Source: Isoetes taiwanensis
Taxonomy: Eukaryota; Streptophyta; Lycopodiopsida; Isoetales; Isoetaceae
Reading direction: 5' to 3'
Assembly (NCBI GenBank): GCA_021234155.1
Contig: JAJEKV010000061.1
Coordinates: 3,621,950-3,685,949 of the forward strand
DNA: 64,000 bases
A model generated the notes under the pieces. That model saw only the letters and a program-made list of their open reading frames with translations, had not been told where the DNA came from and searched no databases. The translations under genes and the position numbers were made by a program. Positions within the stretch are counted from its first letter, which is position 1, and the number at the start of each line of letters is the position of its first letter. Below, in pieces: positions 1 through 64,000 of this stretch.

Positions 1-664
1 TCACTTTTGCATGCCTGATGCATGCATGCATCTACCTCTAGACTTTAGATTTAGGCACTTTTTATGGCGCCAACATCTCATAGATCAGAAGAAATAGCTT
101 CTCATATGGTTTCAGTTAAACAACTGGAGCTCCCATGGCGCCAAGGTAACAACTCACAACCTTTATTCCCTCCATTTTTTTGATGATTCTAATGTTCCCT
201 CCATTGCATTTTCGTGCAGATTGCATACCTGTCTGCATATTATCCATTCTTTTTAGCGCCTTGGAGGGGATCACCAGCTGGATATGAATCTGGCCATCCA
301 AATTACTAGTTTTCCTTCCCACCTTTTCAATGTGCAAGATATTTAAGATAATGTTAAGGTGAGATCTTCTCTAGATTTCTATTCTCTAAGGTCTAAGAAT
401 GCAGTTTAAGTGGATGCAGTTAAGTTTGAAGAATGTTACCAGTAGATTAAGCTCTGATAAAACTTGAATCAACGCACCTAGCAGAATGCTAATGGGATGA
501 CCTAGAGTTCCAAATGATCAGGATTCCCTGATGCGCCTTCCGCTCCAAATGATCGAGATCCCCGATGCGCCTTCCGCTGCTCAGGAACCCTAAAGTTTTA
601 TCTTAAGCTAGTTAAGTTCCCTAATTAATTTATGGTTCAAGTTATCTATTAATGTAAAATTATG

Positions 665-769
665 AGGAGGTTAACCTCCTCCCTGAGGGGGTTATGCAAA
701 ATAACCCTCGAGGCCGGCAGGCCGAGAGGGTTATTTTGCATGACCCCCGAGAGGAGGAGGTTGACCTCC
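665..769. repeat. Large imperfect inverted repeat (foldback)
   Basis: Two arms of about 50 bp (about 665-713 and 720-769) are near reverse complements around a GGCC-rich centre. Both contain TTATTTTGCAT or its complement and end in blocks of AGGAGGTT/AACCTCCT. The outer end is itself a perfect 16-bp palindrome (665-680). An RNA from either strand would fold into a long hairpin. It could be a foldback or MITE remnant or a small-RNA source; no target duplication was recognised. Confidence 0.75.
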
Positions 770-1761
770 CTTAACCACAGGCCCGAGCAAGTTCTTCCAT
801 GCCAGATCAAAAAAATTCGTATTGAAATAATGCTAAGATCTCTGAAACTCTTGTCTGTTCTGCATAAAAAGTAAAGGAAAGAATGCCATAACTATAACTT
901 TCAGCATTGAAGCAAGAAAGGAAAGAATGACATAGCTGCAAATCACAGCATTGAAGCAACAAGCAAGGATAATGCAATGATTGAAAAACCAAACCAAACA
1001 CAGAACTCCAACTCTGCAGCTCCTGATTACATATCAAAAACAAAAAAAACAGGGGTAAGCAATGCCTGTGGAAAAAACAAAAATATGGCTTCATCATTGC
1101 AAGGACCTGTCGATAAAGGACCTGACCACAACTGCTCTGTTGCTTCCGCTGCTCCGCTGCTTTTTTGAGATTTGCTATAAATTTTACAAAAACTGCTTTG
1201 AATCTGTGCGCAATGCTTGGCTATGGCGACCACAATCATCTGCAACGAAAATGAGGGCTCAAAGGCTCGGATTTAAGAATACTGGCACATGAATAGGCAA
1301 AAACAGAGGATCAAGTCTGGAAACGATTTGAGAAACAGTTCCGGAGCAAATTTATTTTGGGTGGAAGCAATTTTTTCGGCTCCAATCAAGGATTAGTGGG
1401 CGTTTGTGCGAGATGTTTGCACAGTCTTAGAGCTTGGCCCAAAAATAAAAAAACAGGGATAAGCAATGCCTCCGTCGACAGGCCTGGCTGGAACTCGATT
1501 CTGGCAGAGCATCTACAAGCTATGGCGACCATGACTAAAGCTATGGCGGCAGAGCGTCTACAAGGAACAAAGAATATTCGAGGAGTTATCAACGATAATC
1601 CATAGAATATTTGTGAAAAACGAATATTCGTGAGGTTATGGGAAATAACCTGCTGGGATCCAACGGTTGTGAACGGCCAGATTCTACGAATTTGCAAGGG
1701 CCGGTGGTTAAGGCCCGATTCATTCTCCTCTAATTTACCCTAATTTACCACCTCTTACCCC

Positions 1762-1783
1762 GCATTCTCCACGTGGAGAATGC
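1762..1783. repeat. Perfect 22-bp palindrome centred on a G-box
   Basis: The sequence is a perfect dyad with CCACGTGG at its centre, the core of the plant G-box bound by bZIP and bHLH factors. No gene start lies just downstream, so regulatory use is inference only. Confidence 0.5.
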
Positions 1784-2468
1784 CTGGAGACGGAGAGGGA
1801 GAATCCATTATTTTTTATAGTGGGTTGTGATGGCACGTTGTAGCTATAAGATAGTTCGACAAGCAAAAAAAAAACTTTATACGGCACGATGTTGCTATAA
1901 TGGTTAGTAATACTGTAGCTATAAGTGGTTTTCTTATCACAAAAACACATCAGGAAAAAGAAATGAAGATTTTGCCGCTTCATAAAGCTTCTGACTTGGC
2001 ATTTTGAGCATATCTGCGAGAATAAACCTAAACGTTTGCCGCGACACCAGAGCAGGCGTCTAAACCTTCAAGACACTTGAGATCTGGCTCCATAATCTTC
2101 AACGAGACGGCTCCTTGGCTTCCTAGCAGAGCACCACCGGAAAGCAGAAGAATGGCTATGGCGTCAAGCAGAAAACCAACAAGAACCTCGAGCAGAACTT
2201 CGTCAAACCTTATGAAACTTCGTGAAACCTCTCCTAATAGAGTGCCAGCAGAACACGCAGCTCAATGACACCATCAGAAGCAAACATGACAAGCAATGGT
2301 GCAGTATTAAACACATGGAAAACAACTTTGGCTCGCCGCCTCGAAAAGTTTTCCGGCAGAATTCCGATCGCCGGAAATTAACAAACGTAATAAACTTTTG
2401 CTGAAATTACGTATGGTAAAAAAATTTCCGGCGGAGATTTTTCTGACAGAAACTTTTGTTTAACGTCT

Positions 2469-2565
2469 ATGGCAGAGAAGATAGAAGGAAGAAACAGCAA
2501 TGGGCAAAGATAAACAAAGGGTAATCCGTTTCAATGGATATGGCAGAGAAGATAGAAGGAAGAAA
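2469..2565. repeat. 26-bp direct repeat, two copies
   Basis: An identical 26-bp phrase starting ATGGCAGAGAAGATAGAAGG occurs at 2469-2494 and 2540-2565, 71 bp apart. This looks like a local duplication; no coding meaning is seen. Confidence 0.6.
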
Positions 2566-2666
2566 TGGCTTGACTTAGCTCTGAAACAGCGATGGGCCAG
2601 AACCCAGGCAGCTGCAAAATACCTAGCAATGAGGTCGGCTTTGGTGCATTTCGTATACAAGAAAGG

Positions 2667-2744
2667 CAATCTACATGCCTTTCCTGGCTGTTGACATGCT
2701 AGCCTTTCCTGGCTGTTGACATGCTAGGAAAGGCATGTAGATTG
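2667..2744. repeat. Abutting 25-bp tandem repeat enclosed by a 19-bp inverted repeat
   Basis: A 25-bp unit beginning GCCTTTCCTGG is exactly duplicated (2677-2701 and 2702-2726). The outer ends form a perfect 19-bp inverted repeat (2667-2685 with 2726-2744), so the block can extrude as a hairpin. It probably arose by slippage or template switching. Confidence 0.7.
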
Positions 2745-3260
2745 TCTTTCCTGTACAGTGGAAGACAGTAAAGAAGCATTCTGCAGCAAGTAAAAACTCT
2801 GGAATGCTTGGTAGATTCTTGGAATGCATAGTAAAAACCCCGGAATGATGGGTAAATCATGAGGATGCTGGAGAGAAATGCCGGAACAGCCGGCCTTGCA
2901 GTTCATCGTAGAACAAAAAAATTTCGTAAGAGTGAGATTCCATACAGCGGAAGGCAATTAACTTAAACTTTGCCATTAATGCTGGAACTTCCAACTCGCA
3001 ACCCTCATCTCCCGGTAGTTAGAGCAGCATTTTTGGCAATTATACACTAACCGAGCCTAATGCCAAACCTAAATTGCCGCTCTTAATTGCCACTAATGGA
3101 ATCTGAGCTCCTCCGGCATTTTGCAAGATGGCTCTTTCTGATTTGTGGACGTAAACTGCCACACAAGAACTGCCGTAGTGGTATCTCACCTTAACATTCT
3201 TGGATTTGAAACATGCCACGTGGCGCAGCGCTATTAGAGGATAAAGCAGAATGCTTCTTT

Positions 3261-3274
3261 AACTGTCTTTTACG
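3261..3274. repeat. Target-site duplication of LINE A, left copy
   Basis: AACTGTCTTTTACG here is repeated at 25145-25158 just after the poly(A) tail of LINE A. Its length and position fit target-primed reverse transcription and bound the whole nested LINE block. Confidence 0.85.
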
Positions 3275-3486
3275 TTTAGAAGAGAGAATAACCTGAAAAA
3301 TGCAAGGAGCGCCTAAAATCTTTATTTCTTTGTCTTTTACCTCCAAAAGTAGTTTAAACTACTTTCTTGGCAATTTTTTCTGAAGAACTCTCGATCCCAT
3401 CTGATTGACTCCCGAATTCCTTTGGATCGTCAGCTAGCCTTGTAGAGGCTAGCTTTCCTATGTAATTAGAATGCAAAGATCTACCT

Positions 3487-3807
3487 ATGCATACCAAAAT
3501 TTTTGCAATTCTGAAACAGGAAGGCGGATTATCTTGTGGTTTTCTAGTTGGTCTATCCTCTGATCTCTGGAATTCTCTCATTATCAGGGGCCTTTTTCCT
3601 CATCAAAATTTCCAGTTTGAATGCTCTTTTGTTCCGGGATGTGAAGAATTTGAGATACAAATTATTGATTCTTGGTTGGAGGAATTTATTGGTACCAAAA
3701 ACATTGAAGCTTCAGCAATTATTCGTGCATACTCTGAACAGTTGGACACAAAGATCACAATCAAATTGTTTTCGGAAACAGAATTGGGAGATTTCTCATC
3801 AAATTAG
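3487..3807 (+). CDS. LINE A ORF0: conserved 106-residue upstream ORF
   Basis: This is an open frame of 106 residues between the 5' end of the element and ORF1. I do not recognise a domain. It is unlikely to be chance because the LINE B copy at 9105-9431 aligns along most of its length, sharing SCGFL, LW.SLII, FVP and the block IIDSWLEEF, with acidic residues nearby. It seems a small soluble protein with no transmembrane segment or zinc motif. It lies upstream of ORF1 in the 5' leader, so it could be a separate product or a regulatory upstream ORF. Conservation is directly visible; function is unknown. Confidence 0.55.
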   Translation: MHTKIFAILKQEGGLSCGFLVGLSSDLWNSLIIRGLFPHQNFQFECSFVPGCEEFEIQIIDSWLEEFIGTKNIEASAIIRAYSEQLDTKITIKLFSETELGDFSSN

Positions 3808-3996
3808 AGAAATAGCTTGTGATCACAATATCTTTTCTGGATGATGGCTTTGAGGGGATTTCTCACTCATCTCCTTAATAGATAGGCGTTTTGGGTCTCT
3901 TTCATGTCAATTTCTGTTCAAATTTCCCTCTTTACTTCATAATTATCTTTCTCTGCGTTATTTCTCCCCTTTGTTGCTTTCTCCTGAACCCTTCCA

Positions 3997-6541
3997 ATGG
4001 ATAAAAAAAATTCTATTAGCCCTAAATTTCTTCATCTGCTCCATTCTTTCTCAGCTCTGTCGCCTGAGGACCGGTCTGTCACTCTCCACAAGTTAAGCTC
4101 ATTCCACAAAAATCCCAGTGATTTCATACTCTTTGGCAATTTCGCTAACTCTGCAGGTGAAATTCAGGCTATGGATCCAAAGACCTATAAAACTCCAGTC
4201 TGGGATAACTTCTCAAAAGATCCAGACATGTGGGGTCGTGTTCCATTACTGGATCTTGTTTCACAAGTACCTCTGCCATATGGATTCGAAGCCTAATGCA
4301 GAAATCCAGCCTGATGACACCTATGATGCTGCCTTAAAGGAGCTTCGGCCAATAGAGGGCAGCAAGCAAAAACTATACCATGGTATTTCTCTTGATATCC
4401 CATCTGTTCATTCAAAAATGTCCTCTCTTAGAGATTCGGCTGTTCTTATTAAAGTCACAAGATCTGGGATTTAACTTGATAAGTTATGGTCTTTTTGCCT
4501 CAATTTACAAAAAGGTGTTCTTATCAATGCCATGTACTGGTTGAACTTTCCATTCATTATGGTTGAATGTGGCTCACAAAGAACTGCCAATTATTTTCTT
4601 AAACTTGGTTCCCTTACCTTTGAATCAAATTACCTGGCCTTTTTAAAATGGGACCCTAAACTAAACACTAAGGATATGGAAAATTTCTGTGTAGCATCTA
4701 CTACTTTGCAAGGTTTGAATCCAATTTATTGGAATGAGGATTGCTTCAAACTTCTTTTCAATTCTATTGGGAATTACATTTGCACTGAATACTCCACTTC
4801 CAGGCCCCCAAGAGCCTTTGTTCAGCTAGACCTATCCAAAAAAATCCCAACATCTATACCTTTCTTGGATGCCTTTGGCCAAAACTCCAATCTACTATTG
4901 AGATGGGCTGGTTTACCCCCTCAATGCCAGAGTTGCTCGAGAAGACACTTTTGGTACAGAGATTGTATCTTTGATCACACAAATACAGGCAATCAGAATC
5001 AACATAATATTGAGAAAGTGTAGCCTCATGACAAGGGAAACAATTTTAATGGGAACAATTCTAAGGATGCACTCAAGTCTGACAAGCCAGCAAATTCTAC
5101 ACTGACCAACCTTGAAGTAAAATCTAGTCAAGGTCATCATTGGACCAGAGTCAATGGCAGTGTAAGAAGAATCGGGAACAATCAAATGAAGAAATCAGAG
5201 GGTGTTAACAGCCAGATACTCCATTCCAACAATATCTTACCTCATGATAACTCAAGCTTTGACTATGCATCTCACTCAGGTATCAAAGTTCTGCAGAATT
5301 TTGAGAGAAATAAAGATAAGGGAAAGGCACCTATGCAGGTCAATGAGACAAATGCGAATACAGAGAAATTGCATAACATGTTAAATCAAATAATGGAATC
5401 TCATAATTTCTCGGAGCATCTGGCTCACTCTAAAGTAAAAGGTGTTCCATTAACTAATAAAAGCCATACACTCCAGCAGCCAGCCATTCTAAAGGGACTG
5501 AAAATTTGTGACCAAGTTCTAGCAGACAAGTTTTCAGTTTTCCCACAGGTTAAATTTAAGGAGACATCACAGTCTTCAAGGAAAGTCCTTCAGAAAGTCT
5601 CAGTAAATCTGCTTAATTGCAGAACTGAAATAATTAATGGTCAACCCAAGGGCATAGGTCTATCTTCTACAACAACTACAAATCATGCAGCTGCCACAAA
5701 TCTACCACCATCAAGTCAACCCTCAGATGCAGATCAACCTGTCATACAACCTTCTCCTCAGGTTGAACATTCAAATGTTAATGAGGACTCCATCATTGAC
5801 AAGGTTCACTGCTCGAACAAATTCCAGGTACTTGCTAGCTTAAATGTTGATCAAGAATTAGATAATTTATTGAGTAATAAAGCAGATAAGCTGTGCCAGG
5901 ACGATGCTCATCTTCCCCCTCAAAAAATTGCCACTACCATTACTCAGCCATCTATTGATCCCTTAATTGATTTATCCAAGATATCCCCCCCCAAACCTTG
6001 CTGTTCATCATCAATTTCAAAGGAAATTGAGGACCAGTTAGCAAGTCTGCAAGATGGTTTATTGGCCACTAACAGCAGGGTAATGTGGTCTGATCATGAG
6101 ATAGTGCAAGATACAGTTGCAGAGGTTGAGGTTGTTTAGGAAACACCTGCTCAAATCATGGATACAGACTCAGGAATTTTTAAAGACTATCACTGCTCGG
6201 ATGCTCAAACTCTGGAGACTCCAAAAGAATGCAACAGAGAAGACACCTCAGAGAGGCAAGTTCCCCTTTTCCTTAACTTAAATGACATAGATCCTAAGGA
6301 GGATAATTTAAATTTATTTGAGTTTATTCCTGGGGGTTGCTCAGATAATGATAATGAAAGTGATAAAGAAAATTGGGGAAATGAGAGCTTTCTGTCTTCT
6401 AATCCTGTTACAAAAATTCTAAGGGTGCTCTTAAAATTAAAAAGAAGAAGAAGGCCTCTGCCAAACCAAATATCTTATCCTATCTGCACAAAACACCAGC
6501 TGAGAATACTAGGAGCAAAAAGAACAGGAAATTCAGGTAAT
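3997..6541 (+). pseudogene. LINE A ORF1 (nucleic-acid-binding protein), broken
   Basis: This is the first major LINE protein, normally an RNA-binding partner of the retrotransposition RNP. The N-terminal part (3997-4296) matches LINE B 9620-9985. After a frameshift, the next frame runs from about 4290 to 6541 with in-frame stops at 4472, 5021 and 6137 and a late frameshift near 6415. The middle resembles the DUF4283-type region of plant LINE ORF1 and ends in the zinc knuckle CQSCSRRHFWYRDC (C-x2-C-x3-H-x5-C, spacing slightly unlike a classical CCHC). The C-terminal half is low-complexity with conserved islands: NKFQVLASL, RQVPLF, IPGGCSD and SDKENW. It is non-functional as it stands. Confidence 0.8.
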
Positions 6542-6582
6542 TAAGGCAAACATCTAGTTCCCTTCCTAGGTTTTGGTTTTCA

Positions 6583-8762
6583 ATGAAAATAATTACCTGG
6601 AATGTTAGGGGGGCTAAAGGCCCAATCAAAAGAAGAAGAATTATCTCTCAGCTTAGACAATATAAAGCTGATATAATTTTACTTAAAGAAACCAAGCTTC
6701 CTAAATTTGAGAGCTCCAGCTTATCTGAGTGGATTTATCCTGGCTCTTCCTCTATTTGGATTGAGGCTTCTGGAACTAGTGGAGGATTGATTACTATTTG
6801 GAAATCCTTGACCCATGTCTCTTACTTTAATAGTCCTAGTAAATGTTGGCAGGCAGTGATTTTCTCTATTAATAACTCTAGCTTTGGTATCATTAATGTC
6901 TATGCTCCCACCAATCCCAAAGATAGAGAAGTTATCTGGCCTGATATCAACACTTGGATCTCTTCTCAACCTCATATGGACTGGGTTATTTCTGGAGAAT
7001 TCAACAACACCCCAAACTGGAATATGAAATTAGGAAACAGAATTAATATGTCAACTATTGAGAGAGATAATTGTTCCATCTTCATCTGCAAACTACACTT
7101 GGTCTAACAAGCAAAAGAACTCTGATAGAGTCTACTGTGCACTCGACAGGTTCTATGTTTCCAACTCTGTAACCTCTTTTTGGGATAATTGTTATGTGGT
7201 TAGTGATGAGGCTACCTCCATCTCTGATCACCAACCTCAATTACTACACACTAGCCATCTTCTGAATCTTCCAAGGGAGGGGAATGTTCCTTTTAAATTT
7301 AATTGTTCTCTTTTGCAAAATGAGCATTTCTGCCATGATTTCAAGATCTACTTTAATTCTCTGCATAATGTCCAGAACAATGAAGCTCCTGCTAATGGCT
7401 CTGCTAATGGTTCTCAAACTATGAAATGCTTCTACTCGAAGATCAAGCAGATAAAATCTTGGATCAAAAATTGGTCCAAATCCAATTACAATGAGAGGTC
7501 TAGACAGAAAGACAGTCTTTACAGTCAAATGAGAGATCTTAGATCTCAACTTCAAATGGACCCTCACAATATCAATCTTCAAGTTGGTGAGGAGATTTTA
7601 GAAAATAAAATTAAATCTATTGAGGATCAAGAGTTATGCCATCAAATGCAAGATCAAGTACAATAAGGAGATGGACTGTGGTAGTTCTAAATTCTTCTAC
7701 AGAATTGCTAGAAATAGATTGCTCAATAATTCCATTATTCAAGTCCAATCTGAGAATGGTAATAATATTGAAACCTCTTCAGAGATCAAGAAATTCTTTC
7801 ATGATCAATATGCTGCCTTATTCAAAGAGAGTGACCCTGATGCTCAAACTCTTTCCAAAAGGAATGCTTTTCTCTCTCAAATTTCTCAGATTATTCCTAA
7901 TAATGGCAGTCTAATGGAAGATTCCATTGCTGCCATTCCAACTGAGCAAGAAATCTATAGTGTTCTTATGAGTTTTAGTAAGGGCAAATCTCCTGGTCCA
8001 GATGGCATTCCTCCAGAGTTTTACATTCATTTCTGGGAGATTCTAAAGCATGATATTGTCACATTGGTACATGGTTTCTGGAAGGCTGACCATTTGCACT
8101 CCTCTATCTCAGCTGGCTTTATCACTCTCATTCCTAAGGTTGACAAGCCTACTTCTTTCTCTGATTGGAGGCCTATCTCATTAACCAATTCCTCTTATAA
8201 ATTGTGTGCCAAGATTATTGCCAACAGAGTGAAGCCTTTCCTTCAAAAATGCATTGATATCAAGCAATCTGCTTTCTTACCCAATAGATTCATCCTGGAC
8301 AACTACATTGTGGCCATGGAGGGTCTGCACTGGAATAGAATAGCTTCCCAGAATTGTGTTCTCCTAAAGTTAGATTTTAAGAGAGCCTTCGACTCTGTTA
8401 ACTGGGACTTCTTAGAATTTGCTTTGAAAAGGATTGGTTTCCATCATAAAATTATCTCTTTGATTTTTGGTCTTAACTCCATGGCAAATTCTGCAGTATT
8501 GATAAATGGCTCCCCTACAACTTTCTTCAAACTAGCTCGAGGTGTTAGGCAAGGTTGCCCTCTAGCTCCCTATTTATTCCTAGTTGTGGCTGAAATGCTA
8601 ACTAAGGCAATTGTCTTTCATCAAAACAATGGACTTATTAAGGGCCTCGATCTTCCATCAAATAATGGCAGCCTCATTATCTCTCAGTATGCAGATGATA
8701 CTTTTGCTTTCTTAGACTCTAATTCTGAGAACATTGCAAAGTTCCTGAATATTATTGATTGA
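6583..8762 (+). pseudogene. LINE A ORF2, endonuclease and first half of reverse transcriptase
   Basis: It encodes the enzyme that nicks target DNA and reverse-transcribes the element RNA. The start MKIITWNVRGAKGP is typical of the APE-like endonuclease (EEP fold); FNNTPNW and SDHQP are later catalytic-site motifs. The RT fingers and palm follow: KSPGPDGIPPEFY, DWRPISLTNSSYKLCAKI, KLDFKRAFDSVNWDF (motif A), RGVRQGCPLAPYLFL and QYADDTFAF (catalytic YADD). Frameshifts at about 7085 and 7630 break the frame, and some residues after MSTIERDN are missing relative to LINE C. The frame stops at 8760 because LINE B is inserted there. It continues at 16761. Confidence 0.88.
8753..8760. repeat. Target-site duplication of LINE B, left copy
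   Basis: TATTGATT here is repeated at 16760-16767 after the B tail. Removing B restores a sensible RT reading frame in LINE A. Confidence 0.7.
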
Positions 8763-8842
8763 TTTTATTTTTATTTTTTTTATTATTTTTTATTTATTTT
8801 TTTATTTTATTTTATTTTATTTTATTTTATTTTTTTTTTTTG
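8762..8842. repeat. T-rich low-complexity 5' end of LINE B
   Basis: About 80 bp of TTTTA and T runs begin the element directly after the target duplication. Open frames across it are phenylalanine-rich artefacts. It may reflect the true 5' end or slippage during insertion. Confidence 0.6.
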
Positions 8843-9104
8843 TGGTTGTTGGAGAAAAAATGGGCGAGCGCCAATTTTCTTGCTTCTTTTGTCCTTTTCC
8901 CGTTTTTTCTGTTACAAGCCTCTTCTTGGGAAAACTTAAGGGAAAATTTGAATTTCTGGTGATCTGAAGCCCAATTCATGTGGATCATCCTGCTGCCCTA
9001 GTAGAAGGGTAGCTCTAGCTGCAATCCTCTCATCAGGCTCTACAATTTGACTCCCATTTTGATACACTTATGAAGCTGTATTCTCTCTTCATTCGATCTT
9101 TCTT

Positions 9105-9431
9105 ATGGAAACCTCTGTTTTCACAATTATAAGGGAGAGGAATAGAATTTCGTGTGGATTTCTAAAGGGGCCGGCTACTGAACTTTGGAGCTCTTTGATT
9201 ATTCAAAGGTTTTTCCCAGACAATTTGTTCTTCTTGGAATTCACCTTTGTGCCCTGCAGTATTGATTTCGAGGTTCAAATCATCGATTCTTGGCTAGAGG
9301 AATTTGTGGGTTCGAATGCAGTTGGTCTAACAGGGACATTCAGAGTCTATTGTAATTGGTTGGATTATTTGATTTCTGTTGAAGTTTTCTCCCCTCAAGA
9401 TCCTGCCCAATTTGAAGGAATTTCTCCTTAA
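9105..9431 (+). CDS. LINE B ORF0: conserved 108-residue upstream ORF
   Basis: This is the counterpart of the LINE A ORF at 3487-3807, with a similar length and the same position before ORF1. Shared islands are SCGFL, LW.SLII, F.F..FVP and IIDSWLEEFVG. The reading frame has stayed open in two diverged subfamilies, which suggests that a protein is made. The ATG is the first in the frame and about 340 bp from the 5' end of the element. The fold and function are unknown; I see no catalytic motif. An ORF0 exists in primate L1 on the opposite strand, but this one is in sense and not evidently related. Confidence 0.6.
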   Translation: METSVFTIIRERNRISCGFLKGPATELWSSLIIQRFFPDNLFFLEFTFVPCSIDFEVQIIDSWLEEFVGSNAVGLTGTFRVYCNWLDYLISVEVFSPQDPAQFEGISP

Positions 9432-9619
9432 ATTTCTTTGAATTGTATGAGGATCTCCTTGCAATCAGTTTTACAGCATGTTAGGCTTCCTGATCATCTT
9501 TGTTTAATTTTGTTTCATTCCAATGGTTTCATATCCCCTGCTTCCGGTTAATTTTCCCCCTTTTCAATTGTTAAAAAGTTTTGCATGAACTTTTGTTGTT
9601 TCTCCCTGATTTTGTCACA

Positions 9620-9985
9620 ATGGTCACAAATTCTCTGGAAAACCCTAAACATTTGGCTCTTCTTCACGCATTCGCGCACCTTCCAGCTTCCGATCGATCT
9701 GCCATACTACCTAAATTGATTTCCTACCAAAATCAACCCTCTGATACCATCCTCTTTGGTAACTTTGATAATTTGCTGCTCCCGCCGTCTGCTATGGATC
9801 CGATCTCTCACGAAGTTCCTCATTGGGACAATTTATCTGCTGATCCTGATCATAGGGGTATTCTCCATCCCCTAAACCCTGCTACTCAAATTCCCATCCC
9901 ATATGGTGTTGCAAGAGGCCACCCGGAGGTTCGCACGGATGATGAACTAGATGAAAGGCTCAAGCTACAAGAATTCCATATCTAA
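9620..9985 (+). CDS. LINE B ORF1 N-terminal segment, in a separate frame
   Basis: These 121 residues match the N-terminal part of LINE A ORF1 (3997-4296), sharing LLH.F, PSD.ILFGNF, AMDP, WDN.S.DPD and P.PYG. The frame ends at 9983, and the main ORF1 ATG follows 11 bp later in the -1 (or +2) frame. In LINE A the equivalent step is +1. Two different steps argue for independent indels in a once-continuous ORF1 of about 795 residues, but termination-reinitiation across the short gap is possible. Confidence 0.55.
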   Translation: MVTNSLENPKHLALLHAFAHLPASDRSAILPKLISYQNQPSDTILFGNFDNLLLPPSAMDPISHEVPHWDNLSADPDHRGILHPLNPATQIPIPYGVARGHPEVRTDDELDERLKLQEFHI

Positions 9986-9996
9986 AAGAGCGGAAA

Positions 9997-12006
9997 ATGA
10001 AGATTTATCAAGATATTTCCTTAAATCTTCCTGTCGTGCATTCAAAAATAGATGCTCTTTCAAATTCTGCTGTAATCATCAAAGTTCAGAAATGTGGAAT
10101 TAAGCTTGAAAAATTGTGGGCCTTCCTTCTCAATCTTAACAAAGGGATCCTAATTCAAGCTATCTATTGGCTCAATTACCCCTACATTATGCTTGAATGT
10201 GGGAACTCCAGATCGGCCAATTTCTTTCTGAACTATGGGCCTATGACCTATGATACTTCTCAATTGTCCTTTCTCAAATGGCATCCTAAGCTTGACATTG
10301 ATCAAATGAATAATCTTTGCATTGCCTCCTCATCTCTTTTTGGCCTCAATCCTATTTATTGGGATGAAGAATGCTTCAAACTCTTGTTCAATACAATTGG
10401 AACTTATATATCTACTGAATATTCCCCTGCCAAACCTCCAAGAAGCTTTGTTCAGCTTGACCTTTCAAAGGACATCCCCCTTTCCATTCCATTTATAGAT
10501 GCCTTTGGTTTTGAATCTCAATTAAACCTTAGATGGTCTGGTTTGCCCTCAACATGTCAGAAATGCTTCCACAGGCATTTTTGGTACTCTGATTGCAAAA
10601 CTTCAACAGAAGACCCTCACATTGACACATTCCAACAGGGGACACAGACTCAAGAAACTCAAACTCATGCTCAAAGCAAGGCTTACACTCAAAAGGATTC
10701 TGATGAGAAACAAGTAGATCAGCATGATCTGATCACTACAAAAGGAAATTCTAGTAAGGATACTCAATTTCAGAGCCTGCCAAAAAGTGACAGGTTCAAG
10801 TGGACTAAAGTAAATGGTAGCTATAAGAGAATTCAAAGAAATAAGGCAGCTAGGGAGGAGGAAAGAGACAGAGAAAAAAGGGGTGAAACTGCACTTTCAA
10901 ATAGTGCAAAATATAATATGCCTTTATCTATGGGTGAGCCTAAGCTGTTAGTTAAAGGAAATGTGATTGGGAAAGCTACCCAGGCTACAGACAAGTTAAA
11001 TTTCACTCTGAGTGAAATAATTAAAGAGGATAAAGGGAAAGCTCAATGCTCATATAATCTTATGGATTTCCCAATCAAAAATATAAGTAAGAGTGGGTCA
11101 TTAGATATGAAATCTCGGGACAAAGCAAAGTTCCAACTGAATTCAAGTCAGGTGAATTCACAATTGAAAATTCCATTGCCAGCAAGATCGAAACATCAAA
11201 GCAGCAGCAAATCACATGATATTAAAAAGGATTCTAATCTAGCTAGCAGTTCAAGTCAAACCACTGAAGACTTGACTCAAGAGTTAGCACAGCAGCAAGA
11301 CAACTTACAGATCAACACTCCAAATCCTTTTCAGGTATTATCTGACCTTAATAGTAATCTAGATCCTGAATTAAATAAAAGTAGGGTATGTGCTTCTTCT
11401 CACATTTGCCCCTCATCTGCTCCCTTAAAAGAATCCACAGCTATCCATAACCTACCAGCTAATACAAACACTGTTGAATTGCCTTCCTTGATTGATCTGG
11501 ACTTTCAAGTGGTAGCAAGTCCTTGCAACCCTTTGAATATATCCAACAAGTTTATTGAACAGATGGCCTCCCTGCAAGATCATACCTCACATTCTTCAGA
11601 TACAATAGATACAAGGATGGATTTTGACTCTGTGGCTGATCCTGAGATGGTTCCTGACACTCCTGTGGATATGCAAAATATGGAGCTTCAAGAGAAAGCA
11701 ACACCCAGGCAAGTTCTTAATTCTGCTCCTTTAAACAACTATAAAAATGCTATGTTTCATTTCTATCCAGGGGGTTGTTCTGATCATTCTGATAGTGAGG
11801 GATATGGGAGTGATAAGGAAAATTGGGACAAAGAAGAATTCTTAAATGAAAATCTTAGTACTGATCCTATACATGTGAAATCCCATCCTATGAAAAAATC
11901 TGTCAGAAAAGATAGGTTTAAAAATGATGTGGTTTTATCTGGTTTCAATAAAACTCCAGCTCAAAACACTAGAAGTAAAAAAAAATCCAGAAAAATCAGG
12001 CTCTAG
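9997..12006 (+). CDS. LINE B ORF1: RNA-binding LINE protein with zinc knuckle (669 aa)
   Basis: This is an intact open frame. Residues 1-185 resemble the DUF4283-type region of plant LINE ORF1 proteins (SKIDALSNSAVIIKV, IYWLNYPYIMLECG, SFVQLDLSKDIP). They are followed at about 188-201 by the knuckle CQKCFHRHFWYSDC. The rest is a hydrophilic, probably disordered region rich in S, K, Q and N, including a basic stretch near residue 290 and the islands NPFQVLSDL, YPGGCSD and GSDKENWDKEEF. A basic C-terminus (RSKKKSRKIR) may bind RNA or act as a nuclear signal. It ends 38 bp before ORF2. The expected role is coating LINE RNA and helping target-primed reverse transcription. Confidence 0.85.
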   Translation: MKIYQDISLNLPVVHSKIDALSNSAVIIKVQKCGIKLEKLWAFLLNLNKGILIQAIYWLNYPYIMLECGNSRSANFFLNYGPMTYDTSQLSFLKWHPKLDIDQMNNLCIASSSLFGLNPIYWDEECFKLLFNTIGTYISTEYSPAKPPRSFVQLDLSKDIPLSIPFIDAFGFESQLNLRWSGLPSTCQKCFHRHFWYSDCKTSTEDPHIDTFQQGTQTQETQTHAQSKAYTQKDSDEKQVDQHDLITTKGNSSKDTQFQSLPKSDRFKWTKVNGSYKRIQRNKAAREEERDREKRGETALSNSAKYNMPLSMGEPKLLVKGNVIGKATQATDKLNFTLSEIIKEDKGKAQCSYNLMDFPIKNISKSGSLDMKSRDKAKFQLNSSQVNSQLKIPLPARSKHQSSSKSHDIKKDSNLASSSSQTTEDLTQELAQQQDNLQINTPNPFQVLSDLNSNLDPELNKSRVCASSHICPSSAPLKESTAIHNLPANTNTVELPSLIDLDFQVVASPCNPLNISNKFIEQMASLQDHTSHSSDTIDTRMDFDSVADPEMVPDTPVDMQNMELQEKATPRQVLNSAPLNNYKNAMFHFYPGGCSDHSDSEGYGSDKENWDKEEFLNENLSTDPIHVKSHPMKKSVRKDRFKNDVVLSGFNKTPAQNTRSKKKSRKIRL

Positions 12007-12044
12007 ATCCTTCCTTCTCTATATCCCTCTCTTCTCTCATTGAT

Positions 12045-15000
12045 ATGAAGATTCTTTCTTGGAATCTCAGGGGAATCAAAGGCCCTCTTAAAAGGAGAAG
12101 AACCATTGCTCAAATTAGACAGTATAATGCTGACATCATTATCCTTCAAGAACTGAAACTTCCCTCCTTTGAATGTAGTAACTTAGGGGAGTGGATTTAT
12201 CCTAATTCTACCTCTATTTGGATCAGCTCATCTGGAGCAAGTGGTGGAATGGCCATTATCTGGAAGAAAGATATCATTCACTCCTCCTTCTATAATAGTC
12301 CCTCCAGAGCCTGGCAAGCCATGATTTGCTTGGTTTCTAATTCCAGATTTGGCATTATCAATGTCTATGCTCCCACCTCCCCTAAAGATAGGGAACCAAT
12401 TTGGGCTGAAATTAATTCCTGGCTGAATTCTCAACCTCTTGATAACTGGATTATTGCTGGTGACTTCAACAATACTCCATCTTGGGATCTTAAGTTGGGA
12501 AATAAAATCAATATGTCCAGAACAGAAAAGGAGAATTGGGATACTCTTATTGCTGATAATAACCTGATCTATATCCCATCCTCTACTGCCACCTACACTT
12601 GGTCAAATAAACAAAAGGATAAAGCAAGAGTTTTCTGCACCTTGGACAGATTTTATGTCTCCAATCCTTCTGCTTCCTACTGGGACAATAGCTTTGTTAC
12701 AAGTGATGAAGGAACTTCCATTTCTGACCATCAGCCTCAATTCCTCCATACCTCTCATGTCATTAATATTAAAAGAGAAGGGAGCACGCCCTACAAGTTT
12801 AATTCCTCTCTGTTGGAAAATGAAAAATTTTGCTCTCAATTCAGATCCTTTTATGAGACTCTCTCCAATAATTCAAATCAATTGCCCTCTATGAAATGTT
12901 TCTACTCGAAGATCAAACAAGTCAAAGGGTGGATTAAAAACTGGTCTAAAACTATCAAGGAGGAGAGAAGTAAGGAAAGAAACCAGCTCTTAATGTATAT
13001 GAAGGATATTAGGTCTCTTCTTCAGAATGATCCTTCTAACTATAATCTTCATGTAGGTGAGGAAATTTTAGAGAGAAGAATTAAGAATATTGAGGAGATA
13101 GAAGCTAAGGGCTCAGCTATTAGATGCAAAATTAAGTATACTAATGAAATGGACTCTGGCTCCTCAAAATTCTTCTTCAGGGTTGCCAAGAGTAGGGTTC
13201 TTAGAAACTCCATTGCTGAGACTACTGATGATCAGGGTAACAATTATAATACTCATTCTGATATTGCAAACTTCTTCAAGAGCAGATATATGGATATCTT
13301 TAGTGCCAAGCCAATTGATCCCAACATGGCCTCAGAAGCTAATGAGTTTATTTCCATTGTGGATTCTATTCTTCCTGAGCCAAGGGAAATCATGGACGAT
13401 GCTATCATTGCCATTCCATCTCACAATGAGATTTATGAGATTCTAAATTCCTTCAGCAAAGGTAAATCTCCTGGGCCAGATGGCCTTCCTGCTGAATTCT
13501 ACATCAAGTTCTGGGATATTCTAAAAAATGATGTTATCTCCCTTGTCCATGCCTTCTGGAATGACAATCATTTACATCCTTCAATTTCCAGTGGCTTTAT
13601 CTCTCTGATACCTAAAGTTGACCATCCTTCCAAGTTTCAGGACTGGAGACCCATCTCTCTCACCAACACTACTTATAAGCTCTGTGCTAAGATCATTGCC
13701 ATGAGAATCAAGAGCTTTCTTCAAAGGAATATTAGCCAAAATCAATCAGCCTTCCTTCCAAATAGATATATCTTGGATAATTATGTGGCTGCTATGGAAG
13801 GTCTTCATTGGAACAAAATCTCGAATCAGAATTGTATTCTACTCAAGCTGGATTTTAAAAGAGCCTTTGACTCTGTGAGGTGGGATTTCTTGGATTTTGC
13901 TATGACTAAATTGGGCTTTCATCCCAAACTCATGAATCTTATACATGGCTTAAACTCGAGGTCCAATTCTGCAGTTCTCATCAATGGAGTCCCTGCTGGC
14001 TTTTTTCCTCTCTCTTGTGGAGTTAGACAAGGATGTCCTCTAGCTCCTTATCTTTTTCTTGTGGCTGCTGAACTTTTAACTAAGGTCACTCTTCATTATC
14101 AGAATTCTGCTCAATTGAAAGGTTTGAATCTTCCAAACTCTGATAATAGTATTTCCATTCTTCAATATGCTGATGATACCTTTTCCTTCCTGGATACTGA
14201 TCTTCACAATATCAATGTTTTCCTTAAGATTCTAAGACAATTCTCTGCTGCCTCTGGTATCCAATTGAATTTGGGTAAAAGTATGATCATTGGTGACCTC
14301 AATACTCCTGTTCTAGCTGGTATTAATGTTCTGCCTACTAATCAGGCAACCAAATTACTGGGATTGCCTATAGCTTTGAATCATAGCATCAAAGGCCTTT
14401 GGGATCCAATTATTTCGAGAATCAAAAAGAAGCTGAAAAATTATGGGAATTATCTCTCTCTTGCAGGTAGATCTATCATTGCTAATGCTGTTCTTACTAG
14501 TTCTCATGTCTACTTTTCTACAGCTCTAGTAGCCCCCAAATATGTTTATTTGGAGCTTGAGAAGATAATTAGGAATTTCATCTGGAAAGGAAGTCATCTG
14601 GTCAATTGGAACTCTATATGTAAGCCTAAAGTCTCTGGAGGGTTAGGTTGCAAGAATCTTTTTATCCAAGCTCAATCCCTTGCTGGCAAGCTTGTTTGGA
14701 AAGCAATTCATGGGAATCAGTCTCCTGCTTATATTTTTATCAGGTATTGGATTTCTCTAAGTCGCCCTTGTAGTCACCCCTCTATCCATCATCTGCTTCC
14801 TCATTCTGCCTTCAATCAACTGAAACCAGGTCCCAGCATTTCCCCTCTTATGCATAATCTCATCAAGGCTTGGAATGCTATTTCTCCTAATTTTCATTTC
14901 ATTAAAAGAGAAGAGTTACATTCTGATGTTCCAATCTTTTGGAACCCAATCATGACTGAGCAAAATTCTCCTGTTCTAGCTATCCAGCATCCCAGGATCT

Positions 15001-15440
15001 ATAAGAAATGGCATGAGGCTGGTTTTGTCTATATCAGAGACATGTTTGTAAGTGGTAGAATCATTTCGTGGACTAGACTGAAAAGTATTATTAAAGGCAC
15101 CTCCTCTGATAAGAAAATTTATTCCTTTATCAAACCCTTCCTTTCAAACTTATCTGTTAATTCTGGCAAAAGTGACTGGAGGGTAAATGAAAAAGGGGAT
15201 TATAAAGTGAAAAATGTTTATAATGCCATGACTTCCAACATTGAGGGGTGTAAAGCTATGCTGAAATGGTCTATTACTTATGATCAGCTTAAAAAGCTAT
15301 TTCATAATGTCTGGCATTCATATTGTCCTCCAAAAGTCTCTTATTTTATTTGGCTCATTGCTAATGGCAGTTTAAACAATCTGGTCTCCATGTCCAGAAA
15401 TAACCCTAATATTTCTGCTAATTGCCCTTTAGCTTGGTAA
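12045..15440 (+). CDS. LINE B ORF2: endonuclease-reverse transcriptase (1131 aa, C-terminus shifted)
   Basis: MKILSWNLRGIKGP opens the APE-type endonuclease; GDFNNTP and SDHQP mark its active site (about residues 140-150 and 230). RT follows, with KSPGPDGLPAEFY, DWRPISLTNTTYKLCAKI, KLDFKRAFDSVRWDF, CGVRQGCPLAPYLFL and QYADDTFSF (catalytic YADD near residue 706). The thumb and connection then lead to a zf-RVT-like tail (CPPKVSYFIWLIANGSLNNL). The frame stops at 15438 in the middle of the zinc tail, and the remaining residues are in an overlapping frame from 15422. This one late lesion is the only visible break. Confidence 0.9.
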   Translation: MKILSWNLRGIKGPLKRRRTIAQIRQYNADIIILQELKLPSFECSNLGEWIYPNSTSIWISSSGASGGMAIIWKKDIIHSSFYNSPSRAWQAMICLVSNSRFGIINVYAPTSPKDREPIWAEINSWLNSQPLDNWIIAGDFNNTPSWDLKLGNKINMSRTEKENWDTLIADNNLIYIPSSTATYTWSNKQKDKARVFCTLDRFYVSNPSASYWDNSFVTSDEGTSISDHQPQFLHTSHVINIKREGSTPYKFNSSLLENEKFCSQFRSFYETLSNNSNQLPSMKCFYSKIKQVKGWIKNWSKTIKEERSKERNQLLMYMKDIRSLLQNDPSNYNLHVGEEILERRIKNIEEIEAKGSAIRCKIKYTNEMDSGSSKFFFRVAKSRVLRNSIAETTDDQGNNYNTHSDIANFFKSRYMDIFSAKPIDPNMASEANEFISIVDSILPEPREIMDDAIIAIPSHNEIYEILNSFSKGKSPGPDGLPAEFYIKFWDILKNDVISLVHAFWNDNHLHPSISSGFISLIPKVDHPSKFQDWRPISLTNTTYKLCAKIIAMRIKSFLQRNISQNQSAFLPNRYILDNYVAAMEGLHWNKISNQNCILLKLDFKRAFDSVRWDFLDFAMTKLGFHPKLMNLIHGLNSRSNSAVLINGVPAGFFPLSCGVRQGCPLAPYLFLVAAELLTKVTLHYQNSAQLKGLNLPNSDNSISILQYADDTFSFLDTDLHNINVFLKILRQFSAASGIQLNLGKSMIIGDLNTPVLAGINVLPTNQATKLLGLPIALNHSIKGLWDPIISRIKKKLKNYGNYLSLAGRSIIANAVLTSSHVYFSTALVAPKYVYLELEKIIRNFIWKGSHLVNWNSICKPKVSGGLGCKNLFIQAQSLAGKLVWKAIHGNQSPAYIFIRYWISLSRPCSHPSIHHLLPHSAFNQLKPGPSISPLMHNLIKAWNAISPNFHFIKREELHSDVPIFWNPIMTEQNSPVLAIQHPRIYKKWHEAGFVYIRDMFVSGRIISWTRLKSIIKGTSSDKKIYSFIKPFLSNLSVNSGKSDWRVNEKGDYKVKNVYNAMTSNIEGCKAMLKWSITYDQLKKLFHNVWHSYCPPKVSYFIWLIANGSLNNLVSMSRNNPNISANCPLAW

Positions 15441-15847
15441 TAGGCCCGAGGACATGTGCCATATTTTCTTCTCAGAAAACCCTAAATGGTTTCTCGGTCT
15501 TAGTTCACGATAAATTTGGGATTGATATTAATCGTGATCTTATGTCCCTATTGAGTCATGATAATAATTTTGTCGAAGATGATATTAATATTGCCCTTTG
15601 GAACATTTGGAAAGCAAGGAATCGGGTGTTATATGGTAAAAAGAATGTGTCCATCTTCTTGATAAAATTGCACTTTCAGTTTGATTTTGAGACTATTGCT
15701 ACAGCACATAAAAAGAAATTTGGTGCTAATTTTGACAGGAAATGGGAAGACTATGGTTTGTATAGGGGTCACTTTGATTTGTTTGCTTCCAATCTAAATG
15801 TGGTGGATTCTAACTTATTTCTTTCTGATGATCCTAGAGTATCTTAA
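15422..15847 (+). pseudogene. LINE B ORF2 C-terminal tail after a frameshift
   Basis: It continues the ORF2 tail in another frame. ALWNIWKARNRVLYGKK and LHFQFDFETIATAHKKKFG match the ends of ORF2 in LINE A (23985-24140) and LINE C (21790-21920). Between 15440 and 15500 a degenerate EDMCHIFF zinc-ligand block is visible in yet another frame, so more than one indel may be present. The tail overlaps the start of ORF3. Confidence 0.75.
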
Positions 15848-16292
15848 TTTCCTACGAGGAGAAGGAAGCAATAAATTTGATTCCAGCAACTCTCCTTTCA
15901 GTCAGAGATCTCGGGATCAGGTCATGGAAAATGACATTGCCACTTCAATGGAGTCTTTCCTGATGAAAAGAGGACGTAAGAGTTACAATAAGGAAAGTGA
16001 AGACTTGTGGGCGAGTATATTTTGCAGGGAGGTCATCCAGATCCACCTCTTGTGGAAATTCCTATCAGCCAATAACCGAATTTTCACAGAAGCTCAGCTC
16101 TCAAGATATAGAACACTATATTACAGCCATAAGTTACTGGCTGATCTATATGGATCACTGCTAATTCTTCTTGAGGACAAGGATATGTTTCGACTCTGCT
16201 ACTATAATGATTGGCCCCTTGTTCAATACTTCTTTGGATCCACAGATGCCTTTAATGCCTACTTCAACTCTTACTTTTCAGATCACTGCTGA
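15828..16292 (+). CDS. LINE B ORF3: conserved ORF overlapping the end of ORF2
   Basis: This frame of about 154 residues begins at MILEYLNFLRGEG inside the last codons of ORF2, in the +1 frame, and runs into the 3' region. It matches ORF3 of LINE A and LINE C: [LI]EYL.FL.GEG..KFD, then W[AS].I[FY]CREV[VI]Q and the core LSRYRxLYYSHKxLADLYG. About half the residues of a 70-residue core are identical to LINE A by eye, although the two elements are well diverged. I do not recognise the domain. It has no zinc motif or signal peptide and seems alpha-helical, with aromatic residues. Plant L1 elements normally have only ORF1 and ORF2. Confidence 0.7.
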   Translation: MILEYLNFLRGEGSNKFDSSNSPFSQRSRDQVMENDIATSMESFLMKRGRKSYNKESEDLWASIFCREVIQIHLLWKFLSANNRIFTEAQLSRYRTLYYSHKLLADLYGSLLILLEDKDMFRLCYYNDWPLVQYFFGSTDAFNAYFNSYFSDHC

Positions 16293-16542
16293 ATTCCCTG
16301 TCCATCTGGCCTGCAAATCAAGAAGCATATACTGGCTTTTATTTAATTTAGTTCTGGTTTACTTTTTTGGTGGATTATTTGGCAGGTTCATAATCCTTCG
16401 AGAATCTTCTACAATCTTCAGTTCCGGGAAAGCGAATTACTATTTACCTACTTTCACTACATTCTCCTACGGGTGACTGCTGTTTGATCTACTTCCTAAA
16501 GTGCAGACCTCATTTTGCACTCTGTTTACGCTCAGTTATCAA

Positions 16543-16563
16543 TATGCTTTTCATAAAAGCATA
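16543..16563 (+). promoter_or_regulatory. LINE B 3'-UTR hairpin
   Basis: A perfect 9-bp stem (16543-16551 with 16555-16563) with a 3-nt loop lies 55 nt before poly(A), followed by a TATG...TAATTAATG tail. LINEs A and C have 9-bp stems at the same place with different bases, suggesting a structure recognised by the RT. Confidence 0.65.
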
Positions 16564-16618
16564 CCTTTGCTATGTATTTTGAGATTTCATAATTAATGAT
16601 AAAACCAACTCTTACTTC

Positions 16619-17172
<554 letters not shown>

Positions 17173-18199
17173 GGTGACAAAGTTCTGGCAGAGAGCTTCA
17201 AAGTTGTCAAAGCTGATAAGCAATCTGTGCCACAGAAAAAGGCTCAATCTAATAAGTCAGCTTTGGACAGTAACTCTCATCAGATGAACTGTCAGGTGGA
17301 CAAATCCATCAACCTCAACTCTGGATCCATTGTTCCAGGTACCTCAATTATGCCATCCCATGATGTTCATGCAGATCCATCACAAGTAAATCAAGACAAG
17401 GTTGGCAATGAACAAGAATTATCAGCAAAATGCATAGACAGTGGAATCCTGCAAGAAGACCCTCAAGACGACTCTTTAAACAAAATTGATTGTTCAAATC
17501 AATTTCAGGTACTTGCTAGTTTAAGTGTTGAACAAGAGTATGATTTATTTCTGAGCAATAAAGTTGATCACCATCAAGAAACCACTTTGTTTCCTGTAGC
17601 CACCACCCTCACCCCATGTCAAACTCAAGCTTGCCCCTTAATAGATATCCATAATTTGCCTTCCTATCTGCCAAACACATCTTCTCCAATTTCCAAGGAA
17701 ATTGCGGAGAGCAGCCTAGCCACCCCGGGATGGCTTGGTCCAAGACTCCAATTATAAGGAAGAAGGGTCAGATACTGAGATTGTAAAAGAAACTCAAGAA
17801 CAGGGATCTATGGTAAATGGTTTGGAAGTCAAGGCTGATAACATGGACTGCTCGGACTCTCATATGTCAAACTCACAACCAGAAAGCAACAGGGTAGACT
17901 TCTCTACCAGGCAAGTACCTCTCTTTTATAACTGCAATGAATTGACCTCTAAAGAGGATGTTAATAATTTATTTGAATTCTTTCCTGGGGGATGTTCTGA
18001 TAATGATAATAATGATGGTAGTGATAAAGAGAATTGGGGAAATGAAAATTTTCTCTCTGATAATTCTACTGCCAAAAAGTCTAGGAAGGAATCTAAATCC
18101 AAAAAGACTAAAAATTCGGCCAAACCAGACATTTCTACCTACCTTCTCAAGACCCCTGCTGGTAATACTAGAAGCAAAAAGAATAGGAGAGCTAGATAA
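17173..18199 (+). pseudogene. LINE C ORF1, C-terminal half
   Basis: Only the hydrophilic C-terminal half survives. It shares with A and B the islands NQFQVLASL, TRQVPLF, FFPGGCSD, GSDKENWGNENF and TPAGNTRSKK. A frameshift lies near 17740. Without the zinc knuckle it cannot be a working ORF1. Confidence 0.85.
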
Positions 18200-18234
18200 T
18201 CCCCTGTTCCCTCTTTTCTCCCTTTATCTCCACC

Positions 18235-21200
18235 ATGAAGATTATGTCATGGAATGTGAGGGGAATGAAAGGCCCAATTAAAAGAAGAAGGATTATCTCT
18301 CAATTAAGGCTGTATAAGGCTATCTCATTTTGCTTCAGGAAACTAAACTCCCTAAATTTGAGAGTTCATCTCTTGCTGATTGGATCTACCCTGGAGCTTC
18401 TTCAATTTGGATTGAGTCCTCTGGTACCTGTGGGGGGCTTATTATGATCTGGAAAACTTTGCCTCAAGTTTCCTTTTATAACAGCAAAAGTAAAAGTTGG
18501 CAGGCAGTTATCTTTTCCATGAATAATTCTAATTTTGGAGTTATCAACATTTATGCCTTCACGTGTCCAAAAGATAGAGAAAACCTATGGCCTGAAATTT
18601 TATCTTGGATGTCCTCCCAACCTACAATTGACTGGATTGTCTCTGGAGACTTCAATAATACTCCAAATTGGGACATGAAGTTGGGCAACAGAATTAACAT
18701 GTCCAAAAATGAGAGGATTAACTGGGAAGGTATGATATCTGACCTTAATTTGATTCATATCCCTTCTTCTACTACAAAATTTACCTGGTCGAATAAGCAA
18801 AAAAATTCAAACAGAGTTTTCTGTGCTTTAGGCAGGTTCTATGTTTCCAGCTCCTCTACCTCCTTTTGGGATAACTGCTTTGTAGTAAGTGATGAGACAA
18901 CCTCTATTTCTGATCACCAACCTCAATTCCTGCATACCAAGCACCTTTTGCAATTTCCTAGAGATACCAACATCCCTTTTAAATTAAATGGCTCTCTCTT
19001 GGGAAATGAGAAATTCTGTATGGACTTTAGAAACTTTTATCTATCTCTACAAGAAAACCAAAGCTCTGATACTGGCCCTAATAGTCATCTCTCCATGAAA
19101 TCTTTTTATTCTAAGATTAAGAAAGTAAAATCTTGGATTAAGACTTGGTCTCACAGAATATACTAGGAGAAGAATAAGCTCAAAGATGAATACTTGGAGC
19201 AAATGAGGTTTATTAGGAGCCAACTCCAAGACCATCCTTATGATCTAAATCTTCAAATTGGAGAGGAATTGTTGGAAAATAAGATAAAATCAATTGAAGA
19301 AATAGATGCCAAAAGCTATGCTATCAAATGTAAGATGAAATATAATAAAGAAATGGATCTTGGGAGCTCTAAATTTTTCTATAGAACATTCAATTACTCA
19401 GGTCCAAACTGATAGTGGCTCAAATATGGACTCCCCAAACGATATTAAGCATTTCTTTCATGAGAAATATGCCTCTCTGTTTAATGGCAGGGACATGAAT
19501 TTTCCTAGCTCTCCCTCTAAAAAGGATGAGTTCATCTCTTTAATCAATCAAATCATTCCTGCCCCTGTTAACCAGATGAATGATTCCATTGCTGCTATCC
19601 CTTCCGAGCAGGAAATCTTCAAGGTCCTCATGAGCTTCTCTAAGAGCAAATCCCCTGGACCTGATGGCATACCTCCTGAATTCTATGTGGGGTTCTGGGA
19701 TATTCTAAAGGGTGACATTGTTAATCTAGTTCATGGTTATTGGAAAGCCAATCATTTACATCCCTCTATCTCTGCTGGCTTTATAACTCTAGTTCCAAAG
19801 ATTGACTCACCATTAACTTTCTCAGACTGGAGGCCTATATCCTTGACTAACTCCACATATAAATTGTGTGCTAAGATCATAGCCAACAGGATTAAACCTT
19901 TCCTTCAGATGAATATTAGTCCCGAGCAATCTGCTTTCCTCCCTAATAGATTCATTTTGGATAATTACATAGTGGCTATGGAAGGGTTGCACTGGAATAA
20001 AGTTTCTGACCAGAATTGCATTCTTTTAAAATTGGATTTCAAAAGGGCCTTCGATTCAGTGAACTGGGATTTCTTAGAATTTGCTATGCTTAAAATTGGT
20101 TTTAATCCCAAAATTATTTCTCTTATCATGGGATTAAACTCTAAAGCAAATTCAGCTGTGCTTATAAATGGCTCCCCCTCTGCTTTTTTTAATCTTTCTC
20201 GAGGGGTAAGACAAGGTTGCCCTTTGGCACCTTATCTTTTCCTGGTAGTTGCTGAGCTTCTCACAAGGGCAGTGGTTTTCCATCAATCTGCTGGTCATAT
20301 TACAGGCCTACATCTTCCTGACAATAATGGTAGTCTTATTATTTCCCAGTATGCAGATGACACCTTTGCATTTCTGGACTCGAGAACTAATAACATTGCC
20401 AAATTCTTAGGAATCATTGATCTTTTCTCTCTGCAGACCTCGAATTTGCCTTAACATTACAAAGAGTGTGATTATTGGAGACACAAATGAGAATAATATT
20501 TGTGGCATCAAGGTTCTCAATACAATGCGAGCAACCAAGGCTGGCTAGGCATGCCATTATCTCTAAATCCAAGTATCAAAGGGTTGTGGGATCCAATTCT
20601 TGAGAGAATTAGGAAGAAGTTAAATTCTTTTAGGAACTCCCTGTCTATTGCTGGTCGAACTATCATTGCCAACTCGTTCTAGCATCTTCTCATATATACT
20701 TCTCTTTCGCTCTTGTGGCTCCTAAATTCATTTACAATGAGCTTGAGAAAACCATCGAAACTTTATTTGGGGAGGTAATCACTGTGAATTGGGATACCGT
20801 CACTAGATCTAAGCCTAATGGTGGTCTAGGATGCAAAACACAGATTCTGCAAGCATGTGCCCCAGCGTGTAAATTTATTTGGAGGACCTTGTCCGGTAAT
20901 AATTCTAAAGCTTCTACTTTTATCGGATATTGGCTGAATCGCTTTTTTCCCGATGGTCACCCAAGTGTGAAGCATTGCTTACGACTCGCCCTTAACTATT
21001 TGCATCCAGGTAGAAACACCTCACCTTTGATGCAAAACATGATTAAGGCATGGAATATTGTTCACTACTGCTTTGACACTCCTGATGCTAATGATCTTAC
21101 TATGGATTCTTCCCTCTTTTGGTCTCCCCAGTTTCAGGACATCAATGGTCATATCCCTGCTTTAAGGCACCCAAGAATCTATAAGAAATGGTTGGACAAG

Positions 21201-22082
21201 GGCCTCTCTCATGTCAAGCATTTATTTAGCAATGGTCGAATTATTTCTTGGACTAGTTTGAGAAGGCTTATTCATGGCACTACTAGTGACAAATTGACTT
21301 TCCATCATTTTAAAAATATTCTGAGTCAATCTGCTAATCTCCAGGTTAATACAGGTGGTTTTTCTCTTAAGATTAATGGGATTGACAAATATAAAGTTAG
21401 TGCTGTGTATGCCTGTCTGAACCAAAAGGAAACTTCTGCTAAAGCTCAGACTCAATGGTCTATTTCTGAAATTGAATGCAAGTCCCTTTATAGGAACTGC
21501 TGGAATTCTTATTGTCCTCCCAAGATCAATTTTTTTATTTGGTTAATTGCTCATAAAAGTCTCCCTAATCTGGTCTCTCATTCTAGAAAGATCCCCACTG
21601 TTCTCCCAAATTGTAAAATGGATTGCTCCCAGGAAGAATCTATGGTACACATCTTCCAATGTCCAAAAATTGATGACTTCTGGTCTTGGTTCTATAATAA
21701 ATTTAGTGCTTTTTTCCAAGGTCAACCTCATGGCAACTTGCTCCATCATATTCAAAATAATGATGCCTTCTTAAACACCATTGTTTTCACTGCTCTTTGG
21801 AATATATGGAAGGCTAGAAACAGAATTGTATATGGCAATAAAAAAATCTCTATTTTCTGGATAAAGATGCATTTCCAGTTAGATTTGGAAGCCATTGTAA
21901 CTGCTCACAGGAGTAAATTGGGAGACAAGTATGACAAGAAATGGGATTCTGTTGGTAATTTCACAGATGTTTTTAAGTTATATATCTCATGCCTCAATGT
22001 CATTAATTCTAATGCTCCATTTTCTGATTGTCTTGATAGAGTACCTGGATTTTCTGAAAGGGGAGGGCAAGTGCAAGTTTGA
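18235..22082 (+). pseudogene. LINE C ORF2, broken endonuclease-reverse transcriptase
   Basis: MKIMSWNVRGMKGP starts the APE-type endonuclease; a frameshift near 18330, a TAG at 19164, a deletion near 19390 and frameshifts near 20440-20700 break the protein. RT motifs remain readable: KSPGPDGIPPEFY, KLDFKRAFDSVNWDF, RGVRQGCPLAPYLFL and QYADDTFAF. The C-terminal zinc region is good, with YCPPKINFFIWLIAHKSLPNL, then a C...C-E-...-H-IFQC pattern and WNIWKARNRIVYG. It overlaps ORF3. Confidence 0.88.
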
Positions 22083-22484
22083 CACAATGTTGACATATCG
22101 TGAAGTCACTTTTTGAAAATAGCTCGTGTCTCAAATTTGGAACCACCAGGACCACTAACAAGCTCGGATGACATCATGTTGTACAAGGTTAGGAGCACAA
22201 GCAATGAGTCGACTTGGGCAAAAATATTTTGTAGGGAAGTGGTGCAGACATTCTGTTTATTCAGATTCCTTTTCATGTACCACTTCTCCTTGACAGAAAG
22301 GCAGCTTAGTAGGTACAGGGAGTTATACTACTCCCATAAAATGCTGGCTGATCTCTATGGTACCCTGCTCCTGCTAATGGCCAAGGAAGATATCCATCAG
22401 CTGCTCATGGAGAATGGCTCTGAGCATAACAGTTATAAGTTTGGTAATCGACTGGTTTTCTTGGGTCTACAACCGTATCTTTGA
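22017..22484 (+). pseudogene. LINE C ORF3, frameshifted
   Basis: ORF3 begins as LIEYLDFLKGEGKCKFDTML in the +1 frame over the end of ORF2, with no nearby ATG, then stops at 22114. The rest continues in another frame as SNLEPPGP, STWAKIFCREVVQ and the core LSRYRELYYSHKMLADLYG, with a second shift after NSYKFG. The second half is nearly identical to LINE A ORF3. It supports ORF3 as a real family gene. Confidence 0.7.
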
Positions 22485-22853
22485 CCAAGCCATGCAATCC
22501 TCCTAAACTCCAGCCTTGCCACCACTCACCCTCTCCCTCTACTCCAATATTGCATCTCCATATTTTGTCATAAACTGTTGCTCAGTATATAATCTAGCTC
22601 TTGTCTAACACTTTACACATGTATTTGGAGACCAAATTTTGTCTTTGCAGGAATTGGGATCTCAGTTGGATTGGAGAATATATTGCAATATCTGTTTTCC
22701 AGCTACAACATTTTAGGGCAGTTTATTTTTATTGTGCACTCTCTTACATGACAGTCTGCCAGAATCTTTTGGTTCTTCTCAGGAAGTTACCATATTTTGT
22801 GGTGATAATGTTCCAAATGGATATTACTTGACACTTCTGCACTTTGGTTATAG

Positions 22854-22881
22854 CTAATGAGGATGATTCTTCCCTCATTAG
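22854..22881 (+). promoter_or_regulatory. LINE C 3'-UTR hairpin
   Basis: A perfect 9-bp stem (CTAATGAGG with CCTCATTAG) and a 10-nt loop end about 52 nt before poly(A). The tail TGTATGGC...TTAATTAATGG follows, shared with LINE A. Confidence 0.7.
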
Positions 22882-22965
22882 TTAAACTTATGTATGGCTT
22901 TTATTAATTAATGGAAAAAACAATCTTAACTTCAAAAAAAAAAAAAAAAAAAAAAAATGGTGGCC

Positions 22966-24265
22966 TTGGCTGTAAAGACTTATATATTCAAGCATGTGCA
23001 TTGGCTGGAAAATTTATTTGGAGAACTCTAGATGGAAACAATTCTGTAGCTTCAATTTTTATCAGATACTGGCTGAATTGCTCTTATCCTGATGGACATC
23101 CCTCAATAAAGCACTCCCTGCCTGAGTCTGCTTTCTGCACTTTACATCCAGGTACCAACACATCTCCCCTTATGCAAAACATGATTAGAGCTTGGAATGT
23201 TGTTCACAATTGTTTTGATGAGCCTACTGTGGAAGATCACAATATGAACTCTTCTCTGTTTTGGTCTGCTGGTTTCAAAGACAGCAATGGGAATACTCTG
23301 GCTTTGAGACATCCCAAAATCTATAAAAAATGGCTTCATCATAATATCACACATGTCAGGAATTTATATTCTAATGGGCATCTCATTTCATGGACCAATT
23401 TGAGGAGACTAATCCATGGCACATCCAGTGATAAAGCTGTCTACTTTCATTTCAGAAATATCCTCAACAATAATCTTAATTTATCTGAAAGTGGTAATGG
23501 TCTTCTGTGGAAAATAAATGGTATCAACAAGTATAAAGTTAGCAAAGTCTATGCTTAACTTATGTAAAAGCCAGGACAAAGTGGTCTCTAAGTAGTAATG
23601 ACTGTACTAGCCCATTGTATGGGTCCCATGACCTATTGGTCTCCGTGAACGTTAAAAAAACTATTCTATTCTATTCTATTCATACTTTATTTAATAACAC
23701 ATGGAATTCCTATTGTCCCCCTAAAGTAAATTACTTTGTCTGGTTGATTGCTCAAAAAAGTCTCCCAAATCTTGTGTCCTTGTCTAAGAGAAATTCTACT
23801 ATCAGACCTACATGTCTTTCTAATTGTTCCAGTGATGAAACCATGCAGCATATTTTTGATTGCCCTAAGCTTCTTCATTTTTGGACTTGGTTCTACAGTA
23901 AATTTGGTCACCATTTCTGTGTGCATAACCAATTTAACTTATTAAAATGCATTCAGAATAATGATGCCTTCAAGAATACTATTATGTTTACGGCTCTATG
24001 GAACATTTGGAAAGCAAGGAATAGGATTGTGCATGGCCATAAAAATTTTTCGTTATTCTAGATTAAAATGCATTTTCAACTGGATCTAGAAGCTTTTGTT
24101 ACTGCTCACAGAAGTAAATTTGCAGAATCTTATGACAGGAAATGGGATGCAATTGGTAACTTTATAGGTGGCTTTAACATCTTTGTTTCAGACCTTCATG
24201 TCATTAATTCTAATGCCCCTTTTTCTGATGTCATTGATAGAGTATCTGGAATTTCTCAAGGGTGA
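22966..24265 (+). pseudogene. LINE A ORF2, C-terminal part
   Basis: It resumes the RT connection and zf-RVT-like tail after LINE C: NGGLGCKDL, SWTNLRRLIHGTSSDKA and YCPPKVNYFVWLIAQKSLPNL, then zinc-ligand residues ending HIFDC and WNIWKARNRIVHG. Lesions are a TAA after KYKVSKVYA (about 23556), an insertion at 23606-23680 and a TAG at 24059. The end overlaps ORF3. Confidence 0.85.
23606..23680 (+). mobile_element. Short 3'-end fragment of a non-L1 LINE with (TTCTA) tail
   Basis: About 75 bp interrupts ORF2 of LINE A between NDCT and LFNNTW. It ends with repeated TTCTA and contains the phrase GGGTCCCATGACC...TTGGTCTCCGTG. Similar phrases are found at the 3' ends of the LINE E family (44850-44880, 55325-55360 and, on the minus strand, 57525-57550). 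It is a severely 5'-truncated insertion. Confidence 0.65.
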
Positions 24266-24710
24266 AGGCAGAAACAAATTTGACACAATGTTAAGCTATC
24301 ATGAAGCTACCATGTACTGCAACAACACAGGTGTCACAGATCTTGAGCCTCCAGGGCCTAATGCAACAGCTGATGAAGTGAAACTCTACCAGGTCAGAAT
24401 TAACAGTAATGAAAACACTTGGGCAAAGATATATTGTAGAGAGGTCGTACAGATGTACTGCATCTTTAACTTCCTGTTCATGTACCACTACTCTTTGACT
24501 GATAGGCAGCTCAGCAGATACAGGGAATTATACTATTCTCATAAGATGTTGGCTGACTTGTATGGCACTCTGCTACTGTTGATGGGAAAAGAAGATATTC
24601 ATTCCCTGCTGATGGAGAATGTATCAGAATTCAACAGCTATAAGTTTGGTACAGATAAAGGCTTCTACTGGGTCTACAACTCCATATTCGACCAGATAAT
24701 GCAGCAATGA
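24228..24710 (+). CDS. LINE A ORF3: conserved ORF downstream of ORF2 (about 160 aa)
   Basis: This frame is open from MSLIEYLEFLKGEG, inside the last codons of ORF2 in the +1 frame, to a stop at 24708. It contains DLEPPGP, TWAKIYCREVVQ, FLFMYHYSLTDRQLSRYREL and YYSHKMLADLYGTLLLLMGK. Matches to LINE B and LINE C ORF3 are in the same position and phase. Notably this ORF is intact although ORF1 and ORF2 of the same copy are broken many times; whether that reflects selection or chance cannot be judged here. The function is unknown. Confidence 0.65.
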   Translation: MSLIEYLEFLKGEGRNKFDTMLSYHEATMYCNNTGVTDLEPPGPNATADEVKLYQVRINSNENTWAKIYCREVVQMYCIFNFLFMYHYSLTDRQLSRYRELYYSHKMLADLYGTLLLLMGKEDIHSLLMENVSEFNSYKFGTDKGFYWVYNSIFDQIMQQ

Positions 24711-25046
24711 GCTACCACAGCCAAAACAACCACTTCAAGCTTCACACTTTACCATTCTCCTTTACATCCAAATTCCTGTCACACAGTCATCTGCTAATGC
24801 TCAATGCTTTATCTAGTGCTTATTTAACTTTATGTTCTAGCATTTTGCTTGGCTTTTTGTTCATGCAGGTTTTTGGACTTTTGCTCACTGCAAGGGTTTG
24901 TGAATTTTGCTCCATCATATAGGGCAAGATACTTCATATACTTACCTTGTGCCTCAAACTTGGTGTAGCTGGTGCTAATTTCTTTCACAAACTTGAAGAT
25001 GCATATTATTATTTTTCTACATAAACTTGTTTAACTTTGGTGGCTG

Positions 25047-25077
25047 ATATTGTGGATTTTCCCACATGCCACAATAT
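25047..25077 (+). promoter_or_regulatory. LINE A 3'-UTR hairpin
   Basis: A perfect 9-bp stem (ATATTGTGG with CCACAATAT) and a 13-nt loop end 44 nt before poly(A). TGTATGGCTTTAATTAATTA follows. Confidence 0.7.
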
Positions 25078-25121
25078 TGTATGGCTTTAATTAATTAATG
25101 GAAAAAACACCTCGTACTCTC

Positions 25122-25158
25122 AAAAAAAAAAAAAAAAAAAAAAAAACTGTCTTTTACG
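25122..25158. repeat. LINE A poly(A) tail and right target-site duplication
   Basis: About 23-25 A residues run into AACTGTCTTTTACG (25145-25158), identical to 3261-3274. Confidence 0.85.
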
Positions 25159-27505
25159 AGCTTTTAAGATGGAGTTGGATGTCCTCGTTGAGAGGTACCT
25201 ACTATATCTGACTTCAAGTAGGAAACATAAGGCTACAGATGAATTATTTCTACGGCTTTGTCTGCGCCGTTACAATATCTCGGCATGCCGAAGCAGAAAA
25301 CAAAAGAGTCGAAACTGTGAATTCACTCTTGGAGCTCGTTGAAAAAGGGCTAAGAATGCATGGAGATTTTGATAACTGCTGCTTTAAACTCTGCTAAGGG
25401 ATAGATTCTGGAACTATACTGGCGATGGCAGATAACCTCCCTTGTGATCCATTTGATTTGCTACTTATCTCCCTTTGCTTCGAGAAAGAATGACACTTTC
25501 TTGCACAACAGCTATGGCGATGGCTGCATCTTACTTCCCTGCAAGCCCAACGAAGGAACATGATACCTATCCAAATCGTCCTTTATTTCTTCTGGCTATC
25601 CCCTGTTGAGCTCAATTTCTTCCGCGCCTAACTGATTTTATTTTCTTACAAAAGCAGGAGGGATCTGCAAGCTTTTAGCTCAGAAGAACGGCTATGGATT
25701 ACAAACAAAGGACGGCTATGGCAAAGAACGTAGACGAGTCTAAACTGCTATAGACGGCCACGGCAAAGAACATTGATTCTAAGCTGCATAGGGAGCGCTT
25801 GCTATGCGAAGGTTGTTCAGGGTATTTTTTTGTCTAGGGCCTTTGGCTGGTTGGATCAGGGCTTCAAGGGTTAGATTTGCAGGGCAGCCCTTCCATTCTT
25901 TTGAAGGGCACTTCCAAAACTTGCTTTTCGATTTGAATGGCAGTTTTTAACATTATGGTAAATCTTTTGGCTGCCATTCAATAATAACTCAATAACCAAA
26001 CCATGATTTTGCTTTATCGAATATAATACTCAATGATTCCATATATTCATATTAAAAAGTTACAATGGCAAATCACGACGTTGCTTTTGGTCCATTCAAT
26101 TAGAAAAAATCAATTTATAATCAGCATCTATATAACTAGGTGCTGATAATGACAAAAACATCAGGTGTCAAGTGTACTCAGCAATAGATGGTCTTTGTCT
26201 TCATTTTTTATCAAATTCCGTCTTTGAAAACCATGCTCACACTCTATAGAACTTGTTGGAAAGACAAGAGTGGTCTGCCGCAGTTTCATTACTTCATTAT
26301 AAACATCAAAGTTAAATTGTTGCTCTCTGCAAGCATCCCATAATGCTGCTTTTGTTTGAACTTCGCCGGACTGGCATGCATCAGCCTCAGAGATCTCCTG
26401 CTTCTAAATCATACTTACAAATCTCACAGACTTCCAAATCATACTTCTGTTCTTCTACTGCTTTTGCTTCAGTAGATTGGATGCCACGTACTTCTATTTC
26501 TCCTGCTTTTGCTTCAAAGAATCGGCTGCTATAGAGCTAATCGAGACTAGTCTATATGGACTAGTTGGATGGAGCAACATACAACACTGTCAATCAAGAA
26601 AGGGCCAAAACTTTGAGAAGGAAAATTTTTTATTTTGCATTCAATAGTGGTATGTTGGTTGCCAACTTTTTCTCAAATCGTGCACCACCACTAATTCCAA
26701 ACCAACCAACCAAAAAATTATTTTAAACGTAGTTAGTTAGATTGTACATTAATTAAACACACATTATACATACACAATAATATTTGCATCGCAAAATGTT
26801 GGATATATAAAATATTAGAACAAAAGATTATATATACAATAATGCATATAAAACTAGAAGTTTTTAAAAATGTTAGCCATTCTGTTGAATGGCTACATTT
26901 ATTTTCTGCATTTCGATTTGAATGGCACTTTTTTATGTTGCCGTTCTTTTGCATGGCTATAAAATGAAGTGCCATTCTCTACATGGTTGGAGGGCTCTAG
27001 AATGGTACTGCAACGTTCAAATTTAACCATTGGCTTCAATCGCCCCCTGACTTCTCACACTGGGTTCTCTTCTCTTCTCGGCTCGTTTTCCCTCCGCTGC
27101 TCTATCATGTGTTCAGGCTTAGAATGAAGCCACTGCTATGATTTTTTTAGGTTGGGCTTTTTAGTTCCGAGATTTGATCAATTCAACAAACCATATAAAT
27201 GTGCTCCTACTTGCCTACTTCTATTGTCTATGTAATTATTACAAGAAATTTACTGCATGGCTCTGCCTCATGTTGGGGTGCACATTCATGATACTTCCTC
27301 TGGACTTTAACATTTGTAAAGTAAAATAAGAACTCGTATCACAGTTGTAGGACTGAACCACAATACTTTCACAAGATTACATGAGTTTTATACATACACA
27401 AGCATAAGATTTTAAGAGATGTAACCAATGCTTTGTTGATCGAAATTGAGATTGAACTTCCTATTGGTGTTTGGCACTGCTATGCTTGTCTGTGTGGTGC
27501 CATGT
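25159..27505. other. Non-coding region with foldbacks
   Basis: No gene is recognised. Two short hairpins built on the same word are present: TTGAATGGCAG with CTGCCATTCAA (25933-25981) and GAATGGCACTT with AAGTGCCATTC (26920-26977). They are about 1 kb apart and may be ends or copies of a MITE-like element. The rest is AT-rich with recurring CTATGGC phrases near 25380-25760. Confidence 0.5.
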
Positions 27506-27508
27506 CTA

Positions 27509-27652
27509 TATAGAATAGAATAGAATAGAATAGAATAGAATAGAATAGAATAGAATAGAATAGAATAGAATAGAATAGAATAGAATAGAATAGAATAGAA
27601 TAGAATAGAATAGAATAGAATAGAATAGAATAGAATAGAATAGAATAGAATA
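27509..27652. repeat. (TAGAA)n pentanucleotide tract, tail of LINE D
   Basis: About 28 tandem TAGAA units form the 3' tail (TTCTA on the minus strand) of LINE D, followed by its 3' UTR and coding region to the right. Frames across it (SILFY repeats) are artefacts. Confidence 0.9.
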
Positions 27653-27881
27653 TACATTAACGTCCCTCAGGCCGTGAGGCCCCCGGACTTGTGTAGCATC
27701 CTGCGAGCTCCCAAAAGGGTGCTGCCAGCAAACAGACGCATAGGTTTATGTAGCCATCTAGCGGGCTTCTCTTGTTCTTTATAATACCCGCATCGTGCTT
27801 ATAGCTGGCTTCTTGGCCATACACAATGCATCGTTATAAACAGTTTTGAACTGTACTTTGTGGGCCCCTCTGATGTGCTTC

Positions 27882-28684
27882 TCAGATTATTAGCCCTCTC
27901 TCTTTGTGCACCCCCCGGTGTCTTATTATCATCTCTTTTATAGCTTTCGCTACATCTGTGAGTGTCTCTTCTTTGTCCATCAGTGCTGGGAGTGGGAGAT
28001 CCCACCTGACCTTGTTAAATTTGGACCTTATGTCTGTGTAGACCGGGCATTCCTTGACCATATGTGCTTCGTCTTCTATTTTTCCTGAATCACATAGTCG
28101 ACATATTCGTTCTGCTCTATCTATTTTTCTCCATCTATCTTTCTCAATTCGAAGGTCGTGGCTCCCCATTCTGAACCTAGCCAGCGTCCCTCTGTTGCTC
28201 CTACTCAACATGTTGCTTTTGTATGTGATATGTCCTATCTGTCCCCCTGGATTGAAGGCTCCCAATAGCCAGTCTGTTTTAGGCCCTGTGTGTCGTGCTA
28301 GCCAGCTTCTCATTGCCCTGCTTGTCCATTCTTCGTCCCATCCATCCGCTTGTATAATATGGCTTAGTTGCATCCCCATGCTTGCCGTCCACTTCGCCAC
28401 TTTATTAAACCATCCCTTGCATGTTACTATGTGTTGCTTTGCTGATTCATCTATTGCCAGTGACGATAGTTTGTCCTCTTTCCCATAACTGTTGTCTTTT
28501 ATTAGGTACCTGATTGTTCTTTCCCATGCTCTCACTTCCATTGGCTTTTCCCCTGTTTCATATATGATTGTTGCTAATGATGTACCTGCCTTAATCTGGA
28601 ATTCCTGTCCGTGCCATTGCCTCAGTATGCCTTCCTGTTTTTCCCATTTCTTCTCTGACAGACCTGGCCCCCACGTCTCACATC
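27882..28684 (-). pseudogene. LINE D C-terminal region with zinc-ligand motif
   Basis: About 267 codons are open on the minus strand, from the LTR boundary to the end of the LINE protein. Near the C-terminus it has RAERICRLCDSGKIEDEAH...CPVY, a CCHC-type pattern found after the RT in many non-LTR elements, and an RFRMGSHDL block before it. It belongs with the RT at 42067-43070. The frame by itself is undamaged but separated from its RT by 13.4 kb of inserted DNA. Confidence 0.75.
28680..28684. repeat. Target-site duplication of the gypsy element, left copy
   Basis: ACATC here and at 42062-42066 flank TGTGACG...CGTCACA exactly; 5 bp is the normal length for Ty3/gypsy integrases. Confidence 0.85.
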
Positions 28685-30343
28685 TGTGACGTTCCAGCAC
28701 AGTATACGGTCCCAGGACGTATACTGTACTGCCCCGTCACGCGTACACGTCATCCCGACTGACGTATAGCCAAGTGGGTAGCCCTAGGGGGCAACTTGCT
28801 AGAAATGTGCATTGGCATTAATGTGCACATTTACCAATGTACACATTAATGTGGGCACACATTTCCATATGGACACCTTATGCCAAGTGGGCCATACCCA
28901 TAGGTGCAATTAATGTGCACATTTTCCAATGTGCACCTTCATTAATGTGCACACATTTCCATGTGGGCACATTTTGCCACCTAGCCATTAATGGCTAGTG
29001 GGCCCATTCCCAATTATCCCACATGCCAAAAGGGGATAATTGGAAACCCTAACCAACCCCCATGTCTATTTAGGAGGGGAAACCCTAACTTGCCCAATTT
29101 CGTTTCTAGGGCTTTAGAACTCTGTTTTGGCTGCCTCAAGAGCCAAAACCGCATCCCAGACTCTGCCTGAGTGAACTATACCTTTAGTTTCCCTTGATTC
29201 GAGCGTTTCAGCAGGATGGTCGAGCTCAGGTCAGGAGGAGTCCCTCAAGGATCAGGTATTTAAGCAATTTAATAGCTTAAACCCTCCTTTAGTCATAAAA
29301 TCAGTAGGTTTAGCCTATTAAATTGCTCATAGCAGCCTTCTAGATCTCTAGATACCAGACTCTAACTAAAGAACCTAACTCTATGATATAGATTAGATCT
29401 TGTTCTTTAGTTCTCTTATGATGTATGTGGATGAGGTTTCTCTATGAACTCCTTGTATTGGGAAGGGGGGTAGAGACCTAAAGCTTGGTAGTGGATGCTC
29501 CTAGATTAGCCTCTCTAGCACCATATAGATTCGGCCTGTGTACAAGAGCCACACCGGGTTGTGGGTGAAGGGGCTAGACTGGCTCATAAGGAGGTTCGTG
29601 TCCTGACTCTTGAACGATCCCTCTGGCGTGTAAAGTCTACCGGGGATCATTGAGACTAGGTCTAATGGCTTGCCACTGAGTGTGGGCAGGGCATGGGCTC
29701 GACACCCGTGAAGTGGGGTTCACTTTCCATTGGGTTCAAGTCGAATAAGAGCAGTGGCTCTCTAGTCTCCTTGAGTCAGCATGTAGATCTCTGGGAGTGA
29801 TCCCCTCCCCCCCATCGGACACAGGGAGATGTAACCCGGGAATAGCCCTTTTGGCTATGCATCCCGTGAGGGCTCTGATCCGATCCCAACATTTTTTAAC
29901 CTACTACGCAAAGTGTGCAATGAGGGGCGGATGGAGTGGACTACCCATTGCCAAGTTCTTATGCCCGCCAAATCCATTGTCATGAATTACATGCGCAATG
30001 AACTCACGGAGACCCAAGCTTGTCGGTCCATCCCCGTATGCGAGCCTTGGGTAGGATTCCCTAAATGCATTGTCTTTGATCATTGTCTATGCAGATGTGA
30101 TGTACCACCCGTGAGGGGTGGATATATGTGTTGCTCTTATATACTTGACATGTATGTTTACGCTTCTTCCGCAGACTAGGTAGGCCCCGAGGGAGGCGGG
30201 GTGAAATGACCCCTTCACTCTTCCCCAATTTGGAACCCGTTACGGTTCTGCGGTGTTATGTGGAGGGCCCCCAGATCGGCATGGAGCTGGTATAGGGGAG
30301 AACTCCTGTTTGTATCTGGTGGGTGCACCGTAGGGGATCGCCA
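28685..30343 (+). repeat. 5' LTR
   Basis: It starts TGTGACG. Long stretches are nearly identical to 40387-42061, with small indels and a diverged first 90 bp. The 3' boundary is uncertain by a few bases because the expected CGTCACA end is altered. A 70-bp block with TTAATGTGCACATTT is duplicated inside the LTR (28817-28885 and 28908-28979, also in the 3' LTR). Near the start, GTATACG and CGTATAC form a 7-bp stem. Confidence 0.88.
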
Positions 30344-30347
30344 GCGA

Positions 30348-30358
30348 TGGTATCGAGC
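30348..30358 (+). promoter_or_regulatory. Primer-binding site, initiator-Met tRNA type
   Basis: TGGTATCGAGC closely resembles the common plant PBS TGGTATCAGAGC and lies just inside the 5' LTR. Confidence 0.7.
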
Positions 30359-30554
30359 AATGTTCTTGGTGACCAAGAGCAAAGCAATCGACCATGTTCC
30401 CGATGAGTACTAACTTAGTAGGATCCTTAAACCTCGAAAAATGGGAAATTTTTTTTCTCATTTTTGTAGTATTGCTAAGCTAGTAACAGTTAAAATATAT
30501 AAAAACATAAAAAGGAGTAAGAATTGGTGAGCCAACCTTCAAAAAAATGGGGTG

Positions 30555-30621
30555 GTCTCACACGTCGCGCCAGGACAGATTTTGAGATTCTCAAAATCGG
30601 GCTGGGCGCAACGTGTGAGAC
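30555..30621. repeat. 67-bp hairpin repeat, copy 1
   Basis: Arms GTCTCACACGTCGCGCC and GGGCGCAACGTGTGAGAC pair around a central dyad TTTTGAGATTCTCAAAA, so almost the whole 67 bp can fold. It is one of four copies and of the same type as copy 3. ACGTGT cores in the arms resemble ABRE-like bZIP sites. Confidence 0.85.
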
Positions 30622-30755
30622 ATTCAGCTTGAACCCATCAAAAAGTTATGAATTACAATAAAATAGCTTGATAATTCTAAATTAGAGCGAAGAAACAGTA
30701 GAATTAGCAAGTTACATAACTAAAAAGTAGCAAATTTGATAGTGGACCCCACCAT

Positions 30756-30822
30756 GTCTCACACGTCGCGCCAGGACAGAAAATGAGATTCTCAAAATCG
30801 GTCTGGGCGCAACGTGTGAGAC
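30756..30822. repeat. 67-bp hairpin repeat, copy 2
   Basis: The outer arms are the same, but the left inner arm reads GAAAATGAGA and so no longer pairs fully with CTCAAAATC. It is the same type as copy 4 and lies 201 bp from copy 1. Confidence 0.85.
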
Positions 30823-30903
30823 CTTGCTTAGATTAAGGTGTTTTAGGTGCTTTAGATAACCCAAAAAGGTAGTTTCAAGTTTGACCTAAAAAAAAAATTA
30901 CCC

Positions 30904-30913
30904 CTATAAATAG
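30904..30913 (+). promoter_or_regulatory. TATA box of pre-gag unit 1
   Basis: CTATAAATAG is a consensus plant TATA box lying 109 bp before the H3-like ATG. Transcription would start near 30935-30940, where CCCTGCTTAGAAAATTCGCT parallels the same place in unit 2. The presumed 5' leader contains TTTTGGCGCG (about 30976), a fit to the E2F consensus of S-phase genes; that link is inference. Confidence 0.65.
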
Positions 30914-31012
30914 ACCTCGACCCCCCCCATTTCGCGTACCCTGCTTAGAAAATTCGCTCTCCTTGCCAAGGCGATCTTTTGGCGCGTAGCTCCGATCGGC
31001 GAACCGTCGAAC

Positions 31013-32286
31013 ATGGCCCGGACGAAACAAACTGCTAGAAAGCCTCGCCGAAGCACATCCTCCAGCGCCAGTGACCCCAGTCTGATTCAAAGGGCACTTC
31101 GCGAACGCCTTCTCAATCACGGGGAATCTTCATCAAGCGAGGGGACAGACTCGGACCGGAGCAATCAGACGGAGATCATAGGGGAGGAGCGCCCGGACAT
31201 CATGCAGCAAATCCTTGAAGAGATCGCCGAGGAGGAAAGGAGAAGCAGGGAAGAACGGGAGCAGAGGGGACAGCCGACTGTCGAACAACAGCTCGAAGCT
31301 TGGGCCCGTCTGCAAGAGGAGGAGGAGAGACAGAGCAGCCGGCAACGCCGGCTTATCCCTTCGAGGAAGCAGAGACCTTGCATGCTTCATCGCCAAGTAT
31401 GAAGACAAGGAGCGTCGCCAGGAGCAGAGGACGAAGAACCGGGAAGAGGGTCCAACCATAGCCGGCGGGCCGAAGAAGAAGAGGAAGGCCAAGGCCATCA
31501 ACGCCGGCGTAAGAGTCGCCAAGGTTGGTAAGCCGAAGGAGGGCCCCGGCCATCAATGAGCCGTCGGTGAAGAGACCCCCCGCCGACCGACGACTCGGAC
31601 GACGATTATGTCCCCAACGCAGAGGGGACAAGCTCTTCGAGAACCCCGGTCGCAGAAAAGGAGGTACCCGAGCAAAGGTGGCGCCTGATGGGCAGCAGCC
31701 TGGATAGCCGCAGCAAGCCCCCCCACCATTCCCGACGTGGGACAGAGTCAAAGCCCCGCGGCCGCAACGGGAAGCTTATGTGATAGACCCCGTAAAGGTC
31801 TATCAGAAGAGGATCAAGGAGCACAACGCTTTACATGGCGGGGCGGGAGGCCTACAATGCCTATTACCTACCGTGGAGAACAATGAGAACAATCGAAGGC
31901 GGACATCCGACAAGAAGCCAAACATTGAAGCCCCCACCACCCAGGCCCAAGCCTCCCAGAGCACCAGGGAAGAAGCGAAGCAAGAAGAAGAAGTCGGAGG
32001 ACAGAGCTCTCAAGGAAATCCGGCACTTCCAGAAGAGTTACGGACTCTTGATTCCTCGGGCACCGTTCCAACGCTTGGTCCGTGAAGTCATGCAGGAGTA
32101 CAACACCTGGACATCGCGAGTAACAAGCACGAGATCTTTGCTGTGCTTTACGAGGAGGCAAATGGAGGCTTAAAATAGTGCAAACATTTTGAAGATTCGA
32201 CGGCCTGCACAGTACACGCGAAGAGGGTTACCCTCATGAGGCAGGATATGTATCTTGCCAGGCACATCAAGGGAGAACGCCCTTGA
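31013..32286 (+). pseudogene. Degenerate histone H3-like gene (CENH3-leaning) inside the retrotransposon
   Basis: The frame opens MARTKQTARKP, identical to the H3 tail through K9 but with P instead of S10. A long charged, probably disordered middle follows, with an E/R-rich helix (about residues 64-110) and, after a shift to another frame, GPKKKRKAK (31467-31487), an SV40-like nuclear signal. The histone fold begins at 32003: [24 protein letters not shown] (alphaN-alpha1), shifts frame near 32105, and ends [14 protein letters not shown] and [19 protein letters not shown] before TGA at 32284. [22 protein letters not shown] and an extra three residues in loop 1 resemble plant CENH3; PFQRLVRE resembles H3. 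Total about 424 codons against 136 for H3. Frameshifts and a TAG at 32176 make it non-coding as it stands, unless unrecognised introns exist. Confidence 0.85.
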
Positions 32287-32430
32287 GACTTTTGTAAATA
32301 ACAGAAATTTTGTTAATATAAAGAATTTTGTGGATAAATAATGTGTCTAATCTAGCTTAATTAAGTCAAGTTATAGAATTCTAGCTTTTGTTTTGATAAA
32401 ATTGGAGTTTTTAAGCAAAATTGAGACGAT
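32287..32430 (+). other. AT-rich 3' region of unit 1
   Basis: The base composition turns AT-rich directly after the H3-like stop, with AATAAT, TTTTGTTAATATAAAG and TAAATAATG phrases like plant polyadenylation regions, and ends at the next hairpin copy. Confidence 0.35.
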
Positions 32431-32497
32431 GTCTCACACATCGCGCCAGGACCGATTTTGAGATTCTCAAAATCGGGCTGGGCGCAACGTGTGAGAC
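32431..32497. repeat. 67-bp hairpin repeat, copy 3
   Basis: Same type as copy 1, with the full inner dyad TTTTGAGATTCTCAAAA. It starts the second promoter block. Confidence 0.85.
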
Positions 32498-32629
32498 CAT
32501 GCCCAAAAGTGCCCAAAACAGCTCCAAATCGACCAAATAAGGGGTCAATTCTGCCTAACTCGACGAGTTTAGTGGAATTACAGCCTTAGATTACCCAAAT
32601 TGATTAAGCCTGGCCCAATTAGGACCCAT

Positions 32630-32696
32630 GTCTCACACGTCGCACCAGGACAGAAAATAACATTCTCAAAATCGGTCTGGGCGCAACGTGTGAGAC
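32630..32696. repeat. 67-bp hairpin repeat, copy 4
   Basis: Same type as copy 2, 199 bp from copy 3. The pair spacing matches copies 1 and 2, so the promoter block was duplicated as a unit. Confidence 0.85.
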
Positions 32697-32874
32697 CTCG
32701 CACCATTTGCTTCACCAAATGACCTCCAGTTTGCTGCAATAGGTTCATTAGTTGTCTTAGCATGCTTTAAACCAAAAATCGGCCTTCAAACCCTCAATTG
32801 CACCTCCTAATAGGTCAGAATCGCCCGACTCCAGCAAATTCTAGGTCATCCAGAAATTAGGGTTTTCCCCTTTT

Positions 32875-32884
32875 CTATAAATAG
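32875..32884 (+). promoter_or_regulatory. TATA box of pre-gag unit 2
   Basis: CTATAAATAG is identical to the unit 1 box. It is followed about 30 bp later by CCCTGCAAGTTTGCTCTCC and GGCGATCTTCC, which parallel the unit 1 leader. The likely ATG is at 32999. Confidence 0.65.
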
Positions 32885-32998
32885 GCCCATCATTTTTTCA
32901 TCTAGTACCCTGCAAGTTTGCTCTCCACTGCTTAGGCGATCTTCCAGCTCCCTGAGGCGCTTCTGCATTCGTTTGATACTCCCTTCCTTGCTAGATCA

Positions 32999-34400
32999 AT
33001 GGCCACTGCTGACTTCAGGCGATGGTACAGCGCCAGTGCCCATGCTGCTGAAGCAGATATCGATGACATCTTCCGCGTCTTCGAGAAGGAAATTGATATC
33101 AAGCTACTGGCCCGAATGCAACCCGACATATAGGCAAGTACTAGCGAGTTCCAAGCTAGGGTAGAACCTTCCCTTGTCCGTGGTTCCCCCCCCCTCGTAG
33201 GATACTTTGTTCCCCGCCAATCCCTTCAAGCGCCCTTGGGTGATGTCCCCAACATCGCCAAGTACTTAACCAACAAAGCGCAGAGGGTTACCCGACTACA
33301 TGGTCCTCGACCACAACTAACGCGGGACCAAGTACTTCTCCTACACCGCTGCCTTAGCCATTTTCTTATCCCACCGTGCGAAAACCCAATGGGGCAACCT
33401 CTATCCCTCCGATGGAGGTGGACCCCCATAGCAAAGGCAAGCATAAGAGCAGAGATGCTTTTTGCGCACCAACAAGAGCGAGAACGAGAAGATTAAGAAG
33501 AAGAGAAGTCCGACAACGATAAGTATCACGGAGCTCGACTCGGAGGAGGAACGGCAACAAGCGAAACAGAGGCGATGAACCCGGCGGCGGCCGTGCACAA
33601 CATCGAGTTGCTCCCCCACTCGGGCTAGGCATCACAAGCCTAGCCCCAATCATCATCAATCGAGAGGATATTTGCTCCTCAACGACATCCGAACCTTCCC
33701 GAAAAGGGAGAGGGAGCCTCGATGGATGAATTACTCCACCAGCCCACGACGGTCGGACTTGGGCGACTTCATCGTCCGGGAGCCCCTGGACTTTCGCTCC
33801 AAGTGAGGGAAGCCGACACCTACACAGTGAGAGTCGACTTGGGACATACAGCTTGCCAGCAAAGATCGAAAATGATGGAGGAGCAAGAGCTGCCAACGGA
33901 GGAAGAGTTCCTCGCCCTCCAAGAACAGATGGGGATCCGTGGGAAAACCACGAGTATTTTAATGCCGAGGCCTTCGACACCACCTCCATCAAGAGGAGAA
34001 GGAATCGACCTCAGACGAATCGACACCATAATCGAAAACTACAGGAGCTCACCGATAGGGGGGTCGGCCGAATCACGCTGGACGGCATAGAGCAGGAGGC
34101 CAATCCAGCGGAGAAGCTTCAGCGACGCACAATGACAGGTCCCTGAGGTACTACCTGCCGCTGCTACTAGATGGGAGAATAGCGGTAATCCACCGCAAGT
34201 TCAGCCCCAGAGGTGAAGAAGGAGTGTTCATGCTGATTGCACTCTCAGGCTTCGGCAGACATGCTCGCATAGCGCCAAATGTCGACTATGCTGTCCTGGT
34301 CAAGAGAGCAATGGCGCTTGACCTCTTCGACTTCGCCATACCCCATCGACGCCGCGAGATTACGGCCACCGCCCAGCCCTCACATCGTAATCAGTAGGGT
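32999..34400 (+). pseudogene. Unrecognised second pre-gag gene, degenerate
   Basis: The first ATG after the TATA box gives MATADFRRWYSAS..., with a helical acidic stretch (DIDDIFRVFEKEIDIKLLAR). A TAG at 33131 interrupts it, but the same frame is then open to 33496 (TLTR-free, containing VPNIAKYLTNKAQRV). Codon-like sequence continues in other frames: KIKKKRSPTT and a D/E-rich patch near 33500, DLGDFIVREPLDF near 33755 and an uninterrupted 84-codon stretch at 34147-34400 with RYYLPLLLDGRIAV and ALSGFGRHARIAP. GC-rich composition sets it apart from the flanks. I cannot assign a family. It is not evidently another core histone. Confidence 0.5.
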
Positions 34401-34731
34401 CGAAGAGCTGGTGAGAGCCTTGCGGCTCGCTCGCCGCCAGCGTCATCGAACTTGGGTCATTCTAGGAACGCCCAAGTTAAGAAGTTCCTTGAGGACAACC
34501 CGTCTTACCTGGTGTGATTTCAAGATTAGTTAGACTCTTGATCCCTGAGACTATATAATATAAATATAATTTCTCTTGCACTTTAAAATGTTTTGTTGAT
34601 ATGCCTTGCCCCACAACTATACCAACAAACATAAACAATGCAAGAGAACAAGTAAATCTAACCATATAGCCATGAATTACTTGTGTATGCGCTTAGAGGC
34701 CTCGGCCAGAGAACAACAACGCCGAGACATC

Positions 34732-35945
34732 ATGGAAGAACAGACCCCGCCCAGACCACCTTCGGCAAGGAACCTATTTGAAGAAATGGAACCCATGACC
34801 CCAGAGGAGGAGATATCCCAGATAAGGACGGACCTTGAGCATATAAAGGCCCTACTAGCCGCACAAGCAGGAACAGGTTCAGTGGGCAACGCTCAATTGC
34901 CACAAGCAGCAGCTCGGAAAACAGGAAGGGACAAGAGGAGGAGCAAGAGAAGGAGATCCCCCAGCTCAGATTCCTCCGACTCAAGCTCAGACTCAGATTC
35001 CGACTCCGAGGAAGAAGAAGAGCAGGCCCGGGACCGACCAGATGGAAGGCAAAGGAACACTGAAGATGGAAGACAGAGGAACACCCCAGAGGGACGACAA
35101 AGGGACACAAGAGTCTCTGACTACCAGAAGAAGGTAGACTCTGCTTTGGGAAATGTTTGGAAAGCCGAAAAAACTTCGAAAGCAATTCTCGGGCGAACAA
35201 AAGTCGTCGAATGGAGGCCGAGGCTTGGCTTGATGAAATGAGTGAATACGGCAACGCTTATGGTATGAAGGACAAGGATAAAGGCCGAGTAGCAACAGCC
35301 AACCTGAAAGGAGCAACACGCATTTGGTGGAAGGGGTATGCAAAGGCCCATGGATTGAGCAGGGATGCTTGCAGGTTCAAGAAGTTTGCTAAAGCCTTCA
35401 AGCGCCACTACGTCCCAAGAGAGCACAAGTCCAAATGATGATGCGCCAGCTTCTATAGGTTGCAAAGGGGAAACAAATCAGTCCGTAAGTATCTGAGGGA
35501 ATTCATGAGGCTAAGGCTGTATGTGCCCAAGTTAGGAGAGAAGCATGCAGTGGAAAGCTATATTGAGGGGCTGAATGATGAGATTCGCAAACTGGTGAGG
35601 GCAATAAACCCTAAGACAGTATCAGAAGCGGAATGCAAGGCTATAAGCTTGCAAGGAACGGGACATCAGAATAGTGGGCAGAGGCAGCAGTATTTCCAGG
35701 AGAAAGGCAAAGCATCAGGGAGCTATAGCCCTAGAGCAAAGAAGCCCAGTCCAAAGCTAGAGCCCCATATGGTGGCAATCAAGGGAAGCGTAACGAGAAG
35801 AAGCGGTGTCCTTCAAGGACAAGCAAGAGGGCTCAAACTACTCCAAAGCAAAGACGATCCTTTTACAGAGCTATGCCCAAGGAGAAGAGGCAAGAGTGCA
35901 TGGAGAAACAAAGCTTTGCTTCCGAGATGCTTCCAAAAGCCATAG
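34732..35945 (+). pseudogene. gag of the gypsy element, frameshifted
   Basis: The likely start is MEEQTPPRPP, after an AT-rich spacer. The N-terminal part has a leucine/isoleucine helix (EEISQIRTDLEHIKALLAAQ), a basic SR-like patch and an S/D/E run. After a frameshift near 35160-35215 the capsid-type Retrotrans_gag region follows (EAWLDEM, GATRIWWKGYAKAHG, then, after two stops at 35436, QRGNKSVRKYLREFMRL and ESYIEGLNDEIRKLV). A nucleocapsid zinc knuckle cannot be made out, probably lost in the damaged region around 35760-35940. Confidence 0.8.
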
Positions 35946-37014
35946 AACAAATGAACCCCCCTATGTTATGAGTGCAGCACTAGCGAGGGTGGGAGATTGG
36001 GACATCCCATCGATGATGGCGACGGCGGCCGAAGCAGCCCGTGACTACATCCGGGGTGAGTGTCATATCTTTGCCGCAATAGATACTGAGAGCAAGCGGA
36101 GTCAATATAAGGTAATTTCCACAGTAGGGAAGGCCAAAGCCAAGTCTTTCATAGTCCTGATAGATTCAGGAAGTAGCCATAATTTTGCGTCCCCAAGAAT
36201 GGTGCAAATGTTGAAGTTGAGACCGCTGAAGTCAAACCCGAGATCCGTTATTCTAGCAAGTGGGGCAGTAAGGCAGACAGCAGGCAAGAGGATCAACTTC
36301 GACATCGATCTGCCAGGTATAACCATCCAGATGGGGGCAGAAGTAATGGGCATTGGCAAATATGATTTAATCATAGGAATGGAGTACCTTGGACCGGCGG
36401 GGGCCATCATTGATTGTGGAAAGCGGAAAGTGACCTTCCCAACGTCCGACGGCAAGATTATTGAGATCACAGGTAAGGAAGTTGTTCCCATCATGCAGTG
36501 CATGTCTTCTAAACGGCTGTTCAAGTCAATCAAGAGTGAGCAGATAGCATACATCTTCAAGCTTGAGATCGAAGAGCCGGAGTCCGAAGAAAGCAAAGAA
36601 GACAAGGTGCTCAGTAAGTTGCCGAAGCAGATAGCTAACTTGATCACGGAATTCCATGATCTCTTTCCTGATGAGATCGAGCATCTCCCTCCTTACAGGG
36701 GAGTCGAGTGTGAGATAGCACTCGAACCGGGAACGAAGCCGACACGTAAGGTTCCATACAGAATGACGACGCAGGAATTGACAGAGCTAAAGAAGCAATT
36801 GCAGGAGTTGCTCGACCTAGGCTTTATTAGACCTAGCGTTTCGCCATTTGGAGCGCCCATTCTTTTTGTCAAGAAGAAGGATGGCAGTTTGAGGATGTGC
36901 ATAGACTATAGGCAGTTGAACAAGCACACCATCAAAAACAAGTATGCGCTTCCCAGGTCAAATGACTTGATGGATCAGCTTCAAGGAGCAAAAGGTCTTC
37001 CAAAATCGACTTAA
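35946..37014 (+). pseudogene. pol: aspartic protease and start of reverse transcriptase
   Basis: An open frame covers the retroviral-type protease with [13 protein letters not shown] (DSG catalytic motif at about 36163), a typical LILASGAV/G.EYL pattern and a linker. The RT N-terminus follows: [62 protein letters not shown] and YALPR. It ends in a frameshift at about 37000 within [10 protein letters not shown]. Protease cleaves the Gag-Pol precursor; RT copies the element RNA from the tRNA primer. Confidence 0.88.
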
Positions 37015-37503
37015 GGTCGGATATCATCAGATCCGGATAAAGGAAGAAGATATTCATAAGACCGCCAGGGCGCTGGTATGGACATTATGAGTTCACGGTA
37101 ATGCCTTTCGGCTTATCGAACGCTCAAAGAACGTTCATGAGGCTCATGAACGATATCTTCAGGGAGTTCTTAGACACCTTTGTGATAGTGTTCTTTGACG
37201 ACATTTTGGTGTATAGCAGATCCCTTGAAGAGCACGCATAACACTTAAGGAAGGTGCTGGAAAAGTTGAAGAGGCACCGGTTGTTAAGCCAAGTTGTCGG
37301 GTGTCACTTCGCCTTGAGGAAAAGGTGGAATATCTTGGTCACGTGATCTCGGCGAAGGAATTTCGACGGACCCTTCCAAGATTGAAGCCGCCATTCAAAG
37401 GCCGGCACCGAAGAATGTGCATGAGGTCGAAGTTTTCACCTAGCCTAGTGGTACTACAGAAGTTAAGTGAAGAACTTTGCTAAGATAGCGCCCCGCCAAT
37501 GAC
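37015..37503 (+). pseudogene. pol: reverse transcriptase palm, damaged
   Basis: RT sequence continues through several frames: [32 protein letters not shown] and [24 protein letters not shown] (catalytic DD at about 37197-37202; in many elements the motif is Y/F-x-DD), then EKVEYLGHVISAKEF. An in-frame stop at about 37239 and frameshifts near 37010, 37070 and 37300 inactivate it. Confidence 0.82.
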
Positions 37504-39123
37504 TTGACGAGGGCGAAAAAAGTGAAAGATTGGGTAGATCATTGGCACAAGAAAGCCCAAAAGGGGTTTGAATTGTTGAAGGAAGCCTTAACAACCGCCC
37601 CCGTCCTAACCCTGCCAGACCCAGAGAAAGATAAGCTTGTAGCAACAGATGCGAGTAAGATAGCTACAGGTGCAGTGCTCATGCAAGAAGAGCGTGTCGT
37701 AGCGTATGACTCCAGGAAGATGAACGACGCTGAAACGCGCTACCCCACGCATGATCAAGAGCTGCTTGCGGTTGTCAGGGCATTAAGAATTTGGAGGCAT
37801 TACCTTTTGGGAAGAAAGTTCCAATTGGATACGGATCATCAGAGCCTCCAGTATGTATTTACGCAACCACATCTCAACCTGAGGCAGAGAAGGTGGATGG
37901 AGTTCCTTGAAGAGTATGACTTTGATATAGTCTACAAGCCAGGGAAGCTCAATGTGGTAGCGGATGCGCTTTCAAGGCATCCCCTGACAACTAGAGTGCA
38001 TTGCAATGCAATTTCGACGCTTTCCAGCGACTTCGGGAAGAAGATCGAAGAATTCTTGCCAACAGATGTCGACTTCAAGGAAGTATGGGCAAGCTTATGC
38101 AGGGAAGCAAGAACAGATAAGGAACGGGAAGCCTTCAAACATTTTAAGAAGGAAGGTAACCTATTATATCATAAGAACAAGTTGTGTGTGCCAGAATCTT
38201 CAGGAGTAAGGAAGTTGATCCTCCATGACACACACAACAGTCCAATAGCTGGCCATGCGGGGTTCATGAAAACATATTTCAAAGTACGCAGCAGCTATTA
38301 TTGGCCAGGAATGAAGAAGCAGGTAGCTCGCTACATCAAGGAATGTCAGCTTTGTCAGCAAACGAAGGCAGAACAGCTTCGAATTCCAGGAGCTTTGGAG
38401 CCCTTAGCGGTGCCAAACGCTAAGTGGGAGGTCATCAGCATGGATTTCATCACAGGGCTTCCAAGGACAGTAAGAGGGAAGGATGCTTTGATGGTAGTAG
38501 TCGACAAGTTGTCGAAGATGGCACATTTCGTGCCTTGCAGGACTACAGATACAGCTATGGATACAGCAAAGCTCTTCACCAAAGAGATCTTTAGGCTTCA
38601 TGGCATGCCAAGGGAGATCATCTCCGACAGGGATCCGAAGTTCATGAGCGCCTTTTGGCAAGACCTCTTTGCGACCATTCAGACGAAGTTATCCATGAGC
38701 ACGGCGTATCATCCTCAGACGGATGGCCAAACGGAGCGGACCAACAGAATTTTGGAGGACATGCTACGAAACTATGTCTGGAATAAACAAGGTATGTGGG
38801 AAGAATTTATTCACTTGGTGGAGTTTGCATACAATAGCACCAAGCAAGAATCATCCCAAATGTCGCCGTTTATGATCAATTACGGTTATCAATGCCTAAC
38901 TCCAGACACTTGGCACAATCCTGTGTCAAAAGTAGAAGTCTCCCAGCAGATGTTGGCCGATATGCAGCAGCTCGTGGAAGAGGTGCGAGGGTATCTCCTA
39001 GCAGCAAGGAGTCGGCAGAAGAGCATCGCCGACAAGCATCGAAACGATCGAAGAATTCGTTGGCGACAATGTGTGGCTCAAGATCAAGGTGAAGCGGCGA
39101 AGTCTCGCGATCGGAAATTGTAA
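37504..39123 (+). CDS. pol: RNase H and integrase core
   Basis: 539 codons are open. RNase H occupies about residues 20-155: LVATDASKIATGAVL, YPTHDQELLAVVRAL, LDTDHQSLQYVF and NVVADALSRHP, with the expected D-E-D acidic residues. Integrase has an HHCC zinc domain (HNSPIAGHAGF...CQLCQQ), then the DDE core: MDFITGLP, SDRDPKF, AYHPQTDGQTERTNR. RNase H removes template RNA, and integrase joins the cDNA to the chromosome. The frame is lost near 39060-39123, where the integrase C-terminal domain continues in the next frame. Confidence 0.88.
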   Translation: MTRAKKVKDWVDHWHKKAQKGFELLKEALTTAPVLTLPDPEKDKLVATDASKIATGAVLMQEERVVAYDSRKMNDAETRYPTHDQELLAVVRALRIWRHYLLGRKFQLDTDHQSLQYVFTQPHLNLRQRRWMEFLEEYDFDIVYKPGKLNVVADALSRHPLTTRVHCNAISTLSSDFGKKIEEFLPTDVDFKEVWASLCREARTDKEREAFKHFKKEGNLLYHKNKLCVPESSGVRKLILHDTHNSPIAGHAGFMKTYFKVRSSYYWPGMKKQVARYIKECQLCQQTKAEQLRIPGALEPLAVPNAKWEVISMDFITGLPRTVRGKDALMVVVDKLSKMAHFVPCRTTDTAMDTAKLFTKEIFRLHGMPREIISDRDPKFMSAFWQDLFATIQTKLSMSTAYHPQTDGQTERTNRILEDMLRNYVWNKQGMWEEFIHLVEFAYNSTKQESSQMSPFMINYGYQCLTPDTWHNPVSKVEVSQQMLADMQQLVEEVRGYLLAARSRQKSIADKHRNDRRIRWRQCVAQDQGEAAKSRDRKL

Positions 39124-39535
39124 GAAGCTTGCTCCAAGGTGGGCGGGACCTTTCAAAATAGTCCAGAGAGTAGGTAACCAATCCTACAAGCTAGAATTGC
39201 CGCCGCACCTAAAGATTCATAAGGTCTTCCACGTGAGTTTACTGAAGAAGCACACTCCAAACCCAGACGAAGTCTTGGACACTCCAACGTTGTTGGAAAT
39301 GACGGAGGAGGAGCTGGAAATAGTTCCAGAATTGATTCTTGATAAAGCTTTCAAGAAAACAAGGAGATCAGAGTTCCTTCAGTATTTGGTCAAGTGGAAA
39401 CACTTGCCAGTGGAAGACGCCACGTGGGTACTTGAGAAAGACCTAGTAAAGAAGTATCCACAGTTCATGGAGCAATGGGACGGCAAAGTCATCTCCGAAG
39501 AAATCGGCTCAGGCATGTCGATTTGTGTAGATTAA
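39071..39535 (+). CDS. Integrase C-terminal domain and chromodomain
   Basis: This continues integrase in a +1-shifted frame. APRWAGPFKIVQRVG...YKLELP...HKVFHVSLLKKH is the GPY/F-type module of gypsy integrases. It is followed by a chromodomain with FLQYLVKWKHLPVEDATW (about 39375-39430) and EKDLVKKYPQFMEQW. In chromoviruses this domain binds modified histone tails, often H3K9me, and guides insertion into heterochromatin. Its presence beside an H3-tail-like gene in one element is striking. Confidence 0.88.
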   Translation: MWLKIKVKRRSLAIGNCKKLAPRWAGPFKIVQRVGNQSYKLELPPHLKIHKVFHVSLLKKHTPNPDEVLDTPTLLEMTEEELEIVPELILDKAFKKTRRSEFLQYLVKWKHLPVEDATWVLEKDLVKKYPQFMEQWDGKVISEEIGSGMSICVD

Positions 39536-40373
39536 TTCTATGTGTAGTTAAGATTAATCTACGCATGCAACCTATGCTAGGTATGGGTTGCATGCGTTGT
39601 AACCGATGATGAGACCGCTACGGTGATCTCTAGGGCGTGGTGTAATGTCGATGTAGGCATGACCGCGTTTCCGCTTGGAAGAGTGGAAGGTAGATTAGAA
39701 AGTCTACTTCTGTTCCACGGAAGTAGACGACCTCGAGAGAAAGGAGGTCATGGAAGGATGCATTCATAGGAAAAGCACCTCTAGCCCCATATATGCTTTG
39801 ATAGGAGGAATCGGCCTTCACGCCCCCACACGGGGAGGACCTATCCTCCACGGCCCAAGCAACTAGGGTGTAGGCATGAGAGGCATATAGGCATTTAGGC
39901 GCTGTCTCCTCGGCCATTATGGAAGATTCATCCTCTTCCTACGCCGGGAGATTAGCCATGCATCCATGTAGATAGGTGGGGTGGTCACCATATAACCAAA
40001 ATTTTATTAATAATTAAATGGTACTAACGTAGTGTCGACCTGCAGGCCAATAGAGCTCCCGAGGGGGCAAGGAGGTCGAGCTACGAAGACTTGCAACACA
40101 AATTTTGTTGGAATGTGTTGCAAGGAATGAAGAGTACCTCGGACGTTAATTTGAATTTTGATAAACTTGATTGCCATGATAAGTGAAGTATTGAGTAACC
40201 TGTTTTAATGATGTTGTGAATTGATAAGTTATTTCATAATATAATCGCGTAATAATGTTCTAAAAATATTACCTTAAGGTAATGTTAATAAATGTGTAAA
40301 TGTGATAGGAGTATATTATATGTATCAGGGTGATTGCAGGTTAGGAAGATCCCGCTGCGGACATCATCATTTC
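39536..40373 (+). other. Non-coding 3' internal region of the gypsy element
   Basis: About 0.84 kb lies between the chromodomain stop and the polypurine tract. No gene is seen. Confidence 0.5.
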
Positions 40374-40386
40374 AAGGGGGAGAGAA
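40374..40386 (+). promoter_or_regulatory. Polypurine tract
   Basis: AAGGGGGAGAGAA lies immediately before the 3' LTR start TGTGACG and is the expected plus-strand primer site. Confidence 0.85.
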
Positions 40387-42061
40387 TGTGACGTTCGGCC
40401 AAATATACGGTCCCGGGGCGTATATTTATCTTGCCGCCAGCGTACCCATCCCGATCGACGGCGTGTCGTGTACGCCGACATATAGCCAAGTGGGTAGCCC
40501 TAGGGGGCAACTTGCTAGAAATGTGCATTGGCATTAATGTGCACATTTACCAATGTACACATTAATGTGGGCACACATTTCCATATGGACACCTTATGCC
40601 AAGTGGGCCATACCCATAGGTGCAATTAATGTGCACATTTTCCAATGTGCACCTTCATTAATGTGCACACATTTCCATGTGGGCACATTTTGCCACCTAG
40701 CCATTAATGGCTAGTGGGCCCATTCCCAATTATCCCACATGCCAAAAGGGGATAATTGGAAACCCTAACCAACCCCCATGTCTATTTAGGAGGGGAAACC
40801 CTAACTTGCCCAATTTCGTTTCTAGGGCTTTAGAACTCTGTTTTGGCTGCCTCAAGAGCCAAAACCGCATCCCAGACTCTGCCTGAGTGAACTATACCTT
40901 TAGTTTCCCTTGATTCGAAAAGTTTCAAATAGGATGGTCGAGCTCAGGTCAGGAGGAGTCCCTCAAGGATCAGGTATTTAAGCAATTTAATAGCTTAAAC
41001 CCTCCTTTAGTCATAAAATCAGTAGGTTTAGCCTATTAAATTGCTCATAGCAGCCTTCTAGATCTCTAGATACCAGACTCTAACTAAAGAACCTAACTCT
41101 ATGATATAGATTAGATCTTGTTCTTTAGTTCTCTTATGATGTATGTGGATGAGGTTTCTCTATGAACTCCTTGTATTGGGAAGGGGGGTAGAGACCTAAA
41201 GCTTGGTAGTGGATGCTCCTAGATTAGCCTCTCTAGCACCATATAGATTCGGCCTGTGTACAAGAGCCACACCGGGTTGTGGGTGAAGGGGCTAGACTGG
41301 CTCATAAGGAGGTTCGTGTCCTGACTCTTGAACGATCCCTCTGGCGTGTAAAGTCTACCGGGGATCATTGAGACTAGGTCTAATGGCTTGCCACTGAGTG
41401 TGGGGGGGGGCATGGGCTCGACACCGTGAAGTGGGGTTCACTTTCCATTGGGTTCAAGTCGAATAAGAGCGGTGGCTCTCTAGTCTCCTTGAGTCAACAT
41501 GTAGATCTCTGGAGGGGGGTGATCCCCGCCGCCCCCATCGGACACGGGAGATGTAACCCGTGAATAGCCCTTTTGGCTATGCATCCGGCCGAGACTCTGA
41601 TCCGATCCCAACATTTTTCAACCTACTCGCAAAGTGTGCACATGAGGGGCGGATGGAGTGGACTACCCATTGTCAAGTTCTTATGCCAGCCAAATCCATT
41701 GTCATGAATTCTGTCTGCAATGAACTCTGGAGACCCAAGCTTGTCAGTCCATCCCTGTGTCTGAGCCTTGGGTAGGATTCCCTAAATGCATTGTGCTGAT
41801 CATTGTCTATGCAGATGTGATGTACCACCCGTAGGGGTGGATATATGTGTTGCTCTTATATACTGACATGTATGTTTACGCTTCCGCAGCTAGGTAGGCC
41901 CTGAGGGAGACGGGGTGAAATGACCCCTTCACTCTTCCCACTGGAACCCGTTACGGTTGCAGTGTTATGTGGAGGGCCCTGTATCGGCATGGAGCTGGTA
42001 TAGGGGGAGAACTCCTGTTTGTATACGGTGGGTGCACCGTATACGAATAGGGGACGTCACA
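40387..42061 (+). repeat. 3' LTR
   Basis: 1675 bp, TGTGACG...CGTCACA, with perfect 7-bp terminal inverted repeats. GTATACGGTG and CACCGTATAC near the 3' end form a 10-bp stem (42021-42044), and ATATACG/CGTATAT forms a stem near the start. Confidence 0.9.
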
Positions 42062-42066
42062 ACATC

Positions 42067-43070
42067 CATACAGCTGTGTTGATGCTACTAATGTGCTAAA
42101 TAGGTATGTTTTGATTTCCCAGTTGGTGATCTTGTTGTTGTTACAGTAATTCATCATGATGTAATAATTGCCTATTGCTGCTTGGAATCTGTTGTCTGCC
42201 CCTTTTGACCACTTCCCCCCACCATGTGTATCATATCCCAAGTACCTGTACCCTGTGGTTTCCTCTAGCTCTTCTCCCTTGTATTTAAAGGGCTTGTGTT
42301 TTGTCTTTGTACCGAAGGTCACTATTTTTGTTTTGCTCAGGTTGACTGTCAATCCTGTCTCCAAGCAGAACTCTTCTAGTATCTCTAGCATTCTGTGCAT
42401 TCCTTTGGCTTTGGTCGCCATCATACCTAAGCCATCCGCATATAGCATTATTGGAACTTTTGTTCTCCCTATCATTGGTGCTTCCCTGTCTCCCTCTCTT
42501 TCCTTGAAAAATTCCTGTAGCGCATCTATGTATATCCCAAAACGTGTGGGTGATAGTGGACACCCTTGCTTAACTCCTGTGTCGCAGTCTATGGCTTCCC
42601 CTCCCCCCTCTATCTTGGCATATACCTTTTGGTATAGCCTTGCAATTGATCCTACTAACCCTTCTGGTGCTCTCAGTCCTATTAGTCTGAGTAGGAGTTT
42701 GTCTCTGGGTACTGTGTCGAAGGCTTTTTTAAAGTCCACGAAACAGCATATGATCTTCTTGTTACTCTCCTTTGCCTGTTCTATTATTATCCTTAGTGTC
42801 ACCAGATGGTCCGTAGTCGAGTACTCTGGCCGAAAACCAGCCTGCCCTTGTGCTCTGAGTTTCCCTGTTTCTGCCCAGATTTTCAATTTCTGATCCAATG
42901 TTTTCCCGAACCATTTCGCGAATACTGAACTGACCATGATGGTCCTGTAATTACTTGGTTCTTCTTTGTTTCCCCCTTTATGTAGCGGAATTACTTTATT
43001 AAACTGCCATCTTTCTGGTAGGCCTGAGTGTACTACCTCATTGAATATTTCTGTTATGATATATAAGAAA
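42067..43070 (-). pseudogene. LINE D reverse transcriptase domain
   Basis: Minus-strand RT from the palm to the thumb: WQFNKVIPLHKGGNKEEPSN, FRPEYSTTDHLVTLR, CCFVDFKKAFDTVPRDKLL (motif A), GVKQGCPLSPTRFGIYID, MLYADGLGMM (motif C; the usual YADD reads YADG) and LTVNLSKTKIVTFG. The YADG change would remove one catalytic aspartate. The frame is otherwise open up to the LTR insertion, where it ends with TQLYGC. The C-terminal part is at 27882-28684. The endonuclease is missing through 5' truncation. Confidence 0.85.
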
Positions 43071-44340
43071 CAATGTTCAGAAATAGGAGCAATCAAGCAG
43101 ATTGATGCTACCATAGCTACAGATATTATGCTCTAAATATGGTGCTTGCAGGGCACATCTTGAAGCAGATCCACATCTCTGGTGTCTTAAACTACCCTAA
43201 AATGTTCTGCAGGCAATCTGTTAGTTTGCTATGGTGATTTACACAAGTTCTAGTGGCTATTCAACTTGGCAATTTGTTTTGTCCAAAACTTTGGTTAAAA
43301 AAAGAGAATTTAATATCGTACTTGCACATATGTAGCATCTCCTGCTAAAAATTTTGGTCTAAAACAAGGAATTTGATTCCATAGTTGCAGATTTGTGGCA
43401 TTATTTCTTCCATCGCATGAGATGACTTGCAAAGTCTATTGGCTAAAGAAATAACAAATTTGTTTTGCTCACAATTTGAAAATAGAACCTCTGTTAATTC
43501 CAACAATTAAAAACAAAGGTGCTATCGCAAATGGGTTGCACTTGTGAACAAAAGCTAGTTGGCATGGTGCAAGTGTGCAAATCATAACTTCTTCTATTTT
43601 TAGGTTGAAAATATCATACTTTTTTCTACACGTGGATAAATGATTATGGTATGGATATGCAATATAACCACACTTTTGTTTTGTCTTAGCCATCACCCCG
43701 TTAAACTTGCAGAATGCCTCCCACACACATATTGTCAAGACATCTTCCATACGTAATCTTAACATCGCTTACGAGTAACTTCTACATAGGGTATCGTTTA
43801 CAACAAATCGAACAAAAGAAATGTTTGCGGTGGCCAAGGCCGCCACGATAAATTTCTTGTAGATATAATATATGTACATAGCTTTGTCTTCTTTCTATAG
43901 CACTTTCATCCTGGACCATTCCCCCTGCTTGTACTATATTAAACCTTTCCTTCTCACGATCCATCGTCCTTGATTACCATTAACATGTTTTAGAGTTGAT
44001 CATTGGCTTCTGAAGTGTGCATTATTCCTTCCCTTCCTGAGGTTAGTCATGTCTCCTTAAGAAGATTCTCTTTTTGCTCCTCCAAGTAAGTGTTCTATAC
44101 TTGGACAAGAAAGGTATTCCCCTTTTTGACCCTTCAAGTGATTGTCCCTCACTTGAACAAGAAAGATATTCCCCTTTTTATCTTTCAAGTAAATTATCCC
44201 CCCTCCTCTTCCCTCCCCTCCCCCCCCCCCTTCCCCGTCCTTTTTTTTTAAAGTTAGATATCACCCTTTCACCTCCATTAGGGAATATCCAATTATTTGA
44301 ACATAAAGATCTTATAAATTAAAAAAAACAAGGTGTTGTG
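43071..44340. other. Non-coding region
   Basis: AT-rich DNA without a recognisable gene. Two imperfect tandem units of about 57 bp occur at 44078-44196 (each ending AAGAAAG.TATTCCCCTTTTT), followed by a C/T-rich run to about 44245. Confidence 0.5.
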
Positions 44341-44354
44341 CACAGAGGGTTGCC

Positions 44355-44915
44355 CTCTAGTACTTCGAGGGTGTGCTCGCGTATTTTTTGGTTTGTGATT
44401 TTGGTGTTGGGTTCGGACAGGAGCACACCATCTTCAAATTGAGGCGGGCAGATGGATTGGTGAGCCACGCCAGGACAGGCCCTATCAATGCTGCCAAATG
44501 GGAGTCATTGAGGATGAATCTCACACCCTTCAAAGTTGCCCAGCATATGATCAAATCTGGACACGCTATGCTGAGTTGGTCAGGCCTGGCCAGCCGCTAC
44601 ATGTGATATTGAGCACGGCTTCTGTACGGGTGCTGGGATGATACCTTCAGGAGGTTATGGACATGCGAGGTCAGCTATGTCGTCAGGCACACACTTGACA
44701 TGTATATATACATTTATTTCATGATGATGTATACTTGTACAGTTTGACAGCATTCTTATTACTGCCACGGTTTTTCCCTCGAAAACCCTTCAGGGCGGGG
44801 GTTTTTTAACCCGGAGAGTAATAAGTTTGTTGCGCTCCTTCTGGGTCCCATAGGCCGATTGGTCTCAGTGGACGATAAAAATCATTCATTCATTCTTTCT
44901 TTCTTTCTTTCTTCA
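44355..44915 (+). mobile_element. 5'-truncated copy of the LINE E family, 3' end only
   Basis: Shares with LINE E (minus strand, 57500-57760) the end-of-ORF phrase CTTCAGGAGGTTATGGA, a hairpin-prone segment TCGAAAACCCTTCAGGGC followed by GGGGGTTTTTTAACCC, and TCCCATAGGCCGATTGGTCTC. Its tail is CATT/CTTT microsatellite (about 44880-44912). The region upstream of 44600 may be the C-terminal coding part but is too degraded to align with confidence. Confidence 0.6.
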
Positions 44916-45194
44916 TTGTTTAATATTGAACCTTCTATACGTTATAAACATGTGAATTCTAGATATTTGCAACTTTCTTCAAATCACCATCTAAAATTGC
45001 TTCCAAATTCCTCCATGTTATAGCTACAATATATTCTGGGAAGGGACTCGCAAGAGACACAAAACCGGCCGATAGATAGGCTTGGCAGCAGTATACAATG
45101 TTTTGAAGAATAGAGAGGGGTAGCCGACCATAGGAACAATATCGGACTACCCCACAAACAGAAAATGTGCATAGGCAATATAGAAGGGTAATGG

Positions 45195-45260
45195 CGACAA
45201 CTTCTCATCGGGATAAAAAACCCCGCCCTTTCGGGTTTTCGAGGAAAACCCTAATGAGAA
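45195..45260 (-). mobile_element. Fragment of a LINE E-type 3' hairpin region
   Basis: AAACCCCGCCCTTTCGGGTT and TTCGAGGAAAACCCT match the reverse complement of the LINE E tail segment. There is no coding sequence. Confidence 0.4.
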
Positions 45261-46319
45261 ATGGTCGCCAAAAGCCTTGAATGTGTTGCCTGGAGAACGG
45301 GAGGAGATGGGTTGATGGCGAACGCAAATCCAGCAGAATCCTAGAAGACGACAAAAACCTCAAATATGTCCCAGCAGACGGCGGAAGACGGCGGAATCCT
45401 GCAAACAACACCAAAAACTCCCAAAAAATATCCGTAAATGGTTAGAGCAAATAAACAGGCATAGCCATGAAAAACAAGCGGCACCAAGAAGGTCCGAAGA
45501 TATGAGGAATGAAAACAGGTGAAACAAGCACATGACAGAAAAAGAGAGCATCACCCATAGGGTGGAAAAAGCAGCACCCAACGGGTGGAGAACCATTATG
45601 TAAAAATATGCATCACCCTCGAGGTGGAAATAAACAGCATCACCCGCAGGTGGAGAATAACGCAGCAGGATGATGATGGAACAGAAACATGAGAATAGCA
45701 ACACCCACAGATGGAGAACAACAAAGAGTGCATGAACAAAAATACAAATGAAAAAGACTCATGCGCCCATGCAGCAGGGCGGGAAGGGAGGGAAGCCACG
45801 AGAGGAGAAGAAGAGCTGCTGTGAGAAGACGCCGATAACCGGGCCGAAGACGGAAATGGCCTAATATAGGTGCTCGTCCCTTCCCAGAATGGCGATCCGA
45901 TGGCTCGGATCGATGGGATTAGTTCTTAAGATTTTTAGCCATCATAGTATAATGTGAAGCCTGCCTTATTTTGCCAAAGGTTGATAGAATTATATATGTC
46001 ACCAATATAGAAGCTTTGAATAGGACTTGTGTATCTGGTTGTGTCCCTCGCTTATCTTAATCCACTGTAAAAGAGGGACTATAATGGAGTACAAATTTCT
46101 TCCCTAAAGAATTTAAGTTTTCAATCTTTGTCGCTCTGGTATTCTCATGTTTCTTGTGAACCATTAAATTGAGGAAGACTTCTTGAAATCTTCTTGATCC
46201 AAGGTCGTTGTTTTGTATTTATTAAAAATGCACGCCCATATCAATCATGCAAGATAACCTTTACTAATCTATTTTACAATCATGAATTTTACATGAGCTT
46301 TTTTGGGTTGCCCCTGGTG
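45261..46319. other. Non-coding region
   Basis: Apart from the palindrome array nothing is recognised; open frames on either strand are short and without motifs. Confidence 0.45.
45548..45716. repeat. Array of five short palindromic motifs (CATCACCC-n-GGGTGG)
   Basis: Related 18-19-bp hairpin motifs start at 45548, 45571, 45610, 45637 and 45698. Most pair CACCC-type left arms with GGGTGG/GGTGG right arms around 2-3-nt loops (ATA, AC, CGA, GCA); the fifth (ACACCCACAGATGGA) is weaker. Spacers are unrelated and unequal. Confidence 0.55.
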
Positions 46320-47611
46320 GGGCAAACCCTCGCTTATATAGGTTTCTGGCATATTCTAGGTATATGCCAGAATATACCTAAGATATGCCAGTAATTGCTT
46401 CGAACCTATTGTTCCCTGTAAACTGGCGGTCGTTCTGGATCGCGGATGTTTGAACCGGGTAACTGGGAAGGCAGATCGAAGCTCCAATCTGATGCAACTG
46501 CAGGCAAACAATACGCCCGACAAAAAGAGATCCAATGTTTTGCAACTATAGCACCGCACAAATACGTTCTTGCTAATGTAGGAAGTCCAACCATGTATTC
46601 ATGTAGACGACTCATCTGAGGATGGCTTTGAAAAAGCTTTATTTATTCTATTCTAGCTTCTTCATTTGATGCATCACCAGTCTTATTTCTAACACAAACA
46701 TAATCTAAACCATTGTTCATATCATCTACCGTAAATTTATCATATAAACCTTCAGAGATCGATCCACCTTGGTCACAACCACTAGGGTTCTTTCGCCTTT
46801 CTTATCAACCATTCGAGACATCCTAATACTCTCACATGTAGGAAAATCTATACTAGCAGATTTAAAATGATAATTTTGATAATTCTCATTAGGTTTGATT
46901 TACGGTATTATGATCTCAAATATCTATTCGTATTCTGAGACTGGCCATGGACAGGAACTCTGGTAATACCAGGAGGATCAAGCATGGTAAGGTCTGGAGC
47001 ACATGTCTTCTTGATATGAAGCATGATAGGCTTGTTGCATACATATTAACCCCTCCCAGAACCATCGAGTTGCCCAGCTTCCTAACGGATCCATCGATGA
47101 TATTAACCTAATAAAGATGACTATATAGATATAGAAATAAAATAAATAAATAAACTTCAAAGGGATAACAGAAAACTTTCTATGTTAAAATTTGTCCTAT
47201 AAAGTTGCTAGTGACGCATTCGAGAACCCTATTTTGGTCTTAATCCATTATGAAAAAGGAGCACTTTTTGCACCCATTTTTGCTGAACTACCAGAATATC
47301 AAACTCAGAGAACAAAATAAAGGCAGTCGAAGGATAGATGGGTATGCTCAGATGTGTCTCTCTGTCAATCGGCATCTGAGACAAGCTCCCATCTCATGAC
47401 TCGTGCTAGTCGGTACTCTACTTTGCTTCCTGCTTAGCCCTCTTGGAGCCTAATGGGTAAATTACCTGCAACAACAGGTTCAAGCCAATCACAAGGAATA
47501 TTCAGGCATACACCAGCATATACCCAAAATATGCACTTTACCCACATGAGCAAAATTTTATGGGTATATACTTGTATATACCCTATGCCCTTTATGAGCA
47601 AGGGATTGCCC
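46320..47611. mobile_element. Possible DNA-transposon or foldback element with imperfect inverted ends
   Basis: GGGCAAACCCTCGCTTATATA at 46320-46340 is roughly complementary to 47591-47611 (17 of 21). Next to the left end is a 19-bp imperfect hairpin of TATATGCC-rich sequence (46347-46390), and next to the right end GGGTATATACTTGTATATACCC. No transposase is seen inside. Boundaries and target duplication are unproven. Confidence 0.35.
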
Positions 47612-47649
47612 ATTTAGGGTCAAGCAAAAAAGCGAGCATCCTATTTAAG

Positions 47650-47827
47650 AACTATCGTCGTGTTTGAACAAAAAAAAAACATATACGATATTTTTGTGGA
47701 CAACCAAATTTTTCTCTCTTTGACATGTTAAAGCCATAAAAAAAAGGGAGGAAAAGATCACAAATCATTTTTGTGGACTTTAAGGCATTTTGTCTGGCTT
47801 AAGGCTAGTTTAAACACGACAATAGTT
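47650..47827. mobile_element. MITE-like element with 20-bp terminal inverted repeats
   Basis: AACTATCGTCGTGTTTGAAC at 47650-47669 and its complement at 47808-47827 match at 18 of 20 positions. The interior is AT-rich without coding. The total of 178 bp is a typical MITE size. No clear target duplication was identified. Confidence 0.5.
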
Positions 47828-47830
47828 GAT

Positions 47831-48560
47831 ACGTAATGACCGGTTGTTGCAAATTACGCCATTATTCCGCCAAAATTATAAGGCGGAATAGAACTCTATA
47901 ATTTTCTTCGTATTTCCCTGTCTAGTTTCAAATTTGTTTACTCCTCCAGCTCTGCCCTGCTCTAGGCTTGCGAGAATTGCATCCCATCGTCTGCAGAGAT
48001 CTTGATCCTGGGGTCTCATACTAGACCACTTCTCCTGGATGTTTTTGGTGTCTGTACCAACATGCACTAACACAGATATGGCAAAAAAGGTCTTGCAACG
48101 GCTCTGTTTTCACCCCAAGCCATGAATATTTTCTAGCAAGCTCTGAACCAGTTCTAGAAAATGGTAGGGGCTAAATCTACGACAGTAGAGGTTGGATTGC
48201 ATGGCAGGATTCGCTCCTAAAACTGAAATTCTAGAGGATTGAATCCTTCGCGCAACAGCTACTTCGTCTGAATCCTTTCAACAAGGACTGTTTTTGCGAT
48301 CTACATGGGCTCTGGACTATCAACAAGGACTGTATGTTGCGCTTAATGTGGGCATAATGTACCATGATTTTTCTTAAAAAACAAGAAACAGAGTAATGGC
48401 TGTGCATTAGAAGAAGTCCGAAAACATCGATCGGGCATCTGCATCAAGCATCGATCCGCGGTGAGGAAGCGAGAGAATGCAGCAGCAAAAAAGGCTTCTA
48501 ATGCCACGTGGGGCCTGTTGATTGGAAATTTGCAACAACCAGTCATTACGTCCAGTAATT
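47831..48560. mobile_element. Possible non-autonomous DNA element with inverted ends
   Basis: ACGTAATGACCGGTTGTTGC at the left end recurs inverted near 48525-48552 (AATTTGCAACAACCAGTCATTACGT). It abuts a further foldback at 48528-48700, where GGCTCTAGC...GCTAGAGCC and GTAATTTCCA...TGGAAATTAC pair around a GC-rich centre. Nothing convincing is coded inside. Confidence 0.4.
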
Positions 48561-48719
48561 TCCACTGGTCGGACATTACGCCTGTAAAGGCTCTAGCGGC
48601 GCCGCCGGACTCGGGCGAGCACTCGCGGCTCAGCCGCTCGTGCACTTGGCGGAGCTGCTAGAGCCCGTAATGATCCTCCCAATGGAAATTACCTAGTACA
48701 TAAGGCGCTCGACCAAAAA

Positions 48720-50430
48720 GGGCCTAAGTTGAAAGTAAAGAATTATAGGGGCCAAAAGGTTAGTGAATTTTACCCGTTGAGGAACATTGAGCAGTCTCTA
48801 GTCTATGTTAAAGTTGGACGGCCAGATTGGCAACCCTAGAAAAGCCCTAATATTTGTTTGAGATATAAGAGCCAGCGGCTACAATCCATTTTGTTGTGCA
48901 CAATTAAGCCGGCATGGGGGATTTGCTGATCTTAATGCGACTATGTGCACACAGATCATGCTGCATCAGCCTGTTAGCTCCTCTGAATACCTTCGGGTTT
49001 TGAAGATTCGAGCAGTAGTTTGATGTACATCCTTTTATTTTTTGTTCTGTCTTGTTTTTCCGCTTAGCCTGTGCACAATCATGCGTACATTCGATTCATT
49101 TCTCCATATCCGAGTGTCATAGTGTGCACATATATTGATCGCATTTGAAGTTCTTTCCTTTTTGACATCTTCAGTTCGAACTGGAAACGGATTTTGCTAC
49201 ATCTTCCTGGTAAAAACTTGTTAGTTATGCCTTATTTCGTATTGATCTTTGTGCTTTTTGTATGCTTTGCTTGTAGTTTTAAGTTATGTCTTAAAAACCT
49301 TTAATGAGCTCATATCTGTGTTGATTTGTAACCTTTTTATTACATGAATATCTATACGAGAAACTTTTTAGTAGCAGTAAGAAATCGCGTTTCTGTTTGT
49401 AAACAAGTTGTAAAATGGATGAAAAATTTTAACAGAATTGTTGGAAGCAGAGTAATGGTGACAATCTTGCTATTGATGTAGCTCTTCGTAAAATACTTAT
49501 ACAACCAGGGCCACATTTACCTGATTAGCTATACGAGAAACTTCGTAGTAGCAGTAAGAAATACAGCTTCAGTATTGACCAGTAACAAATACAGCTTTAG
49601 TATTGACAGTTTCGCATTTCTAATAGCTGATGTTGTATAACAAAGTTTTTGTTTTCCAATAATCTGTACTTATCAGGATCGAAATTTAAACGCAAATTTA
49701 GACAAATTTAGACACAAGCCTTGAAATGTTGTTTGCAGTGATAGCTCAGGTTAAAAACGACTAAATCACCAATGCTGAATTGATTTCATTATCTTCAATA
49801 AAACCCGCTTCACCTAGGTCAAGCTCCTGATTGGCCTTCTGCAAAAAAAATCATTGGTTCTCAGAATGCTTTCATGACATGACAAAAACTCAAGATCCAG
49901 CAATGTTGAGGGTTAAACTAAGAGATTTTTTGGATCTCTTTTTTACATGTATTGGGACCTGTAGTAAAGGAATTCACGAAAAACAATTTCTAACAGTTTT
50001 CTTTTGCATCCAACTAGGGGCTTGAATGCGTTTTTGTATCTGCTCTGATTTTAGCTGTATGGCTCATTCATCAAATAGTGGGCCCAAAAGAACCCTAAAG
50101 TAAAACCCAGGAAAAAAACTACAGAAAAAGATGGGCACGACTAAATCATTACCAGTTTGGCACCAGAACTTGATGGCCGAGTGTTGCCAATGCCTAGATC
50201 TTCTATATCTCTGCTGCTCTCGATCTTCTATGTCCCCTTTGCTCTCGAAATCGCCGGTTTGTGTATCGCTCTCAGGCTTCTACTACAAGTATAAATACAA
50301 ATAAGTATTGTAGGTTCTCGGAGGTGTTTCCACTTTTGTAATATAACCGTTGTTTTTTTGTTTTCACTGTCCTGCCAATGGATTTGACAAAGGCAAAGGC
50401 GTAGGTAGCCACATAGCGTCCAATGCAGAA
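48720..50430. other. Non-coding region
   Basis: No gene is recognised. At 48830-48860, AACCCTAGAAAAGCCCTAAT resembles the telo-box and early leader of plant housekeeping promoters, but no following exon could be identified. Confidence 0.4.
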
Positions 50431-50432
50431 CG

Positions 50433-50620
50433 ATTGTCCAACTTCCTTGACAATGTTCCAGAGGATATCTTAAGTGCATTGATGATATGGAGGATATCTT
50501 AAGTGCATTGATGACACAGTTGGAAAATCGGGTGTCCAACTTCCTTGGCATTGTTTCAGAGGATATCTTAAAGAGGATATTTTAAGCGCATTGATGACAC
50601 AGTTGGAAAATCGGGTACGA
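50433..50620. repeat. Irregular direct repeats (GGATATCTTAA...GCATTGATGA)
   Basis: GAGGATATCTTAAGTGCATTGATGA-type phrases occur three times, and CACAGTTGGAAAATCGGGT occurs twice, suggesting local duplications. Non-coding. Confidence 0.55.
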
Positions 50621-50792
50621 AGAACTTAGGAAGGGGATGATTCAAATGCCTCCTTCAAGCCATCAAGAAATGAACAGGAGAGGAATACTGGAAATGAAAA
50701 GAAGCAGAAAGAGTGTTGCAGAAACACTCCACATGCATATCTTCCAACTTTCCTCTAGGGAACTTTTCAAATGCTCGCCCTTTTTAGTAGAC

Positions 50793-51074
50793 ATGGCTTT
50801 TCATCTTGCTATAAAGTCTAAGGTAGCATGCCCAGCATGATCATGGCTTTTAATCTTGCTATAAAGTCTAAGGTAGCATGCCCAGCATGATCATGGCTTT
50901 TAATCTTGCTATAAAGTCTAAGGTAGCATGCCCAGCATGATCATGGCTTTTAATCTTGCTATAAAGTCTAAGGTATGGCTTTTAATCTTGCTATAAAGTC
51001 TAAGGTAGCATGCCCAGCATGATCATGGCTTTTAATCTTGCTATAAAGTCTAAGGTAGCATGCCCAGCATGATC
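50793..51074. repeat. 50-bp minisatellite, five full units and one partial
   Basis: Units start with ATGGCTTTTAATCTTGCTAT at 50793, 50843, 50893, 50975 and 51025; a 32-bp partial unit lies at 50943-50974. The units are nearly identical and abut without spacers, so this is not CRISPR. Homogeneity suggests recent expansion. Confidence 0.9.
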
Positions 51075-51509
51075 AAAAGTCCATTTATTCTTAGGACAAA
51101 TTTGAGTAGAGTTGGAAAACTTTTTAGGTCCATTGAAAAACTTCCTATGGTTACTTTGGCCAGTAGGATATCTTGTTTTTAGAGATGGACCTTTCCATTG
51201 TTTTAAACCATAAGAAAATTTTGTTTGGAATTTTTTCTTATGCGATTTGGTCATAAAAAAACAAAGTGCCATTTATATGGCCCCAATTCCATGACGATTC
51301 TCATTGGGGTACTAGTAGACATAGTCATCATAATTTGAATGTTTTGTTTGTGTGTTGCATGATCCAAAAATTTATTAGCAAGGACTGTGTCTGGCATGCA
51401 CATTTGGGCAGCTAAAGAAAGAAAGACAAAAAGAAAATTATTCATGATACATTTTTATCTAAGATCTTAGATAAAATATATTAGATGCACTAGTTTATCT
51501 ATCTAGTAC

Positions 51510-51953
51510 ATGAAAATGACAGGCTGGTTATTAAAAAGAAATCTCAAATTGTGCTATAGCAGTAATCAAGGAACCTGCAAGAACGGTACAAGAAAGTTTG
51601 CATTCAATGATGTATCAGTCATTAGTGATATAGAGTCGAGATGCCATAACTTCTATATCTCAGATGTAGACAAAGCCGCTAACAACCTGGCATTTATCTG
51701 CCCTAGATTTATCAGAGATCTTGCTATTAGAGGATTAAGCAGCAAAGACTTTCAGCTCGTTAAATCAAGAGTAATACCAAAGAGCAAATACAAGCCCTTA
51801 TTTTCAACATTACAAGCCCTTATTTTCAACATTGACTTTGAATTTGATAGCCTCCCATATCTTTTAGGCTTGTCTAAAGCACAGAATAAAAGATTTCAGA
51901 TGGATAACCAATGCATACATCACTATTATATATTATACAGTTGTCCTCGATAA
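51510..51953 (+). pseudogene. Possible Penelope-like RT remnant
   Basis: The 147-codon frame includes ISDVDKAANNLAFICPRF, close to the PADKAANN-type motif that opens the RT region of Penelope-like and related elements. Further on, SLPYLLGLSKAQNKRF sits where those proteins have a P-x-Y-x-LPKLHK motif. A 21-bp tandem duplication (about 51806-51848) lies inside. The later palm motifs are absent, so this is at best the N-terminal part of an RT. The assignment rests on two motifs recalled from the family. Confidence 0.4.
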
Positions 51954-53140
51954 TATCTTGGGTATATGGCCAGATTATGTTGGCAAATGCTTTTTACCAA
52001 CATTTTGGTTGAAAAAAAAAAGATAATTTAAAAAGGGTTTTTTTAGTTTATTTCGGAAAGCTTTATAAGAAATGGGCTTTGGCAAATATCGACCGCCAAA
52101 AAAAAGAATTGTGGCCCCCTTTAAGCTCTCACGGCAAAAAAAAAACTCTTACTTATTGCCCGATCTGGTGGGCCTAAGCCGACAGTCAGTCAGTGATGGC
52201 CAAGCTGTTACAAGTGGACGGACACTCCATGGCGCCCTTTTCCAAGGCCCAGCCTCCCCCCCACCACCGAACCCACCTTCATCTTCTCCGGTAGTCGGAG
52301 CTGCCAACCTTGGTGGCGCCATTGGTGCCCCTTTGATTTCTTTGCAAACCCGCTGTGTTTCCTGTGTTTTCTTTTGGTAAGATTTTAACCCACTGGGACG
52401 TGGGCAAAACTGGCAAACAACTGCCCTTTGAGCTGATCATAAAAGAACTGAGATACTGAATAATATCTAATCTATCTACCTAAACATACATGGTTAGGTT
52501 CATTCGTTATAGCTAGTGATCTTAGGATCTACGAGGCTGCTAAGACTGATCTAATATACTATCCTAGCTCATTGCCGGGCTAAGAGTCGGCTTTGCACAA
52601 TGGAATCGCAGGTTACCTGATCCTTGGCTTGCTCCAGCTCCCCAAATCACGTTCATGCCTTCGTTCTTGCTGAAGACAGCTGCTCCTGAGAGAACTGTTG
52701 TGCAAAAGCGGCTCAGCGGCGCCTGGCAATGCAGAATAGCAGCTTGGCTTGACCCGAATGGCTCGGGGAAGCCAAAATGCGAAAATGGGAAAGCTTTAGG
52801 GTTTCTCTTTTTGTTCCTTTTACATGAACTTTTAGGTTTAGGTTAGAAGGGACCAATGGGGTTTTGCCATTTGGAAAAGGGGTTTAATTGCATATGTTTA
52901 ATATACATGTGCAACATACGAGGTTGCCCCCCTAGGCGCAACTCTTTACGTCTCTCAAGTACTTGTCATGGTGAAATCCAAGCTGGCCTTAATATGCGCC
53001 TGAGTCACCTGTATAGACTCGATACTTCTTATTTTTGCCAATAAATCTTTCTCTTAAGTATCTAATGAAAAGGCTTGTGAATGACAAATTTGAAGCTCCA
53101 TATACAAAGCTAATGATCGACCTGTAATATCCCGAGCCCT
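51954..53140. other. Non-coding region
   Basis: No gene is recognised; short open frames here lack motifs. A C/A-rich stretch at 52250-52290 gives proline-rich artefacts. Confidence 0.45.
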
Positions 53141-53149
53141 CCTATGTTC

Positions 53150-53990
53150 CCACTGCTTAGCGAAGGATTTAACTGCTGCCAAAGCAGCAACAACACTAGA
53201 CATACCTCGAAGACGAGAAAATGTAGAGGACTAGATACACCTGCAGTAAACATAGGGTCTGATAAATATTTAATGTTAAACTTGAAATAGGTTCTTGCAG
53301 CTCGTCTATGTAATAGAAAGCCACCGTGGATTGTGATCGGATATGGAACTGTCCAGCATATTTATCCTTCACAAGTTGCAGCCATTACATTATAATAATC
53401 ACGATCTTGTCGAGCGTAAGCTCTATTTGGTCTAGTCTAGCAGTTACACCATGTAAAGGACTGGTCGTCATCAACCTCTACAAGCTTGCAATCCAATACA
53501 AATTGCCTCCACTGTTCATGTTCAAATCCCTGAACAACCTTGCGACTCTGCCACATCTATCAGCTTCAAACTAAATCATATCAAAATCACCAACCAATTA
53601 GCCATGCCCACATTATGATCGAGCCGCAGAATCTTAGTCCATAAAGTGGCCCACAAAGAGCCCCACTGACTTGGCTGATTAGGTGCATACACATTCACAA
53701 TCTCCCACTCTTGCCCAGCTTTTTACAACCTTAGAGCTTAACTCAGAAGATAAAGCAGAAGAAGAGAATGCACCAGGATTTGTGGAGGCCAAAATGGAAA
53801 TACTGGAATCTAGCATAGCTGGCTGTACTGAAGTACTTAATACCATGCACCGATGGAAAGCTCACCAAGTCGGCTTTCCAATGTGCACCAAAAATCGCTC
53901 AATTCTGAAGCCTAGTAGAAGAGATACACCAAAAACCATTTGGCACCATCTTCTCCAGCGTTCTTCAATTCCTTAACTCTGATTGAGACT
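53150..53990 (-). pseudogene. LINE endonuclease remnant
   Basis: On the minus strand, in several frames, are VNVYAPNQPSQW (about 53700-53650), EQWRQFVLDCKLVEVDDDQSFTW (split; about 53525-53455) and SSISDHNPRW (about 53350-53320). These are the ordered motifs of the APE-like endonuclease of L1-type LINEs. GDFN is not readable. No RT follows to the left, so only this domain survives. Confidence 0.6.
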
Positions 53991-54757
53991 CCAAACTTCA
54001 CAATATTTACTTGCATTCATCAATAAACATCATTAATTATAATTATTATAAAGTTTCAGACCTATAATTGTGGAGTTATCTCAACTTTTTATGCAGTTTT
54101 TTTGACTAAATAGGGTTTGGCAGCTTGCACCGATGTTAGATGATAACATGAAAACATGGAAACATAAAAATCAATGTGTTCTGTGATTTAAAAAATAAAA
54201 ATAAAAGTAAATTACCTCCAATTCTAGCAAGGTTTAGGTCATTTTATGCTAGAAAAATTGAAGAAGGCAGTTCTGGACTGGTGCAAAAACTACCAAATTT
54301 TCTAAGGTTTGAGCAGTCGCCACAAGGTATAATTGACCCTATTGGTTTTGAAATTCTCAAAGATACATCAAGAAATAAGTGAAGATTCAAATGGTCGTGG
54401 TATATTACAAAATTGAAATTTTTGTTGTGAGCTACATGGATTTAAGTGGTAGAGGTCATGTGTACCGGTTCTGTTCTATGGATCAGGAATGGTTTCAAAG
54501 AGGTTTAGTAGATAGTAGATAGATAAAGAAGGCAGTAATGCTCCATTCTTCTATGTCCGGGTGAGTATACAGAAGGTGAGATTAGTCAAGAATTTATAAC
54601 TTGCAAAGACCAGACCGGTTCTCATGCCTTAGATGAGTAATTGCTCGAGCCCCTCATTTTCGCCACCAGGTCATGGAGCCCTTAGTCATAGGAATGCTTA
54701 CCACATTCAAGACCGCATCATAACAATGCCAAGAACATAACAAAATCCACCATAATT
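53991..54757. other. Non-coding region
   Basis: No gene or motif is recognised. Confidence 0.45.
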
Positions 54758-54850
54758 GGTGCCACCAACACAACACCACCCACCATAAGCGGTACCACCA
54801 ACACAATACCACCCACCATAAGCGGTGCCACCAACACAACGACAACCACC
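54758..54850. repeat. 33-bp tandem repeat (ACCACC-rich), nearly three units
   Basis: Units at 54758-54790, 54791-54823 and partial 54824-54850 contain CCACCAACACAA and CCCACCATAAGC. The unit length is a multiple of three, so all frames stay open and produce tryptophan-rich or histidine-rich artefacts. Confidence 0.85.
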
Positions 54851-55235
54851 AAGACCATCCTTATGGAAGATTTTAAATTAGATGCTCTACGAGAAAATAG
54901 TATCATCGCAACTCTCCATGCCGCCATAGCAGGCCTCGCCCAGCAAATCAAGGTCCCCATGTGCTCCATGTCACTTGTCGATCACATGTCAACAGACTTC
55001 ACGCCTGCATTCCGTGACATTGGACACTGCTATTGGAGAAATCACAGATGGGTATACATGGCATTCACTTAAGAAGATGACAAATCATATCTTATCGATA
55101 GAAAAACTTTAGAATTCTTAGAAAGGGCTTAAAAAAATTTACCATGTCTCAAAAAAAAAAGTCCAATGGGCTTGCCTAATTACTATGAAGTTATCAGTAC
55201 TTTCTCTTTTTTCCCTAATATGATATATCATTGTA

Positions 55236-55378
55236 CGATACCGCCAAGGCTTTTCCCTTGAAAATCCTTCGAGACAGGAGTTTTTTAATCCTGATAGTAC
55301 AATGCTTGTTGTTCGCTTTGTTTAGATCCCATAGGCTAATTGGTGTTTATGGATGATAAAAATTCATTCATTCATTAG
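55236..55378 (+). mobile_element. 3'-end fragment of the LINE E family
   Basis: Contains CCCTTGAAAATCCTTCGAGAC, AGGAGTTTTTTAATCC, GATCCCATAGGCTAATTGGTG and an ATTCATTCATTCATT tail, homologous to 44770-44900 and to the complement of 57520-57640. Non-coding. Confidence 0.7.
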
Positions 55379-57490
55379 TCATATGAGTTTACCTATATGA
55401 CTTGTGAAATCTAAAAACTTCTGGGCTAAGAAAACGAGTCTTTGTGTTTATACCATTCAGAAGGCTTTATACCAAACAAAAAAAATCCAACATGAAACAA
55501 CAAGATGAAAAACATATAAACACACTCTCGGGCACCGGAGAAAATTCCTTTGTGCACAATACCTTGTTATATAAGCAATCAAAAGAAGAATCATGCATTT
55601 AAGGCCACCCTCACCCTTCACCATCATTGTAGGGAGAACTCAAAGAGCTCAGAATTTATGAAGTTTGAAAGAAGTTTAAAATTCAAAGAGCTCAACCTTT
55701 ATGAAGTTTTCAAAGAAAGTTGTTATTGCATCTCCTTACATTATATCTGATGGAAGAAATGTCATTACTGCAAATATCTAACCAAATTACAAGTTATAAT
55801 CTACCATTTGATAAACTTTTAATGATTGGCTGTAATTAAAATTGCATTGGAATTTTTACTAAGATGTCTATTTGTTTTGCATAAGAAATGGGTTAAATAT
55901 ATAATGTCCTGAGTGTGCTACATTTGTTTGTCATCCTCTTCCAAGCACTCAATCCCATCTTCACACTTCAAAAATCAACGCCACTTTTTGTTGAAAACTT
56001 GAGGAAAACTTGTAACTTTGATTTCTTGGTGAGGTGATTGCACCAACACCACCACGAAGCTCTAAGTCTACCTTCTGAATAGTATTTCCTCTTAAACATT
56101 AATGGCCTTTGAATTCAATTGACTCCTTGTCTTGTGTTTTCTTGCACAAATATTGTATTGGTCGGCTTCATTCCAACATTAACATGGACCATTAAGTACG
56201 TCTCAGCCAATGGTATAAAACAAGTTCGTTTAAGAGAGGGTGATTTTTGTATTTTTCAAATGGGATTTTTTTGCTGCTGATTCTTGGAGGGTGGTTTTTT
56301 ATTTCCAATGGGTCTTTTTGTTGTTTTAAACAAATTCCAATGGTTTAGAACTTTGTTACTTTTCCAATGGTCTTCGTGGACGATAAACATCCTATTTTAT
56401 TTTATTCTTTAAATGATATGCAATGTACAATTTGTAATATAACCTCCAATGGATTGGAAACAGTTTGTTCTCAATGATTAGGGTACCTTTTTGTATTATG
56501 TTTTTTTTTTCTTTCCAATGGTCAATGCACACATCGCATTCATATTCAATGTGTACAAGGCAACTATGGTGTATTTTACCTTTTGCATTACGGTTTTTTA
56601 GTACTTTTATAAGTTGGGCATTTTAAAAGCTTGTTCAAGTGGTAATTATACACTTTTAAATTAATGTTCTTGTATGATTTGGGGCTTGTATTTCATGCGG
56701 CATATTATTTAGTATTCCTATAAGCCGTACATATTCTAGTTAAAAACCTTTGATAAGACCATGGTGTGATGTATAACATGTCTTGATATACTATGTTCTT
56801 TTTTTTAAATGCACGCAAGTCAGCGGGCCAATTAGTCTAAGGCTAAAGGCTAGACATCTTTGCATGTTGAACGCAATCATAGCAGGCAAGTTGGCCTCAT
56901 TGTGTAGGGTTTTTTTGCTTTGCATTTGATCATGTGTAATTCGCTTTTGTCTACTATGAGCAGGAAAGCTACACTTTCCATTCAAATTGACGGCTTCACC
57001 AAATCAAGACATGAGAAGTAACGAATTCATGTTTGCGTCAAATTTGTGTTTTACAGAAAAAAAAAAAAACCCTCTCATATGTATCGGCCTCCATCACATA
57101 TTCGCATATTCTTTTTTCCCTGGCCATACCTTAGTAGTGGCTACAATCCCAAAAACAATGTGATCTAGGCTTATTTCATATGGTACCTTCTGGGCCTCTT
57201 CCCAAATCATTCGCCATTGAATGCAAGCTCAAAGAAGGGGCTGGTTTCTTTGACGCAGAAGCTGACTCATTTCTGTAGTTCAGTTGGATTTTGCTTTATG
57301 TTTCTAAATATATTACGGGAAAAAAGTAGAAAGAGCCTTAAGAGCATTGTCATGCTCATGATCTGGGTGATGAAATGATGGGAAAGAATTGTTGGTGGAA
57401 ACTTGTACAGAGGCTACGTTTTTTTGTTGGAGGTTGCATCTTTTTTCTCCGCATTGAAATGGGTTTAGAAAGGATAAGAAAGAAGTGAAC
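55379..57490. other. Non-coding region with another LINE tail
   Basis: No gene is recognised. At 56365-56410, TGGTCTTCGTGGACGATAAACATCC with a TTTTA-repeat tail looks like a very short LINE E-type end. CCAATGG words recur about eight times between 56200 and 56530. Confidence 0.45.
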
Positions 57491-57676
57491 CCATGTGATT
57501 TAGCAATAGAATAGAATAGAATAGAATAGACCGATTGACCTATGGGATCTAAACAAAAAGAGGGCAGCAAGCGTATTACTGACAGGATTAAAAAACCCCT
57601 GCCCCGAAGGGTTTTCGAGGGAAAAACCTTAGCAGTAATAAGTATGCTGGCACGCTGTACATTTGTATAGGACAGT

Positions 57677-58294
57677 TCAATATCGTCTCGGAGGATACAA
57701 CTGAGTCCGTGCATCCATAACCTCCTGGAGGTATGACCCCAACAAACCCACTGACGCCGTATTCAATAACTCATGCAACGGTTGGCCAGACACTAGTAAT
57801 CGAATGTACTGCTCTCGGATATGGGCAAACGCTGGGCAGATCTGGAGGGCATGAAATTCATCCTCAATGGCCCCCTGATGGCAACACTGGCAAAGCCTTT
57901 GCTCTCGTGCTTCCCGAGCCCAACGTCCTGTCTCAATGCAGAGGCGATGTGCACCCGTGCGAATGGAAGCTATAAGTCTGCGCTTCTTCATGGGCAACTG
58001 GGTGTACAAGTATGGGTGTGGGCCTCTCGTGAGCCTAGGATTGACTTGCTGCTGATAGCGTGCCAGTTTAACGTGCGTCAGAGCATCTGCATCCCAGAGC
58101 TTGCGAAGGAAAGTAGCATCTAGGTACAGCTTAAGTGCCTTATAATCTTTCTTTGTACTTACATGTACGCATCTATTTGCCTGTACACCCCAGCGTGAGA
58201 ACCACTGAGCTTGCTTGTCCTTCCAGCAGGCTTTCAAGCGTTGGGGACCCATGGCCATGGCCAAAGCAAGGTTGGGCAAACGTGTATCACCCAT
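57677..58294 (-). pseudogene. LINE E C-terminal zinc region
   Basis: 205 codons are open on the minus strand. RLIASIRTGAHRL, then REQRLCQCCHQGAIEDEFH...CPAF, is a CCHC pattern as in LINE D (CRLCDSGKIEDEAH). It ends LQEVMDARTQLYP, the same terminal phrase seen in the copy at 44640. It follows the RT after a frameshift. Confidence 0.8.
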
Positions 58295-59216
58295 ATAGCG
58301 ACCACCTTCTGGAAGTAAATGATATGGCGTTCCAATGCAGCCCGTTGAAGGGGCAGAAAACCTGTCTCCTGGAGTAGGATCTGATATGGAACTATGGACT
58401 TTACCCCAAGGGCTCGTGCCAAGAAGGCTTTTTGCACCTGCTCGAGGTCATTCCAGGTGTTGAGGGATATCACCGGACCCCACACTTCTGCCCCATACAA
58501 AAGGACCGGCTCGACCAAGGCCTGAAACAAGTGTGACTGGTGGCCCCAGGCATACAACTCTGCCTTGTGGCTGTTGTTTTGCATGGCATATAGTGCTTTC
58601 CAACCCACCGTGACCCGCAACCTGATGGCAGCATCCCAATGGGTGGTAGTAGAGAACTCGATTACCAAGTACTTGTAGGTCGGAGCCACCTCTACATCTT
58701 GTCCCTGGTAAGTGAATGAGGGAAGCCTTGGCTGACGGGATGATGAAACTAGCAGCACCCTAGGTTTGGCCAAGTTCATGCCAATGAATCGGCAAAAAGC
58801 GTCAAGATCATCCAGGTGACGTTGCATGTCCTCTGGAGTATAGGCCAGGAGGTTGACATCGTCAGCATATATGAGTTGTCGGATTGTGTGATGCATGAGA
58901 TGGGCGCCCACACCTCCATGCTCAGAGAGCCAATCTTCCAGCTGGTCAATGTATAGGCCAAAGAATGTGGGGGAGAGGGGGCAAACCTGACGCACTCCAA
59001 TACTACTGATTACAGGTTGTCCTGACGATGTGATACGGCCCGAGCATACCTCGTAGAGCCTATATACTGCATTCTGCAAGTCAGGGGGGTCCCCAGCTGC
59101 CGCAGTCTGTCCCATAACCTGTCCCGGGGCACTGTGTCAAAAGCTTTTGCAAAATCCACGAAACAACAGTACAGATTTTGTCGGTGGTTCCTGCTATCCT
59201 CAATCAATGTATGCAA
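58234..59216 (-). pseudogene. LINE E reverse transcriptase
   Basis: It starts in motif A (CCFVDFAKAFDTVPRDRL, about 59170-59115), shifts frame near 59080-59100, then reads GVRQVCPLSPTFFGLYIDQL (the usual QGCP is QVCP), LIYADDVNLLAY (catalytic YADD), a thumb with YKYL and a C-terminal helix region. It shifts again near 58290, where the zinc region continues. Confidence 0.85.
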
Positions 59217-59847
59217 GGTGAAGAATGAGAACTAAAAGAACATAAGAGAAGGAGCAAAAACACGCAGCACCCATAAGTAAGAAAAATCTATAAGACTCCA
59301 TTTCGATCAAGAGCTCTACTTTGGCAGTTTTGGGTTTCCCTTTATGAAAACCTTATTTTCATACACATTTATTTTTGCTCCTATTATTGACAAGAGTGGT
59401 ATCCACATCATGAATTCAAATCTATGCTTCGTCAGATTTGTTGTGCATTTGCAGAAGTTTTATTTCACGGACATGGCACTGGCACCTATGGACATTTTGT
59501 GCTTGATCTTTGGAAGGACGATCTGAATTTCCATGTGAGCTCAATTTTCAAGTGCTTGAGAATATTTGAAAGAGGAACTATGGAAAGGAGGAAGTACTTT
59601 TCTTTTAGGCCCTATTTTTTATGCTTTGTTGGATGATCAACCACTCAACTATCAAAGGCAGATAAGAGAGCTTACATCAAAAGTGTCCAAAGAAACAAAG
59701 AGGACATGGGATGAGTTTCCAATATATGGAAAACAACTGTCTGGAGAACTTTGTGTTTAGTTGGATAACTGTTGAAAAGAAAACAAGAACAGATGCAATG
59801 CCATACGTAACAGCAGTAGGGGTCTTTAAGATTGTGAAAGTGGGGTT
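59217..59847. other. Coding-like remnant, unrecognised
   Basis: Plus-strand frames at 59344-59760 (for example HGHGTGTYGHFVLDLWKDD in one frame and LLDDQPLNYQRQIRELTSK in another) look like pieces of an old protein gene, but I cannot name a family. Confidence 0.25.
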
Positions 59848-60163
59848 TTATTATGCTCTAGCACATCTAGTGATAACTAACACACCAAAAAGGTGGATCC
59901 TTCCTGAGCCCCAACCTCTACGAGGCTTTATCCCATATCCCCAGGCACACAGACCATATTAATTCATCCTCTTCCTTGAGATGCTTGCCCTCAAGCATGT
60001 GGTACACACCAATGTTACCACGAGGAATTGAACTTTGGCTCTGATACCAAATGTTATGCATTAGCACCTCTATTGATAACCAACACACCAAAAGGGTGGA
60101 TCCTTCATGAGCCCCAACCTCTACGAGGCTTTATCCCATACCCCCATGCACACAGACCATATC
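59848..60163 (-). mobile_element. TRIM-like miniature LTR retrotransposon
   Basis: Two direct repeats of about 112 bp (59848-59960 and 60052-60163) share GGTGGATCCTTC, GAGCCCCAACCTCTACGAGG and CACACAGACCATAT. The 90-bp interior has TGGCTCTGATACCA (60036-60049), the exact complement of the initiator-Met primer site TGGTATCAGAGCCA, ending 2 bp from the right repeat, whose edge reads TGTTATG. A pyrimidine stretch TTCATCCTCTTCC next to the left repeat fits a minus-strand polypurine tract. Size and parts match TRIM elements. No coding capacity. Confidence 0.55.
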
Positions 60164-61128
60164 CGGTGTATGATGGTTGCGCACACACATGATGATATAG
60201 GTGCATTTTTTGGAACTTTTTTTTTTTTTGGGGGGGGGGGATTTTTTGAAACTTTCTTTACTAAGCTTAGGAGAGAGAACGTGACAAGTCTCCCTAAACT
60301 CATGGACATGTTTAGAACTGCATTGACCCTAATCTCATAGTGGACGAGGTTGCAGATTAGAAATTATTTGTGGAGGGGTACTTGCTGGAGGGTAAGGATC
60401 AGTTGAGAGGTGCGAGACTGTATGAATAAATACAAGATGAATGCATAGGTAGATCATCTGCTTAATTTTGGAGGTGACGGAAGTTGCAGAATTCGAGCTT
60501 GGGCTCTCCAAGATTCAAGTCAGGAAGCTATACTGATTGTGTGTAGTCCCATTGCTACGGTAATCTTACTGTAGATATTTTAATGGTTGAATATTCAACT
60601 TTATAGTCTTTGAAGTTATAATGTTTAAGTTGAAACTCATAGTTCAATCAAGTGACTCCATTACAAGTCGAATTTAACTTATAGTCAAATTTACTTCATA
60701 TAGTTGGCTAGTTTATAAAACGGTACATTTATTACATATGGTTTCCAAGGTTTTGGGCATGTATTGTATGTTTTTAGGTATGTTTTGAGGGCAAGAAGGA
60801 ATCTTTATTCCTCTTGTATTCTGGGAAGGGCTTGGGAAGAGCGGGATATGGCGTCTCCATGGTTCGATGAGAGTCCCCTGAATAGAAGCTGCCCCATGCT
60901 TTTTTTAGCATGGGAAAACTGGATTACTTGGCGATTCCTGCATTCTGTGAGGCAATAAATCTGCTCCTTCGACCCTGCTGTCGAACCTATCAGGTGAGCA
61001 TCTTGCTTGTGTTTTTTTAGCTTGGTTTATTTGCTATGTCTTGAAATCTTACTGGTATAAGGAGGGAGGCTAGAAAAGGCTGTCCTGACAGACATGGCCA
61101 GGCAGCCTCTTCTTCAGCTAAGTCTGCT
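60164..61128. other. Non-coding region
   Basis: Contains a T11G11-type homopolymer junction (about 60220-60241) and AT-rich DNA. No gene is recognised. Confidence 0.45.
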
Positions 61129-61736
61129 GTGGATGGAGGCAGCCATGCTATGGACCATGAGGGCATTGGCCTTTTGGATGTGAATGTCACACTGGGTGTG
61201 GTTGGAATGGATGCACCCAGAGAATTCTTTGACATGCTTATTAGCTTCTGTGAACAAGATTGTGTTGTAGGGGTTGTGACAGCAGAGAGAGGGAGTGATT
61301 TAGACCACCTGCACTACCAGTGTATGTTTAGAGTTGCCTTAAGGCTCCTCGAACGATCAATCTGGCTTTGAAAAGGAGATTTGGCTGGGGAGCTAGGAAC
61401 CTGTTGGTGTAGTTCTTGTTTGCAAAGGCACTCAAGAACACGAGGCTGCATTGTTTTGAGTGCCTAATAGGGTACTGCATGAAGGATATGGGCAAGTCCC
61501 ATTTTAGGATCCACACTAATAATGTCTCTGAGGGGCAATTGGAGATGGGAAAAGATATGTATTTGCTTTACAGTGCAGGAGACGTGAAGCATGTTGTTGT
61601 GCTTGATAACAGGAATATATTGGAAAGGGCCCTTCCCTTTGTGAATTATCATGGAGGGAGGCAATTGACTGCTAGCCTTATTTACACAATAACCAGAATG
61701 CTTAGGACTAGTAAGTTCATCCTCTCAACCAGTTGA
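61129..61736 (+). pseudogene. HUH endonuclease (Rep)-like gene remnant
   Basis: The first frame (61129-61371) contains VNVTLGVVGMDAPREFFD, then VVTAERGSDLDHLHYQC. HLHYQ fits the His-hydrophobic-His metal site of HUH endonucleases, and the preceding ERG is common in Rep-like proteins. After a frameshift and a TAG near 61410, the next frame has FAKALKNTRLHCF, then LIGYCMKDMGKSHFRIHTN, where Y-x-x-K-D fits the catalytic tyrosine motif. The order and the distance of about 60 residues between motifs match Rep proteins of Replitron-type or CRESS-DNA-derived genes. HUH proteins nick and join single-stranded DNA. A helicase domain was not seen. Confidence 0.5.
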
Positions 61737-61739
61737 ATC

Positions 61740-62640
61740 CTCCCTTCAAACATAGCATTCATATCTGAGCATAGAGTGAAGGCTGCATCACACCTGACCT
61801 TAAATCCCACGGTTGCATTGCCTAGTGACATCCGATGTGTGTTGTATGGCATCCCAGCTGGGATGGAGCCTATTCAAAGGTTGGGCAAAGGGCGCAAGCG
61901 TTGTAGGACGAGCCGGGAATGCCTGGGGACATGGACAAGAACTTTGTTGAGGGGCAAGATTATGAGTATAGACCTGAAGCCATAGTTGACGAGCCTGGGT
62001 GTTCTTACATTCCTTTGGACACCACAGACTATATAATGGTTGTTGGATGAGTTGGTGCTATGGGGCATGTTTGTAAATATGTTGCTTGTGTTTTGACATT
62101 CTTTATCTCTTTGCAGTTAATTGTTGATGCCTGGGTTAGAGCTGGAGCAAAGCAATGGGGCTGCTGTTGGGACAGTGGGGCTGTTCTTGATGGGCAGCAT
62201 ATGCCTCATGTCAGCAGCATCCCTGTTGGAGTTGTAGGAGTAAGGGCAGCACCAGGTAATGGGATGATTGACATTAATGACGATGAGCCATCTCCTTCCC
62301 CTCCTCGTAGGCCTGTTGCACCTGAGCCTGTTGTGTTTTTCCTGAACGGGGAGCGAGTGCAGGTAGCTTGGAGGTGGTCTCTTCTATTGTGAACATTAAC
62401 ACTCTTGCAGAATCAGTGGCAGCATCTGTTCGGCTCTTTGGGATGCAAGTGGACCATTTATTTGCTGCTCTGGAGGATGTCGTGTCACACATGGAATGGG
62501 AGGAGGTGGAGGTTATTAGTGCGGAGAGGCAGCATATGCGCGCTCATATGAACTTAGTAAGGGCCCTTCTGATTAGGGAGTTGTGCCGAATTGATGCATG
62601 GCAAGGAGACACAATGCGGCCAAGAACAATAACTAGGTGA
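61740..62640 (+). pseudogene. Unrecognised coding-like region downstream of the Rep-like gene
   Basis: Pieces look coding: DMDKNFVEGQDYEYRPEAI (about 61930-61985), DAWVRAGAKQWGCCWDSG and a proline-rich DDEPSPSPPRRPVAPEP (62122-62345), and a helical frame at 62368-62640 (LAESVAASVRLFGMQ, AERQHMRAHMNLVRALLIREL). CTTTGCAG at about 62117 and CTCTTGCAG at about 62409 resemble splice acceptors, so this may be an intron-containing gene or a second part of the same mobile element. No family is recognised. Confidence 0.35.
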
Positions 62641-64000
62641 TGCTTTGCTGCCTGTGTATTTGTTTCTTTGTGGCTTTTGTTTCTTGGTTCTTCGTGGATT
62701 TTGTTTCTTTCTTGGCTTTTGTTTCTTGGTTCTCTATGTGTTGTCTGTTGCATTTCGAAAAGCTAAAAAAAGCTTGAGATTTCGTGTGCCAATTTGAATG
62801 AGAGGTTCTGTTTGATTCTGTGAGAAGATCTGTTGTATGTGTGATTGCTTTCCATTGCTTGATTGCAGTTAAAAAAGAAAAAGGAAAATAAAAGAGAAGG
62901 GGAAAATGATGTCTGATCGCATTTGCATGCTGCATGGGATTAGCCCCTGCCCTTTAAGGGCAGGCGGGCTGCTGGGAGCTACGCATTGCACAGGGGGTTC
63001 AACTCTCCCAGCTCGTTTCTGTATTTGCATTGTAGGTCGGTTAGATGGAGCTGTTGGTGGCGCCTCCCATTGAGGCAAGCTTCATATCTCATGCTACCAG
63101 GCAGGTCTGTGGTTGTCGGGTCTTATGATTCAAGCTTTTCATTTGCATCAGGTCATGCCAAGTGCAAAGTTAGAAAATCCATATTTGATGCTTGCCTAAA
63201 TTCGTGGGAAAGCCATTATTTTTAGAAGATTTTTATTTGCGAGTCAAGCTTCTATGGGGATCCTATGCCAATGGTTGTTAAGGCCCTAAATTATTGTGCC
63301 ACCTAAGCATTTGACTCCAGATGCCCCCAGAGGGAATATCCCTCACAATATGCCACAATCCAAGGGCTGGCAGCCAGCTAGACACACTTGCCGCGGTGAA
63401 AACACACAACAAAGCAAAAGAATATGCAAACATGACAACAAAAAAAAAAAGCAAACACGCTAAATTTCTATTTCATGGGTTTATGGGATTTGTTTTTAGC
63501 GTTCAATATGAACCATTGATTTCCAACATATCCCCAGCATGATACCAAATCAATGGCTCACATCTTTTTCCCCAAAAACTGCTTCGCCACTTTCTAAGGT
63601 CGATTTCCAACATTACCATTCATTAAATTCGGCCACATAAAAACCCAATGGTAGCCGCCGCAATTGAACTACCGCTTTCCAATCAACTGTTCAAGAGTTC
63701 AACTGCTGCCGGATTACTGTTGAATCAACTGTTCAAGAGTTCAACTGCTGCCGGATTACTGTTGCATGGTCGGAAGATGCCCTGGCATGGTCGGAAGATG
63801 GAGGCAAAGGAGATAGAAGCGGGAAAGCATGAACTGCCGGAATCTCAAGACAAGAGATAGCTCATCAAGAAAACCACCGGAATAAAACTCCCAGCTCTAC
63901 CCTGCATGCAAACAACCAAATTCAAAAACGCAAATCAAACAAATTCAAAGACGCAATCCACCACAGCAGCCTCTTCACCTCCAGAAACGAACCAGGGCAA
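62641..64000. other. Non-coding region
   Basis: TTTTGTTTCTTGGTTCT-type phrases repeat at 62650-62740. No gene is recognised to the end of the window. Confidence 0.5.
63681..63764. repeat. 42-bp tandem duplication
   Basis: The unit beginning AATCAACTGTTCAAGAGTTC is exactly doubled (63681-63722 and 63723-63764), followed by a doubled CATGGTCGGAAGATG phrase. Confidence 0.8.

Follow-up and report, generated by a model that had tools for sequence, protein, structure and literature searches.

In Isoetes taiwanensis, a chromodomain lineage of Ty3/gypsy retrotransposons possesses a gene for a histone H3 variant (about 418 residues), which lies between the 5' LTR and gag, is preceded by a TATA box of its own and is under selection in the copies that were examined. 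We are nearly certain of this statement. A copy of the element lies in the window, i.e. the whole stretch of 64,000 nucleotides that was analysed (assembly GCA_021234155.1, contig JAJEKV010000061.1, positions 3,621,950 to 3,685,949). An earlier note on this DNA had placed a histone H3-like gene inside a Ty3/gypsy element, between the 5' LTR and gag and within both LTRs and the target duplication. The type of element is supported by Pfam matches to protease, RNase H, integrase and chromodomain, and the position of the H3 block by the LTR coordinates and the ACATC duplication (Table 1). The LTRs of the window element have TG...CA ends with the target duplication on both sides, and 1514 of the 1583 columns in the aligned part of the pair are identical (96%). 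The Pfam matches to protease, RT_RNaseH and integrase follow each other in the order of Ty3/gypsy elements; a Pfam RT match was not obtained in the two pol pieces of the window element, where the RT part was recognised by eye. The RNaseH-IN piece shares 39-51% identity with database sequences among the matches listed. Moreover, four similar hairpin repeats of 68 bases form two pairs (repeats 200 bases apart), one pair upstream of each of two accessory genes, the H3 gene and a second gene designated ORF2. The paired hairpins are a duplicated regulatory module, and a similar promoter module serves the H3 gene and the non-gag ORF2. The leader that follows the TATAAATA of ORF2 bears a weak resemblance to the H3 leader. 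As regards the surroundings, an ATAGA pentanucleotide array is located at 27510-27650 of the window, just outside the element, and numerous frames that look LINE-like by eye (reverse transcriptase, endonuclease) lie at 4475-23558. The H3 element is apparently nested in a further LINE-like sequence, which lies on the minus strand (by eye).

Table 1 Features of the H3-bearing element in the window (position 1 is the first base of the window)
Feature	Position	Strand	Remarks
Target duplication ACATC, 5' side	28680-28684		directly before the 5' LTR
5' LTR	28685..30347	+	starts with TGTGACG; 3' end approximate
Primer-binding-site-like stretch	30348..30359	+	presumably resembles the complement of the initiator Met-tRNA
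Hairpin repeat 1 of 4, TCTCACACG...CGTGTGAGA	30555..30622	+	H3-gene side
Hairpin repeat 2 of 4	30756..30822	+	H3-gene side
TATAAATA of the H3 gene	30905..30912	+	about 100 bases upstream of the H3 ATG
H3-like gene, frame-broken	31013..32286	+	MARTKQTARK start, then a long novel tail and the H3 fold
Hairpin repeat 3 of 4	32431..32497	+	second promoter module
Hairpin repeat 4 of 4	32630..32696	+	second promoter module
TATAAATA of the second gene (ORF2)	32876..32883	+	present in 18 of 20 copies
ORF2, frame-broken in the window	33001..34533	+	508 aa in the relative L042:4364-5887
Third TATAAATA	34559..34566	+	just upstream of gag
gag region, frame-broken in the window	34600..35945	+	assigned by position
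Protease and start of reverse transcriptase	35794..37011	+	RVP_2, E 3.6e-9; RT part by eye
RNase H and integrase	37489..39120	+	Pfam
Integrase C-terminal SH3-like part and chromodomain	39002..39532	+	PF00385, E 4.3e-11
Polypurine tract	40371..40386	+	by eye; adjoins the 3' LTR
3' LTR	40387..42061	+	paired with the 5' LTR
Target duplication ACATC, 3' side	42062-42066		directly after the 3' LTR

The window copy of the H3 gene begins, as had been described, with MARTKQTARK in one frame and ends with blocks that are co-linear with the H3 fold before a stop. The proposed Pfam search of the forward frames gave two colinear matches to PF00125 in two different frames, one at window:31796-32170 (E 3e-11, profile 8-69) and the other at window:32179-32283 (E 2.1e-6, profile 95-122), and the first piece is also matched by H3 chains of the PDB (E 5.6e-11). 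These matches are far beyond chance. The fold of the window gene has H53 and F54 in place of the R and Y of canonical H3. The copy is broken, as stated in the earlier note, because the reading frame shifts repeatedly between its start and its stop. Compared with the closest relative that has an intact gene, the window H3 gene differs by 88 substitutions and 14 indel events in 1252 columns, ORF2 by 155 and 34 in 1503 columns, the stretch upstream by 22 and 4 in 459 columns and the stretch between H3 and ORF2 by 17 and 3 in 712 columns. Fully open H3 genes compared with each other differ by 194 substitutions and 1 indel event and by 219 and 1 in 1254 columns. The differences between the window LTRs are clustered, too. 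The breaks of the window copy may in part be assembly errors, which is meant as a suggestive reading only.

The genome (1,658,258,908 bases, 1110 contigs) was searched with a piece of the H3 gene, and 150 of the 7163 first-look candidates were scored. All 150 places, the window included, match with 72-100% identity. The question whether intact relatives exist can be answered with yes: for 41 of the 150 places, the open frame from stop to stop has 405 aa or more, in 39 cases without a stop inside the match. A MART start followed by at least 380 aa without a stop was found at 10 of 50 loci (8 distinct; the set comprises 44 distinct loci besides the window). The ends of these eight distinct near-full ORFs are H3-like in five and altered or cut in three. 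The layout was read by tblastn and blastn in 20 regions of 10 kb from 17 contigs (rows 8 to 144 in steps of eight as well as rows 6 and 11). The recurring order in these copies is 5' LTR, hairpins, TATAAATA, H3, hairpins, TATAAATA, ORF2, gag, PR-RT and RNaseH-IN. An LTR match was present in 18/20 copies, ORF2 and gag in 19/20 each, and PR-RT and RNaseH-IN in 17/20; TATAAATA precedes H3 in 18/20, ORF2 in 18/20 and gag in 15/20, and the full set of four hairpins was found in 10/20. The exceptions are L051 with nothing downstream of H3, L054 in which no pol was found, L058 with an apparent insert and pol beyond the 10-kb region, and L049 and L053 without an LTR match. Furthermore, with 102 scored pol places, a same-strand pol lies within -15 to +30 kb for at least 25 of the 150 H3 places (window included), for 19 of these 25 at 3.6-5.0 kb downstream of H3 and for the others at 7.2-29.5 kb. 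On the opposite strand, no scored pol place was found within 15 kb of any of the 150. Among the matches listed, open frames of related pol genes reach 1622 aa in this genome. Other copies lacking the H3 block, which would have made the gene a one-off capture, were not encountered among the copies examined, all of which had been found via H3; the share of elements without H3 cannot be read from the 150 places because they were chosen by H3 similarity. In the copies examined, the H3 gene is a regular and selected part of the element and not a captured fragment.

The copies had been ranked by their similarity to a piece from the first half of the fold, and therefore dN/dS was determined for the second half, which lies outside the ranking query. 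In 34 of 44 distinct copies, this half runs without interruption to a stop at an identical length. Among these 34 copies, the median pairwise omega is 0.046 (dS 0.50, dN 0.023), and 31 distinct DNA sequences encode 18 distinct proteins. An earlier value for the fold (0.040), for which the copies had been ranked by partly the same residues, is superseded by that of the second half. For comparison, pieces of 60 codons from the same regions gave an omega of 0.031 for RT (12 copies), of 0.087 (10 copies) and 0.05 (8 copies) for ORF2, and a higher value of 0.258 for integrase (9 copies). Thus, the H3 gene is kept about as strictly as the RT piece. In the eight near-full ORFs, omega is 0.15-0.17 for the H3 tail and 0.077 for the part just before the fold; the value of 0.126 for their fold is inflated by the three whose ends are altered or cut. 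All omega values retain the bias that the copies were found through H3. Judged from these comparisons, the H3 fold is under purifying selection.

The intact gene L060:2394-3647 encodes 418 aa, of which residues 289-417 match H3.3 in the PDB (E 1.2e-28) and Pfam Histone (E 1.1e-27), so that the H3 fold is present over its full length. In contrast, the N-terminal tail of H3 (residues 1-38) is not kept: residues 1-9 after the Met alone are those of H3, and the rest is replaced by about 300 residues of unrelated tail, with no Pfam match from the tip to about residue 290. A tip was recognisable at 21 of the 44 distinct loci, and at the other 23 the search pattern found no start. K9 occurs in 21/21 and K4 in 20/21 of these tips, the pattern having limited the letters at both positions; residue 10, which the pattern left free, is P in 20 tips and L in one and never S. 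The 35 listed folds of the window type retain C110, H113, R116, D123, L126 and I130, which we take to be H3-H3' contacts. The centromeric variant CENH3 has a longer loop 1 in its fold. An identity with CENH3 was set aside, since the 90 fold residues align to canonical H3 without any insert and loop 1 is no longer than in canonical H3. The element protein has the full histone fold and the tip of the tail in common with canonical H3, H3.1, H3.3 and CENH3, but it differs from them by its length of about 418 aa and its roughly 300 residues of unrelated tail, and a CENH3-like longer loop 1 is absent.

Plants silence retrotransposons through histone H3 marks. As far as can be judged from its sequence, the element protein is most likely an H3 variant that enters chromatin, or a mimic of H3. 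We tentatively propose a counter-defence at the level of the histone. The protein would be made and would enter the host nucleus, its conserved fold would pair with H4, and the variant would be incorporated into nucleosomes on element or host DNA. The tip with the methylatable K4 and K9 and without S10 would then be shown on the long new tail to host enzymes and readers, and the reading of element chromatin, perhaps also of host chromatin, would shift in favour of the element, most likely through weaker silencing of the element. While this counter-defence is possible rather than probable, we give about even chances to the whole statement that combines the architecture, the selection and a chromatin-entry mechanism. 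Entry into nucleosomes is not assured because the window-type fold shares only 49/90 residues (54%) with canonical H3 and has a proline at R63, which we take to be a DNA-contact arginine of H3. Moreover, a simple loop between K9 methylation and the integrase is a weak idea because the chromodomain of the element, which is CHD_II-like, apparently has, as judged by eye, neither Y24 nor Y48 of its three-residue aromatic cage. Plant CHD_II chromodomains are described as lacking these residues as well (PMC3350952). If the proposal is true, an element equipped with a selected H3 could act against silencing through the histone itself, as has been described for a DNA virus (bracovirus H4) but, among the open-access titles and starts of abstracts covered, for no LTR retrotransposon.

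Phosphorylation of S10 releases readers of K9 methylation, and the loss of S10 in the window type and in database relatives would remove this switch beside K9. This loss, together with a tip that is identical to H3 beside a freely changing tail, would also suit an H3 mimic or decoy, which soaks up or misdirects the writers and readers of K4 and K9 without being incorporated into nucleosomes and uses its fold for stability or for binding a chaperone. We consider this explanation unlikely; a pure mimic of the tip is disfavoured because it would need no constrained fold, whereas the fold is the most constrained part that was measured (omega 0.046) and keeps the putative H3-H3' contacts. Somewhat less likely still is a role in the particle or before integration, in which the histone would bind RNA or cDNA of the element in the virus-like particle or carry the complex into the nucleus. 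The protein does contain very basic stretches, and its gene shares the element with gag, but neither the own TATA box nor the H3-identical tip is obviously needed for packaging. It is very improbable that a captured host H3 gene is passively carried along as pseudogene cargo: the window copy is broken and 109 of the 150 scored places are without an open frame of at least 405 aa, yet promoter and position recur, 31 distinct DNA sequences encode 18 distinct proteins, and the omega of 0.046 at a dS of 0.50 between copies contradicts this explanation as it stands. Hardly any credence is due to an artefact of the assembly or to a host family of long-tailed H3 genes with unrelated LTR elements beside or inside it. 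In most of the 20 regions from 17 contigs, H3 keeps near-constant distances to the LTR, ORF2, gag and pol, and this contradicts the explanation as it stands, even though host-like H3 genes exist at at least 15 places (95-97% identity), the window copy is indel-rich and the published assembly of 1658.30 Mb in 204 scaffolds and 909 contigs is Nanopore based (PMC8566536).

The proposed counter-defence, a variant acting in host chromatin, may also involve the second accessory gene. For the 508 aa of ORF2 (L042:4364-5887), neither a Pfam match nor a significant PDB match was obtained. ORF2 is under purifying selection in the two pieces for which omega was determined (0.05-0.087), and it carries an acidic stretch that could suggest a chaperone. 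The ORF2 protein may be a partner that works with the element H3.

The earlier note knew of no LTR retrotransposon with a core histone gene, and none with a histone gene was found among the titles and starts of abstracts of the open-access papers that were covered. The element itself is of a known kind; what is new is its accessory gene for a selected H3, and the surprise is that this gene encodes a conserved histone. Plant chromoviruses are described as having the same gag-pol domains and a C-terminal chromodomain, that of the Isoetes element being CHD_II-like by eye (PMC3350952; PMC2864245). In comparison with these elements, the Isoetes element adds H3 and ORF2 before gag, each with its own TATA box. 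The nearest case is the H3 captured by hAT DNA transposons of the fungus Pseudocercospora fijiensis and its relatives, in which a mobile element also carries an H3-like sequence, derived from a transcript or retrocopy, and amplifies it to hundreds of copies (PMC6710886). However, 90% of the H3-like copies of these DNA transposons are given as truncated, and in P. fijiensis all copies except the original are reported to be inactivated by RIP (PMC6710886). The Isoetes element differs in being an LTR retrotransposon and in having a long rebuilt protein, an own promoter and purifying selection. A DNA transposon of the fungal hAT type with terminal inverted repeats and a transposase was ruled out, since the element has LTRs and pol. 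As to function, the best analogue is the H4 of the Cotesia bracovirus, likewise a core histone encoded by a parasite; it reportedly joins host nucleosomes and alters host expression via its N-terminal tail (PMC5423620). The virus-encoded histones described in these sources belong to DNA viruses, whereas the Isoetes H3 resides in an LTR retroelement (PMC5423620; PMC9145170). In the main text of the review on viral histones, 'retrotranspos' and 'retrovir' occur 0 times (PMC9145170).

Long proteins with an H3 fold also exist in databases. Among 71 candidates, 46 are of this kind, mostly ENA proteins of 237-453 aa. A profile search that started from 21 of them matched 7305 of 8000 scored candidates, ordinary histones and fusions included. 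In a set of 137 proteins (P0001-P0137), 126 belong to the family by the rule applied (presence of LTLPT or RHFQ), and some of the 11 that were dropped may be true members. The proteins of this set typically have 380-450 aa, many start with MARTKQTARK and end in an H3 fold, and most have H53 and F54 and lack S10. In the 84 relatives with an H3-like start, K9 is present in 84, K14 in 83 and S10 in 1, and K4 in 83, which is partly forced by the selecting rule. H53 occurs in 106/108 and F54 in 108/108 of the database folds, which is favoured by the RHFQ part of the rule. In a tree, the window type groups weakly (69/85) with part of the database relatives. At least one relative, P0079, comes from another genome, since its matches in this one do not exceed 81% identity for the fold and have 44-59% where they are longer. 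The AlphaFold model of one database relative has a mean pLDDT of 44, and Foldseek gave no significant match for it. Scans of IMG/VR yielded no relative. A scan of GTDB gave 11 loci, the H3 frames read in eight of them being ordinary or other H3, and tblastn with four tails against the 11 loci detected the H3 tip and weak short matches alone. The canonical H3 used as a yardstick is that of one GTDB locus.

The query of this genome with canonical H3 (150 of 9022 first-look candidates scored) uncovered, besides the host-like genes mentioned above, a second group of long H3 genes at at least 135 places, with 69-84% identity to canonical H3. This group is more canonical than the window type, and many of its genes are open frames of 400-567 aa. 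None of the 135 places is near one of the 102 scored pol places, and for another pol (53 places) a single neighbour from this group was seen by eye within 15 kb, at about 12 kb and on the opposite strand. The second group and similar genes of at least one other source may represent further H3-bearing element lineages, and long genes annotated as 'histone H3' in such genomes may be transposon-borne. In the database set, P0033, P0037, P0038 and P0041 form a distinct group of long-tailed H3-like proteins with 237-242 aa, and the two members that were read lack the H3 tip.
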